A stretch of DNA of 64,000 nt from Asterella californica (taxonomy: Eukaryota; Streptophyta; Marchantiopsida; Marchantiales; Aytoniaceae). The translations under genes and the position numbers were made by a program. The stretch covers positions 1,860,001 to 1,924,000 of the forward strand of contig JAYKYS010000018.1 in NCBI GenBank assembly GCA_036924285.1. Reading direction: 5' to 3'. Below are positions 1 through 64,000 of this stretch, in pieces (the stretch's first letter is position 1; each line of letters starts with the position of its first letter). The notes below the pieces were generated by a model, which saw nothing but the letters and a program-made list of their open reading frames with translations, was not told the DNA's origin and made no database searches.

Positions 1-1239
1 AGGAGCTATAAACACTCACACAGGAGTGTAGGATCCTCTGATATGCTCAAAAAGCGAAATTTAGGTCTCACTGGTAGTAATAGGCTTAAGCGGTGAACTT
101 TGACACTCAAAGAGAGGAAAACTATGAAGGTTTAGACCTCTAAACTTCCCCTACATGTAAATGAGGTACTACTGAACTCACAGACGAAGTTTCAACCTGA
201 GATCAAATTCTGACACGGAGATATGAACAGAAAAGTTCTGAATAAGAGAATTATGGCAATTTCTGGTACCTAGACAGCTATTCAGACATAGAACAGAGAA
301 TTGGCTCGATGAATTTCAAATCTTCTCACAGTATTTGAAGTCTACAGGATGCTGAACATCCCTGTGAAGCTGGGACTCCTGAATGTTTGTAGAACTCCAG
401 ATCTCCTTCTCTAAAGTCGCTGCTCTAGATTAAGAGCTTTTCAGACCCCCTCTGCTTCAGCGGCCGCCCTGAATTACTCAGTTACTCAAATGATACGAAA
501 CTTTTTGGACAGTCGTAGCCCTCCTGACAGTGAACGCAACCACGAAGTTTTGAAGTGATTTCCTCAATTCTGCTGCAATTGGCACCGAAAACCCCAAAAT
601 CAACAAAAGTGATGCAGTTTTGGCACAATCCGAACTTCAATTGGGCATAACTCCTTGTTTATTGATCCAAATCGAGCAAAAATTTCACTGACAGTGCTTG
701 GCACGACGAGCTCTCTCTTCCTGTGTTCTCAGATTTCAAAGATCCCTCACCAAATGCTCGAACTCTCCTTTAGAGCTCGATTTCTAAATTTAGAGTTAAA
801 CTAAAGACAAAAACAGACCAATGGGAGTTCATAGCTCCACTTGGTTGTCCTTTAGTACCCTAAACCACGTGGCAACTTAGTTTTACTCATAGGCTACCAC
901 GTCAAGCCCCCTAGAGTGCCAGTGTAAAACTTAAATTACTTAAAACGACACGCAGCCCTGAAAAATAACTTAAATCAGCTAGAAAGCGTGCATGGGCGAC
1001 ACGCAAATACAACCCATGAGCTTAAGCCCTATCAACATGATGATCAACCTACTAAGACTCAAAATAGTGTTAACACCGTATGCAAAGGTGTCAAATATAT
1101 ACATAAACGACTAGAAGAAATATAAGCTAACTTCTAGAACTACTAAACTCAAGCGTCGGAGTAGAAATATAACATGTAGCCGCCAAGTAGCGCGACAGCG
1201 TTGGTGAAATGAAGTCAACCTTACTCGGTGGTGGAAGGT
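1..1239. other. No gene seen; retrotransposon-like flank
   Basis: I see no supportable coding region here. The composition and position suggest decayed LTR or internal sequence of the Ty3/gypsy element whose integrase begins just downstream. I could not place an LTR edge or a target duplication. Confidence 0.3.
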
Positions 1240-2410
1240 GTGTTATTTCGTGAAGGAGTTGATGGGGTCCTGCGAGCAAGGAGGAGTCTTTACGACTCAT
1301 GGAAGAATTCCATGACGGTCCTGTATGTGGAGGACATTTCGCAAGCAAGTTGACGGCCCTCAAGATACTTGACGCATGATACCATTGGAGGGGGATGTTT
1401 AGAGACTACCTGACGTATTGTAAAACTTGTGATGTTTGTCAAGCTTTCGCTATCAAATCTAGTGTTTCTACTCCTCTTAGATCTATTCCGGTTCTTGGAC
1501 CTTTCGAGAAATGAGGAATAGATTTTGTTGGGTCTTTGAATCGCACCCCTCGCAACAATAAGTTTATTGTTGTAGTCACAGATTATCTTACAAAGTGGGT
1601 AGAAGCTAGACCTCTTGTAACTATTGGAGAAGTTGAGGTGGGTAGATTTCTGTACGAACGGATCATTACTCGGTTTGGATGTCCCTTGGAGTTAGTTTTT
1701 GAGAATTTGTGAACGGTATGACTACTGCTATGTGCACACACTTCTCCATTTCTCAGAGGGTTACTACATCATATAAACCTAGTTCAAACGGTTTGATAGA
1801 GAGGACCAACTTTACGTTGTGTCAAATGTTAGCGAAAGATGCTGACATGGAAGGGGTCAAACACAACTGGGACAAGCGTCTTCATGCGGTGCTATGGGAG
1901 TACCGTACAACAGTGAAGACGTCTACGTGATATTCACCTTTCAAGATGGTGTATGGGTTGGAATCCAAATTACCAATCCAGTTCGACCTAACCACCTTTC
2001 AGACCTTGCAAGCTGGATTGAAGAGAAAGGGTGGTCCAATAGCTGAGAAAGAGCGGGGAGAAACCTTGTTGGAGCTAGAGGAGAATAGAGACGACGCAGC
2101 TCAACGCATTGAGATGGCCCAGCTACAACAGAAAAAGAGCTATGACAAGCGCCTGGCGAAGAACAAAACGAAGTTACAGCCATTTCAAAAGAGTGAGTGG
2201 GTGATGTTATGGGATGCTATTAGGCACAAGCGAGTTCAAAAGAAGTTCTTACGTCGATATTTTGGACCTTTCATCATCTCCAAAGTGTGGAGTAATGACA
2301 CCTATGATCTTCAAGAAAGGAGTGGTACGTTCTTCGACCGAGTGAACCACGACAAGCTGAAGAAGTTTCATCAACGTGATACTTCACTCCGAGACGGAGT
2401 GAAAATTAAG
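1240..2410 (+). pseudogene. Ty3/gypsy integrase fragment, decayed
   Basis: This is the 3' part of a Ty3/gypsy pol. In order I see an integrase zinc-binding region with H-H then C-x2-C (FHDG..GGHF..TCDVCQ, about 1300-1445), the catalytic core (GIDFVGSL, VVVTDYLTKW, then SSNGLIERTN carrying the final Glu), and a C-terminal GPF-type module (RRYFGPFIISKV, about 2250-2290). Integrase joins the cDNA to the host chromosome. The frame is broken by a TGA at 1512-1514 where the family has Trp, by a frameshift near 1704, and by a TGA at 1928-1930. There is no RT or gag on this strand upstream, so it is a truncated, inactive copy. Confidence 0.85.
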
Positions 2411-2422
2411 TCTGGGGGTAAA
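2411..2422 (+). promoter_or_regulatory. Polypurine tract of the left gypsy remnant
   Basis: A G-rich purine run ending in GGGGGTAAA lies directly after the integrase reading frame and directly before a TGTCACAC LTR-like start. This is where plus-strand DNA priming would occur in a Ty3/gypsy element. Confidence 0.5.
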
Positions 2423-3180
2423 TGTCACACCACAAGTATCCCATTATTTGTGTGCGTGCTATATAAATTTCATAAGATATGACTATCTTATAGATTACTC
2501 TAGTTCGAAGATCTAAATCTAGAGTGATCAAAACTAGTCATAACTAGCTGAGATAGTTATAACTAAGTTAGAGAAACTATTAGAGGTTTCACTATGGCAC
2601 TATGTGACAAGTGCGGAGCTCTAAATATGCTTCTCAAAAGTATGTAACTTTGTTGACCATCATTGATTGGATGCATGATGGAAAGTCATGCACAAAGATC
2701 TAGAGATGCTCCTCAAAAGACGTATTAGTTTGTTGTCGTCTTCCAATTGGATAGTTTGGAAAGTTAACACTTTACAAAAACTAAAGTAAGAGAATCTCTT
2801 ACTTTAGTAAAGTAGAACAAGTAATGTGTGGGCTATTCTTAAATTTTAGTAGCCTTTAGAAGTTTAACTATCATGCGGTAACGTAACTTAGTAAAAGTTA
2901 CCACGATAAGAAGTTGTAGAGTATATAAGGAGGGGTTGAGAGAGTGGAAATGACTCTCATTTTCCTGTCTATAAGTAAAGTGAGCATTGGAGACCTTGGG
3001 AGTCCTTGAGTACTATGTGATGCAATGTGGAGGACGGGGTTAGAACTTGTTTGCAGGAACGCTATTATAAGGACCGATGTGACCATACGGGTCAGAGTGT
3101 TGAGTGAAGTGAGCATGGGTATGATAGAATCTTTGTAATCAAGGTGCACTAGTAATCCTAGTCATCTGAGGTACCCCTGG
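2423..3180 (+). repeat. Putative 3' LTR of the left gypsy remnant
   Basis: The segment begins TGTCACAC immediately after the polypurine tract and contains a TATA-like box (GTATATAAGG, 2921-2930). The 3' edge near 3180 is a guess, because no second LTR copy is in the window and no target duplication was found. Confidence 0.4.
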
Positions 3181-3310
3181 GTGAGAGACAGGTCGGCTTA
3201 CAGAGCCGTAGTCATACTAGCTATCCTCTGCTCCAACTGCTCAATCCGAGCAACCATACATGCTTCTGACGTCGTAGGAGGCAGTGGACAGGCTGATCTC
3301 CTCCCAAGTG

Positions 3311-4575
3311 CTAGACCTCTACCTCCAGCTCAACCACCACGGCCTCCTTAAGCTCCTCCGCCTCGTCCACGATCAGCCTTTCCTTGCCATAGCTCAGGAT
3401 AGAGATCAAAACAACGGTCACTATTGTGACCAAGTCGCCCGCAATGCTCACATTACTTAGGTATCGCTTGAGACGTCTCTCATATTTCATAACCACCTCT
3501 CCTCTATGGACAGTCGTTTTGTTGGTGAGGACCATCACACGTCTAGCAAGGACCGGCTTGCTGTTGACTAGAGAAGGACGGCATGAGCTTTTGCCCACCA
3601 AGTCCTCCAACACCTCCATGGATCGTGACTGTTCAGCACGATCTTTATCACCACCACCACCACGTTGTTACGTAGTCTGTGATCCTCGAGAAGAGGTGGT
3701 CGTCTCATGTGGTGTCTCCCTGCTGAACCCAACAGTCACTACCCTCTCCTCCATCATGTTGAGCTCAATCCGCTCAGCCAGATCAAAGACAACCGTCAAC
3801 ATCGGAGAGGTATCTCTAAGGAGAGTCGCATCCTTAACTCTCTTACGCAGCTCTCGGTCTAGTATCTCATACCAAAACTGGACTGCGTGTGCTTCCGTCA
3901 TCCCTTGGGTAACATTGATCAACCGCCTCATGCGAGTAAACGCCTCACGTAGGCTCTCTCTAGTTTTCCATTGGAACTCCTGCAGACTCCTTAACTTGTC
4001 GATCCGCACACCTTGATAGTTCTTTCTCAAACACTAGAAGAACTGAACCACAGGGTTAAACCTTGGTGGTATCTCGCTCACACTACCACCTGCTCCACTA
4101 CTAGTGGACGCACCGTTGGTAGTAGGTACTCCGTCACTCATGGATGTATCATTGCTACTGGCACCCGAACTCGCACTTGCTACGCCTCCCGAAATTGCGC
4201 TAGTAGTGATAGAAACGTATTTGGGAGATCAATATTGTCTCCACACTTAATCTACATGCTGTAGTCTCGTCAAAACTCATGGTAATCGTCCATCGGTGGT
4301 TCCAAGTGTTGGAACAAACCCGGTGTAAACAGTTGCGAGTTTCGCATTTGCTGCAGATCGCACCAACTGCCGAACTCCTAGATAAAGTTATCCAGCTTAA
4401 TGGTACCCACCGTACCAGAATAACGTCGAGATCCCTTCGTGGTCCCATAAATCTTGTCCATGTTCCACAACAATGGTGTGGTGACACTAGACTCATCACC
4501 AGAAAATGTACTGTTTGGATCTAACTCGTCCTCTGGAACAACCGACGACAATGGTGTAGGTAAGCGATACCTCAT
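3311..4575 (-). pseudogene. Ty3/gypsy gag remnant
   Basis: On the minus strand, two pieces in one frame (4030-3668 and 3619-3311) are separated by a stop at 3668-3670. They read as a retrotransposon capsid region (REAFTRMRRLINVTQ, MTEAHAVQFWYEIL, VFDLAERIELNM). A further piece at 4575-4378, in another frame, reads like the N-terminal part (MDKIYGTTKGSRRYSG). Gag would package element RNA. No zinc knuckle or protease was found, so the element is broken. The opposite orientation to the integrase at 1.2-2.4 kb indicates a separate insertion. Confidence 0.6.
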
Positions 4576-4639
4576 CCCACTCTATGTAAACGTACTGTCT
4601 GAGAAGTCCCCACCAGAATCTCTCGAGAACACACTCTCC

Positions 4640-6340
4640 AACCAGAATACCAAAATCTCCGTCACCACCGTAACCACCACTTGCCTAACCCCGCTCCTAC
4701 TGAGCTCACCTATCTCCTACTAGGACGATCAAAGTAAAGACAACATGTACCTGTCATCATCACAGACAGCCTCTCACGGTCTGTTGGTCATCAATCCAAC
4801 CGCACCATGAGAGAAACAAAGATAGTCTGATTGGTCCACAACTCCAGTCTCACTATCGACAACACACTTGAATGAACTCATTCTGGAAATCAAGCGCCAA
4901 CACAACAAACGTGACATACAAACATGAAGTAGAATATGGAAAGGTTCCAACCACAAGAAATCCAAACGAGAACCCTCTACCCTCAAACATTCACATAACG
5001 AGAAACACAGCCCCACCTAGACTGACTCTCGATCTTTCGGTAATCATATGCAGAATATATGACCGCCAACAATCCTAAAATGTGCCTAGAGTCACTTTCT
5101 CAATGTTCAATTGACTAGAAGCTCCTAGAATATTTTCCAAGATAGCTCTACTAGGTTACAACACCAAACATCCACTAGCAGTATTCATACACCACCTATC
5201 GCATGGAGATGCGGTACCACAACTGCAGCTCCCTCTTAATATTGTGGGGTCGTCCTATCGCTCCTCTGGGGACATACAAACATGTCTCTTACTACCTTCA
5301 ACAAGTCCATAAATACTTGCATGCATCCATAAAGATACCAAGAGCTATTGGTCTAGTGGTAAAGCCAAAGCTAAGACTGCAGAGTTAAGTGTCCAAGCTC
5401 ATGAATAGTGTTGGGATGGATGACCTGCTGGTTTTACACCTCCCACACAACTGAAAGCTTGCATACCTCTCTCACGCACGTCAACCAGCTGGCTTGCGGC
5501 AGGCTCAAGCTCAGGCTCAAGCTCCACTCCGTCTCCGCACTTCACTTCTCACGCCTCCGCAGTCACGCACCTCTACTCCTTGAAGCCTCCTAACACGTCC
5601 TCCACATCGCGACACCTCCGCTCACTCTCCGCTTGGGTAGGAGAGGAACTCATACTCGCACACCAAATGAGACTCGGCTACAACTCGAAGCGCACCAAAT
5701 TGCACCAAAAGAGGCTCAAAAATACCAAAAACAGCTCGCGGGTGCATAGAGTAACCAAAAATCTGACGTAAAACAGAAGGAACACCCAAAGCCAACCCGA
5801 AAATACTACAACATGTTTGCGGATGCAGAATTCACACTTCGTGACCAACCACCACTACAAGATAACTCACAAACTCGAGTTTCCACATGAAATTGCACAA
5901 AAATCTGACGTAACTAGTCTTTTTGCACTTTTGAGTAACACGGCAGCAAACTTCGACATACCATAACTTCGTCGATGCTCGACCAAACTCCATGAAACTT
6001 GATGCAATAGACTCGTCTCTCCAATGCGCTTCCAAAGAGCCCTCTCCGATCTGACATTGACAAGTACTTCGTCAGCCACGTCCAAATGCGCACTCCAGTC
6101 CGAACATGTCACTTCAAGAACATTCCGCAAAATTTCTACAGCGCTTTCGCATGACAAAAAAATCTCCACTCGACCCCACAATAGAAATCGATCCGCGAAC
6201 AGCAAGGTACCATGCGTCCATACACACCTCGATCACATGTCCACACAACGACGTCCGATACCAGCGGATGATTTCAGATCAACGAGCTCTTATTGAACTA
6301 CGCCTTGACCTGCACTCAATTCTTCAAGTAATCTCAACAT
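4640..6340 (-). repeat. Decayed LTR/leader of a minus-strand gypsy element
   Basis: The part at about 4720-5060 resembles 46,080-46,330, inside the solo-LTR-like unit of the right-hand nest. Shared stretches are around GGTCATCA.TCCAACC.CACCA and CA.GTATGGA. It lies upstream, in the minus sense, of the gag remnant, as a 5' LTR and leader would. Edges are not resolved. The rest, to about 6340, has the C-rich, CGACG-containing look of U5/leader DNA of the other gypsy elements here. No gene is supported. Confidence 0.4.
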
Positions 6341-6785
6341 AGAAATTACCATCTCCAATACGGCAACAATGATTACTTATAAATGGTCAAGCCAAACCTA
6401 TTGTATGCTTGAAGAGAATCCGGGTTACACTCAACTAGACTATCTACCATAGCCAAGAGCTTGAAGACTCAACTTGAAGAACTAAGGCCTCCAAGCCCTA
6501 CCTGCGAAGTATATCCATAGTGGACTATCCCACCAACTCATCCTAACAACACTAACGGTCTTGCCGAGATTAGTCACTCCGCACTCAGTCAACCTAGCCA
6601 ATGTGCCAAACTGACGTGACAGATCCCGTAGTGGACCCAAGGGTCACCTTAGTCCATCTCGTGTCTCTACTTGAGGATGGGTCCCATCTAATCTAAATAG
6701 CTCTAGCTCCTAGAGGCATGAGGACACATGTATTCGAATAGCTTCAACCTTTCTTCATTGGACTTTGTGTTTTAGCTTGGCTAAA

Positions 6786-7380
6786 GTCCTGGGGACGTAT
6801 TAGGTCAGTTTTAACTCCACAAATTGTGTGACTATATAGACAAAAACACACTTATCCTCATCATGTCTTTTGCTCTGGTGTTCAATAAGATTATAAGGTA
6901 AGTTCCACCTCCCTCCCTCTCCCCACTGATGTACTATGGTGCTATACAAAGAGATTGCCTTCTAGTGGTACCGTGGTTTACTTACCTAAATCTCCTTAAC
7001 CTTATATAAAGTTTCAAGTTAACTACAAAAAGAAAACAAAACAGTACCCATATTCTCCAAATAGTTCAAATAATAGTCCTCGAGACGTATTTGGTCACTT
7101 TTAACTCCACAAATTGTGTGACTATATAGACAAAAACACACTTATCCTCATCATGTCCTTTGCTCTGGTGTTCAATAAGGTTATAAGATAAGTTCCACCT
7201 CCCTCCCTCTCCCCACTGATGTACTATGGTGCTATACAAAGAGATTGCCTTCTAGTGGTACCGTGGTTTACTTAGCCTAAATCTCCTTAACCTTATATAA
7301 AGCTTCAAGTTAACTACAAAAAGAAAACAAACTCCCTATTTGGAAAATATGGGTAATATTTTCCAAATAGTTCAAATAAT
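6786..7380 (+). repeat. 290-bp tandem duplication (2 copies)
   Basis: Copy 1 (6786-7075) and copy 2 (7076-7380) are nearly identical, both running from GTCCT.G.GACGTATT to CCAAATAGTTCAAATAAT. The period is 290 bp and copy 2 is about 15 bp longer. Each copy contains a TATATAAAG box. The difference between the copies is concentrated in the hairpin at 7336-7370. No ORF spans the unit. Confidence 0.9.
7336..7370. repeat. Perfect 15-bp hairpin unique to copy 2
   Basis: The arms CTATTTGGAAAATAT (7336-7350) and ATATTTTCCAAATAG (7356-7370) are perfectly complementary around the loop GGGTA. Copy 1 of the duplication has only the right arm, preceded by TACCCATAT (7045-7064). That is the inverse of copy 2's left arm plus loop. 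Confidence 0.95.
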
Positions 7381-7500
7381 TCTATATGTACTGCATGTGG
7401 TCACCACAATGAAGTTTTGAGAGTGCAAATTGCGATATCATAATTTACGATAATCTATATGCACAGTAAATTAAATTGTGTCAAATGATGTCTAGATCGT

Positions 7501-8273
7501 TCTCAATGATCAAGAGTTTTCTTTCTACTAATTGGAATATCTTGATTTTCATCGACTGGAAATATTCTCGATTCTCGTTTATTGGAACATTCTCGATTCA
7601 TGTTGATGATGAAGGAACTTTTTTATGTGTCGAATTGCTCTTGATGATTGAGAGTTTTTTTTATTTTTTATTTTTTAGTAAAGTTTTAAACTCTCAATGA
7701 TCGATGGTTAATGAAGTGCAATCTTTGGTTTTTCATCCAAAATATTTTGGTGATTTTTTTATCAAAATTTTTCATATTTTCTTACAATAAATTTAAGTCT
7801 CAATGACTGAGAGTTCTTGGTTGGGTTAAAAATTTTGATGGTTTCTTAGAAAAATTGTTTATTTTCTCAACATTATTATCGAATAATATGTCATCGTATC
7901 AAATTGAAACTCTTGGTATGGAGAGTTACATATTATAGATTAAAAATGTCACAAAAGTTAAGAATTTTAGTTTTAGCAAACGTCATGAACTTTTGATCAT
8001 CGAGAGTACTCCTAGTTTTAGTTACTAATGTTTTAGTACTCTCGACGATAGAGAGTCCCTCCTCTAGAGTTTTACGTGATTCAGTGAATATATTATTTTT
8101 CTCTTGATAATAGAGAGCTCACATCTTCACCCTAGATTGAAGACCATATCACCAAAATGCAACACTGGATATACTATATATGTAACACTTTTAATCTTTT
8201 TGACTAGAAGTTCACACTTCCCTGTTGACAAATGTATTTATGATTTAGTCCAATTATTTTGATGGTCGAGAGT
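7501..8273. repeat. AT-rich region with eight dyad motifs
   Basis: A short near-palindrome close to CTCTCRAYGATYGAGAG recurs at about 7501-7516, 7638-7654, 7691-7705, 7799-7813, 7995-8007, 8038-8056, 8101-8117 and 8261-8273. Spacing is irregular (50-190 bp), so this is not a simple tandem repeat. No ORF of note lies here; the short reading frames are AT-driven. Confidence 0.6.
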
Positions 8274-8290
8274 TTTTGGATGAGACACAA

Positions 8291-10112
8291 CTCTATATAG
8301 AAGTGAGTCAAAAATTATAATATGATCATCAGAAATACAAGTCATCCATCAAGGACATACTTACATTATTCGTATTATTTTATCGTTATGATTATATGGA
8401 GAAGGAAGAAACTGAAATCAAAGTTTGTACAAATGTTTTCTAAGTTGTTCATCATGCCAAGGAAACATTAAATGAACTAAGAAAAGAGTATGAAATTTTG
8501 CACAGAAGTTCCAACAGCAAGAAGCTTCTTCCGAGAACTGAATTAAGAGGATTTATCTTTAGAAAAACATATTTCTTTTAAGGAAATGTTGAAAATATAT
8601 TATAATACTTTAGATAAGATGCTCTCAGAAAATGAATTCTATTGAGGAAGGAAAGAATGATATTCTGCAATTTTAATGCGAAAGCAAACATTAATCCTAT
8701 AAGGTGAAAATCTCCATGGAAATATGCAAGAATACTAAATGAAATATTTGAGTACATAACGAGAAATATAAAAAAATATTACATCAATTGTTTTATGATC
8801 AAGATTTCAGAACACATATGTTTTCTTTAAATTAAGATTCAACTGTTGATGCTTGACAAGTGATATATTACTTATCACCCTAAACATTCGATATCAACAC
8901 TTCAAAACTCTAAATAGAGACTATTGAATATTCGGATTATTTTATCAACACTTTTGTATGCCATAGGCTACATATCGTGTGCCTTGCATGTCGAGTGTGC
9001 TCCCCTGAGACGAGGATACTTATTTTTGACAGTAACTTTATTCAAGGCAATCAATGTGAATACCACTCGCTTTCAGAATTTCACTTTGAGATTGAAATCT
9101 CTCCAAAGGTTTAATCTTCTCTATTTCATCTCTGATTCTTCACACAAAGAACTAATCCCGAATATACTCAAGCTCTTGCTCTTTTCCCACGTACTCAGGC
9201 TACTGATCAGTCTTGGCTATTTAGTTTAGTCTCTTTCCGAGTTGCTGTTTTGCTTACTATCTCCTTGCCAAATGTGCGGCCGTTCTCTTTGAGATCTGAG
9301 TCCCCGTTCTCAATCTGCTCCTGGACTCTTTTCACTTCCTCTTTTTCTTCTAGGCTTCATGAGCCTTTGTCTTTCTTCTATTTTTCTCTAGAACCTAGGC
9401 TTCTCTTCCAGACTTCGTCTCTCGTGTGTAAATAATCACTTCCCAAGTGTCATGTTCATTTTAATAAACTATGGTACAAATACCTATGGGTGTATGTTAA
9501 CGTTATATGTATATGTTATAAATGTCTTTCACAGTTAAAAATTATAACTATTTTATTACCTAATAAAAATCTAAAATTTAAATTTTGGATCTTTTATTAT
9601 TTATATCATATATTAGATTTAATTAATTCACCTGTTGTCGAGAAAAAAACGCCAGAATAATAAAAGATCTATACATTACACTTTCATCTGAGATTATTCT
9701 GTATTTTTCAAGCTATAATATAACTTAAAGTAAATTAAATATTTAACTGTCATCTTGAACATAAACTAGCAACCCCAAGCTGAATATGGAAGAAAAATAA
9801 GCAAAGTTTGACATCGATGACACCACCTCGTGAAAAATGAGTGAACTGCTAGAAACAAAAGCAAGAGCAATTGACGGTAACAAAGTCGATTCCGTTGAAG
9901 ACAATCGTACCCTAAAGCAAGAGCTCTGTCATCCACACTCGATAAATGGAACTACTCGTCCTCGATGAATGCAAAAAATCCAGATCTTATTTCAAAACTT
10001 TTTAGTTCGGACGTGTCGAGCATTGGACGTATAGTGTATTCGTAAAATGGATTTGTTCTGTAGTCCGTGAAACCTGAAGGTCGATACTTATGATTATGTA
10101 CTCACCTGGACA
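8291..10112. other. No gene supported; AT-rich
   Basis: There are only short open frames without family resemblance. An approximately 50-codon minus-strand frame at about 9210-9350 has a Lys/Glu-rich, coding-like composition (EEKEEVKRVQEQIENG) but no start or context, so I do not call it a gene. Confidence 0.4.
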
Positions 10113-10225
10113 ATGTATATTCACCCTCTTCCAAGTTCGGAAGAAGAGGAATATACATACCTTTAATTTTACTTCTTAATCCTTCCCTCTGGAAGGGTTA
10201 GATCAAAGTAAAATCAAAGTATTAT
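10113..10225 (-). mobile_element. Double-hairpin MITE-like element, copy 1
   Basis: Two adjacent imperfect inverted repeats lie here. The first is GTATATTC...CTCTTCC against GGAAGAAGAGGAATATAC (10,117-10,157). The second is ACCTTTAATTTTACTT...TCCTTCC against GGAAGGGTTAGATCAAAGT (10,160-10,220). The reverse complement aligns along its length with 31,335-31,455. No coding capacity. Confidence 0.55.
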
Positions 10226-10909
10226 ATTATAGTTTATCATTCGTAGAGAAAATTGTTTATGGTGACATGAGACTCGTTTCGCGAGCAGTGTTTATGGTTC
10301 TTCTTCATTCACAAGTCCAAATGTGCTTTCCTTGGAAACGCATGTTTATATAGATATGTCAATTTGGCTTCTTTTCAAACATAGAAATTCTTTTCTTAGT
10401 CCGTCTAGATCGCAGTCAAGTCTAGATGTGAGATCATCAGATGATATCAATCATTATTAAATTCCTTCTGTTTTCTCAGAAACATGTACGTCTATTTTAT
10501 TCTCTGTTTCTATCAAATTTAAATTTTGGTCAACGCATCTAATTCAGTTTAGAACATCATTTTATGTTTCTATAAGTCACCTTATTAGCCAATCACATCT
10601 AGAGATTTATTTTGCTAAACTTACGGTTGTCGTTTTCCTTCAATGGTCCAAAAAGTCACTTTGGATGTATATTTATATTCACCTGCGTTTCATGTGATCC
10701 TAAACCTCTAACTCTCTCCATATTTTTCGTTTGATTAACCGTTGGATCCTTAAGCTTCTAGGAAAAGTATGTAATCGGGTTAAGGGTTGATTAGGTTTAG
10801 TGATAAACTGGGGTTCATACCTTGGAAGGAACTCGATTTGCAGCGTACAAACTTTTCCTACTCAACAACAACAACCACTTATAAGCAGGATATACTCTCG
10901 CTGAACATA
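10226..10909. other. No gene seen
   Basis: Intergenic, with no supportable ORF, RNA gene or repeat. A TATA-like TTATAAGCAGG occurs at about 10,879, just before the short ORF that follows. Confidence 0.4.
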
Positions 10910-11210
10910 ATGGCAGAGTCCTCAGATTACTGCTATGGTTCTGCTCTTTCCGAAGTAAATGAATTAACTCAGTCGCAAGTTGTAATTAGCAACGCAAGGC
11001 AACCTGTAGAAGATAGTAACTACACTGTTAGTACAGCATGGTAAGTACACCATGATGAGATATATCAGCAAAACAAAACCAAGTAATGCTTCTTGGAAGA
11101 AACCCTTTGATGAACTCTCAAGCCGTTTTGTCGTTAACTGAAGTAGCTAGCTAAACAACAAATCTCATTTCATCTAAACCAGGTTGACGATGTTAGTCCT
11201 CGCATATTAG
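10910..11210 (+). CDS. Possible two-exon 52-aa protein, function unknown
   Basis: Exon 1 (10,910-11,040) starts at ATG (MAESSDYCYGSALSEVN) and ends at a consensus donor GTAAGT. A pyrimidine-containing tract and CAG at 11,180-11,182 give a 142-bp intron. Exon 2 (11,183-11,210) continues in phase with nine codons and TAG. The product is polar at first and ends in a short hydrophobic stretch (LTMLVLAY). The TATA-like box sits only about 30 bp before the ATG, so the true start may be elsewhere. The transcript could also continue through other splice sites or be non-coding. No family is recognised. Confidence 0.3.
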
Positions 11211-12085
11211 AGGAGTTAGCGACATTTACACTCACACAACTTATATGAAAACTTTATGCAAGGTGGAAACGCTTTCCCACACTGTAATATCCGTTCTGGA
11301 GTTCAACATTCCTGTTAAGTTTGAGTGTTTTTGTATATCAAGATCACTAAGCCTTTCTCTGTTTTGGTTGAGTTCTGGATGTGATGATTCACACCATGCA
11401 TTTCAGATTCGCTGCCTACTTTCTTTCTACTGTGGTGTCGCTCCATATAATGTAATATAGATTCTGGAGCCCAAGATTTTGATTTATTTTTGAATTTATT
11501 TTCAGTGTAATATCACGTAGTGGGACCTTAATCATGTATGCCTAGTTAGACGCGTCTTGGCAGCAACATTGGCACTTTCCACTGACAGTCTCTGGCATAG
11601 CGTGGTAGATCATCTTGGGGACGATTAAAGATGATGACGAGTATTATATGTTCAGTTTAAATATACTTTAATAAACCAAAAACAAAAAAGGTACGAAAGG
11701 AAATCCAATTCGCAAAAATTATCTTATGTCGACAAAATGAAATGTCAGTTAACCTCGAATTAGTTCGATAGAGTTAATACTCTAATAGAAGTGTGGAGCT
11801 GCTAGTCAAATAGAGAATACCACTGAACATCACACTGTAAGGTCGAGATAGAAGTCTCGTCGGGAATAACAATCCACTAGTCCGGGAATTATCGCCATTC
11901 TTGACTTTAGCGATGTGCTGTCAACTGGGGCATCAAGCACCGGCGCCTGCTTCAGCTTTCTTCATGGACAAACTGGACCTAGAAAGTGGCATCCTCAAGT
12001 ATATCTTGCCGAATATATCATTTTTCCTTTGGATTAACAGCCGAGGAGCAAAACAAACGGACAAACGATTGTGGTTTGGAGAAAG
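11211..12085. other. No gene seen
   Basis: Intergenic. One 71-codon open frame (11,245-11,460) has no family resemblance and low-complexity Ser/Leu content. Confidence 0.35.
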
Positions 12086-12094
12086 CTATTTAAG
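12086..12094 (+). promoter_or_regulatory. TATA box of the cysteine-rich peptide gene
   Basis: CTATTTAAG lies about 140 bp upstream of the ATG. This predicts transcription starting near 12,118 and a leader of about 115 nt. Confidence 0.55.
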
Positions 12095-12232
12095 TGGCTG
12101 TAGTTGATCTTTCTCGGACATCACATTCTTCAGTCTCATAGTTGAACTCCGGAGTTTTACCAGTAATCGTGTGTCCCCATCTACCATTTCCTCGCCTCAA
12201 CTCGTCGTCCATCGGTAATCCTCTAAAAAGTT

Positions 12233-12499
12233 ATGGCGTCCAGGGGTGGTCGCTACGTCAACCATGCCAAAACCAAAGTGGACTCCGTTTTGCTCTTGAT
12301 GCTTATTCTGGCAGCTGCAACAACTGTAGCTGCGGCACGGCTTGGGGAGATGCATCAGCTGAGTGAGAAGCTGGACGTTGAACAAGTTGGTGTTCAAGAC
12401 GACTGTGACGGTCCCTTCTGCTCCTGCCTTGGCTGCTCCAATTGCTTCTGTCCTCCGGGGTCCACCACTGGGGTCTTGATCAATTCCCACAAGAATTAG
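12233..12499 (+). CDS. Small secreted cysteine-rich peptide
   Basis: The ORF encodes 88 aa in one exon. A basic N-terminus is followed by a hydrophobic core at residues 17-35 (VDSVLLLMLILAAATTVAAA), a good secretion signal with likely cleavage after Ala35. The predicted mature peptide of about 53 aa starts RLGEMHQL and has an acidic linker. It then has six cysteines in 16 residues (58, 63, 65, 68, 71, 73) spaced C-x4-C-x-C-x2-C-x2-C-x-C, followed by PPG and a short polar tail. This architecture is typical of plant secreted signalling or defence peptides acting in the apoplast. The spacing does not match a family I can name: Bowman-Birk inhibitors, defensins and EPF-like peptides are spaced differently. 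A TATA box upstream and AATAAA downstream fit an intact gene. Function is unknown. Confidence 0.7.
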   Translation: MASRGGRYVNHAKTKVDSVLLLMLILAAATTVAAARLGEMHQLSEKLDVEQVGVQDDCDGPFCSCLGCSNCFCPPGSTTGVLINSHKN

Positions 12500-12744
12500 T
12501 TCCACTGATGGATTTGGCTTGTCACTCGACTCCATCATCTTTTGAGAAGATCACACGAACTCTTGCACCGCTGCAATTGTAATCGGAATGCAAGCTAATA
12601 AGCTAGTCCTTAGTCTTCAGGACAGACAGAGTTCGTGTATTATGTGGAGTTCCCACTATCTCCAAAGTGTAAGCGGCTCCCAGAGGCCTTGGCACTCCGG
12701 AAACTCTAGACTGAAAGTCGAGGTTGCAACGTTGCAACCTTGTC

Positions 12745-12750
12745 AATAAA
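12745..12750 (+). terminator. Polyadenylation signal AATAAA
   Basis: AATAAA lies about 245 bp after the stop of the cysteine-rich peptide gene, a reasonable 3'-UTR length for plants. Confidence 0.4.
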
Positions 12751-13788
12751 CTGGTTTGGATCTCTCCTTGGACTGCGTACTGACAGCACCGAGAGGAAAG
12801 GTGGTCCAGGAAGCAAACCGATTCTAGATCAATCGTTATTCATTACATGGTTTCTCTAATCTCTGTTGTATTGTTCATCTACTTTTGAAGCGCAAACACG
12901 ACATTTGAGTCTTAAATCCAAGATAACTTGTAGCTCTTGACCTTTATGTGAATCCACATTCTTGTACATCTGTTGACTTCAATCTCTGTGTGATACTGCT
13001 TTTACTCCGAGTATGACTACAAGTGCTCTTGGCAAACCGAATACCTTATTTTGCGGTTTTGCCTTCAGAGAACTGAGAAATTTAACCGTAATGCAGAAAA
13101 TGGTTATGGTGATTACTCTTCCTCTCAAACTGAAATCTGTGAAAGAAAGAATCAAACTAAAGCTATTCGCTAGCTTTACAAGTTATGATACATCTCAAAT
13201 CAAACTACTTAGTATTGAAAGAAAAATGTTAAGAATGATTTCGGGATTTCTTAGAGCAGAACAGAATCTTATCTTCGACTCAAAGATCACTACTACTAAT
13301 ATTCTCCTCCTGCTTTTATACTCATTCTCGAGTCGGGGTTTAACTGCTATGAACTGCAGTTTAAGACCTTTAGGGGACTTGGCGTCTAGAGTCTGAAATC
13401 TATCAAGAGGAGAGAACTGTCCAATCAGGTGATAGTCTTGACTGATAGTCAAGATCACCGACAAGCGAACCTACGGTTAGGGTGATCAGTACTTGCCTCG
13501 TTGCATTTGGACGAACATAAACCAATGTGTGAAAAATTGCTTGTTTCCTATGTTCCTAGAGACCTCTTGGTTTGAAGGTGAGAGTAATTTAGCATTGATG
13601 TGATCATGTGAGGATGAAGTTCGATCTTCGATTGTGGCTCCCTGTGCTCAATTTAACCGTCTTTAGTCGCACATCATCCTAATCTGGGCCTAGCTTGAAT
13701 CGCTGACCCTTTGGACATAACCCTTTTCGTGGGTTAAGTGGTAAGCAGTCATTGACAATACTGTTTTTCGTAGACTCGTGTAATTTAG
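12751..13788. other. No gene supported
   Basis: The longest frame (13,013-13,396, 127 codons) shows no domain and looks like chance. It lies between the peptide gene and the tRNA gene. Confidence 0.4.
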
Positions 13789-13800
13789 GAAAAGAAAAAA
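13789..13800 (-). terminator. RNA polymerase III terminator of tRNA-Tyr
   Basis: Directly after the tRNA 3' end, the minus strand reads six T's, then CTTTT. This is a standard Pol III oligo-T stop. Confidence 0.8.
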
Positions 13801-13884
13801 TCCGACCTGCCGGATTCGAACCAGCGACCTAAGGATGGCAGCTAACTCTACAGTCCTCCGCTCTACCAACTGAGCTAAGGTCGG
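13801..13884 (-). tRNA. tRNA-Tyr (GUA) with 11-nt intron
   Basis: The 84-nt gene folds as a cloverleaf. The acceptor is CCGACCT/AGGTCGG with discriminator A, the A box is TAGCTCAGTTGGTAGAG, and the B box is GGTTCGAATCC. The anticodon GTA is at 13,849-13,851. An 11-nt intron (13,837-13,847) sits one base 3' of the anticodon, the usual place. Removing it restores a 7-nt loop and 5-bp stem. The sequence is the canonical plant nuclear tRNA-Tyr. It lacks an encoded CCA, as expected for eukaryotes. Confidence 0.97.
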
Positions 13885-16644
13885 TTTGTGCTCGATAGTT
13901 TGTTTTCTTTTTATATCAAATTTTCCTCTTAAATACAGACAACGTAAACATCATTGACTGCGCGTTCAAAACGATACCGAACCTGAAATCTGCAATGAGA
14001 CAAGTTACAAGTCTATTCATTGGGTCGCGTTTCTTCGAATGAGACAAGTTATGCTGGTGCTCCGCCGCTAGAAGCCTAGAACTGTCAACCAGTGCGGATT
14101 CCTCCTTGATAATTCCGGACTTGCCTTGTAATTTCCTTTCTCTTTTCTTTATCGTTCTTGAATGTATTCAAACATCGTGCTCTAACAAGTAAGTAAGCAA
14201 CACTCTTCTGCAACGAAATTCAAAAAGAATGCAATTCTATCGGCAAAAGATAGAGAGAAGTTGCTCTGATCTCGAAAAGAAGATGATCCGCAGGAAACAT
14301 TCAAGCACTCTATCCCTTCTTGACTGTGCAGAGCGAGGGGTGATCGCTGCTCGGTCACCCGTCTCACGCTGTGCGCCCTTCATCACCTCCCCAGATCCTC
14401 CTCACTTCCGTGGGAGAGCCCAGATGAAGGATTCCATGCTTCAAGTGGAAGTGCCTTCCACATGATTCCGCATGTCCTCTGAGTGAGTTCCTGCTCCGCG
14501 CTCTCTCACACCCGCTTGGGCTACAGGCGACCGCTACACCGCCCGGATGGGAGAGTTGTCGCAGCTGCATTAGAAGATGTCCAGTTTCCAAGTTCTCCTT
14601 TCTATATTGTGTTATATCAAAACATCTAACCAGAGACTCAAAGATAGCTCACTATTCCTGAGTAACTGGCACTGTTCTATATCTGGGCGCTGTGACGCAT
14701 CGGACGAGAATCAGAATATACAGTGGTGTAAAAGTAGGAGCAAATGGGGGATGTCACCCGAGCTTCATCATCGGTGAAACGTATCGCAAAAGGGGACAAT
14801 GCCAGGTGGTCGAGACGACGAAGTGTCCACATTCCCTTCAGTTTCCCCGTTGGCTCTTGCTCTTGGATTTCCGGGAGTTGGGATTATTCCCTTCCTGAAG
14901 AAGATTATTTCTTGCAAAGCGTTTGCTTCCCATTTATGTGAGTCGAACTTAGGTCTCATAAATTACCTCAGCTTTATAATATACCGTTATGATGTTTCGG
15001 TTCGCGGAATAAATAATTCAATTGACAGGTGATCAGTTAACGTAAAGTTTTCCATATTGAGCGATTAGTGCACAAATAACTTGTGAAACCAGATAAAAAG
15101 TTGAACACTTATTCACATTATAATTTTACACTCTTATACATCCAATCTTTTGTCAACTGCCAAGACGTTTTCACTGTACTGACATGGAGTTTTTCCCGGT
15201 TGAAATTTTGCACTAACTCTTTTTAGTTGTGCATTACACGTTTCTGAATTCACCTTCAGGAATCCTACTTCTAAGAGTGGCTTCTACACTTGATTGCATG
15301 TTAAAAGTCATATAAAAAAGCTCACTAAATTAGCTTTCGTAGTTGAGCTAAACAATTTAATACTGTTTTAGAGCATTCATGATCAACTTGGACATCCAAA
15401 AATATTTTTGTAGATTCTTTATTGCCCTACAAAGGCACGTGGTCCACGTAGATATCTAAAACCACACGCGTCGTCGTCTAAAACCGATGACTAACAAAAA
15501 TTGTCTTTAAATTTAGAAGATTTATATTTAGAATAACTTTTTTCTCAAAAATAATTAATAATGATAATATATTTAAAATTTTAACAAATAAAACATATCA
15601 TTTTTAATTCAAATTAATCAAAAGTATCAGTTCATATAAAAATAAGGAGACTCGCGATAAAGATTATAAATTCCAAAATAAGCATTAGTCTTTATAATTT
15701 AAGAAAAAATATGATAACTAAAAATAACCCCTCTTTTAGAAAATCTCTTGACTTTAAAATTTTTACTAAACAAATAAAATACAGTTTTTCTGGACTCAAG
15801 TGTTCTTGAAAATCAGACTACTGAACCACTCGTGTAAACAAATTATGTTGTTGAAGCGCTGGAATTTTTCAATTAGTTTACATGCGCGAGCATTAAAGAA
15901 ACTGAGTGGCTTTTATTTTTGACAAGACAAAAAGCAAAAGTTATGAAAAAAAGTGAAACTTGATTATATCTCAAGCATATGAGGTGAAATCATAATTTCA
16001 TTTGGAATTAATTATTCAATTCAGCTTTAGAGAAAATCGTAATATCACTACGATGTCGTGTAATGAACGGATTTCACAAAGAAATATGGGAGGAGCAAAC
16101 ACAAGTTTCTCTAAAATTATCCGGAATTTTGAGAAACGTCACACTGGTTTTTGTATCGTTGCGATACAAAAAGTCGCATAAGAAAAATGAAGGAGGTCAA
16201 AAGATTAGGATGTGGATAGTCACATATGAAGACGTTGCAACAAGAGGATGACATGAGTATTTGTACATGTTCACTTGGATTTATTACATGCAGATATAAT
16301 GCTGAGACGGCAGAAGATGATGTGACATCTTCTGTAACTAGTTAAACTGGTAATTTGTCAAAGTGACAAGGTGACAAAATGCTGACTAAGAAGAACTGTG
16401 ACAGAGACGCAGTTGATTACAACTCACTATAGGGACACGTGGCAGGTTATATGAGGCGTTTGAAGACCTGTATGCAGCTTGGTGTCTTCGTGCTACAACA
16501 TGTGTACCAAGGCAATTTGATCATCTGGACTGAGCTAAATTGTTTCCTCACGAGAAACTACATAGTACTTCGTTATCCAAGAAAAGCTTCTCGGTTGCAA
16601 TCAATGTCACGTATACATCACATTTTACTCCTTGCGTGGTAAGT
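13885..16644. other. No gene supported; partly AT-rich
   Basis: At 14,080-14,960 several overlapping short frames exist on both strands, none with a recognisable domain. 15,360-15,800 is very AT-rich. The stretch ends at the chromovirus target site. Confidence 0.35.
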
Positions 16645-16649
16645 GAAAT
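16645..16649 (+). repeat. Target-site duplication GAAAT (left)
   Basis: GAAAT immediately precedes the 5' LTR and is repeated at 23,724-23,728 right after the 3' LTR. A 5-bp duplication is standard for Ty3/gypsy integration and fixes both element ends. Confidence 0.9.
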
Positions 16650-17586
16650 TGTAACGCCGTTTGTCTATCTTTGGGGCGATGATTTAACAAAGTACACGTG
16701 GTGTTGGCTGCAGGTCTCAGGAGATTGCGGACTGAAGGCAAGTTAGAAGTATATAGCCAGGGGCGCGAACTCTAGAAAGGGCTTTTTCATCTTTTCATGT
16801 TATGTTGGAAAGGAGTACGGACTGTATCACCAGGAACAGAGAGCAGGGGTTATACAGAAAGCAGAGAGTTGCAAGCGGTAAACATAAATCAGGCCATATT
16901 GAGTGTAGACTCTGGGTGAATAGTTGGAGGTTAAGATTTCAGTGTTGATGTGATCATTGATTTAAGGTTTAGTCTATTGAGTGAAAAATCAGAGCGTTCA
17001 AGGAGAAGTAAAGCTTTCTGGAGTGGAATTCTCACAAGAGAATTGTAGAACAGTGAAGAATTGCCGGTCCAAGAGTTCTTTGTGACCTTGTCAGCAAGTA
17101 AACGCCGTGTAATGAATATGAGCCCTTGATTTTCTCTATTCTATGATAAGCAAGCTTGGATTGTGTACAAAGCTGGATTGGACGCACCTGGTGTGGGATT
17201 GACTTTCTTCGGTGTAATACTTTGCCTTCCTACTTCCTAGCATCCATTAGGCTTCCTAGTCTTGGCTGTGGTCCTTCAGGGATTATTGAGTTCTCACTTG
17301 ATCACCAGTAGCCGAATCGCTTCTCAAATTTTATCAAACCCAGCCCCGAATAGTTTCCACGGTGTTCTGAAACCTGAGATTAGTACCAGAGACCTGCAAA
17401 AGACTAGTTGGTTATTTTAAACCCGTCCGACGGTTATCAAATCCTTGGTGTTTATTAGCGGAAAGTTTAACGAACTGGATCTGGAGACACAAATAAAGTA
17501 CACAGGTCCTCATGGAGGTTCACGTTCGGCGATTCATTGGTTAGAGACAGACGATTCGATTCTGTGATCTGCGGTCGAACGTTACA
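16650..17586 (+). repeat. 5' LTR of the chromovirus
   Basis: It begins TGTAACG and ends GTTACA. A TATA-like GTATATAGCC lies about 100 bp in. It matches 22,784-23,723 along its length with scattered substitutions and a few small indels. Confidence 0.93.
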
Positions 17587-17588
17587 GT

Positions 17589-17600
17589 TGGTATCAGAGC
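17589..17600 (+). promoter_or_regulatory. Primer-binding site (tRNA-iMet type)
   Basis: TGGTATCAGAGC starts two bases after the 5' LTR. This is the widespread plant initiator-Met tRNA primer site for minus-strand DNA synthesis. Confidence 0.9.
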
Positions 17601-17624
17601 AGGTTCAAGTTGAACTTTTGCTGA

Positions 17625-18780
17625 ATGTCGACTAGGATGGACGAGATGAAAACGTTTCTGAAGAAGTTGGAAGGCCGACTTGAGCAAGTGGAAGCTGAGA
17701 ACAAGGTGCTTAAGGTGGATTTAGCTCAAGCAAAAGCGACACAGGAGAAAGAAGCAGAGGTCCCTGCACTACAAGCCGAGCAAGTTAAGGATTTAGCGCT
17801 GCTAGGTGAAGGGGCAGTTGATGCTACTCAAGCAGATAAGAATGAAAGTGCGTCACAGAAAGCGCAAGATAATGTTACGAAAGGTAGCTCAGCCAAAGAA
17901 AGGCACAAGCAGAAAGTGAAGTGGGCTGAACCAGCAACGCCATCATTCTTCAACGATGAGAAAAGCTTTTCCAAGTTTGAGTTATGGGTTACTGAGATGG
18001 AGAATTACTAGGAGAATTTTGATGAACGCAGCTGGTTCACCTATGCTGTTAGTAGACTGAAAGGAGAGGCGAAGGAATGGTATGGAGATCAACAACGGAT
18101 GAGGAGTTTGAACGGTACAACTCCTATGTCCACTTGGCCGGAGTTGAAAGATGAGCTTCGACGACATTTGGTACCAGTGGATGAAGCTACACAGTTTTGG
18201 CTAGAGCTCATTCATTTGAGACAGACAGGGAGTATCAGACAGTACCTCCAGCGATTTTCTGAGTTGGTTACTCGTTTACACATGGTGGATCGCACTGACC
18301 TGTTGTTTCACTTGAAGAAAGGTCTGCAAGGTTTCTATGCTAGTGTGTTTGATAGCTGGGTTATGCGAAGCAGCAGAGAACACTAGGGAGCGTAATTATA
18401 CCGTGCAGCCTTTCAAGTTTCAGCGTGGAACAAGTGGTGGCGAGTCTAATAGAAAATTTTGGTGCAATCCTCAAGGACAAATAGCGTCCTCTCAGAGTAG
18501 AGGTGGTAGAGGACGTGGCGGTGAAAGATTTGGTGCATCTGGAAGAGGATTTCCTCGTGGCTCTCAGTAGCGAGGAGTCACTCATGGTCCCACTCAGACA
18601 CGACCTACTGGATCTTATGCATCCAATGCAGGATCCAACCAAGCTTCGACTTCAGATGCTAGGAGCAGTGGAGCTAGCAGTACTACACCTTCAAGGACGA
18701 TCATCTGTTTTCGATGCGGAGGTGATGGTCATATCACTTGTGATTGTCCTCAACGTTCAACAACGAGCAACGTGCGTGGG
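17625..18780 (+). pseudogene. Chromovirus gag, interrupted
   Basis: The N-terminus (MSTRMDEMKTFLKKLEGRLE) is a probable coiled coil. The capsid-like region follows (GEAKEWYGDQQ, RQYLQRFSELVTRL), then an RGG-rich stretch, and a zinc knuckle at about 18,706-18,750 (CFRCGGDGHITCDC, CX2CX4HX4C) that would bind element RNA. Breaks are an in-frame TAG at 18,009-18,011, a shift of frame near 18,340-18,386, and a TAG at 18,568-18,570. Otherwise the frames stay open, which indicates recent-to-moderate decay. Confidence 0.88.
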
Positions 18781-21700
18781 TTGACAACTGAAGAGACAAC
18801 AAGTGTTGAAGAATCTATTGAGGTGTCTACTGGAGCAGAGGTATGTGCTGGTGAGCATTTGGTAGAGCATGGAGATTTTCTACCGTGGATTGAAGTGAAA
18901 ATAGGAAATCAACAGTGTTGTTTGCTTATAGATACTGGAGCAGATGTGAATGTCTTGGATGAAAAGCTGGTCAGGACCTTAGGTGACTAGAACCAAGATC
19001 ATGAGCTCGTTGTTGGTGAGGTTTGTGCAAGGTAGCACAACCGTTACAGAAAAGCTCATGAGTGTTCTTATTACTGTTGAAGGGGTAACCAGGGAGCATG
19101 AATTCCTAGTTATGAACTTGGGTGATATAATGGAGGGTATCTTGTCATGGTCTTGGTTACAAGAGACCAAGGCAAAGTTAGATGTGCAAGAAGGGAACGT
19201 CATAGTCATGGATCGATGAGGCTTGGATCAACCACATCCATTGATCATAAAGAGAGACCCAAAGAGTCAAACCATACTCCTCGTAAGTTCCAACGAGCCA
19301 AGATGGCATTTCAAATCTGCACAGCCAGACAGTTTAGAAAGCAGATCAAGTCAATAGACGAAGCTTGGGTTGCAGTGATGTCTAAACCCAAGGTGGAGAC
19401 GGATGAGGAAGAACGTGTTGCTGCTCTTCCCATACATCCTGATATGCAAGTATTGATTGAGAGATATTCTCACATAATGCCGGACCAGTTACCAACAGGA
19501 TTTCTTCCAAGGAGAGCCTTAGATCATGCTATTGATTTGGTTCCTGGGGTTGCATCTATTGCAGTGCCATCAAGACGCATGTCGTTTGATGAACTCACAG
19601 AGCTGAAGACTCAATTGAAAGAGTTAGTAGCTCAGGGTATCTTACGACCCAGTATATCATCTTATGCTGCCCTTGTGTTGTTCGTGGTCAAGAAAGACGG
19701 TGGTATTCGCATGTGTGCAGACGATCATGCACTCAATAAGGTTACTGTCAAGAACAAGTATCCTCTTCCTCTCATGGATGAAACCACCGATCGGTTGGCC
19801 ACAGGAAGGTACTTTACCAAGTTGGATCTTCATTCTGGATATCATCAAATCCGGATCAAAGAAGGTGATGAAAAAAAGATGGCTGTAAGGACGAGGTATG
19901 GCTTGTTTGAGTATACAGTGTTGCCATTTGGATTGTCCAATGCACCTGGTACTTTTTGCAGGTTGATGAATGAGATCTTCAGAGATCTCTTGGATGAGAG
20001 CGCTATCGTGTACTTAGATGATATTATCATCTTCTCATCCACTTGGGATCAACATCTAGCAGATGTTGAAACAATGTTTAAGCGCCTAGAAGAACACCAA
20101 TTGTATCTCAAGAAGAGCAAGTGCTCTTTTGTACAAGAGAGTGTGGTGTTTCTAGGATGTTTGATCGATGCGTAAGGTATTCTTCCTAACAGGGCTAATA
20201 TTCGAGCCATTGTTGAATGAAAAAGATCTGAGAGTGTTCATGAGCTCAGATCTTTTCTTGGGTCAGCTACATATTTTTGACGTTTTGTTTATCAATTTGC
20301 GCATAAAGCCGCACCTTTGTTTGGCTTATTGCGTAAAACTTCCAAGGTTGGTTGGAATCCAACCAACCTTGGAGCGTTTCAGGGGTTGAAACAAGCACTG
20401 ACAGAGATGCCCGTGCTAGCTATTCCAAAGACGGGAGAACTTTTCGAGGTTCACGCAGATGCTTCCCAAGGGGTCATTCGAGGAGTGCTGATGCAAGAAA
20501 AGCATCCAGTGGCTTACAAAAGTCACAAGTTTTCAGAAACAAAAGCAAAATGGCATGCTCATGAACAGGAGATGTTCGCAGTTGTTCATTGTCTGAAGTG
20601 TTGGGAGCATTATTTGTTACCAAGCAAAGTTATTGTTGTGACGGACTGCGAGGGTAATACATACTTTCAGAGTAAACCTCGTTTGTCCCGCAAACAACAG
20701 AGGTAGCAAATGGAACTTGCACGTTTTGATATCGAATGACGGTATCAAAAGAGAAAAGAAAATATTCCAGCGGATGTGTTAAGCAGACGTGTCCAGGCGT
20801 TAACAACTCAAGACACAAGTGAAGAGCTTTTGGATCGAATCAGACAAGCATTGTCAGACGATCCTCAAGCTCAGCGTTGGACCAGCCAACAAGAGAGAGA
20901 TCCATTGGTACGTAATCTCTCGTTTCGCAATGGCCTTTGGTTTTATAAGCAAACCAAGGTCTATGTTCCAGCTGGATCTCTAAGGACACTAGTCATGCAA
21001 GAATGTCATGATTGTGAACTGGCTGGACATGGAGGGCAGAATAGGACGTTGCAACGAGTTAAAGAGTAATTCTATTGACCGTCCATGTTGGAGGATGTAG
21101 TCAAGTACGTGCAGACTTGCTTGACATATCAACAAACAACGAACGGAGCGAAGGAGACCTACAGAAGGAGCGAAGGAGACCATTGCCAATACGGAGCGAA
21201 GGAGACCATTGTCAATACCTGATGCATAAGTATGGACTTATGCACAGGTTTACTCGAATCAGGAGGTTTTGATGCTGTGCTAGTTGTCATAGATCGTTTT
21301 AGCAAGCAAGCTCACCTCATCCTTTGTAAAGAAGCAGTGACGTCAAGAGGTGCCGATGAACTGTTCATACAATATGTTTTTAAGTATCATAAGATGCCTA
21401 AAGACATTGTTTCAGACTTGGATAGGAGGTTTGTGGCTGAGTTCTGAAAAGGTTTGTTTCGAAGACTCGGAACTACTCTCAAGTTCAATTCCTTTTATCA
21501 TCTTGAAACTGATGGTCAGACGGAAAAGACGATACAGATAGTAGAGCAAGGGTTGAGAAACTATATCATGCGAGATCAGAGTGATTGGAGCGAGCACTTG
21601 GACTTGGTGGAGTTTACATATAACAACACCAAGCATTCGAGTACAAGATTTAAACCATTTGAAGTGGTTTATCGGGGCTCTCATGCACCTTGGACTCCTA

Positions 21701-22330
21701 TAGCTCTAGCTACCAAGGGGCATGAAAACACAGGAAGGTCAAATCAGGATCCTCCAGATCTAGAGACTTTCATACGTGTACAGAGTACTGTGTTTCAAGA
21801 AGCTAAGAAACACATGGAGAAGGCACAACAACGATATGCCAAGTATGCAAACCGTGGTAGACAAGACGTACAGTTCGAAGAAGGACAGAGAGTCTGGTTG
21901 AGAACCAAGAACTTCAGAATCCCAACAAGGGTGGACTTAGCCAAGAAGCTTCTTCCAAAGTGGGCAGGACTGCTCCTGATCGAGAAGAAGTTAGGTCTTG
22001 TGACCTATAAGTTCAATTTTCTAGCTAGTATGAAGCATTATCATCCCATCATTCATGTTTCTAACTTGAAAATGTTTCGTGAAGAACTAGAGTCGTTGCC
22101 AGGAAGATATCAGAAATAACATCCAGTGTTAGAAGCATAACCAAGCGCTGATGATCTTGAGTTGATTGAGATAGTAGATTATCGAGCATCACCGAATCCA
22201 GATGGAGCTGGAGAACCCGTTACTCAATACCTATGTCGTTGGACAGATAGAGTTCCGAGATTGGTAAGTGAAGCTTGAGAGTACCTAGATGATCTAGCAT
22301 TGTACAAGTTCCAAATAGATATTTTGTGAG
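18781..22330 (+). pseudogene. Chromovirus pol (PR-RT-RH-IN-chromodomain), interrupted
   Basis: The protease active site is in LLIDTGADVNVL (about 18,930). Reverse transcriptase runs 19,300-20,175 with the catalytic YLDDIIIF; the fingers motif reads ADDHALN instead of the usual VDYRALN. RNase H (about 20,385-20,700) has EVHADAS and TDCEG. The integrase zinc region has HDCELAGHGG (about 21,006). The core spans 21,232-21,560 with VSDLDRRF and TDGQTEKT. A degenerate chromodomain (ELIEIVDYRA, TQYLCRW) lies at about 22,160-22,310. Stops occur at 18,988, 20,173, 20,704, 20,737, 21,076, 21,445, 22,118, 22,133 and 22,276, with frame changes near 19,000-19,200. Confidence 0.92.
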
Positions 22331-22693
22331 ACGACGATCTGCAGTGGTCTCTTCCAGCTAAACGGGGGATTGAATCGAGTCAGAAGAGTCATGCAAAAAG
22401 ACCCTTCAAGTACACTGGAACCGAGTAGATCTGGTCAATCTGCTTGTCTAAAGGTGGAGTTATGGTCTGCTGACTGCTTTTGACAGTCGGATGTCAATCA
22501 TGTTTAGGCTGACGCTACTATGGTGTATCATAGTAAGGAGGTGGATAAAAAGAAACTGACGAGTTTACCACCTGGAAGCTAGGGTTTTGTCTCATCCGAA
22601 AACTTCAACGAATGCTCGGTGATGGAGCATAGCTCTGAGAAAAGGCTTAACCTTATCCTGGATGGGGTAGTGTTCCTCTGTATTTGAGGAAGT

Positions 22694-22732
22694 GTTGTTC
22701 CTAAAGTGGTATTAAACCACTTTAGGAACAAC
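22694..22732 (+). repeat. 17-bp perfect hairpin in the element's 3' untranslated part
   Basis: The arms GTTGTTCCTAAAGTGGT (22,694-22,710) and ACCACTTTAGGAACAAC (22,716-22,732) flank a 5-nt loop ATTAA. It lies 51 bp before the 3' LTR, after the chromodomain. Confidence 0.95.
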
Positions 22733-22783
22733 TGTAGATACCGTAGTTCAATGGAAGAACTGCTTTGTGTTGATCGAGACGAT

Positions 22784-23723
22784 TGTAACACCGTTTGTCT
22801 ATATTTGGAGCGATGATTTAACAAAGTACACGTGGTGTTGGCTGCCGGTCTCAAGAGACTACGGATTGAAGGCAAGTTAGAAGTATATAGCCAGGGTCGC
22901 GAATCCTAGAAAGGGCTTTTTCATCTTTTCACTTCTGTTGGAAGGGAGTACGGACTGTATCACTAGGAACAGAGAGCAAGGGCTATACAGAAAGCAGAGA
23001 GTTGCCGACTGTAAACATAAATCAGGTCATATTGAGTGTAGACTCTGAGTGAATAGTTGGAGGTTAAGAGTACCAGGGAGATTTCAGTGTTGATGTGATC
23101 GTTGATTTGCGGTTTAGTCTATTGAGTGAAAAATCAGAGCGTTCAGATAGAAGTAAAGCTTTCTGGAGTGAAATTCTCACAAGAGAATTGCAGAGCAGTG
23201 AAGAATTGTCAATCCAAGAGTTCTTCGTGACCTTGTCAGCAAGTAAACGCCGTGTAATGTATATGAGCCCTTGATTTTCTCTATTCTATGATAAGCAAGC
23301 TTGGATTGTGTGCAACGCTGGATTGGACAGACCTGGTGTGGTGTTGATTTTCTTTCGGTGTAATTACTTTGCCTTCCTACTTCCTAGCATCCACTAGGCT
23401 TCTTAGTCTTGGCTGTGGTCCTTCAGGGATTATTGCGTTCCGACTTGATCACCAGTAGCGAAAGCGCTGCCCAAATTTTATCAAACCCAAGCCCGGAATA
23501 GTTTTCACGGTGTTCTGAAACCTGAAATTAGTACTAGAGACCTGCAAAAGACTAATTGGTTATTCTAAACCCGTCCGACGGTTATCAAATCTTGATGTTT
23601 ATTAGCGGAAAGTTTAATGAACTGGATCTGGAGACACAAATAAAATACACATGTCTTCAAGGAGATTCACGTTCGGCGACTCATTGGACGACTCGATTCC
23701 GTGATCTGCGGTCGAATGTTATA
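22784..23723 (+). repeat. 3' LTR of the chromovirus
   Basis: It starts TGTAACA and ends GTTATA, where the 5' copy ends GTTACA (one C-to-T change at the terminus). It is followed at once by the GAAAT target duplication. No clear polypurine tract precedes it. Confidence 0.92.
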
Positions 23724-23728
23724 GAAAT
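23724..23728 (+). repeat. Target-site duplication GAAAT (right)
   Basis: Matches 16,645-16,649. Confidence 0.9.
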
Positions 23729-23798
23729 ACGCAAACAAAAGCGTACAAGTAAGTATTAAGTGACGGAACATCGCTTCGCTGTATGCGTTCTCACTATG

Positions 23799-23908
23799 GG
23801 GTCAAAGTATACGGGATCAGGAATATATTGTACCGGGAGAAGGTAATTTACCGTAGCGTCCCCGGGACAAGGTCCCGTTAGACCCACGGCAAACCCGTTT
23901 TGACCTTA
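23799..23908. repeat. Small foldback flanking the chromovirus
   Basis: GGTCAAAGTATACGGG at the left and, inverted, CCCGTTTTGACC at the right bracket a CCGGG/ACGGT-rich stretch of about 110 bp. It may be a short TIR element. No coding capacity. Confidence 0.3.
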
Positions 23909-24050
23909 TGAGAACCTTTTATGCGTACGTGGGGTAGCGTTCCCACCGGTGATTTCAGAAGTTTACGACTCAGAATTATAAAAGTTCCCGTATACCAGAG
24001 TTACCCCGTTTCCTACTACGTAGTATTCCCGTAAACGTTTATGGGAACTT

Positions 24051-24073
24051 CACCAGAATGTCACATTCTGGTG
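24051..24073. repeat. Near-perfect 23-bp palindrome
   Basis: CACCAGAATGT and ACATTCTGGTG are perfect reverse complements around a single C. There is no gene on either side that it would clearly regulate. Confidence 0.85.
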
Positions 24074-26532
24074 ATAAAAGCGTATAAATGTTCCTGATGT
24101 GGGCCCTACAGCACATGACGACATATTATGTATGAAACTGTAAGTCCTGAGAGTCTCAGACTCAATAACATTTGCTAAATCTCCGTCGCCGCCGTTAAGA
24201 AAAGGAAAAGAAAATGAAGACCGAATAATAACATTGTAAGAATGGTCGGTAAATAAAACTTTGTCCGTCACTGGTCGAGTTTGAGTTTTAAGTGTGGACT
24301 TTCTTGGTTCATGCATTGAACTTCATATGTCTCATTGAATAATAATATGCATGCAAGATGAACTTTGAGGAACTTTTGTTCGCTTGTTATAATCGAGAAA
24401 ATATATAAATATTAAAGAGAAAATTCAGTATCAAACTGAAAAGAAAAATCAAAATCTTTTATAAATATTAAGTGTTATCCAGTCTGGAAATGCGAGAAAA
24501 CGTAGACATAAACTATAAGAGGAGTGTTGATAAACATAGTCCTCAAAGTACATCTCTGAGATGTTGATCACCACCAGAGCTCATTTTATCAACAGATTAA
24601 TTTATTAATTAATCTTTCTAAAAGAAAAAGAAAAAGAATTAGAAAAAGAAAAAATTAAGTAATAAATTAAACCCTTGCAAATTTGCCTCCTCCATCGAAA
24701 AAAAGTGAAAGAAAATATGCAGGGAAGTTAGACTAGAGAAGGTAAAGTATTCCAGGTTACAAGTAACATGTAGTGGACCCACAGGACACCGTTGTAGGCT
24801 GAGGGACACGGACTTATAACATGGTTCGATTTCTGACACGAAAAGGTTCTATTCCGGTAAACAGCTACAAGGAAATGCATGCAAGAAAAGGACAAGAGGA
24901 AGTATGTGTACTAAATCTGGGTTCGGGATTGGTAGAGACAAGGGTTTTGCGTTGACTGTTGGAGTTATCTTTCTTGCTGTTTTGAAGAAGAATGAGTAGT
25001 AAAATTCCTGATTCAGTCTTTTCACGAAGGCTACTTGAAGCAATAAACGTGAAGGCTATTTGAAACAGGGAGCTTGATCCTCGGTAAACATCCTGATACA
25101 AGACCGAGCAAATATGACGAGACCACTTCAATCATAAAGAAAAGTGAACACACTAAAAGTCACTTGGAAAGATCTTCTGACTTCCTTGCATTGCATCCTT
25201 TCCAACTCTTGGACTACTGTTTAATTCGCAATTAGATGAACTAAATTTGTTTTTGAATGTCATTTAATTTACTAAATTTTAGCCTCTGCATGCAACCTGG
25301 AGTTCAGATATACCTGATGGACTATTGCGTCGGGCCATTTCGTTGCCATAACTGGATCGAGGTGAAGAGCCTGGTTTCCACTTGTTACTTTTCTTTTCTG
25401 CTTCGGATATATATTTAGCAATAAAGTGAAAGTGAGATGATATATTCTATATGTGGGTAAAGGGGATAAGAACTCCCCCTCTCTGGAAATCATGGATTCT
25501 TATAGGAATGGGGAAATTTTGCATTCGGATGATAACGCGATTCGTATCGATAGAAATGAGGCATCCATGCAGGAGAGTTAAGACACTTCCCGGATCTGCA
25601 CTTCAGTTTTTCTTTCTCGTTTTCCATGTTTACCGATCCAAACAGAGAGTTCTTTACTCGCATTTTTCCTATGCATTGCATAGCTAATCGTAAATTCTGC
25701 AGAGTTCAGAACAAGACAATGCACGGATGAAAAGCAAAGTGAGAAATTTATTTATTGTCTCTCATATACGAGAGCAGTTTCGATTCTAAAATAACATGTG
25801 AAATTATAACATGAATTTCAAACAAATTCATAACTTTGCAATGTTATTACAAGCATAGCACCTTGTTTTTGTCCTTTAATGTAACAGAGGGTGGAGCACT
25901 GTATTAAGTATGTACTCTGACATGATGTTTTGGTTCTGTAGGTTACATTGGCACTACGTAGAAGCTGCACAAAAGGTACTCTGTCCACTTGTCCAGTTAG
26001 TTGAAGTGGTAAGAGTACTGGTTGATATCCATGTGACAGTTACTCTCTAACCTTTTATCGCCATTGCTTCTCATGGTCACCGATGATACCAAAGATATGA
26101 TATACAAAAACAAAACAAGCAAGCATATTCACATTCTTCCCCGGCTTCTCACGCATGCAAACTCGTGATCTGGATTTAGGTCCCACCCAGTCTTCTGACA
26201 CCAACTTCTGACAGCGCTCAAATTCTCTCTTCCCTATACAAGTTTTCAAGTTTTACTAAAGAAAATGAAGCAGCCCCATCCGCCCGTAACCTGGGGCGGC
26301 ATGGGGTCGAGTCCTCTTGCCGGGATAGCTCAATCCGTGAAAGGGTAGCAGCGTCCGGGTGCTAAAAATTCCCATAAAAACGTAAAATAGCCTAAGTAGT
26401 GTACATAGTCTCGCGTTTAATCACCGGGAAAAACTTAAGGCGAGAGAAAAACGTATACGGTGTAAAATCAGATTCGCCGTATCTACTTCAACCGGATAGT
26501 TTCATATAAGAGGGCGAAGTCAAGTGAGGTTA
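24074..26532. other. No gene supported
   Basis: Only chance frames. A purine-rich GAAAAAGAAAAAG stretch lies at 24,620-24,655. At 26,290-26,360 GGGTCGAGTCC and GGATAGCTCAATCCG resemble tRNA B and A boxes but in the wrong order, so I do not call a tRNA. Confidence 0.35.
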
Positions 26533-26873
26533 GAGCATCTCCACCGCGGGTCTTTAAAGCTATAACTAATTAGGGTAAAAATTTCTCACCGTTGATCTTT
26601 ATATTAGTCTTTAATTTACAAAATTTTCAAAAACTTATTATGTTTGTTTAATTTAAATTTATCTTTAAAATTGCAATAAAACCCATGAATCCCATATCAA
26701 ACGTTTGAGTAACAGTTTTAGGTAGTTCTGAAAGGTTTAAGTTTCTGATATTTTTTAGAGATTCATTTAAGAAATGAGATGGAGAAATTCCTCCCTAAAG
26801 ATAAAGTCCTTTCACTCTTCATCTTAAAACTGGAGATAGGGAGGTCTTTAACTCTATACGGTTGGAGATGCTG
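26533..26873. mobile_element. MITE with AGCATCTCCA terminal inverted repeats
   Basis: AGCATCTCCA at the left end (26,534) and TGGAGATGCT at the right end (26,863-26,872) are exact inverted copies. The match extends imperfectly inward (GGTCTTTAAAG against TTTAACTC). Such GAGCATCTCCA termini are common in plant MITEs. About 340 bp, no ORF. The target duplication is unclear. Confidence 0.6.
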
Positions 26874-27831
26874 GTAGGGCCCCACTTGCACTTTCCGTAA
26901 AGTCGAACGTTTACAGTAACCAAGTTCCGGCCCTGCGAAAGTCACATCACTTGTGGAAGTAAATAGGAACAAGGAATATGTGTGCAAATGAGCCTTGTAT
27001 CAGTACCCGTCAGCTTCCTTTCTACAGGACCATACACTTGACTGACATGTCATGCTGAAGCAGTTTGAAGGTTGAAGTCTAACGGTACTCGAAATTAAAC
27101 GAGGGTAAGGATTCAAATCTAGTATTAGGATTCAATTGTCGAAGATTTCTGCTTGTAGATAATATTATGAGATCACACAGTCAACTGTCTTTAGAATATA
27201 CATCCACGGCGTCCCGCAGGCTTATGAGGAAAGGAATTACGGAGTAACTTCGATACTTCCATGGCCATAGCTTTCCGTATACGTAGTAGAACTCTGAGGA
27301 ATCATATTAGAGCGAGTTCACTGTCTTTAGATCCATTTAGAGTATACATCCATGGCTCCTCGCACCACTAGCTTCTACCAGGAAAAGAACTGACACCACA
27401 CGGTCACTTAGACTCTTTAACAACTGAGTCTTCTTGCAAACTTCCGCTGAAGAAGGCCTCGAGGAGTTGAGACAAAGTCAGAGTCTCGAGTATATACAGC
27501 CGTGTATTCGCTCGGGTCTGGCTTGATTGATTCGGATGCTTGCAGTGCGGGTATCAGTCGTTTTTCTACAGACGTAACAACTTCTTCCCGGCCGACAATT
27601 CTCTGCCCCTTTGACATGATTTTATTGGTTCCATCGCTGGGTGTCTACCTGTCTCGTTCTATTTTGAACGTCCCTTTGTATGCGAGAGCTCGGACCAGAC
27701 GGGAAACTGAGTCAGATCGAGGAATTCTTAAAGCAGATTTGCAATTGGTGACCTCGTTGTGTTCGGCGCGATGAAGACGAAATGACTCTGGGGAACAATG
27801 GGCTTCCGAGGTCGTCTGCACAGGCGACTGA
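26874..27831. other. No gene supported; short internal duplication
   Basis: CTGTCTTTAGA...GTATACATCCA-type text occurs at about 27,187 and again at about 27,321, a diverged duplication about 135 bp apart. No coding region is recognised. Confidence 0.3.
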
Positions 27832-27843
27832 CATATATATAAG
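27832..27843 (+). promoter_or_regulatory. TATA box of the PADRE-type gene
   Basis: CATATATATAAG is a strong TATA box. Transcription would begin near 27,865, giving a leader of about 430 nt before the main ATG if there is no leader intron. Confidence 0.55.
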
Positions 27844-27879
27844 AACCACCAGCACCCATCATCTCTACTTGGCACTGCT

Positions 27880-27936
27880 ATGGTAGTCTCTGCGGCCGCA
27901 GAGCGTGTCCTCATAGACGAAGTGTACAGTCAATAA
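27880..27936 (+). CDS. Upstream ORF in the PADRE-gene leader (18 aa)
   Basis: This is the first ATG after the predicted start site. It opens an 18-codon frame (MVVSAAAERVLIDEVYSQ, TAA) that ends about 360 nt before the main ORF. If translated it could reduce initiation downstream. The leader assignment itself is an inference from the TATA box. Confidence 0.3.
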   Translation: MVVSAAAERVLIDEVYSQ

Positions 27937-28297
27937 CTGTCCTCATGATTCACTGATTGACAGAGAGCTGTAAAGAGAAGTTTGTCTCGGTGTTTGTTCA
28001 AATGTTTGACGGTGCGTAGTATCTTTTCGACAAGTGCAATGCCATGCAGATATGCCCATATGTAAATGCTAATCTCTAGACTTCGAATTGGGAATGGAAG
28101 CAGAACAAAAGCTTGCACTGTTCCATGACTTTCAGTACTCCTTCGATCGACTCTGTCGACCGAAGAAGTACGTTTGACCAGTAGTAGGCACGTGCACAGA
28201 GCTCATGATCATTTTCTTCTCCGTCGTCGAGCTCGCTTTCCTGAGTCCTCGATCGATGCTTTACCTGCAGAAGCATAAGCAAATTTCACTCTCGGAG

Positions 28298-28900
28298 ATG
28301 GGGAACAGCCTGCTGACATGTTACAACGGAAGAGCGAAGGTCGTGGTTATTCTGGAGGACGGTAAAGTGGAGGAGTACCTGAGACCTGTGAGAGTGGCAA
28401 CTGTGCTGCAGCAGCATCCGAAGCATATGGTGGTGAAATTGGATACTCGCTTCAGATTAGCACAACGATGGCGGAAGTTGACTTACTTGCGGCCAGAGCA
28501 AACATTGAAGTGCAAGCGAAAATACCTCGTACTGCCAAATCAATCAGCTGGCGGTAAGTTCGTTGACGGGTGGGACTTAGCGTCTAGTGCTCTGGAGTCC
28601 AGAGCGAAGCGGGCCAAGATGAGGAAACTTAAGGGGACGAAGTATGCGTCTAAGTTCTCCAGCTCTTCAGCACTAGCATTGAACTATACTGAGCAAGAGA
28701 ACTCCAGAACCTCGCTGCTTGATCTAGACTCGCAGGACCATGTTCAAGCGGTGACTGATTACTCGACTGGAACTAGTCATGATCAGGGAGTAGTACTCAG
28801 TATCCCCAAACCTCGGCATAGGGACTATGAGTGGCGACCCTCTCTTGACTCCATACCCGAAGTCAATATGACTTCGCTTGCCGTTTATGGTCCGTATTAG
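28298..28900 (+). CDS. PADRE-domain (DUF4228-type) protein
   Basis: A single-exon protein of 200 aa. I chose the ATG at 28,298 rather than the upstream in-frame one because it gives MGNSLLTC. That is an N-myristoylation motif with a nearby Cys and the standard start of this plant family. The N-terminal half (residues 1-85) has the PADRE pattern: NGRAKVVVILEDGKVEEYLRP, a central HPKHMVVKLDT, and YLRPEQTLKCKRKYLVLP. The C-terminal half is basic then Ser-rich and low in order (RAKRAKMRKLKG). In seed plants such genes respond to pathogens and abiotic stress; the biochemical role is unknown. It would sit at the plasma membrane if acylated. Length is normal for the family and no break is seen. Confidence 0.8.
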   Translation: MGNSLLTCYNGRAKVVVILEDGKVEEYLRPVRVATVLQQHPKHMVVKLDTRFRLAQRWRKLTYLRPEQTLKCKRKYLVLPNQSAGGKFVDGWDLASSALESRAKRAKMRKLKGTKYASKFSSSSALALNYTEQENSRTSLLDLDSQDHVQAVTDYSTGTSHDQGVVLSIPKPRHRDYEWRPSLDSIPEVNMTSLAVYGPY

Positions 28901-30619
28901 TCAGCTGGCCCTCCAATTCGACATTGTAATCAACATGAGATTGCACAGGGCGTGCTTTTATGGTTGAAATTCAACTGCGTCCGACATTTGCTGGTGACTC
29001 TGATTTGTAACGTTGTCAGTACAACGTGATTGGAATCCCATTTCGAGGACGCAGTTTTCTTCGGTACATACAGCAGATCCTAGCTTTCGTCCATTCGTCA
29101 TTAGGTCCGTTATTATAGATTGTGAATAGTAGCTTCAGTACCTGTATCGACTCATTCCGTGCAGGGAAAAATGCGTTCATATCATCTTACTTGAATTACA
29201 TTTGCGAACAGAGTGTTTTGCCGCAGCTGTACGTGCATGAGGGCTAGATCCAGGCTAGATGAGTGCAGTTTGAGAATCGTAACGGAAATCTGATCAGGGT
29301 TTGTTAGCCTGTTCTGTCATGATTCATCTGTATAGGAGCCGATCTTGTTTGTCGTGCCGGAATAGGAGGCAAGAAATCTCGATGATGACTGAAGTTCCAA
29401 CTTAGGAAAGGTTATGAACCTTGTCTCGATATGGAGGAGCCATGCATTTTCAAATGTGGGTTTCTGATGGATCATGAGAACGTTTTGAACAACTAGACGT
29501 TTTCAGATGTAAATCAACTTGAAGGCAGAGAAATCAGAAGGCTTTTTCATCAGAAAAGCAGCTGAAGCGCAAAGATTTTCTCGTGCAGATATGTATAAAC
29601 AACAGATAGAAGTCGCCTTCGAAGGTAATGTGTAAACTAAAGTATCTGATAGTCCAGGAAACTTTGTGGTAGTTTCCTGACGTGCGACTATGTCCCCAAA
29701 CTGGAGAAAACTCGGACTTGCGCTCTTGGGTATATACTATGTTTCATCGTCTCCTATCTCCTGTCCCCAGCCAGTGATCATGAGGTAGTGCCTTTGGATT
29801 TCTACTATGATCCAGGATTAAACAACCGAACTTAAATTCCTTCTTGGAATGCCCGTTGTAAGGAACATATCCTTTGGAATGTAATCAGTTTTAAGCATTG
29901 CCAAGGTAAGGAGAGCTTCAACGCAGGCTTGATCGATCGTTCCGCAACCTCAATTGACAGACCCGTCCCCTGTGTGCACACAGATCTTTGTAATGGACTG
30001 TCACATTGAAGTTGTTGTCACTGGGAAGTCTCGGAACTCGATCGATCCTTGTACATGTACTATCGAATGAAGCATTTTCTATTAACTACTCTGCACCGCA
30101 AACAAGCAATTATTCCTCTGCAGATGAATCTCAGGAAGGTGACGGCAGTAGCTGAAACCACACGTTTAGCGGCTAAATTCAGAGTGAATCTACTCTGGAG
30201 CACCGCATCATGTGTACCAAAAAACGAACCACTTTGTAGTGATCCATGAAACCAACAGTAAATTCCTCGCGGAAACCTTGACTCAAATGGATATATGATC
30301 AAGGCAGTGATGTCACTGAAAGTTGAAATTTAAACCAGATTGCACGCGCAGATGAGGCAAGTCGTTGCATGAACATTCCCAACTTTTGCTAAGCCTTATC
30401 GATTTGACTTACCGAAGCTTTCTTAGCTATAGTGAGTCACCAGTACCTGCATGTACGCATCAAGCATATATCAAGCTTCTTATAACTCAAGGAATGACAC
30501 AGATGAAGACACGTAGACAGTATGTACTCTGGGGCCCCTAGGCCACGGCACCTACCGTTGACAAAATTAGGTTCTGCGCACAAGTCAGAGAGTAATGAAC
30601 AAGAGGAATCAAGTGTCCC
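28901..30619. other. 3' flank of the PADRE gene; no other gene
   Basis: The first several hundred bases probably include the 3' UTR. I see no further ORF with family resemblance. Confidence 0.35.
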
Positions 30620-30690
30620 CGGGAGGATAGCGCAATGGGTAGTGGCTGACTAAACTCAATTGAATCAAGGTTCATATCCTGCCTCGTGCT
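30620..30690 (+). mobile_element. tRNA-derived SINE head
   Basis: An A-box-like TAGCGCAATGGGTAG (30,628-30,642) and a B-box-like GGTTCATATCC (30,669-30,679) are at normal tRNA spacing. The acceptor and T stems do not pair well, so it is a SINE head or tRNA pseudogene rather than a working tRNA. The 3' end is not defined. Confidence 0.45.
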
Positions 30691-31334
30691 CGAGGGACAT
30701 CCTTGGAGAATATGGCTACTACTCTTTGGAGTTATTTGTTTTGCAAAGAGAATGAATATGCATGAGTTTGAGAGCGGAGAGAGGCAAAAGGACAAGAAAA
30801 AAGTAGTGACCGGACTCCTGATGGAGATTGGTTCTGGTCATGCCTGGAGTAGTATCTGTATCCACGTGATACAGTGAAAGTCTATTGAATAGATTAATCT
30901 CAGTTGATACCATCTTCGATTTGTTTTATCCTTAAATATACTAAATGTTATAAAAAATCTTTAGAATTAATTAAAACAGAGAATTAAATCTATAAATAAT
31001 AAATGTTAATCGAAAAGTGATGTAACTAAACAAAACATAACCCAATATGCATCCAAAGCATACATCCGGCCGGAAGAGGAAAAGGACAAGCGGGGAAGGC
31101 GCGGTGGCGTTGGAAGCATTCCCGGAGTTCCTTGCATGCTGGATGAACTCTGTTCTTTTATTGTTATCTAGAATATATATATATATTAAATATAATATAT
31201 ATATTAAATAATTATAAATAATTTATAAATTTATCTGTTAGTCTATGCCTGAAAACACAAGAAGAGTAAAAAATTACCCATAAGGCTTGACCCGAGTGCC
31301 GAGAACGTTAAAGACCGGGAGTCCGGGATCATTA
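30691..31334. other. No gene; (AT)n microsatellite
   Basis: An AT dinucleotide run with ATTAAATAT interruptions lies at about 31,172-31,210. Nothing else is supportable. Confidence 0.5.
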
Positions 31335-31455
31335 AGACATAAATATACACTGAATTTACTTTAATACCTACCCTTCTTGGAGGAAGAGTTAGATATTAAT
31401 TAAACTCTTTGCATATTCAGTTCCTCCATCGGAAGATAGAAGAGGTGAATAAATA
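31335..31455 (+). mobile_element. Double-hairpin MITE-like element, copy 2
   Basis: It has the same layout as the reverse complement of 10,113-10,225: ATTTACTTTAAT...CTACCCTTC, GGAAGAGTTAGAT, ATATTCAGTTCCTCC and GGAAGATAGAAGAGGTGAATA in the same order. This shows a dispersed family rather than a chance fold. Confidence 0.5.
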
Positions 31456-32419
31456 AGCAAGGAATCTACACATAAGGCAATAGTAGACCAGAGCACTTCA
31501 GAAGGTACAAGTTCGGGATCTAGTGACTAATTATATATTAATTCACACGGTTGCCTCACTTAAAAACGCTTGGAATGTTAATAAGACTGTTATAATATGG
31601 AAGCCTCCAGGAGTAGCCACAACACGCTTCGAGAGAGAGATGGGCTAAAAGTTCAACACGACAAGTAAAGGAGGGGCATAGACCCTCTTGTATTAGAGAG
31701 AGAGGTTAAAAGAGTTGGGTACCATAACCTAGCTATAGAATATACCCTAACTGTGTATAAAGCTAACTACAGTACGTATGATCATGAGTATATTGTACAT
31801 ATCATACTTACTGTACACTTCCAGATATATTAGCAAAGTTTTGGTTGTCTTTGAGGCTAAGTGGAGTTGCTCTCTTGATAAGAGGTACTCACAAAAGTGA
31901 TAAGTTAAATTAGGACTTGATTATCAGCCCAAATGACAGAAGAAGAACTAGAAAACTTAGAAGAACTCCTTCCTCTTCATTACTAATGTTCAAATTATGA
32001 TTAGAAACTTCCATACGACTACTAAGGATACGTGCCACTTGTGCTTTGAAGCTAATAGATTGTGTCTGATTAAGTTAGATGCGAGATTTCGACCTTGAAA
32101 CCTCAATGTTCACGGCCTAAAAATTTTCTTTAGCAAACCTTGACCATCAAGATATGCAATTAGTGTCTGAAAGTGCAAGACTTATTGTCCGTTGTGATCA
32201 TGACCGAGATCTACACTATCACATTTTGTGAAATTGACATTGCATGACAACAAAGGAACAGAAGCAATCATTCTAGATATCACTGAACACACATCCACCG
32301 ATTGTATGACTCAGAGGAAAAAGATTGGTGACTGTCATAAAAACTAATGCTACACTACAAAATGCAGATCCTCGAATGGCCTATCCCTTCCTTGAAAGAG
32401 AAAGCGGATCCATTTTTTT
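31456..32419. other. No gene seen
   Basis: Intergenic, moderately AT-rich, with no repeat or ORF worth reporting. Confidence 0.35.
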
Positions 32420-32890
32420 GTGTGTCAGAGAGCTGTCCGTCCTAAATACATCAACTATAAACTTAAGTACACTTCAACGTGTGTGAGAGAGCTGCTCGCT
32501 CTAAGTACACCAACTATTAACTTAAGTACACCTCAATGTGTGTGAGAGTGATGCACAACTATTTCTTAAACCGAGAAGAGAAATTTTTTCTAAGGCAAAA
32601 AGCGCCACAGAGCTGCCCGTCCTGATACACCAACTATTAACTTAAGTACACTTCAACGTGTGTGAGAGAGCTGCTTGCTCTAAGTACATCAACTATTAAC
32701 TTAAGTACACTTAATCGTGTGTGAGAGAGCTTCTCGCTCTAAGTACACCAACTATTAACTGAAGTACACTTCAACGTGTGCGAGAGAGCTTCTCGCTCTA
32801 AGTACACCAACTATTAACTTAAGTAAACCTCAATGTCTGTGAGAGAGATGCCCAACTATTTCTTAAACCGAGAAAGGAATTTTTTTCTAA
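32420..32890 (+). repeat. 59-bp minisatellite with two unit types
   Basis: Units starting GTGTGTGAGAGAGCTGCTCG and ending AACTTAAGTACACTTCAAC repeat at 32,420, 32,479, 32,538, about 32,657, 32,717 and 32,777 with a period near 59 bp. Two positions (32,538 and about 32,836) carry a different unit with CAACTATTTCTTAAACCGAG. This suggests a higher-order arrangement. Not coding. Confidence 0.85.
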
Positions 32891-33907
32891 TGCACCAAGG
32901 ACCTTAAGGAAGAAAGCGCCAAGCACCCTAAGGCCACCCCGCCAAAATGAAAACTGAAGAACCGAACTTGAGGCATGTCTCTCTTGGATTAGCCTTCCTA
33001 CCACTGTGCTATCACCAGTTGATGATAAAATCTTCTCTCATACATTGATAACTAGTTCTTGCTCCAACTCTAGATCCCTTACCTGGACTCACGAATGCTG
33101 TTGGGGATGTTGCACGAACCCCGGAGCGCATTAGTTTGTATTTCTGTTACAATACGGTAAGGTTCCTCTCAAAGGAAACATTATGATCTCGTCGAGCTGT
33201 AAGGGTATATAAACCTTCCTTCAAGAAGCCAACTTGAGATATAGTATACGTAGGAAGGAACTTTTCTGTTATCTTCTTACTAGCTTGTAGTAGCCAGTTG
33301 ATAGTGATGGAGCTGAAAGCCACGAAAAATATCCGAATGCCGGATAGCGCTAGCGGGCCCTAGGTTGTATCCCGGGGATCTCCAGGATAGTCACGTGATC
33401 CACTCTGATGTTGAAAGCAGGTTCAGACTCCGGATCCATTAATCCCGTTGGGATCAGATCGTGAACATGCAATCGATAGATTCCACCTCTGTCAACATCT
33501 TGGCTGGTGACAGTATGCTTTTCATGAACGCTAATCGCTCTCCGTTCTTCATGTCTGAGAGTGATTTTCGGTACCCGATCTGGTTGCATGCAAACTTGGG
33601 TCAGTTACGCTGTAGGAGGTTGATCCCAGTAGAGAAACCCCATTAATTAACACGAGCAAATAAGAGCGCAGTAGCATATGGATCCCCTCCGATTGGGGTT
33701 TCCAGCTCATCCAGCGAAGAAATCTCGGGCCGACTATATATATCTAAACGCAGGAGCTGCAGTTGTTGCGGCCAGTCAGCATGTACCGGCATGACCAGAC
33801 GTTCTATTTTGCAGTCAGTGTTGGCAACGGGAACATCGTGTCTGCCTCGTGGCGAGCGAGGTATGTATGGCGAGCGACTCTCGAACAGTATGACATCTTG
33901 TTATGCT
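32891..33907. other. No gene supported
   Basis: Several short frames only. A TATATATAT stretch near 33,735 precedes the repeat-bearing frame at 33,791. Confidence 0.3.
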
Positions 33908-34067
33908 CGACATCTCTATCCGCACTCTGCTGAATCTATTCTGGATGCTCTGGATGAGAAACGGCTTCTCATAGAAATTCCTGTTTCCTCTCTCTCTCTC
34001 TATCCGGACTCCGCTGACTCTATTCTGGATGCTCTGGATGAGAAACGGCTTCTCATAGAAATTCCTG

Positions 34068-34106
<39 letters not shown>

Positions 34107-34180
34107 GCGATGAGAAACGGCTTCTCTTAGAAATTCCTGTTTCCTCTCTCTCTCTCTCTCTCTCTCTCTGCTGCTGCTAG
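33908..34180 (+). repeat. Three-copy repeat with expanding CT tracts
   Basis: GATGAGAAACGGCTTCTC starts at 33,953, 34,037 and 34,109 (periods 84 and 72). Each copy is followed by GAAATTCCTGTTTCC and a CT run that lengthens downstream. An open frame (33,791-34,180, 129 codons) reads through all copies as DEKRLLIEIPVSSLS. This is the expected effect of in-frame repeat units, and I do not treat it as a gene without expression data. Confidence 0.8.
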
Positions 34181-34910
34181 AGGTATCAACCGACTTGCAG
34201 CTGAATTTGAAGGTAGCGATAGGTATAGTAGGATTGAAGTTCAGTTAATTGTTAAGAATGCAAGTGTTAGCTGTTCACCCTGCCTGGTAAAGGTTACTTC
34301 TCTATTGCATCTTAGTTAGAGTCTGGATTATAATTCCGCTGCAAATCGAAGTACCGAATATGCAAGAAGGATGTTGTAAAGGCCATTTTGGATCTCTAAA
34401 TTACGCTTCGGATTCGAACATTGAACTACTGCAACTGAGAACGAGAGCGGTAGTCCTTAAATTGCTCTTTCGACCGGGAGTGCATGTTTAGCTGCGGTGA
34501 TGTTCTCTTAGAGAGATCAGATGACTGAAACACATTTCGCCATACTTTCTCAAGATGTACAGGATCGCGATCATTGCAACTTTTAGGAAGCAAACACCTC
34601 CAACTTCACCATGCTTCAGTCTGGACTGTTAGATTATGAGGAATGTAGAATCGGGTGTAGACTGAAACATACTTCTCTATCAGGATGAAGTATGAAACTC
34701 AATATCACCATGCAGTATCAAAAGCTTTTTCAGTTCTCCATCTTCTCTCGATCATTATTTATTTATAAGATGTTACTATGTTCAGAACTAAGTTACTGGA
34801 AACCTTAGAAGCAAGTATCTAGATTACATATGCGATTTGCTTATTTTCTTTTCACGTCTGTTTCTTGCTTATCAGCATTTCACTGTTAGTTATTGTCTCT
34901 ATTTACTTAT
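34181..34910. other. No gene seen
   Basis: Intergenic; no supportable feature. Confidence 0.35.
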
Positions 34911-35034
34911 GTTGTATTGTGCCACAGCTTCTTACTCTCGGGGTCTTTCGAAACTCGATAAACTTCTATCTATTGAAAAGAACTGTTTCAAACCATAAAG
35001 TTTAGAACATCTACGAGCTGTGGCACAATACAAC
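34911..35034. repeat. Perfect 19-bp inverted repeat with 86-nt loop
   Basis: GTTGTATTGTGCCACAGCT (34,911-34,929) is the exact reverse complement of 35,016-35,034. The 124-nt foldback has the size and arm length of a plant miRNA precursor or a tiny MITE. No target duplication is visible at its ends. Confidence 0.9.
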
Positions 35035-36136
35035 TTCGGCTGTACTGACTACACTATCATCCTGTACCGATTGCAAGGAGAAACATGTGAATATCTATCT
35101 TCATATGTTTGACACTGAAAAACTTGTTGGTTTGGTTCTGGTTTGACCGCTAGCGCTTGTAACAGTGTCAGTACAAGGAAACGTGTATGTCATTCTGTTC
35201 AGTAACAGAACTCGACTTAGGGTTTCAGTGATCCTTAAGATGCCAGGCTCGAGGTTCAACTCTCAAGAGAGATGGATGTCTAGGAGTACACTTAGGAATG
35301 GTTGGAGCCTCATGCTTCTCACGATATCCATGTACACGGTGACCACAGACTTCCGATTCAAAAGATGGAATATCCTATAATCAATGATGGTATATACACC
35401 TGTCACCGACTTGGTGCGACTGTGTTCTATAGCTACACTACGATCCTTTAGTCTACATGCAAGGGACGGATCCACACTACAAAATTAACGTGTCCAGGCA
35501 ACTGATACCTGTGTGCGTTAATCACAGCCAGGAGCAGAACTAAAACAAACACCTGTTAAAGATGGTCTCACTGACAGTCAAGAGCCCGTTTAGGAGATTG
35601 AGGCAACAAGTGCGAAGTACAGCTCTCTAAAGAACCCTTCACTCGGGTCTTGATCCTGAATACTTGTGTACATGTGAGTGCTCTAACGAGCTAGATATAT
35701 ACAGTACAACAGAGGGGCTACAGTACAAGCTTTTGGCTTCTCTGTAGAATCAGTACAGTTACATAGAGGGGCTACAGTATAAGCTTTTGGCTTCTCTCGT
35801 GCTTATTCTACAATATCATCGGCATTCCTCTTTGGGCAACATGAGAGATATCTTTGCTGGATTTTCATCTGGTCGAGTTTTGCATTTCTTTCTTCCCAAG
35901 AACTGTGGGGTAAACAGAATAATGATCGAAGGCTGAAGCTAAGCTAAATTCAGCTCGCTCCACCTGCATGGCCGGGCGGCCAGAACCAAGTCACCGCACG
36001 CTATCCACATGCTGAGAACCTGGACCCATCTGCTAGTACTTACATTGATGTACAGTTTTCAGAATCTGGATCGAGGAAAGCAGCTCAAGGCCGGCTGCAT
36101 GGTTCCGGCCTCTTGACCGGTTGTCGTATGATTGTT
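35035..36136. other. No gene; 54-bp direct duplication
   Basis: AGAGGGGCTACAGTA.AAGC with TTTTGGCTTCTCT occurs at 35,711 and again at 35,765. The lower part runs into the 3' UTR side of the minus-strand gene. Confidence 0.4.
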
Positions 36137-39127
36137 TCATTTTCGGGCTAGAAGTCCAGGATTCTTGTTCTTCTTCTGAAAGAGACTTAGAGCATGGGCC
36201 TGTTGAGTTGCATCCGGACTGCTTTCAGGTTCGGTACCCTTGGTAGACGTTTGTTGCTCCTCTCCAGCTTGGCGTTGTTTTTGCAATTGAGCAGCCTTCA
36301 TGGCATTTAAGAGCGCCGAACCAGCGTTTCCCTTTCCCTTTTTGACAGCTTTCTCCAAAAGGAGCCTCCTGACAGTTTCTTTCAGGGTAGTGTTTCTCCT
36401 GAGAACTGTTCTGGCGGATTGTTCAAGAGTTATATCGTCAGGGTCCTTTTGGATTTGGCCTGGTGGTGCCGCCACTGCAAGAGACGAGAATGGCATTCTT
36501 AGTTTCTTGGACAAATTGACAAACATCCACTCTGCATTTTAGCAGCCTCCACTCCATTGGTCTTCTTGCTAATATTACATCGGAGCATACGAACATAAAC
36601 CAAAGTGCACTTAAAAAGACAGGCTACTACCTGTTTTAGAAGTGAATGTCATTTTAATAGCTCCCAGGAATCCTTCGTACTTTCTATCAGTGAATGGGTT
36701 ATCCTCACATAGTTGCTCATATTTCTCGATACGCGCCATTTCCTCTTTGATTTTGCGATCATAGTCATGCTGTAGAATAAAAGAGACATTACTTTTACTG
36801 TTGATATCAACTCTGAGACTCGAGCTTTTGAGCACGCCCTGTGATATGAGGTCTATATCTCTACATGACCAACTCTTATATCGATGCAGACAAGACTTTT
36901 AGGACTTCGTAGATAAAAGCGTTAGCCATACATCCTGGATTCGGTAGAGATGTCTATAAATTCCACCTACTTGACAATAAAGATATATAGGCGGGTATAT
37001 CCGAATAGTGAAGGAGATGAGCAGAAGGAAAACCGAATGACGAAATGGCAAAGCGGAAACAAGGGGATGGAGACTCCTTACCAAACTACTTGCTTTTTTC
37101 CAGCAATCTTCTTCGAAGTTTCGGGAAAATTTCAAGATGGCGCTTTGCACTCCCTCCGGAGGTATAAACTGGTCCAAATGTTCTACTCTGCATTGTATCC
37201 AGGTAGTCATACAAGTTAACTTCCATCTTTGCACTGATAGATCATGAGGAATTCGGAACTTCAAAAACTGTGTTCATACAGCGCTGCATCTAATTGGCAG
37301 CAGCAAGATAGTTGGTTTTCTGCTCGATTACTGGCATCATTCATGCTGCTCATCCGGCAACAAAGAGGATACTGAATATAGTACAGCTAGCACAACCCTA
37401 CGGCAGGACTGGGAATTCCGTTCTAACTTTGTGTTTGTTATTCTCTTCTTGTGTTACTCGGACAGAAGGAGACCCTAATGAAGGTGGAGAGTAACGGGCC
37501 AGCTGCTTGAAATGGTGTACTTTTTACAACTTCAGAACCAGAGCTACTTCCCGTTGACATCCGCATTCTCTGCTTGAGGCCGTCTGGAATTTCACTACCG
37601 GTACTGAAAATACCACTTTTGATGTCAATCCTTAAATTAGGCTCAAACATCGGCGTTACCGACTTGAAGGCGAGCATTATCTTTATCTGGAGGAACGATG
37701 GAAAAAAATACTAGTCGTGGTTTTAGATGAAGCCATTCCGATATTCGATGCCAGGCCGACTCACCAGATCCACTGTCAAAATTATCTGCTCATATATAAA
37801 TTATCCCGGAAGACTTTACCAATCGAGCGGACCGACAAGTCAGTGCAGTCTGAATGGGCAACTTTCTATACTTCGTGCCACGCTTGGTCACTTCCGGTTG
37901 CATTCTTCAGCCGTAGACAGTCACTCTTAGTTATACACACATGGAAGCAATAGGTCCTTGACGTACAGTGAAAAGAGGGATTACGGAAAACTCACATTTT
38001 CTTTACATTTGCTTCTCGAGTCTCTGACGTTAGCCTTGTATGCCAGTCCACCATGTCGAACGTGTTTAGTCGACGGTCAAGATAGGTGCTACTTGTGTGA
38101 AAGAAGTGTCCAGAGTGCTCGGCCCCTAGCGCTTAGATAATATGCATTAAACAGATCACGGTCTCAAAATCTGCAAGGACCATGTAAAACAGTTAACTCG
38201 TACAGTTACCAGCACTGAATCATTACACTGCCAATGCATCAGATTGTGCAATCCATCTGCTGTCCATACATATGAGAAGCTGACTGGCAGATCTCAACCG
38301 GAATACAGTTACTGTCAGTGAGTCCTAACAGAAAATAACGTCAGATAGAAGAACAACTACTTCCTTCGACTTCTCGGAATCTTTCTAGGACGGATGCAAT
38401 TTCTTTGCAATCGGCAATATAGTAGGAGTAGCAAGCTTAACATTCACAACCAGGGTGATTGTCCATGGATGCACACCTTTGTATTCACTCGCTTTCGTAG
38501 TGTGCATCCCCTGGTGCACGACCCTCAGTATTTACTGACTAGTTCAGTAAACGTTATATCTGCGGTGCAACTGCAACTCCCCTGTCACTGCTGTACTTCG
38601 AGTCTAGCTCCTTCAGTGCCTTATATGCTATCCATGTTTCTACTTTTGCCTGATATACATCCCTCCATAAACTAGACGAAGATCTAACTACTCCTTTCTC
38701 GAATTCTGAATCTTTGGACGTAGTCCGATACTTCAGCATGTAGTGAAGATAGGCAGGACGAGCGGACAACTCCCTTTACCGAGTCAGTGCGAGTTCCTGC
38801 GTGAGCAATCCTGCAATTTCAAACCCTCCATTCCGGTTGGCTTTTCTTCGAGAAGTTCTCTGCCTGTGAATTCAAACGAAATGATCCAACCCTGAGCTGA
38901 AGTGATGGTTCAATGCCCTCCAGAGAATCATCCTGCACATTCCACAAAACCCTCCTAAAATTCTGAACTACATGTGCACCGCGGCTTGGGGCGTCCTGGC
39001 ACCATCCTGCATACGTCTCAGGCATCGGACCATCCATCTCAAGACTTTTAAGCTCAATATAGAAGTCTTCTAGCTTCACTGCAGAGACGACCTGATTAGA
39101 ATCTACTGAATCCAAGCTGTGTCGCAT
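36137..39127 (-). CDS. Eight-exon gene, protein of unknown function (~401 aa)
   Basis: The exons I infer, 5' to 3' on minus, are 39127-38939, 38859-38780, 38671-38597, 38091-38007, 37686-37474, 37168-37082, 36769-36631 and 36474-36137. All phases agree and no stop interrupts 402 codons. The last two introns are the strongest: donor GTAGTA, acceptors TTTTATTCTACAG and TCTCGTCTCTTGCAG. The start (MRHSLDSVDSN) lies about 85 bp after a minus-strand TATA. The product is soluble and without signal peptide. Coding-like pieces include GGFEIAGLLTQELALT, YLDRRLNTFDMVDWHTRL, KKASSLHDYDRKIKEEMARI and a basic tail (LLLEKAVKKGKGNAGSALLN) suggestive of helices. No domain is recognised. Uncertain points: the donor of exon 1, the donor of exon 4 (GTAAAG or GTGAGT nearby) and the acceptor of exon 6 (37,168 or 37,187). 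Confidence 0.6.
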
Positions 39128-39207
39128 TCCATCAGATTAAGATGCAGTCCTGGTTACCAATCTGCATCCACGTCCAAGTTTGTGTAGCTAGCAGGCGGAA
39201 CAGGAGA

Positions 39208-39219
39208 GGTATATAAAAG
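39208..39219 (-). promoter_or_regulatory. TATA box of the eight-exon gene
   Basis: The minus strand reads CTTTTATATACC, about 85 bp before the ATG at 39,127. The plus strand of the same bases reads TATATAAAAG, so it could also serve a plus-strand transcript. No convincing plus-strand gene follows. Confidence 0.45.
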
Positions 39220-40924
39220 GGTAGCTTGCATCACCATATGCACCCACTAAAGAGGCAGCGTTGGGTGGCTACAGTATACGGTAAGAAAAGTACACTCTTC
39301 TGTTATAGGCTCCCTGTTCGCTGCCATATCAGCCGAAGTATCACGAACTCCCTTTCCTCTTTTAAAAGCCTGTTTGGCCGTATGACATTGTTTTACAGTG
39401 ATGACATCACCTCGCGCAACTCCACCCTCGAGGGTAGCGGTCGGCCATGCCTGCCCAAAAAGAAGTATCTCCACAGTTCAATCCTGGATCGCCACGAACA
39501 TTCACGGTCAGTGGCGGAAAGCAAAGCAGAAGTGAGAAACGGTAGATCCAACCACACAAGCAAAGTTTTTCCCAATCATATCAAACTTGCTTTGAAGTTT
39601 TGAGGGTGGTGGTAAAGGATGTACAGAACTCTTTCGTACAACAGAAGTACGTGCTTTTCTGGACTACTAATTAAATTTCTAGCCTACTTTGAAGTGGGGT
39701 CACACACTCACAGTTGACCCCGTTACGTATGCATGTAGGGGAGGATACTGTTATGGTGTTTCTGTTCTTTATACTCTGAAGCTATTGTTTCTACTACTGC
39801 GCTCCAGACCAACCAGCATTTCCATATATTAAGGAAGAATAATATAGACTGTCATGAGAACTGAAGATTTTCTTCTGCTCTTATATCCAGTTCTGATACT
39901 AACTTCTACTCTGCTAGAATTTGAGAAACTTTGAATAGCACTTTCTCATTGAGTACTAGAAACGGAAATATTATTACAATGGTCAACATGCACACCGAAC
40001 AACGGTCCTACTAACAATCTACATTACAGCGAACGGCAAGAAAAACTATAAACGAAGCACACCGGCAATCTGATAACATGCTCGAACTATAGCGGTGATA
40101 AGATTCATATATGAACCTTCAGAAGAATCTTCTTTGTGCCTGCGTAAGTAATTGGTGACGTTCACCTTCAAACATAATAACCCTACTCCCCTCTTGTCTC
40201 TCACTTCCACTGGATTCTCTCTTGTCCCTCACTTAAGGTCAATTAGACAAGTATTTCACCGTTATCTTAGCCCAGTTATCACTATTGCCCTACACTCTCT
40301 TCTGTTATCACCCCGGGCAGAAACCCTCATAGAGAATCTTCTCTATACCGTCTCCTTTGTCCTTCAGTCTCACTTTCTTTCTCTCATACTCCTGTTTGCT
40401 TCTCTACCTCGAAAAATCTCTTTATCTTCTTAAATTTTCCTTTTCTCTCCATGTCTCCTCCAAAACTCCTATCGTTCGATTTTCCCCATGTCGTTTTTCC
40501 CTGCATGAGAAGGTGATATTAATTTCGGCATTTATCGTCCTGGACTCCCTTATAATCCTATGCAGAACACTTAAGAGTTCTTAGCCCTGGCCACGCTAAA
40601 CACTGTTGCAACCGAAGTGAGTACAAGAACACAAAAACCTAAACTGAATGAAGCAGCGGCTGCAAGAAACCCTCACCGAGCTGATGGCCTCATGAATCCT
40701 TCATATGTTTGTTAGGAGAACTTTTTGGTTCAAATATACTCGCATGTTAATCTGACAGTTTTTACCCAAGAACATCTTTTCATACTCGCTGTAGCGTAAA
40801 CAACGAGACTACGACCTTTACTCTCTTTAGAAAACGAAACCAGCGTCTCACAATCACGTTACAATGCGATCGCGAAGCACGTTTCCAAGCCTACGTGAGA
40901 CTACAAACCCGAAAGCACTGCCCA
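39220..40924. other. No gene supported; pyrimidine-rich stretch
   Basis: The 125-codon plus frame at 39,226-39,603 has no domain and starts at the likely transcription start, so I leave it out. At 40,180-40,500 the plus strand is strongly C/T-rich (CCCTCTTGTCTCTC, CTTTCTTTCTCTC). Confidence 0.35.
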
Positions 40925-41170
40925 AAGAAACCGATGATGCGGCCTGCCTCTTACAGCACTGGGTTCAAGCCCCTCCAAGTACTCGTAGCCTCGGTGGACA
41001 CCTCCTGCCGGGGCCTAGAGACAAACACTGCGGCACCCTGTTGGGGCAGCTGGACCCATGCAAAGGGCCAGGAGGGAAACGTGTCTCCAGCAAGGAAGAA
41101 GCTGGTGCAAAGGTCCTGACTCGATCGACACCCTAAAGCTGTGGCCCTTGGTGGGACTGGTGGAGATATT
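40925..41170 (+). mobile_element. SINE-like element with B box
   Basis: GGTTCAAGCCC (40,962-40,972) is a good Pol III B box. The sequence after it is GC-rich and shares CTCGGT.GGA-type text with the next element. The A box is not clear. Confidence 0.3.
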
Positions 41171-41549
41171 GAAGCATATTTTACATCCATATTCACCTTT
41201 CCTTGGTTCGTTTTCTGTATTTCGATCTCATTGTATTTTCTAAGTGATATTATTTTTGGATCCGGTGAATCACATTTTCTCATCGTTAGGTCTAGTTAAC
41301 ATTAAATTATAAATATATTTTTCAAAATTTATAAAATTAATTGAATATTTTATTCTCATCACTAGATCTAGTCAAGATTAAATTATAAACATATCTCTCT
41401 AAAATCTCTAGGATTTGGAGTAAAGGAAAAGAGTAACTGGGGACATAAAAAAAACCAATCAAGCCTTTTGAAAATTTAGTTATGTAATAAAAATAGTGAT
41501 TTACATAGAAAAGAGTGCAATGTAGCATCCTTGTGTTTTCATTTCATTT

Positions 41550-41576
41550 CTCAGCTACCGAAGATCGGTAGCTGAG
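41550..41576. repeat. 12-bp perfect hairpin overlapping the SINE A box
   Basis: CTCAGCTACCGA (41,550-41,561) and TCGGTAGCTGAG (41,565-41,576) flank the loop AGA. Confidence 0.95.
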
Positions 41577-41757
41577 AAGGTTGAGTCTCAGACCTCTAAG
41601 AGAAAGGTCTGGGGTTCAAACCCTCCTGCTCTCGGTTGGAGGTGCAAAACGTCGCTGTCGTGTGAATCTGGTCCGAGTACGCTGTGGTTACTCACAAAGG
41701 ACAGTCCGATGTTCCTTGAAGGGATAGGATGGACATGGTAAAAACTTTACCTTTTTT
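41565..41757 (+). mobile_element. tRNA-derived SINE
   Basis: The A-box-like TAGCTGAGAAGGTTG (41,569-41,583) and B box GGTTCAAACCC (41,613-41,623) are at tRNA spacing. An unrelated body follows and ends in a T/A-rich tail (CCTTTTTTATTT). The left end coincides with a hairpin. Copying would need a LINE machinery in trans. Confidence 0.5.
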
Positions 41758-42166
41758 ATTTCCATTTTGCTTTGAAGCTAGCAGGCTGGAGGTTGGTGCC
41801 CAGGGAAATGCAATCTGCGAGGGTTCGTCCAGTTCCTTCTTGCATCCTCCGGGTCTATCTTGTCTTCCTTGGAGCCTTCCTCGAGTCCTTCAGAGCTGAA
41901 GCAAGGCTAATCTTTCACACTCTTGATCTGTCTTACGCACGTTTTGAAACTGTGATCTCTTTTTCAGATGATGTTTTCAGTTTTCTCGATATGTTCTCAG
42001 TACAGCGTAGTTTCTACCACTGTCCCACTCAAGGTGCAGGATCTGCAGCAGAGCAATACTCCATGCAATACACATGTTATTCAGTTGCAAACCTTTGATT
42101 CGAATACCATCAAGTTTCTCATCCAATGTTTCCAAGAGACGGTTCAACCATACATATGTGGATACC
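41758..42166. other. No gene seen
   Basis: Intergenic between the SINE and the copia LTR. The 108-codon frame has no family resemblance. Confidence 0.35.
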
Positions 42167-42431
42167 TGTGAATTTCATATTCTTCCTTGCTACTTCATAT
42201 ATGAGGAAAGATAGAGTGTAAAGAATGTTACGAAGTGAATAGTCTCTCCTGTTGAAGAAATATCAGTAAAGAGATCAGTCGACTCATCATCTCTCAAGAG
42301 GGGGTTGTTATATAGTCTAACCTATGGACAAGAGGTTAGTCACTAGTCAGTCATTAGTCATAGATATGTGACTGTAGATGTGTCTATAGAGGTGGCTATA
42401 GAGGTTAATATACTAGACATTATCTTTAACA
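42167..42431 (-). repeat. 3' LTR of a Ty1/copia element
   Basis: In the minus sense it begins TGTTAAAG at 42,431, right after the polypurine tract AAGAGGGGG (42,432-42,442), and ends in CACA near 42,167. The length of about 265 bp is normal for copia. The distal end is set by the TG...CA rule only. Confidence 0.65.
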
Positions 42432-42442
42432 CCCCCTCTTAA

Positions 42443-43826
42443 TGTCAGTGGTACTGAATATACACCAAGTTCAAGTCTCAATTTTTGAAACCTGTTTGAA
42501 GACAAAGGCTTGGTGAATATATCAGCAGTTTGATCATCAGTTGTTATCCATTAAGGAACAACCTCTCCTGAAATTATTTTCTCCCTGGTGAAGTGGACTT
42601 GCACTTCAATGTGCTTTGTTCTAGCATGGTGCACTGGGTTTTTCGCCAATGCTATTGCACTCATGCTATCAGTCCAGATTACTGTTGGAGTGTCTTCGTT
42701 GACACCTACATCCTCCTACATCCATCTTAGCCAAATGGCCTCTCGTGCTGCATTACACATGCCACGATATTCTGCTTCAGAGGAGGATAAAGCAATAGTT
42801 GACTTCTTTTTACACTGCCAAGTGATGACACCTCCTCCTAGCATAAATTCAAATCTGGACATTGATTTATGATCTGTAGAATCGCCTGCACAATCAGCAT
42901 ATGTAAACTCAACAAGTCCAAGTGACTTATCTGAGCTATATTTGAGCCCATAGCTGGTAGTTCCTCTGAGGTAGCGCAAAACTCTCTTTGCTGTCCTCAT
43001 ATGCATTATTGTGAGAGACTCCATATTTTGATTGAGTTTGCTGACTGCATACGAAATATCTGATTTTGTAGTGACAGCCAAGTAAATTAACTTCCCCATC
43101 AGCTTCCTGAACTCTGTTGCATCTGCATGCTCATCATCAACATAAGAACTTTGTCACTCTTTCGAGATAACCATAGGAGTAGGCGCAGGCTTGCACTTCT
43201 CCATCTGAAAATCCTGAAGTATACTTTCTGTGTATCTTGCTTGAGTGAGGTATAACATTTTGTTGTCTTCCAAAAACTGAACTCCAAGACAAAAGTTGAG
43301 GAGTCCAAAATCCTTCATATCAAACTCTTGCTATAAAGCTTGCTGAATCTTCTGTACTCCTCCTTGATTACTTCCGGATATTATCAAGTCATCCACGTAC
43401 AGTAACAATAACACAATACCTTGAGAAGTAATCAAAACATAGAAGTTTGGATCACCTCTAGTACGAGAGAAGCCTTGCTGTTTCAAGAAGATGTCGATTC
43501 TTGTGTACCAAGCTCTTGGAGCTTGTTTGAGACCATACAATGCCTTATGCAGCTTGCATACTAATTGTTCACCTCCTTTACGAACAAATCCAAGTGGTTG
43601 CTGCAAGTAGATATCTTCTTGAAGAATCTCATTAAGAAATGCATTCTTAACATCCATATGTAGATATTTCCAACCATGTAGTTTTGCAAGAGCACAAAGA
43701 ACTCGAATGGAGTTAAGTTTTACCACAAGTGTGAAGGTTTCTTGAAAATCTTCTCTTGCAGTCTGCAAGTAACCTTTTGCAACAAGGCGAGCCTTGTATC
43801 TCTCAATAGATCCATCCGCTATCAGA
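42443..43826 (-). pseudogene. Ty1/copia RT-RNase H, 5'-truncated
   Basis: The minus strand encodes the C-terminal part of copia pol. RT motifs are GSIERYKARLVAKGY, MDVKNAFLNE, YGLKQAPRAWY and YVDDLIISG (catalytic Asp pair). Then comes the connection (QARYTESILQDF) and RNase H with TYADCAGDST and IALSSSEAEYRG, ending close to the polypurine tract. Gag, protease, integrase and the RT N-terminus are missing. The coding part starts abruptly at the Ala-Asp-Gly of RT at about 43,826 and abuts an unrelated repeat. Several stops and two frame changes (near 43,331 and 43,100) mark it as dead. Confidence 0.9.
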
Positions 43827-44097
43827 AGCAAGCCTCTAGCTAAGCTGCCCCCTGCTGTCCTTACGTACATAACCTTAATTACTAAACCAGCTCCCTTTTT
43901 AATAAAAGCTTCACATCTGTCTTTACAAAGCCGACCCCTTCATTACTAAAGGTCTCACAGCTTTCTTTGTCATTGCTAAGCTGACTCGATGATTAATTAA
44001 CTGATTAACAAAAGTTTCTCGTGCTCTTGATGTCATCTTGATGCCATCCTGAATATACCACAAGCCATCCAATGTAGTCCGAAACCCCTACACTTAT
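43822..44097 (+). repeat. Dispersed repeat R, copy 1 (uninterrupted)
   Basis: This copy runs from ATCAGAAGCAAGCCTCTAGC through AAGCTGCCCCCTGCTGTCC and TTAATTACTAAACCAGC to CTACACTTATG. The same text occurs at 59,320-59,375 plus 61,731-61,962, where it is split by a retrotransposon. No ORF. Its class is unknown; the left edge is the copia junction, so this copy is truncated. Confidence 0.8.
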
Positions 44098-44390
44098 GAG
44101 GTTACCCCACAGGGCTTATAGCCCCCCCATATGCGCACCAGGTATCTCCCATGGTATATTCACGATGGCATGCGGAGGCTTAGGTCAAGAAGCCCACGAT
44201 TAAGAGAGATACCGGTCTCTTGTCCCTACATATGCAGGACGTGGCTGCATATCCAACATAGACTCCCTTCCAGGAGGCCAACATGTCGGAATAGGAACCA
44301 GAGGCCAGGGGGAATTGATCCTGAGACAACTTTCTCCCTAGGCAGGCGCCCTATCACTGGGATGGCCTTTGGTTCCGTTCTAAAAGCAAT
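44098..44390 (-). mobile_element. tRNA-derived SINE-like element
   Basis: On minus, the A-box-like TAGGGCGCCTGCC (44,340-44,352) and the B-box-like GGATCAATTCC (44,311-44,321) are spaced as in tRNA-derived SINEs. It sits directly against repeat R. The body is about 200 bp. Confidence 0.4.
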
Positions 44391-44399
44391 TACAATCTA

Positions 44400-44866
44400 T
44401 ACATGCTTTTATTGAAGAAATTTTTCTGCAAAGTCTTTACTAGCCTTTCCTATGCTAACTTCTCTATACAACTCCGTTTTTAATGAATAAAGAGTCAAAA
44501 CTATAGTACTCATGAACACCTACACACTCACGCTATCAGATTGAGAGTCCGAGTCACGAGCCAAAATCGACAGATTTCCCTCTTTCGCATATTTCTCAAT
44601 CTAAAACCCGTACTAACTATTGCTTAAAACACTTTCTGTCAAAACTGGAAGCATGAAGTCACTCTCCTCGTCGAGCTCTGCATTCTAGTGTCTTTCGACC
44701 CCTTCAGGATGATATTCCAATCCAAGCTAGGGGGCAGCTTGTCAAGCATGGCCCCAACTTAGCTCCTGCCCAGCTTGATAAGCTAGGGCACAGCTTCCCG
44801 AACAAATGTTGGTTGAGTGTCTTTTGAAGTTCCGTTTCATCATGTGGAATGTCATGCACTACGACA
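44400..44866 (-). repeat. 3' LTR (part) of the outer gypsy element
   Basis: In the minus sense it starts TGTCGTAGTGCATG at 44,866, right after a polypurine tract (TTTGGAGGGGGTG, about 44,868-44,881). That tract is nearly identical to the one of the gag-only element. AGCTTGATAAGCTAGGGC text resembles the LTR of that element. The far end is not resolved. Confidence 0.55.
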
Positions 44867-44915
44867 TTCACCCCCTCCAAACCTACACATCCTCCGATAT
44901 GTGCCAACCTTTCCA

Positions 44916-45928
44916 CTAGTCTCCATGGTTCTCTAAATTATCATAGTCCTCCTCATCGTCCTCTACGTCTTCTTTTGATACCAGATCTGCATCTGCATCC
45001 ATCATCTGATCTGACTCCAAAAATTCATTGAGCTCAATGGATTCTCCCCTTCTTCTAAACAACTTGATACGCTTACTAGCAACATGAAGTCTTAGAGGTG
45101 TACCATCGGGCTCCTGTAAAGAGTAAGTAGCATTCTGATGCACTTCTAAGACAACATATGGACCAAACCACCTCCTAGAAAATTTTTGAACCGTAGAGTG
45201 CTGATTCTCTAACATACTGTCATACACCAAAACCCAGTCTCCAACATGTATGGGCTTTGGTCTGAGCCTGTGGGTCTTGTCAAACCTGTCTTTGTTCTTG
45301 AGACGGGCCTCTTTCAGTTTCTGTTGAGCCTCTATAAGATCCTCCTCTCTATGTTCCAACTGCCTGATTCGAAGTGCAAGAAGTTGTACATGATCCATTT
45401 CGTCTTCCCACGGTAAAGTAGCTCATGTAGGAAAGTCCTTCTCTGCAGGCATAATCGATTTTTGATCCAGCATCAGTTCAATGGACATGTACCCAGTAGT
45501 AGTGCAATGAGTCAACTGTCAGCCCATAGAGCAAAAGAGAGCAACTTATGTCACTGTCTATGCCTACCATCGCATGCCTTTATCAGAGCTTGAACAATTG
45601 ACGGATGTCCTCTCTCGCTCTTATCAATCCCTTCTGGATTCATAGCAGTAGTGAGTTTGAGTTTCACTCTGTGTTGGACGAAGAACTCCTTCGCTTCCGT
45701 ACCACGCAACTCTCCTCTGTTAGCACGCAATCTCCTTATAGATCCGTACCTACAGATAATATCTTCAAGAACAAACCTACATATCCCTTCTGTGGTCTTC
45801 GTCCTCAGAGCTCGTCCTTCCACAAAGTTGGAGAGATCTTCTCGAACCAACACCAAGTACCTCATACCCCATAACCCAGGAGGCATTGCTACCAAATCAA
45901 GAACCCATTGAAAATGGATACTGGGCGG
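44916..45928 (-). pseudogene. Outer element: integrase core and C-terminal module
   Basis: The core piece (45,928-45,551) reads SIHFQWVLDLVAMPPG, RYLVLVREDLSNFVEGRAL and ICRYGSIRRLRANRGEL. The catalytic Asp of the usual ADRGE motif is replaced by Asn, and the final motif reads NPEGIDKSERGH. The C-terminal piece (45,398-44,916) has FGPYVVLEVHQNATYSLQEP, a GPY/F-type module, then an acidic tail. The region between (45,400-45,550) is out of frame. It would have inserted cDNA into chromosomes but is inactive. Confidence 0.85.
45925..45928 (+). repeat. Target duplication GCGG (left) of the solo-LTR-like unit
   Basis: GCGG precedes TGTAGTGTG and is repeated at 48,462-48,465 after ACACGACA. Both lie within the integrase reading frame of the outer element. 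Confidence 0.7.
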
Positions 45929-46620
45929 TGTAGTGTGACGTGCTTTCTTATCTGGGAATACACCGAGTATCTAGTTGTAGAGAGTACGTGTCGCGAACGA
46001 AGCGAACCAGCGACCACCCAAACCTCTCTTTGACCTCCAAGTACACTCTGAACCTATCTCGCTATGATATCCTCACGTCCTCTCGGCAGATCTCTCTCTT
46101 ACTCGACTAGGAATAGAACCGGGGTAACAAGCACGAGCAACCTGTTCCTACCATCACCGCAAGCACTCTTGGGTCTGCTGGTCATCACTCCAACCTCACC
46201 ACAAGAGAAATACCAGCACGAATAATAAAAATAATAAAAGAAATAGAAAAGAAATCTAAGCTCAACGCCCGCACACAAATCCAATCAAACCAACTGGGTG
46301 TACAAACAGTCATGCGAGTATGGAGAGGATCCAAACACAGGTAATACTGTCAACAACTCTCCATACTCACAATCAAGTGCTCTGAAGCACTAGCAAAACC
46401 TCGAGGTCGATCTGTTTTTCAAAGAATCTTTACTCTTGCGTCTTTCGGAGCAAGAACCTCTCAACTTTACCTCGCTGTCACTCTTCAACCACAACTCGGA
46501 ATGAGATGAAACCAAGGCCAGTAGATAGCCTGTAGAATAATCTCTCTATTAAGGTATTACATGCAAAGAGATCATCTCTGAGTTGGCAGCTATGCGTTTC
46601 CAAAGTTCACTCTTTCTTAT

Positions 46621-46974
46621 AACATGATATTATTTCGACAGAACTTTACTGTTCGATTCCTCACAAACCACTCGACAAAAATGGCTCAAACTTCTCAAGA
46701 AGCTAATGAGTCACCATCACTACCACTCTGTAAAGTTTCACCAGCAGATCCTCAATTGAACTCTCGAAATGATCCAAGCTCTTATCGCTGTTTTTATAAC
46801 ATGATACTATTTCGACAGAACTTTGCTGTTCGATTTCTCACAAACCACTCGACAAAAATAGCTCAAACTTCTCAGGAAACTAATGTGTCACCATCACTAC
46901 CACTCTATAAAATTTCACCAGCAAATCCTCAACCAAACTCTCGGAATGATCCAAGCTCTTTTTGTCAGTGACAC
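46621..46974 (+). repeat. 177-bp tandem duplication
   Basis: Copies at 46,621-46,797 and 46,798-46,974 both start AACATGATA.TATTTCGACAG and end GATCCAAGCTCTT. They differ by scattered substitutions. It lies inside the solo-LTR-like unit. Confidence 0.9.
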
Positions 46975-47731
46975 AAGACGATATGCAGACCCTTGTGCAC
47001 AAAAATAGCGTTTCCCTTCAACCCAATAATCCAAATGGTCTGAAATTTCACAAGTAGGTAGCTGACTGTACCTTCTCAGACCCTGGAACGTTTCACAGCG
47101 AAATTCGACCTCAAACTCTCCATATCTCTCTCAATGTCTCTTGTTTACTGTCGCCTATCATCATAGTCTCTGATTTGAGACACCCAACTTCAACTAACCA
47201 TAACTTTTCACTCCGGTTTGGAATCGATTGATCTCGGAGTCCATCAACAAGCCCATCTCAAGAGCTTTCCATCAACAGTCAATTCATCTCCAGTAACCTC
47301 ACAGAACTCCCAGAAAGTGAGAAAGTCATCACAGAAACAAAATTGGTTCTGAATTTGACCCCCTCAGCTTCAATTGATCGAAATATTCTCATCCGTGCTT
47401 CAAATCGAGCAACCATTGAGTCCACGAGCATCCTCGTCTTCCAAGCTTTTCAACCATATCTCACCCTCCGTGAATGGACTACGGGAAGTGCCTCTAACCC
47501 TCAAAAACGTGAAAGAAACTTAGTGGAAGGTGATTGGTCAAACTTTCAACCAATAAGAAACAAGTTGACAAAAGAGTTTTTGTCTGCACTCACATGACAA
47601 ACACACAAAGAACAAATTTTTATCCAAGAGTACCATTTAGGCCTCAAAGCTTATATCGAACAAACTACAAATACGTGCCATTGACTATACCGTTGGCCAC
47701 GAAGCACGTAGACACGAAAGACAAACTACGC

Positions 47732-47947
47732 TCAATATAGAGTCAAAATCTCGACTCTAAAATGGTTGACAATAAACGAGACTACAAAAGGAACGGATGA
47801 AGCTATTATCTGATTGTAATAATCCTCTCCAAAGTTACTGACGATAAACTCTCGATGCACCACCTTTGGTCGACTGTAACAACGTATTTCGACCCAGGTG
47901 TTGAACGGAACTCTTGCTGGAAAGTTCAGATCCAATGGAGGATCCAT
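47732..47947 (-). CDS. Small conserved LTR ORF b (71 aa), copy 1
   Basis: An intact ATG-to-TGA frame of exactly 71 codons, six nucleotides after ORF a. The middle reads HREFIVSNFGEDYY and the end VNHFRVEILTLY. No signal peptide or clear membrane segment, though the C-terminal half is hydrophobic. It aligns with 59,919-60,122 at about 36 of 66 positions, including RPK, NFG, IAS, FVV, FIV and ILTLY. That copy has an internal stop. The family is unknown to me. It also resembles ORF a around FG-[DE]-[DE]-[FY] and the hydrophobic end, so the two may be an old tandem duplicate. Conservation between otherwise diverged LTRs suggests past selection on the protein. Confidence 0.55.
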   Translation of the reverse strand: MDPPLDLNFPARVPFNTWVEIRCYSRPKVVHREFIVSNFGEDYYNQIIASSVPFVVSFIVNHFRVEILTLY

Positions 47948-47953
47948 ACCACA

Positions 47954-48169
47954 TCAGAGCAAGATGTAGACAGTAAGATCCCAAACAGCGTCGTAAGTGA
48001 CAATGAGAAGAATGATAGGATTCGGAGTAGCCATCATCGCAGTCATAAACGACTCTCCTCAATGAGATATCATAAATACTCGAAAATGATCCCACGGCAG
48101 ACAATGGATCTTAATGACGAATGAATGTGCAAGTGGAAGATCAGGAGCACGCAAAGACTCTCCGTTCAT
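47954..48169 (-). pseudogene. Small conserved LTR ORF a (71 codons), copy 1, one stop
   Basis: The frame from ATG at 48,169 to TGA at 47,954 has 71 codons, broken only by a TGA at codon 37 (48,059-48,061). It starts MNGESLRAPDLPLAHSF and ends VWDLTVYILL. It aligns without gaps to the intact frame at 59,697-59,912 (about 31 of 71 identical). It lies about 110 bp after a TATA box, so it would be the first ORF of an LTR-driven transcript, followed by ORF b. Confidence 0.55.
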
Positions 48170-48271
48170 ACCTACCACTCGCACTGCCGCTTACTTCATC
48201 CGATGATATTGATCACACTCACACTAAGCTTGAATACTCCACACCCTATATCCCAAGCTCCGCGCACCTCT

Positions 48272-48281
48272 CTTCTTATAC
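48272..48281 (-). promoter_or_regulatory. TATA box of the LTR ORF pair, copy 1
   Basis: The minus strand reads TGTATAAGAA about 110 bp before ORF a. The second copy has GTATAAAATGG at the same distance. Confidence 0.5.
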
Positions 48282-48465
48282 ATCAACCTCGCATGTGACG
48301 ACAAGAGTACTATCCTTATCCTCACTCAGTGAAGAGTACACGGATCGTCCATGTGGAGCTTTATCTTTTGACACGATAAGGTCCCAATGGTTCCTCAACA
48401 CCAAACATGTACGATAAAGATATGTGGTGGTTTCACACCCTAGCCAATCCACAACACGACAGCGG

Positions 48466-48867
48466 TTAGGTTGGTACCGGACCATCCCTGTAACGTACCT
48501 TTGAATAAAATTGACAGTGCAAGCATGAATTCACAAAGTTCACCACATCTTGATAAAGTCCTCTCCACCAGTATCTCTCCTTCAACTTTGTATAGGTAGC
48601 CCAAGCTCCTCGATGTCCGACCCACAAGGTGTCATGAAACTCCTTCATCAACTGTTGCTTGGTCTGCAAATAATCTATAACTCGCAAAAGTGCTCCATCT
48701 CTTCTCTTTAGACGCTTCCAAAGATATCCATCTCGCAACAAGTAATCATATGCCTTCCTTCTTATCTCTCTGAACTCTGCATCACTTAAACTCTCCCGCC
48801 TGTTTAAGGAACTCAGAAAGAACCCAATGTTACGTAACCTTCCCGTGTAGAGCTCCTCTCTGAACGG
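48466..48867 (-). pseudogene. Outer element: integrase zinc-binding domain
   Basis: The minus frame reads SLNRRESLSDAEFREIRRKAY, DGYLWKRLKRRDG, then the HHCC zinc site: EFHDTLWVGHRGAW and NSCLHCQFYSKV. It is cut on both sides: by the gag-only insert at 48,867 and by the solo-LTR-like unit at 48,466. The frame is open across this piece. Confidence 0.88.
48864..48867 (+). repeat. Target duplication ACGG of the gag-only element
   Basis: ACGG precedes TGTCGTGTCGG and recurs at 54,039-54,042 after CACGACA, in the outer element's pol. Confidence 0.75.
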
Positions 48868-50883
48868 TGTCGTGTCGGATTTGGCGTGAAGGATGTCCAA
48901 GAAAACACGAGGTTCCTGGCTGTGGAGATGTTGTGTGCTGAAACAGAGACAAGACAGAGAAAAACAACCACCAAAATGAATGCTGCGATATATACCAACT
49001 CCAAATGTATGTACACTGCCGGTTCTTTCTCCTAAGAGCACATAACTGAAAAACAGACCAGAGCGGTCTGTAACATGCTTCAAAGCCCTTAAAAACAACC
49101 CCTGATTCTCAACCCTGATCCAAAAACACCAAAACGTAGCTCAAAGCAAGAGAAACTTCTTTTGCTAACAAGCAGAGCCACAGCAGTATCACGCGATCTA
49201 AACTCAAGTTCAAACCACATCCATGTACAAGTTCTTAGCTAAAGCTAGCTACCACAAGCTGTATATAGCCAACCAGAACTCTAATGAACTGAAAAGAGCA
49301 AAACTCATAGCGAAGAAACTGAAAAAGACCTATCTGTGGACTTTCTCCTATGGAGTGTCGATAGGGTCTCCTCCGCTGACTCCGTTAACCCAAGAAACCT
49401 TCAAATCCGACTCCCAACAGTCGAGATATCGCCAATTTTCGGTCGCAGGTGATCGAACCTTCAAAAACTCCTCCCCGCGGCTTAAAACCGCACACACCGC
49501 ACAAACGGATCGTCTAAACTGATATCCGTCTTCTCTGACAGATAGATCTAGCTATCCTGAACCCAACGAGACTCCAAACAAGTCGTCTGGAGTTCCCCTT
49601 GCAAAATCACGCAAGAAATTTAGTCGCAGGTTGCAAAAAACTGACGTAAATGGACTCCCTCCGGCTCAAACTCGCTCACCTCACCCAAACCAACAATCCA
49701 ATCCACGTATTGTCTTCTCCTAGGCGTAGATGAAGACTTCCTGGTCGCATAGGCACCAAGAACGAAGAGCTTGGCACATCGATCGCAAAAAACAACCCAA
49801 TTTTAGATCGTAGGCGATGAAAAACCTGACGCAAGCGCTTCCCTGCGAGCCAATTTCACTCAGAACTCCTAAACCGTCCGATGAAACTTGGTATCGTCTT
49901 CAATTTCCTGTAGAACTCGGTGTTCTGATCCCGATGGATCCAAGGACAGCAAGTTTAGACTCTGGAACGGCGCGAACGGTCCAACTCTCCTTCACAGATA
50001 ATTGAAATCTTCAAATCTCCTTCCTACGTCTCAATTTCTCTCAGTACACATCCTCCGACCCATCTCTTCAAGAACCATCTTAACCTACACGTAGCCTGCA
50101 CAGATTTGAACCCAACGACGCCTTGCGCGTTTGCATTGGACCTCCAAATCTCCCGCATCGTCCGTTGACAAGTCGCAGATACAAGCAAGCCCCTTAAGTA
50201 GCCCCCTTGTATGAGTCTCTGTACGTACGAAGTTCTCTCCATAATAATGAAGCAGGTCCTTTGCGTCTTTGATATAACGCCTAAAGTCTCAAATACCCAC
50301 TCAGCAAGTAACTAGGGTCTAGCTTGATTTTGCCTTCTTTCGAATCGCATAACTTCTTCACTAGATGTCCAAACGAAGTAAACAAGATGCCCATGGAAAG
50401 CTGACAACAAGCTCTACCCGTCTATGTGATGAAAGTGAAGATCCGAAGTTGTGCCAAAAGCCCGTAAGCTGAGGTCTAGCTTGTTTTCTCCATCTTTTGA
50501 ATCTTGTAACTTCTCCACTAGACGTCCAAACGAAGTAGATGAAGTGCCTATGGAGTGTTGACAAAGAGCTCTATCCACTGATGCGATGAAAGCGAAAATC
50601 CAAAGTTGTGCCAAAAGTCCATAAGCTAGGACCTAGCTTGTTTTCTCCATCTTTCGAGTCTTGTAACTTCTCCACTAGGCGTCCAAACGAAGTAGACAAA
50701 GTGTCTATGGAGTGTTGACAAAGAGCTCTATCTACTGTCGCGATGAAAGCGAAAATCCGAAGTTGTGCCAAAAGCCCGTAAGCTGGGGCCTAGCTTGCTT
50801 TTCTCACTTTCCTTCATGAGCGTCTTTGAAGCAATAAGCATCAAAATTTGAATTTCAGATAGGAGCCGGTCCACGACACGACA
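48868..50883 (-). repeat. 3' LTR (2,016 bp) of the gag-only element
   Basis: It is bounded by TGTCGTG and CACGACA. It shares about 0.5 kb at the left and 0.2 kb at the right with 53,331-54,038. The intervening ~1.3 kb, including the 157-bp repeats, is absent from the other LTR. Confidence 0.85.
50317..50795 (+). repeat. 157-bp tandem repeat, three copies plus a partial
   Basis: Units begin at 50,317, 50,474, 50,631 and (partial) 50,788, each starting near CTAGCTTG and containing CGTCCAAACGAAGTAGA. It lies within the long LTR only. The short LTR keeps one partial unit. Confidence 0.92.
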
Positions 50884-51571
50884 TCCACCCCCTCCAAACT
50901 TGTGCATCCTCCGGTATGCACCAGAGATACCAACCAAGGAGTGGACCGGCACGCACACTCGTTCTCATGTTGTCATCCTCCCTCCCATTTCAATCAACCT
51001 CATCCTCAAGTCTGCAACTTGATCGCCATCTTGAAATTGCAACTTGGTCATGATCCCCCTTAGATTCATGCTCATCGCATCTCTCCTCCAACCTATCATC
51101 CAATCACCCTCTCTAAATCTACACATCTTTCAATATGCGAAAACATAGAAAGAATAACCCATCATACCATAGAAATATCTTCCATCCGTCTTGTAGAACC
51201 TCACCGTAGAGATTTGTGATCCAAATGTCATAGTAGACATCATCCATCCTCCCAATCATCACCGCATATTCTGACAATAACCCTCAATCTCAAGTATGTA
51301 CGTTTCATCGTATGTATCCAACTCTTCTTTTTTGTTTTCAAAAATGAACCACACTGCTGCAACCAAAATCCTCAATCGCAACCGTCATTGTCTCGCTGTA
51401 CAATGATATCTTCTTCAACCATCATCCTCTCTATACAATGGTATCTTCTTCAACCGTCATCCTATCTGATCTCTTCTTCTGAAAATCTTTACAACCTTCC
51501 AAACATCATTCTCTCAACCCAAATCACCTTCAGCAATGGCTTCTCCCTTGTATCCCTGCCATCTTTACCCA

Positions 51572-53000
51572 TCATCTTATATCCGCAGCCTTGAAACCAT
51601 CTGTCCACTCTCGTTCACCCTCAACAGGTCGTTTGTCCTTGATGATGTCAATGTTGACATCATGGACTTCTCTTGTAGCTGCACCTAAGACCTCCCGTGA
51701 AATGAACCCAACCTTTGCATCTCGAATGCACTCCTCCCAACCCCCCTTCACATCCATCATTGTATCAATAACTGGTTGTTGTATGTTTGCAACCAGATCA
51801 ACCATGTCCACTGTCTGCACCCCAACCATTTCCTCCGGTTGTGAAGGATCGTCCTCCATTGCTTGTTCAGGAAGAACAGTTTCTTGTTGAATCTTATCCT
51901 CCCCAACTTGCTTCTCTGAAGAGGTCTCTTCTTGTCCCTTCTTCTCGCTCTGCATCGTGGATGCAGTATTAAACTTGAGCTCGCTTGGATCCACATGCTC
52001 ATTCGAATCATCCATATGGAGATCATGCTCAATCTCCTCCACCCTAGCACCATAACTTGTAGATTCGTCTTGCTATAAGTGCATGTGCCGTAAGGTAATC
52101 ATCCACAAACTTCTTCATCCTCCTTTATCAACGTTGGCTTGAAGGAGAGTACCCGAACTTCTGAATGCAACTTTTCCATCCTCCCAAAAAATAACCTCAC
52201 GTTGCAAAGACTCTGCAAAGTCGATGCAATCGTCTCGTTGATGATCAGTACCATCACACCACACGCACTGATGTACCCAAGTTGGTCCGGATACAAGCAC
52301 CGTCTTGGTCGTCGATCCCTTACTCTCCAACCTAGTAACCTTAGCTTGTAGATCTCGCATCTTTTGCTGTAGGTCTTCGATGGTTGGATCTTTCTCCCCT
52401 ACAATCATAATTGGAGGTTGAACCTCAGATACTACTCGAACTGATGTAGTCAGCGATGCAGATGTCAACCTTGCAACTCTTTCCCTTGTATGTCTCCAGA
52501 CAAGAAGCTCAACCGCTTCATGCACAACCTCTCAATTCCTTGTCAGCCCTTCTTCTTCCTCCCCATCCTCCAAAAGTAGCTCCAACCGCTCTTGCCATGG
52601 TTCATCAGCAGCTTGAAGAAACAACTCTGTCTTGTACGTCTCCAAGGTTAGCTTGTCCACCCGAGATAGTTGAGAGAACTGTCTCTCAAACTCCTTTAAC
52701 ATCTCTATAGGCTGTAAACCCTTGCTAGGTTTATTGACTCATTCCAAAAATGATTTTCTTGTTACTCGATCTGAGTTTCCCAAGAATATTCTTCCACCAA
52801 CGCATGTGAAAATGTATCCCAGTTTCTCCTAAAATGCTTTGTTAGACCTTTCACATGCTCCCTTATCTCAAGCACCGCAGCGAAAGTCTCGATCATCTCC
52901 TTCTCCGATACCTGATCCAAATCCATCTCCGTCTTGTAACATCTCAAGTACTTTGAGATGTCTTCTCCATCAAACAGATCGAGCTTGTCGATCATCCTTC
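51572..53000 (-). pseudogene. Gag of the non-autonomous element
   Basis: The minus frames give a capsid-like region (52,995-52,762: FDGEDISKYLRCYKTEMDL, LTKHFRRNWDTF), then a zinc knuckle in 52,525-52,115 (CVWCDGTDHQRDDC). A long acidic stretch follows in the same frame (52,042-51,572), ending GFISREVLGAATREVHD. The first piece is in another frame, and a stop lies at 52,115. The gag would form particles carrying element RNA. It ends at the polypurine side without any protease. Confidence 0.75.
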
Positions 53001-53307
53001 GAAGCGCCTTCGTCCCAAAGTCTCCTTTTGTTGGTTCCCTTGCTCTTGTCCCAAAAACAAAGTGAAGGCTTCAAACAAACGTGCAGTGTGCTGCATCCAA
53101 CTGCACCCCTAGTATCCTCTCCGATCCATCCATCTCGTCCATAGTCATGGCTCGTCTTATCCTCCCATGCTCCCATGATCCCAACCGTCTACAAATCCAT
53201 CATCCCAGGTCCGCAACATCCTCCCGAACAACAGTATCCATCCTCATCCTCGTTCATGATTGTTGATCTCCTCTTCCAGTTCAAACACAAAAATCTCCAT
53301 CCCAGAC

Positions 53308-53326
53308 CTTCACGTCGAGTTCACCA
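53308..53326 (-). promoter_or_regulatory. Primer-binding site of the gag-only element
   Basis: On minus, TGGTGAACTCGACG starts four bases after the 5' LTR end. The outer element has a similar TGGTG-type start at the same place. I could not assign the tRNA. Confidence 0.4.
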
Positions 53327-53330
53327 TCGA

Positions 53331-54038
53331 TGTCGTGTCGGATTTTGCGTGAAAGATGTCTAGGAAAACGCAAGGTTCTGATTGTGGAGATGTTGTGTGC
53401 TGAAACAGAGACAAGACAGAAAAAAATAACCACGAAAACGAACGATGCGATATATACCCACTCCAAATGTATGTACACTGCCGGTTCTTTCTCCTAAGAG
53501 CACAAAACTGAAAAACAGAACAGAGCGGTCTGTAATCTGCTTCAAAGCCCTTAAAAAAACCTTTGATTCTCAACCCTGACCTAAAAACACCGAAGCGTAG
53601 CTCAAAGTAAGAGAAACTTCTCTTTGCTAACAAGCAGAGCCACAGCAGTATCATGCGATCTAAACTCAAGTCCAAACCACATCCATGTACAAGTTCTTAG
53701 CTAAAGCTAGCTACCACAAGCTGTATATAGCCAACCAGAACTCTAATGAACTGAAAAGAGCAAAATCCGTAGCGAAGAAACCAAAAAACGTCTATCTGTG
53801 GACTTCCTCCTTTCGCCGAACGGACTTCAGATGGCGTCCAAACGAAGTAGACAAAGTGTCTATGGAGTGTTGACAAAGAGCTCTATCCACTGATGCGATG
53901 AAAGCAAAAATCCGAAGTTGTGCCAAAAGCCCGTAAGCTGGGGCCTAGCTTGCTTTTCTCACTTTCTTCCATGAGCGTCTTTGGAGCGATAAGCATCAAA
54001 ATTTGAATTTCATATAGAAGCCGGTCCACGACACGACA
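53331..54038 (-). repeat. 5' LTR (708 bp) of the gag-only element, internally deleted
   Basis: The ends match the other LTR. The jump relative to it occurs near 53,830, where sequence similar to about 49,350 passes directly into a unit of the 157-bp repeat. Confidence 0.85.
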
Positions 54039-54075
54039 ACGGCTCCAAGTCCGTAGCCCGTTGATTAACTTGACA

Positions 54076-54551
54076 CTAAGTATCCTTTCTCTCCTCTTCC
54101 TCAGCTTCTGAAAACATGACATCCTCATCTACAAATCGAGCCTTTGACAACATATATGCGACCACATTCTCCTTTTCTTTTATATGCTTCAGCTCTGGAT
54201 TCAAGCTTCTAATATAGGCAATCCAATGTAACATTGCTATGTATGGCGTGTTGCAGTTGGATATCATGCCTAGTAGAGATAGACAATCCGTTTCTAAGAC
54301 TACATGAGCACCAATCAGAAACTCACGGTCTGTCTTCATCGCTGTCACTGCTCTCCACAACTCACCTGAGGATAGTCTCGTTGCCTGTCTGTCAAGATCT
54401 TAGCTCCAAACATAGAGATAAACCGTATATCATCCGCATCATCTTGACCTATTATCCAGCCAATCGTCTTTGGACTAGTATCTACCGTGACAATGACAGA
54501 TCTCTCACACCCATAGTCTACTCTTCTCTCTTGCTCCTTCAGTCTATTCAT
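54076..54551 (-). pseudogene. Outer element: RNase H
   Basis: Two frames on minus: VDYGCERSVIVTVDTSPKTIGW (first catalytic Asp region) and LIGAHVVLETDCLSLLGMIS with LHWIAYIRSLNPELKHIKEK. This is the Ty3-type RNase H that removes RNA from the hybrid. It is frameshifted near 54,355 and cut at 54,042 by the gag-only insert. Confidence 0.82.
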
Positions 54552-54707
54552 AGCTTCTCGATGGACTGAGGTTCATATAAACCTCCTACCCTTCCTCAGT
54601 AATGCATATAAAGGCTCAGCAACATGAGCATAATGAGGAATGGATAAATAAAATACACAAGCACTTAGAAAGCGTCGAACCTCCGTATATTCTTACAGTC
54701 TGTCATC

Positions 54708-55543
54708 CTACCTATGGCTTCGACCTTCTCCGAGTTTGATCGTCTTATGCATCGCATTCTGCATATGAGTCACCGAGTTCGTCGCTCCTTGTGGAAGAGT
54801 ACACATCCGCATCGATCCCAAGGGCGTACGCATAGTAGTTAGATCTCCACTCTCTACAGCCAGCTGGAACTGATCATAACCAGAATATAGATCTCCTATT
54901 GAATAGATAGCTCTCCCTGCAAATGCCTCCGCTACCTCCTCAATCACATGACCCGTCCCAACGTTACGAATGATTACGTTATTCGCAGGCTATAGGTCTT
55001 GAATAAAACGCAAAGCTCCTGACTTCTTGGGTACAGTGAACCACTTGCTAGAATACGGCTCCATAGACGGCTCAAGTATCCCCATCTGTACCTTCTCTTT
55101 CAACAACTCGATGAGTTTAGGCAACAAAGCATGAGGAACTGGCATCGATTTCAAGTTCCAAGGCACATGAGGGATTGTGAATATAACCATAAGCGCTATA
55201 ATTTTTGGGTCCACACAACCTATTTCCTCTGCTGAAAATGAGAATGCTTTACCATGATCCATTATCATCTGCTCAAACACCGTCTTCTCAACCTCAGTCA
55301 AGAAATCACCCCTCCTATCTGGAGCTCTTTCAACGTCTCCTCAGTAAACTGATGTCCTACTCGTCTATGATCACGTAATATAGACTCAGTCCTCACTAAT
55401 TGTACTTGCTGCTGGGAGTTAGCAGGTAGTTGAGTTGCTACCGGTCTCACTTTTTTCAATACAGATTTGTATTTCGCATGGGCGTCTGCTTCCTGAGGGA
55501 GTGCACACCAACAAACGGCTTCTCTTCCCTCACTATTATGCAT
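54708..55543 (-). pseudogene. Outer element: reverse transcriptase, catalytic centre lost
   Basis: RT motifs on minus are LLKEKVQMGILEPSMEPYSS, WFTVPKKSGALRFIQDL, IYSIGDLYSGYDQFQL and RTPLGSMRMCTLPQGATNSV. The expected xxDD catalytic motif just downstream is absent: the sequence jumps to RRFLSACVFYLSIPHY-type connection text near 54,700. The first part (55,543-55,298) is in a different frame. It cannot synthesise DNA. Confidence 0.85.
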
Positions 55544-56302
55544 CAGATGAGGAAAGAACTACACATACCTAACAACCTCCTCATATATGCATCGAGAGTG
55601 GATAGAGATCACCGTCATACTATCTTTCCTTTCCATCAATCTATTCACACTGTCCAACCAACCAACAACTGACTGTACAGACATAAACTCTTCAAACAAG
55701 CCAGAAACCACTTCGTCTTCCGACAGAACCCTTACACGCCACAACTCTGATATCTGTTTCACCATCCATTTTTTTGTATTTTCTCCCATATCTTCAACTC
55801 TTGTAAATCGACTCCACCCATCTGCCTCAAACATCAGCAATCCAGATTGCCAACTCTGTACACTACACCTGTCTCCAGACCTTTGTACATGTCTCGCTTC
55901 CAACTCTGACGGGATCTCAACAGTAGGTTCTACACCCCTATCTTCCCGCTCTACAGGAGTGGATTGCGAAAACCCTTACATCTCTTCGTCTGAGAATCTT
56001 TAAGGGTTTGTCGGTTCCGTTCATGTCTTGAACGAACCGTCAAAAACTGTACTGAATATCTGTCATCAGGACTCCAAACTCTGACATAATGAGACCCAAT
56101 CGTTCATCACCTTTGTCTCTATTCGAACAGCGGTGATGTATGGTTGACCATGACAAGAGGAGGCAGACGATTGTACAAAGAAATGCTGATCAACCTCTAC
56201 ATCTCCAATCCTTACACGTATATTGGGACAAGCTCCGTATAACTCACCCTTTTGATTATTTGCAGCACGAAGTACCCAACCATGATTTCTTTCGATTGGT
56301 CA

Positions 56303-56728
56303 CTACCCCTTCTCATACACCTCCTTGGAAATGATGTTAATCTCCGATCCGTGATCCACAAGTGCAGGTACTGGTTTAGAAAGTCCTCCAAGCCGAACCT
56401 GCGTCTCTATTGTCGCTCTTGTCCAGTGCTTCTCTTTGAAATCGCTGTCTGCGCTTGACCTATCCTCTTCAAACTCTTCGTCTTCATTCTCAATAACAGT
56501 TAGACCAGCAACCCATGCCTCATACTTATCATCTTTGAACTGATCAACACCAATAGCATCTACTGCTCCAACCATCTGACTACTTACTTGTCCAGTCAAT
56601 ACTTGTCTCTTTCTCTTCATGATGTCTATTATCAACTCATGAAATTGTCTCTTTGCGATACCAAGCACTTCACGAAAAGTAAACTCAACTCTAGCATCCA
56701 AAACTTGCATGCTGCTCCAGAACAGCAT
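56303..56728 (-). pseudogene. Outer element: protease
   Basis: The frame reads VLDARVEFTFREVLGIAKRQ, an acidic linker, and PVPALVDHGSEINIIS, where DHGS replaces the common DTG/DSG of aspartic proteases. It is separated from gag by a frame change caused by a 22-bp hairpin insertion at 56,705-56,732. Confidence 0.75.
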
Positions 56729-58538
56729 GCAAGTTTGTTGTTGTTTCGATGTCTGCCGCTAACTTGTAAGCTGGAGCTTTCTCCTTCTCCTGTGCTATAA
56801 ACCTCTTTTCCCGTACTCTATCTGTAGCAGTAGTCTCTTGTGACAAATCATGTACACCTTCCATATGATCTACTGCAGGTGGTGGAGCTGTAGAGATAGA
56901 AGGTATATCCTCTGTAGTAGGAAATCTACCAACTGGTACAAATGGTGATGGTTCCGCTGCTCTCCTCCTTGTAACCCTCCGACGGTCACTGTCCTCTGGT
57001 ACTCTTGCATCTAAATCAGAAGCATCCTGTCTTCTTTTGTCTTCGATCATGGCATCTTGTTCACCACTCGTCTCCAAAAACGCTCGAATAGAAGTTGCAT
57101 CTACTGGGTCTCTCCATCCAGTACCTCTCCTAATGCTTTCAACACCTCTCTTCATCATTTCAACTGGAACCTCAACAGTCTGCTCAACCATAGTTGGATT
57201 AGAGCACACCTCAACTCTCTCAGTATATACATCAACCTCCGCAGAACCTGCAGTCATCGCTGTAGTGTTTGCACCAGTAAGTGCTGGAAGAGAACTCCTC
57301 ATTCCTCCTCTTCCAAAATATGTGTTTAGAGGCTGCCTAGTGGCGGTTAGATACAACTTATTATTCTGATAGTTGACTACGTCCTCTCGCAAGGCAACCG
57401 CTAAGTCTTGACAATCTCCTCTGAGATGATCTGAGCTATCACACCAAATACATCTCTTGGTAAAGGTTCCTCCTACAGGTCGAGCACCTGGTGCAACGAG
57501 TCGTGGGTCTCTCCTTAAATCTGCCATCTCAACTCTCAAATCTCTCAACTGTTGAGTGAGCTCTTCAATCAGGTTATGTTGATTTCGGTTCTCAACAGGT
57601 CGTTGCTGCTGTCTAGGTCTTCTCTGTGCTGGGATAGGTACTGCAGGCGCTTGAGGAACCACTTGAGGAACCACTATATGTGCTTGGAGAATCACAATAG
57701 GTGCCTGAGGTATTATAGGAGGAGCTACAGGAACCTAAGGAGCTACTCTATGCTCTAGCAAGGTCTCTAGCTGCAGTACCATCCTACCACGACGTTGTCT
57801 AGCAAGGGTGGATACTGCTTCCTCCACTCTCCTCCAATCAGATGTAACTCCCCCTTCAGCTCCACGATCAGCCAACATAAAACAAAGTCTGTCCGCTGTG
57901 AACTCATCCAGAGCCCCTAAGAACAACTCCGTCTTCCTAGCATCCAACGTCAACCTCTCTAGACTAGAAAGCTGAGAGTACCTCTTCTCAAACTCACGAA
58001 TTATTTCATTCAATCCCAGGGAACGTCCAAGCTGACGCTCTATCCAGTCCATGAGGGTTCTTCTGATGACTCTTTCATAATCCTCTCCTAGAAACTCTTC
58101 TCTCAGTGCACGTTCAAACAGAGTCCACCCACCTAAATGTATTCTCTATAAATTTCTCACCTTCTCTCTCAGTTCAGGGACAATAGTCAACTCAAAGCTT
58201 AGAATTACCTCAACTTCATATGCCCTGACCAACTCCATCTCACCCACATACTCTCGCAAGTACCTAGTAACATCTCTTTCATCAAATCGCTCACATCTAC
58301 TCACAATTGCTTGTAACGCCTTTGTGGATTTCTCCTCAGCTCTCTCAATTGCACGCTGCTGCTGAATCAAGGCAACCAATGCTTGAAGAATCTGAGAGGT
58401 GTCTACGGCAGGCTGTGCTGCTGCTGTTGGAACCACCGTAGGTCCTCCTTGAGAGCCAATTCCATCCTGACCAAGAGTCTCTTGGATAGGAGCACCTTGA
58501 GCAGCAGCCACACCCTGTACAGCAGCACTGTGATCCAT
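56691..58538 (-). pseudogene. Outer element: gag
   Basis: One minus frame runs 58,538-56,691 with only two in-frame TAG stops (58,146-58,148 and 57,735-57,737). In order it has an Ala/Gln-rich start (MDHSAAVQGVAAAQG), a capsid region (VTRYLREYVGEMELV, FLGALDEFTADRLCFM), a Pro-rich spacer, and a zinc knuckle (CIWCDSSDHLRGDC). An Arg/Glu-rich region follows, and the frame ends after ETTTNL because of the hairpin insertion. Without that insertion it would be fused to protease, as in related elements. Confidence 0.85.
56701..56736. repeat. 14-bp perfect hairpin at the gag/protease break
   Basis: AAACTTGCATGCTG (56,701-56,714) and CAGCATGCAAGTTT (56,723-56,736) flank an 8-nt loop. Confidence 0.95.
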
Positions 58539-58582
58539 TTTCCATCCAATCTAGTCAATTCTCTAAATCAATCACCCCAATA

Positions 58583-58601
58583 GCTCTCAGTGGAAGCACC
58601 A
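58583..58601 (-). promoter_or_regulatory. Primer-binding site of the outer element
   Basis: On minus, TGGTGCTTCCACTGAGAGC begins two bases after the LTR end (GCGACA at 58,604). The matching tRNA was not identified. Confidence 0.5.
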
Positions 58602-58603
58602 GA

Positions 58604-59282
58604 TGTCGCGGCGAGAGTCTTTCTTGGAGAGGACGGACCTCTTGACTGTGATCGATCAAAGAAACGACCAAAAAAAAAACAGGTTGCTGTTGATGATGAG
58701 ATCTCAAAACCCTACTTCTTGCCGTCACCAATTACAAGACAAACACTCAAACAGACACCCAGCAGACACTCAGGCACACAGATAGATCTTTCAGGATTCA
58801 GAATAACTTTATTTCAGTGCCGACTGCACCATCAATTTCTTCAACTGTAAAGAAAATCTCTCTCTCTTCTTCTCTTGTACGTCTCTTTTTTCAAGTTCAT
58901 CTCAATCTCAATCTATTAGGTGAAATTCAGGCCCTTGACTCTTATTCTTCTCCTTGCGTCAACCTCCCAACTGAAAACTCCCAGAAATTTGATTCAAAAA
59001 CGATCAAAAACCTCTCACAGATCATCAACCCGGTCTCCGCTCAATAGACTGTCTCCTGTTCGTTTTGAGGGTAGCTCTGCCTCCAATCTGTATATTTGAT
59101 AAAGTTTTTGCTCCTAAACTCTTGTCTATCCCTTTGCGTCGATCTCCTCACTGAATTCTCTCAGAAATTTCATCTCCTCAACCCCCAAGCTTCTCCTGCG
59201 CGTCTCGACCGTTCTCCTTCTGCTCTTTGTAAAAAGTTCCCTATCTCACGCGGCCGCATGTTAATTAACCTAAAAGGTAAGT
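58604..59282 (-). repeat. 5' LTR (part) of the outer element
   Basis: The LTR ends GCGACA at 58,604 in the minus sense. Two diverged copies of an ~180-bp module are visible (about 58,935 and 59,113, both with TTGCGTC.A.CTCC and CAGAAATTT). The other edge is lost where repeat R begins near 59,283. Confidence 0.5.
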
Positions 59283-59375
59283 CCTCAGCTAAGCTGCCCC
59301 CCTGCTGTCCTTATAAGCAGAACTACTTATCAGAAGCAGACCTCTAGCTAAGCTGCCCCCTTGTTGTCCTTACGT
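59283..59375 (+). repeat. Dispersed repeat R, copy 2, left part
   Basis: CAGCTAAGCTGCCCCC.TG.TGTCC occurs twice here (59,287 and 59,347, about 60 bp apart). The second instance continues to TTACGT, matching copy 1 at 43,822-43,866. The repeat is broken at 59,375 by the second solo-LTR-like unit and resumes at about 61,731. Confidence 0.75.
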
Positions 59376-59587
59376 TGTCGTGTTGTGGTTCGACTCTTGT
59401 GTGAAATTCTCGTAGAACGTAAGTTGTGTTTTTTTCTGTGTTTCGTGAATCGTATCGCGTAACTCTCCGAACGGTGTGATGGGTGCCACGTTTGTGATTA
59501 TCTATTTAAGTGATCATACGGTAGAGAAACGTGCCAAGTCATCGATCTATGCACGTTCACTTTAGTTGTCCTTATCGCCGCATTTGT

Positions 59588-59598
59588 GTATAAAATGG
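59588..59598 (+). promoter_or_regulatory. TATA box of the LTR ORF pair, copy 2
   Basis: GTATAAAATGG lies 108 bp before the ATG of ORF a, the same distance as in copy 1. Confidence 0.6.
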
Positions 59599-59696
59599 TG
59601 CGTCGATGGTTCATAGGACATTCTCTCTCAACGCGTGATTTGTGAGGGTGCTCGGAGATCTGCATGGAGAAGTGAAGAACTGCAAGCGTGGTGGTT

Positions 59697-59912
59697 ATGG
59701 ACGGAGGTGTGATACCGGCTCCGGATCTTCCTTTCTCGAATCTGTTTCACATCAAGCTTCATTACATCCATCGCAACCACTTTCGACAGTGGTTAGTTGC
59801 GTACTTTGGTGATGAATTCGTGGGGAGGGTGATGGAGTTACAGCTTCCTGTGATCCTTCCGATCGTTACAAACAGAGAGACTTGGGATATGACGGTGTAC
59901 ATCTTATTGTGA
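59697..59912 (+). CDS. Small conserved LTR ORF a (71 aa), copy 2, intact
   Basis: An ATG-to-TGA frame of 71 codons, starting MDGGVIPAPDLPFSNLF and ending ETWDMTVYILL. The centre is RQWLVAYFGDEFVGR. It aligns gap-free with 48,169-47,954. Conserved positions include APDLP, the HFR triplet, P.IL.IVT and WD.TVYILL. The first ATG of this frame at 59,697 is used, not the upstream GTG. No transmembrane or signal segment is obvious. ORF b follows after six bases, so both could be read from one LTR transcript. I do not know the family; a fold made mostly of strands is possible from the alternating hydrophobic pattern. Confidence 0.55.
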   Translation: MDGGVIPAPDLPFSNLFHIKLHYIHRNHFRQWLVAYFGDEFVGRVMELQLPVILPIVTNRETWDMTVYILL

Positions 59913-59918
59913 GGAACA

Positions 59919-60122
59919 ATGGATCTCAATTACTCATCGAATGTTTTTTTCAACCTTTGGGTCGATGTCTAGTGTCATTGCAGACCGAAGATCAATCATG
60001 GAGCTTGGATCGTGAGAAACTTCGGACAAGAATATTTCAACCGAGTGATAGCTTCACCGTTTTCTTTTGTCGTACCTTTTATTGTAAGTCGTTTCCAAGT
60101 TGTAATATTGACTTTGTATTAG
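59919..60122 (+). pseudogene. Small conserved LTR ORF b, copy 2, one stop
   Basis: The ATG lies six nucleotides after ORF a. 67 codons reach TAG at 60,120-60,122, interrupted by a TAG at 59,970-59,972 (codon 18). It keeps WIVRNFGQEYFNRVIAS, FVVPFIVSRF and ILTLY, matching copy 1. It is four residues shorter near the start. Confidence 0.5.
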
Positions 60123-61730
60123 TCTGTGACTCAATCGTTCCATTCTCATTGAGTGCTTTTGTGTAGTTACGGATCGCAAAGAATCCGTCGACATATCTGA
60201 AAGATTTTCTGAGGTCTTAGAGTCTTGTTGATATCTTGTGTCTCCTTGGGAGTGAAAATTTGTCCTAGGGGAAAAAGTTGAGTGAAAAAAGACAAAAGTA
60301 AAGCTCTTTTTGCTCTTATTGGTTTATTTTTGAACCATTGGTGTTCTAGCTTATCCTCGCAACGTTTTTGTGGTTTTTGGAGGCTTCGGAGAGCCATTCG
60401 CAAAACGAAGGGTATGGTTGGAGAGCTCTTGACCGGGGCTACAATCTGAGCTGAAGAATCGTTCGATTTGATGGAAAAATGAGAGCGTTATGATCGATTG
60501 AGTGAAAGAAGATATAATTCGTATCTACTGCTACGTTTCTGGTTGTTTCAAGAGACTCATGAGGAGTTTTGAGGAGCTGTCTGTTGGGTTGGAGAGCTGA
60601 CGATGTGCTGGTCGTTTTGATATCAATTTCATCAGGTTCTTGATCGATTTGGATTCTGAACCGACCGATTGAAGTTGAGAAGTGTAGACGTGATAAGACG
60701 AGAACAGCGAACTATAATAGTCATGGATAGTTTGCTATTGTTTAACTTCTGAGTCGAATTGCTGAGTGAAACTTTCCAGGATTGAAGCATGTCTTATCAG
60801 TAAGATACTTGGGAAGTTTCACTTCAGATGGTCGAGTAGTTTGTTTAGAATCTTGGATCAAATGTACCTGGGTCTGTAAAGCTCTTAAGTTAACACAGAT
60901 TACGGTTTGATCCATATCTGAAATCCATAAAAAATTGATTTAAGATTTCGACCTGAAAATTGTTCAGGCTAGGAGTGAAGGGTCCAATCAAGCTTCCTGT
61001 GAAGTTTGATCATCATTGGTCGATTGGTTTGAGAGGACTGAGGTCTCAAAATTCAAAAATACTTCTGTTATTAGCAGTTTTGGATTTTTTGGTATCATCT
61101 AATGTCATTTTTGTCATTTTCGAGCAATTTGGAGAGGAGTTAGTGCTGAAACTGTCATGCCTGCATACAACTCGACAATGGAGGGTGTGAGGTTGATTTC
61201 ATCTCTTGGTGATGAAGGAGAACAGAGTCGTCATGAATCTTAAGCCGTTGTTTGGGTTCTCGGAGCTGCCAAGTATTACCGCCGTTGGTGCTATATTGAG
61301 ATCTGAGTTGTGTCTTGGAACATGCATGCTTTACCTTGCTGGAATGCTTGGTAGGCCAAGGTGTACAACAAGTTATATCGAGACTCGGTCAAGTTGGTTG
61401 AGCGATCCTATAGTATCTTTCAATTGTATCAAATAGAATTGTGACGACCAAACTGATGGGTAGTTAGCGTCGCTGAGAGTACTTAAATCATGCTTCTAGT
61501 GATTTAGAGTCAAGATTTGTATGTAACACAAATTTGTATAACTTATACGTATCGTGAGACCGTAGCAACTTTTAACTTTGAGTCGAGAGATACAAGATCA
61601 CTTGTCCGAGAAGAGTAGATAGAGAGCATTAAGATTGAAAGATCAAGGTTCAAAGCCAACCTGTTCAAGTCACCTATCTCTACACAACCATATACCCCGT
61701 GTATTCTTAGACAGAAAAACATGTTATACG

Positions 61731-61962
61731 ATAACATACAAAATCTTAATTACTAAACTAGCTCCCTTTTTAATAAAAGATTCACATCTGCTTTTTACAA
61801 AGCAGACCTTTCATTACTAAAGATCTTATAGCTTTTTTTGTAATTGCTAAGTTGATTCGATGATTAATTAATTGATTAACAAAAAATTTCTCTGCTCTTG
61901 ATGTCATCTTGAATATACCACAAGCTATCCAATGTAGACAAAAGCCTCTACACTTATGGTGC
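61731..61962 (+). repeat. Dispersed repeat R, copy 2, right part
   Basis: It resumes at AACATACAAAATCTTAATTACT and matches 43,867-44,097 through CTCTTGATGTCATCTTG to CTACACTTATG. With the left part it forms one repeat R split by the solo-LTR-like unit. Confidence 0.8.
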
Positions 61963-64000
61963 TTCACTGACAAAATATTATACTCCACTAGGGTAGATTT
62001 CAGAGTACATAAAAAACCAAAAAAAACTACAGCAGCGGTCTGGGTTCATACAATGGACCTGTTAGGACAACTGCAGAAGAATCTGGATGCTAGAGGAAGG
62101 AAAGCGACGCCTCTCCTCGGTTCCCAACTTCAAATGTGTGGAAATGGAAGACAAGACAAGACAGAACAGAGAAAAGGTAAGAACTCGAGCTCCCTGTAAG
62201 TTTGCAGAGAAGAGCAAATGTCGTCTCTCTCTCAGAGGACCGTGCTCACGCTAGAGATGCACGAAACTCCTGAATCTAGACGACACGTACAAAGAAACAG
62301 GGTGGCAGAATTTGACGTAAGATGTGGTGTGGTGAACGGCCAAGAAGAATTTGCTGCACTCAAGCGGCTTCTGTCACCTGTGTCTTAGACGCTTTGCTAT
62401 GGCACCACAGTATTGCCACAAGAAAAGAGCCCAAATCAAATTCTTCCTTTTAGTAGGTTTGAGACGAGACAATGGATCGAGAATTCCGTCGTTAAAGCAC
62501 CCCTCGATGGAGTTTACCCTCCACTGGATGCTTACTCCACCAACTGAGAGCCCCCGACGATCGATTTCAACTGCTCTCATGGTGGATTTTCACGCGTCGT
62601 GGTTGTCTGGAGCGTGATGGTAGACTTATTGGTCGACCTAGTGGTTTGCCTCGGTGCCACATCCCATGTTCAAGCCTAGCTATGCGGACTAGTGAGAGGA
62701 CAGAGTATTCAGATGCGTGGCAGAGATCGAAGTTGCCATTTCATTTGCTATAGTCACTGACTGGTTCAGCAGCAGTTGGTCATGAGAGTCGTGTTGAAAT
62801 GAAGCTCTTCCAACCTGGGAGAAACCCCGTCTCCCAATTGGACACACCATCCTGCTTGATCCCTGGCCCGTTGGGATCCGCGACACAAATGGACACACTG
62901 AACGACGTGAACGACAACAAACGGCGATGTACAAACCTAAGAACTGCGCAAGGAGAAAGTCTCTTGGAGGAAAGGTGGTTAACTGAGATCCATGACATGG
63001 AAATCCTTATTCTACATGTCACGATAACGGCAGAAAATTGGTTTAAGCCCTTGCTTTTTAGCTCTAGCAAAATCAGGTGATCATAATCTCCTTGCTAAAA
63101 CACTCGGCTCGACCATACTCGCCAGGACTCCGGCCCCTGAGCCTAGAACTTAAATGAAGAAGACACAGAATCTTCACCACCTCCAGGAACATGCTACTCT
63201 CCGAATCATAACAAGGTCCTACGGACGTTAGCCCTTGGCGGGCCTCTTCGTTTGGTGGTGGTGGCCATCTCCTCCTGGTAGTTTAGCAGCTTCTGTATGT
63301 ATAAGTAGCGGGAGAGCTGGAGCCAACAACATCTAGCTTAACACTGCTGCGAAGCTAGCTGGAAGGAAATCTGTACATAAAGGTACATATACTTGATTTT
63401 ATTGTGCGGTGAAACTAGTGAGGAGATCACGAGCGCTTCTGTTCGTCGTGTTAACAACTCTACCGGCTTCTGCGTGGGGCGACTCTTGATCGCAGCAGTG
63501 ATGCTTACAGGGCGCACCCCAGGTCGTAATTTGTTTCATACTTATTCTCGAATATCTACACAGTCAGGTCTTAAATTGTGTAAAATTCAAGATTACTGAA
63601 GCGGTGGAAGAAGGTCGATGACGCAAGCTGAATTCGAACCGACTGTGCCATCCATTTTACTTTGTCAATTTGAAGACACGTTGAGAGAGCTATATTGAAC
63701 CTGTTTTCTGTGAACACATTCTGCGTTCGACACCCCTTGTTATCGTTGTGCCGTCAAACTTGGTTACATCATACCTCCCGAGATCCCTCTCCAACGCAAG
63801 TGAACCTCTTGAAATCTTCAACATCTGACAGGTGTGTTAAGGCAGGGCTACCTCTTGACATTAGTGCCGTCCCCTCCGTGATCTGTCACGAGAGTCACGT
63901 TCGTTTCTAACTGAGATCTTTACCTTACTCAACTTCTGCTCGAGGTGAATTTCCTTCAATTTCTCAGTGACTTCACTGATGTTGGGACGTTTGGTGGGGT
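61963..64000. other. No gene supported
   Basis: Frames up to 96 codons occur on both strands but show no domain or family pattern. On minus, GGTTCGAATTC (about 63,636) resembles a tRNA B box without a matching A box. Confidence 0.35.

Follow-up and report, generated by a model that had tools for sequence, protein, structure and literature searches.

Several retrotransposon families of Asterella californica have long terminal repeats (LTRs) that carry a related pair of small protein genes maintained by selection, where control DNA alone is normal. The pair, designated a and b, was detected in a window of 64,000 nucleotides (contig JAYKYS010000018.1, positions 1,860,001–1,924,000), which contains one copy on each strand (Table 1). 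That a and b are real LTR-encoded genes is in our judgement almost certain. It is also highly probable that the two units of the window are solo LTRs of sister families (P and M) of plant Ty3/gypsy retrotransposons, the long LTRs of which carry a genuine gene pair, duplicated, passed down together with pol (as tested in P and M) and present in at least five families.

Two solo LTRs carry ORFs a and b

In both units ORF a is followed by ORF b after a gap of 6 nt, and the coordinates originally predicted for this arrangement were confirmed on both strands. The same is true of the ORF lengths (three ORFs of 71 codons and a fourth, plus-unit b, of 67) and of the presence in each unit of one open and one stop-broken ORF, plus-unit b and minus-unit a holding a single stop each. 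The TATA box expected about 110 bp before ORF a starts 108 nt upstream in the plus unit and 111 nt upstream in the minus unit. Each unit consists of one LTR flanked by target site duplications (TSDs), with no internal region. The predicted solo-LTR nature of both is borne out by the LTR ends and the TSDs, to which the plus unit adds an empty site. The predicted extents of the units had to be corrected, as the LTRs reach well beyond them (Table 1). LTR termini are TG...TA in family P and TG...CA in family M.

Hand alignment of the two units had given 31/71 identities for ORF a and 36/66 for ORF b. Both values were reproduced by tblastn, which yielded 43.7% identity over 71 residues for a (E 4e-16) and 53.7% over 67 (36/67; E 5e-21) for b. 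The LTR DNA around the ORFs is more diverged, as had been claimed: comparing the P LTR with M copies L052 and L058, a single block of 65% identity covers the ORFs, and elsewhere only short islands align.

Table 1. Features of the two LTR units in the window
Feature	Position	Strand	Basis and remarks
Solo LTR, family M, 2533 bp, TG...CA ends, with ORFs a and b	45929-48461	-	LTR ends, alignment and TSD
TSD of minus unit, CCGC on both sides	48462-48465 and 45925-45928		Splits integrase of another Ty3 element
TATA box, minus unit	48274-48280	-	Read from sequence; present in 27/29 other M loci
Mini-uORF, minus unit, 2 codons, 30 nt upstream of ORF a	48191-48199	-	Read from sequence; same in 29/29 other M loci
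ORF a, minus unit, 71 codons, one internal stop	47954-48169	-	Intact in 22/29 other M loci
ORF b, minus unit, 71 codons, open	47732-47947	-	Intact in 26/29 other M loci
Solo LTR, family P, 2358 bp, with ORFs a and b	59376-61733	+	End-to-end alignment to the 2405-bp LTR of the full-length element, 85.6%
TSD of plus unit	Left ACGT 59372-59375; right ACAT 61734-61737		Flanks of LTR
Empty-site paralogue of plus-unit insertion site	43820-44098		Joined flanks match at 84.6%
TATA box, plus unit	59589-59595	+	Read from sequence
Mini-uORF, plus unit, 3 codons, 33 nt upstream of ORF a	59664-59675	+	Read from sequence
ORF a, plus unit, 71 codons, open	59697-59912	+	Intact in 33/35 other P loci
ORF b, plus unit, 67 codons, one internal stop	59919-60122	+	Intact in 26/35 other P loci

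The carrier elements are Ty3/gypsy retrotransposons

A search for a full-length element bounded by a pair of these LTRs had been proposed, and a natural one was found on C313. This element is 10.8 kb long and has a TSD of ACGG; its LTRs measure 2,405 bp each, are 99.875% identical and both carry ORFs a and b open. Its gag-like open frame spans 803 codons (DUF4100, CCHC, DHGS). The pol open frame, of 1176 codons, encodes RT, RNase H and integrase, the Pfam matches following one another within this single frame as RVT_1 (284-457), RNase H (523-652) and Integrase_H2C2 (776-829). The near-identical LTRs, the 4-bp TSDs, the purine-rich tract before the 3′ LTR and the pol order RT-RNase H-integrase identify the carrier as a Ty3/gypsy LTR retrotransposon. 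For family M, pol and a purine tract were found upstream of the LTR in 4 of 30 loci (L046, L054, L060 and L066).

Further families were revealed by a codon-restricted pattern, and three of them (Q, R and S) were sampled by one copy each. Location in an LTR was established by sequence for P and M, and by spacing for Q and S: same-strand copies are spaced as LTR pairs would be, at about 8.29 kb in Q and 8.05–8.08 kb in S (4 pairs among 40 matches), the corresponding distance in P being mostly about 8.4 kb.

Frame and length are conserved, and a and b are separate ORFs

The conservation of ORF a across genome copies is far beyond chance: among the best 150 of 6968 candidate matches, which were those scored, all 150 are full length and 148 are stop-free. 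Leaving out the window copies, both ORFs are intact in 25 of 35 distinct P loci and in 20 of 29 M loci; 28 of the 35 P loci had been picked because they resembled protein a, and some loci represent both LTRs of a single element, which means that the copies are not independent. In copies of the five families (P, M, Q, R and S), a measures 71 codons and b either 67 or 71, with 5-9 nt between them.

The block might instead be one gene, a and b being the halves of a single protein of about 145 residues joined by stop read-through or splicing. Homology between a and b (see below) would suit such a tandem-domain protein, and b does share the frame of a, at a distance of 6 or 9 nt, in P, M, Q and S. 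In family R, however, the gap is of 5 nt and b is out of frame with a, and in the decayed copies L078 and L079 b is likewise in another frame; moreover, in each of five representative copies b has its own ATG a few nucleotides past the stop of a, and that stop is retained, as TGA, in 34/35 P and 29/29 M loci. Because the gap varies between 5 and 9 nt and b is out of frame in one family, we read the block as two ORFs rather than as a single read-through product, which we consider very improbable.

Both ORFs are under purifying selection

Purifying selection on both ORFs is clear. When one copy of each of the five families was compared, third-position differences were in excess in 20/20 comparisons (p 2e-3 to 1e-9). 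For intact P-M pairs, pS/pN was 0.716/0.302 in ORF a (770 pairs) and 0.682/0.223 in ORF b (702 pairs), and shifted-frame controls gave no excess in three of four cases and a slight one in the fourth (b +1: 0.379/0.342). Between P and M, dN/dS was 0.20 for a and 0.11 for b, with dS values (1.75 and 2.26, respectively) similar to those of pol (1.8-2.1). Within P, third positions of the ORFs differ by 5.0-5.4% and flanks by 4.2-5.7%, positions 1 and 2 differing by only 0.9-2.7%. Within families, the piN/piS signal is weak for two sets out of four (0.589 for P b and 0.543 for M a), which is what dead copies would be expected to give and is not proof by itself. Overall, a synonymous excess is present and DNA identity drops outside the ORFs, the two points on which the original prediction could have failed. 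It had also presumed that the pair was functional in the source element, and both ORFs are indeed intact in many copies and evolve as proteins.

We also considered that the block might be regulatory, a conserved stretch of RNA or DNA (an enhancer, a packaging signal or a structured leader) in which the frames stay open by chance. Packaging and translation signals normally sit in the LTR leader, and the a/b block is the best conserved P-M stretch of the LTR. Against this, changes concentrate at third positions of the a and b frames in every one of the comparisons, no synonymous excess of similar size is seen in other frames, and the length of a is constant to the codon in copies of five families. 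The codon-position data have already largely refuted this explanation, to which we leave hardly any probability.

Homology of a and b, and their possible origin

Profile comparison indicates that a and b are homologous and arose by duplication, as had been suggested from a shared core (hhalign probability 96.7, E 3e-10; cross matches in tblastn are weak, E 0.005-0.04). The models of both share a predicted beta-alpha-alpha-beta-beta topology; the alignments behind them had two rows, one for a and one for b, and the pLDDT values of 81 and 72.5 are fair for the best of five models only. As in the original prediction, neither protein could be assigned to a family: six of six members of a and six of six of b matched no Pfam family, either at the curated cut-off or at E<=10, and the a model had no match in PDB or BFVD.

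The ORFs are unlike the element's gag or pol, which suggests an outside origin, and accessory genes borne by LTRs exist in retroviruses. A host gene pair may have been captured in the LTR and resemble host genes in its function, for instance by binding a silencing or transcription factor of the host. No host homologue appeared among the best 40-150 genome matches scored, and we hold such a capture to be unlikely, though not negligibly so; it concerns origin, and is compatible with a and b being genes of the LTR.

A proposed bicistronic arrangement

The motif TATAA[AG]A is found 90-130 nt upstream of a in 30/35 other P loci, and a 3-codon uORF occupies the same place in 32/35. A mini-ORF of 1-3 codons precedes a in four of the five families, including the single R and S copies; none occurs in the 44 nt seen upstream of a in family Q. 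A transcript initiated at the TATA box of the LTR would have the mini-uORF, a and b as its leading ORFs, within the R/U5 portion of its 5′ LTR. Translation of a would follow that of the mini-uORF, and b would be reached by termination-reinitiation over the 5-9 nt gap; both could still be expressed from a solo LTR. We give about even chances to this model, in which a and b are a bicistronic pair of accessory genes located 5′ on an LTR-initiated RNA. Between the TATA box and gag lies a leader of about 2.2 kb with 33 ATGs; gag should therefore need splicing or another promoter, and a and b might then be off the gag RNA.

The two proteins, of about 8 kDa, would probably pair together and serve the element as trans-acting accessory factors. 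Our guess is that, rather than having a structural or enzymatic role, they may help the element to escape silencing, or control transcription or translation from its LTR; an anti-silencing or regulatory role of this kind is, on balance, doubtful. More tentatively than for the expression model, the LTR could be seen as a mobile bicistronic cassette (promoter, mini-uORF and a putative heterodimer of two paralogues of a new fold family). Through their location in the LTR its genes would occur twice per element, survive solo-LTR formation and be dispersed genome-wide as a family of hundreds of potentially expressed copies that would act in trans on element expression or silencing.

Comparison with known systems

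Coding genes within LTRs had been called unusual. For plant elements, no LTR-borne ORF was found reported in the open-licence literature searched. Retroviruses do have them, in MMTV sag, lentiviral nef and HML LTR ORFs, with nef and sag sited in the 5′ third of the LTR (PMC2664473). These are, like a and b, protein genes inside the LTR and outside gag-pol-env; a and b differ in being two short paralogues, in plant Ty3 elements, and in lying downstream of the TATA box, the window ORFs starting 108 and 111 nt after its motif. The LTR part holding nef and sag is U3, upstream of TATA and at the RNA 3′ end. As to homology with sag or nef, the analysis covered Pfam, in which six members each of a and b matched no family at E<=10.

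Plant LTR retrotransposons with additional ORFs between their LTRs, which solo LTRs lose, include Athila-like elements (env), Ogre and Grande. They resemble the present case in that plant Ty3 elements hold supplementary ORFs to which no function is assigned, whereas a and b, being inside the LTR, persist in solo LTRs. Caulimoviruses have a polycistronic leader with short uORFs and reinitiation; here, too, a short uORF is followed by ORFs lying close together near what is presumed to be the RNA 5′ end, but no homologous proteins were found, and reinitiation is in our case a proposed mechanism. The VANC anti-silencing proteins of VANDAL transposons are a conceptual analogue only, as transposon-encoded trans factors against silencing; they are encoded by an internal gene of a DNA transposon, in contrast to the LTR-borne genes described here.

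Significance

The usual view is that LTRs are control sequence without coding content and that solo LTRs are defunct remnants. If plant Ty3 LTRs encode conserved proteins, solo LTRs would be potential genes, and annotation pipelines that mask LTRs would conceal a large protein family. A pair of accessory proteins, with a possible influence on silencing or on LTR-driven expression, would then be open to test by expression or removal.

The ORF Pairs and the Solo LTRs That Carry Them

Two tandem pairs of small, homologous ORFs (a followed by b) had been predicted in the window, and both were found at the coordinates in the table, one on each strand. As the original prediction held, each unit combines one open ORF with one broken ORF, the latter by a single stop. 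Both ORFs are conserved between units: in a tblastn comparison inside the window, a is 43.7% identical across 71 residues and b 53.7% across 67. No third a/b unit turned up in the window when its six-frame translation was searched with a profile.

Positions of the ORF pairs and of their solo LTRs in the window
Feature	Position	Strand	Remark
ORF a, plus unit	59697-59912	+	
ORF b, plus unit	59919-60122	+	
ORF a, minus unit	48169-47954	-	
ORF b, minus unit	47947-47732	-	
Plus-unit solo LTR	59376-61733	+	85.6% to LTR of the C313 element, end to end
Minus-unit solo LTR	48461-45929	-	CCGC on either flank

The genome was searched (516.7 Mb in 773 contigs, the window being C81:1860001-1924000), and the full-length element with two such LTRs, whose recovery had been proposed as a check, was located at C313:9628139-9638954. 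Its LTRs (2405 bp each) are 99.875% identical and the element is flanked by the target-site duplication (TSD) ACGG. Its gag-like open frame spans 803 codons and includes DUF4100, a CCHC knuckle and a DHGS motif; RT, RNase H and integrase are encoded in a pol open frame of 1176 codons. Both window units are solo LTRs, as supposed. The plus unit (family P) aligns with the LTR of this element along its whole length and has the TSD ACGT/ACAT. An empty-site paralogue, at 43820-44098, matches the two flanks of this unit once they are joined. The minus unit (family M), with CCGC at both sides, lies within the integrase of a different Ty3 element, which it splits, pol residues 707-845 preceding the LTR and 841-1144 following it.

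The M solo LTR interrupts an older related Ty3 element, at window 45024-58545 (minus), that seems to be split by additional repeats as well, around 49-54 kb; the gag and pol fragments of this element show 32-70% identity to family P. The LTR of the older element may include the repeat at 43820-44098 that is also seen around the P solo LTR. The usual protease site is D-[ST]-G; here the putative site reads D-H-G-S and lies within the gag frame, not in pol (about residue 669 in the element at locus L039; window 56303-56728, minus). The M LTR carries, at 46614-46960 (plus-strand coordinates), a tandem duplication of about 170 bp, 91% identical, which is also present in other M copies. An open frame at 28178-28897 (+) is a full-length PADRE-domain match (E 9e-25) and apparently a host gene; the presence of this domain suggests a land plant as the source of the DNA.

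Five Families Share the ORF Pair

All 40 scored DNA matches to family P (2267 candidates) and all 40 to family M (1270 candidates) were full length, as were the 150 scored protein-a matches to P (6968 candidates), 148 of them without a stop. Among scored matches, P copies on one strand lie mostly about 8.4 kb apart, at times three in a row. Further families came to light through a 20-base pattern that encodes the W-D-x-T-V-Y-I end of a, limited to threonine codons not used in the P and M units; it matched 616 times in the genome and 0 times in the reversed control, and the approximately 100 matches listed comprise several sequence types. Six places were fetched (L075-L080). Both ORFs are open in L075, L076 and L077 (families Q, R and S, one copy each) and in L080, a close relative of Q; L079 has a open and b broken, and in L078 both are broken. 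Q-type copies are often about 8.29 kb apart among the pattern matches listed, and the best 40 scored matches to S include four same-strand pairs spaced 8.05-8.08 kb; by this spacing, Q and S are LTR-borne.

Same-strand rows were also seen: four Q-type matches every 8.29 kb (C1:46239801-46264683), three P matches every 8.41 kb (C207:38466163-38482979) and six P matches whose spacing is first 8.4 kb and afterwards about 13.9-14.0 kb (C145:89665-153970). They resemble tandem LTR-retrotransposon arrays, structures described in plants in the accessible text of PMC11899658.

In one natural copy per family, a has 71 codons in all five families, while b has 67 in P, Q, R and S and 71 in M. The gap from a-stop to b-start is 6 nt in P, M and S, 9 in Q and 5 in R. 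A conserved a-b read-through product was considered; the b of R lies out of the frame of a, which speaks against it.

Excluding the copies in the window and one place that was fetched twice, a is intact in 33/35 P loci, b in 26/35 and both in 25/35; for M the counts are 22/29, 26/29 and 20/29. The P figure for a is biased, because 28 of the 35 loci were picked by protein-a similarity; among the seven chosen by DNA, a is intact in six and b in four. By spacing, L005/L006, L014/L017, L018/L019 and L020/L021 are each the two LTRs of one P element. A stop recurs at codon 37 of M ORF a (8/30 M loci, window copy included), reflecting either a mutational hotspot or the spread of one stop-bearing lineage.

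Both ORFs Are Under Constraint

Between P and M copies, dN/dS, another proposed check, is 0.20 for a and 0.11 for b, at dS values near saturation (1.75 and 2.26). For the pol end, P against three M loci, dS is 1.8-2.1 and dN 0.10-0.11. The similar dS values suggest that a and b have been in P and M elements for about as long as pol; their proteins diverge 2-4 times faster than the pol end, but are under constraint.

An excess of synonymous change is also seen in mean P-M pS/pN. For a the values are 0.716/0.302 over 770 intact pairs, and for b 0.682/0.223 over 702; one P place is counted twice among these pairs, and those for a take in the P copy of the window. The two shifted frames of each ORF gave no comparable excess in the first 15 x 15 loci (a, 0.312/0.431 and 0.335/0.407; b, 0.379/0.342 and 0.245/0.365). 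With one copy from each of the five families, third positions differ more than first and second in 20/20 comparisons (p 2e-3 to 1e-9), tests that are non-independent, the copies being related by descent. When 34 P loci are compared with one reference copy, third positions of a/b differ by 5.0-5.4%, against 4.2-5.7% in the flanks, and positions 1 and 2 by 0.9-2.7%. Running counter to this, piN/piS is 0.589 for b within P and 0.543 for a within M, compared with 0.173 for a within P and 0.182 for b within M; broken copies, of which L011 with its frameshift is one, presumably raise the higher value in each family. The surrounding LTR DNA is more diverged, as anticipated: beyond the ORFs, only short islands of the P LTR can be aligned to the two M copies compared.

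Upstream Signals and a Possible Mode of Expression

The TATA box placed about 110 bp before a was confirmed, its motif starting 108 nt (plus unit) and 111 nt (minus unit) upstream; a motif in the same range occurs in 30/35 P and 27/29 M loci. Between 1 and 3 codons long, mini-uORFs precede a: three codons, 33 nt before a, in 32/35 P loci; two codons, 30 nt before, in 29/29 M loci; and two codons, 3 nt before, in the single S copy. In the single R copy a start-stop pair overlaps the start of a, and the 44 nt seen upstream of a in the single Q copy contain none. An LTR-initiated RNA would thus carry the uORF, then a, then b, with b translated through reinitiation after a. Between TATA+30 and the first gag ATG there are 2219 nt with 33 ATGs, which makes a spliced or separately initiated RNA the probable source of gag.

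Comparison with Known LTR-Borne Genes

ORFs borne by LTRs are known in retroviruses: the accessible text of PMC2664473 lists primate lentiviral nef, MMTV sag and the long ORFs of HML LTRs. According to that text nef and sag occupy the 5' third of the LTR, whereas a and b lie downstream of the TATA box; unlike them, a and b are a paralogous pair and are carried by plant Ty3 elements. No plant LTR-encoded gene came up in searches limited to open-licence papers, and the accessible part of PMC7466625, on Physcomitrium patens elements, makes no mention of an ORF, long LTR, RLG1 LTR or gag. We hold it very probable that a and b are real, conserved, protein-coding LTR genes. Our best guess is that they may act in trans as an accessory pair.
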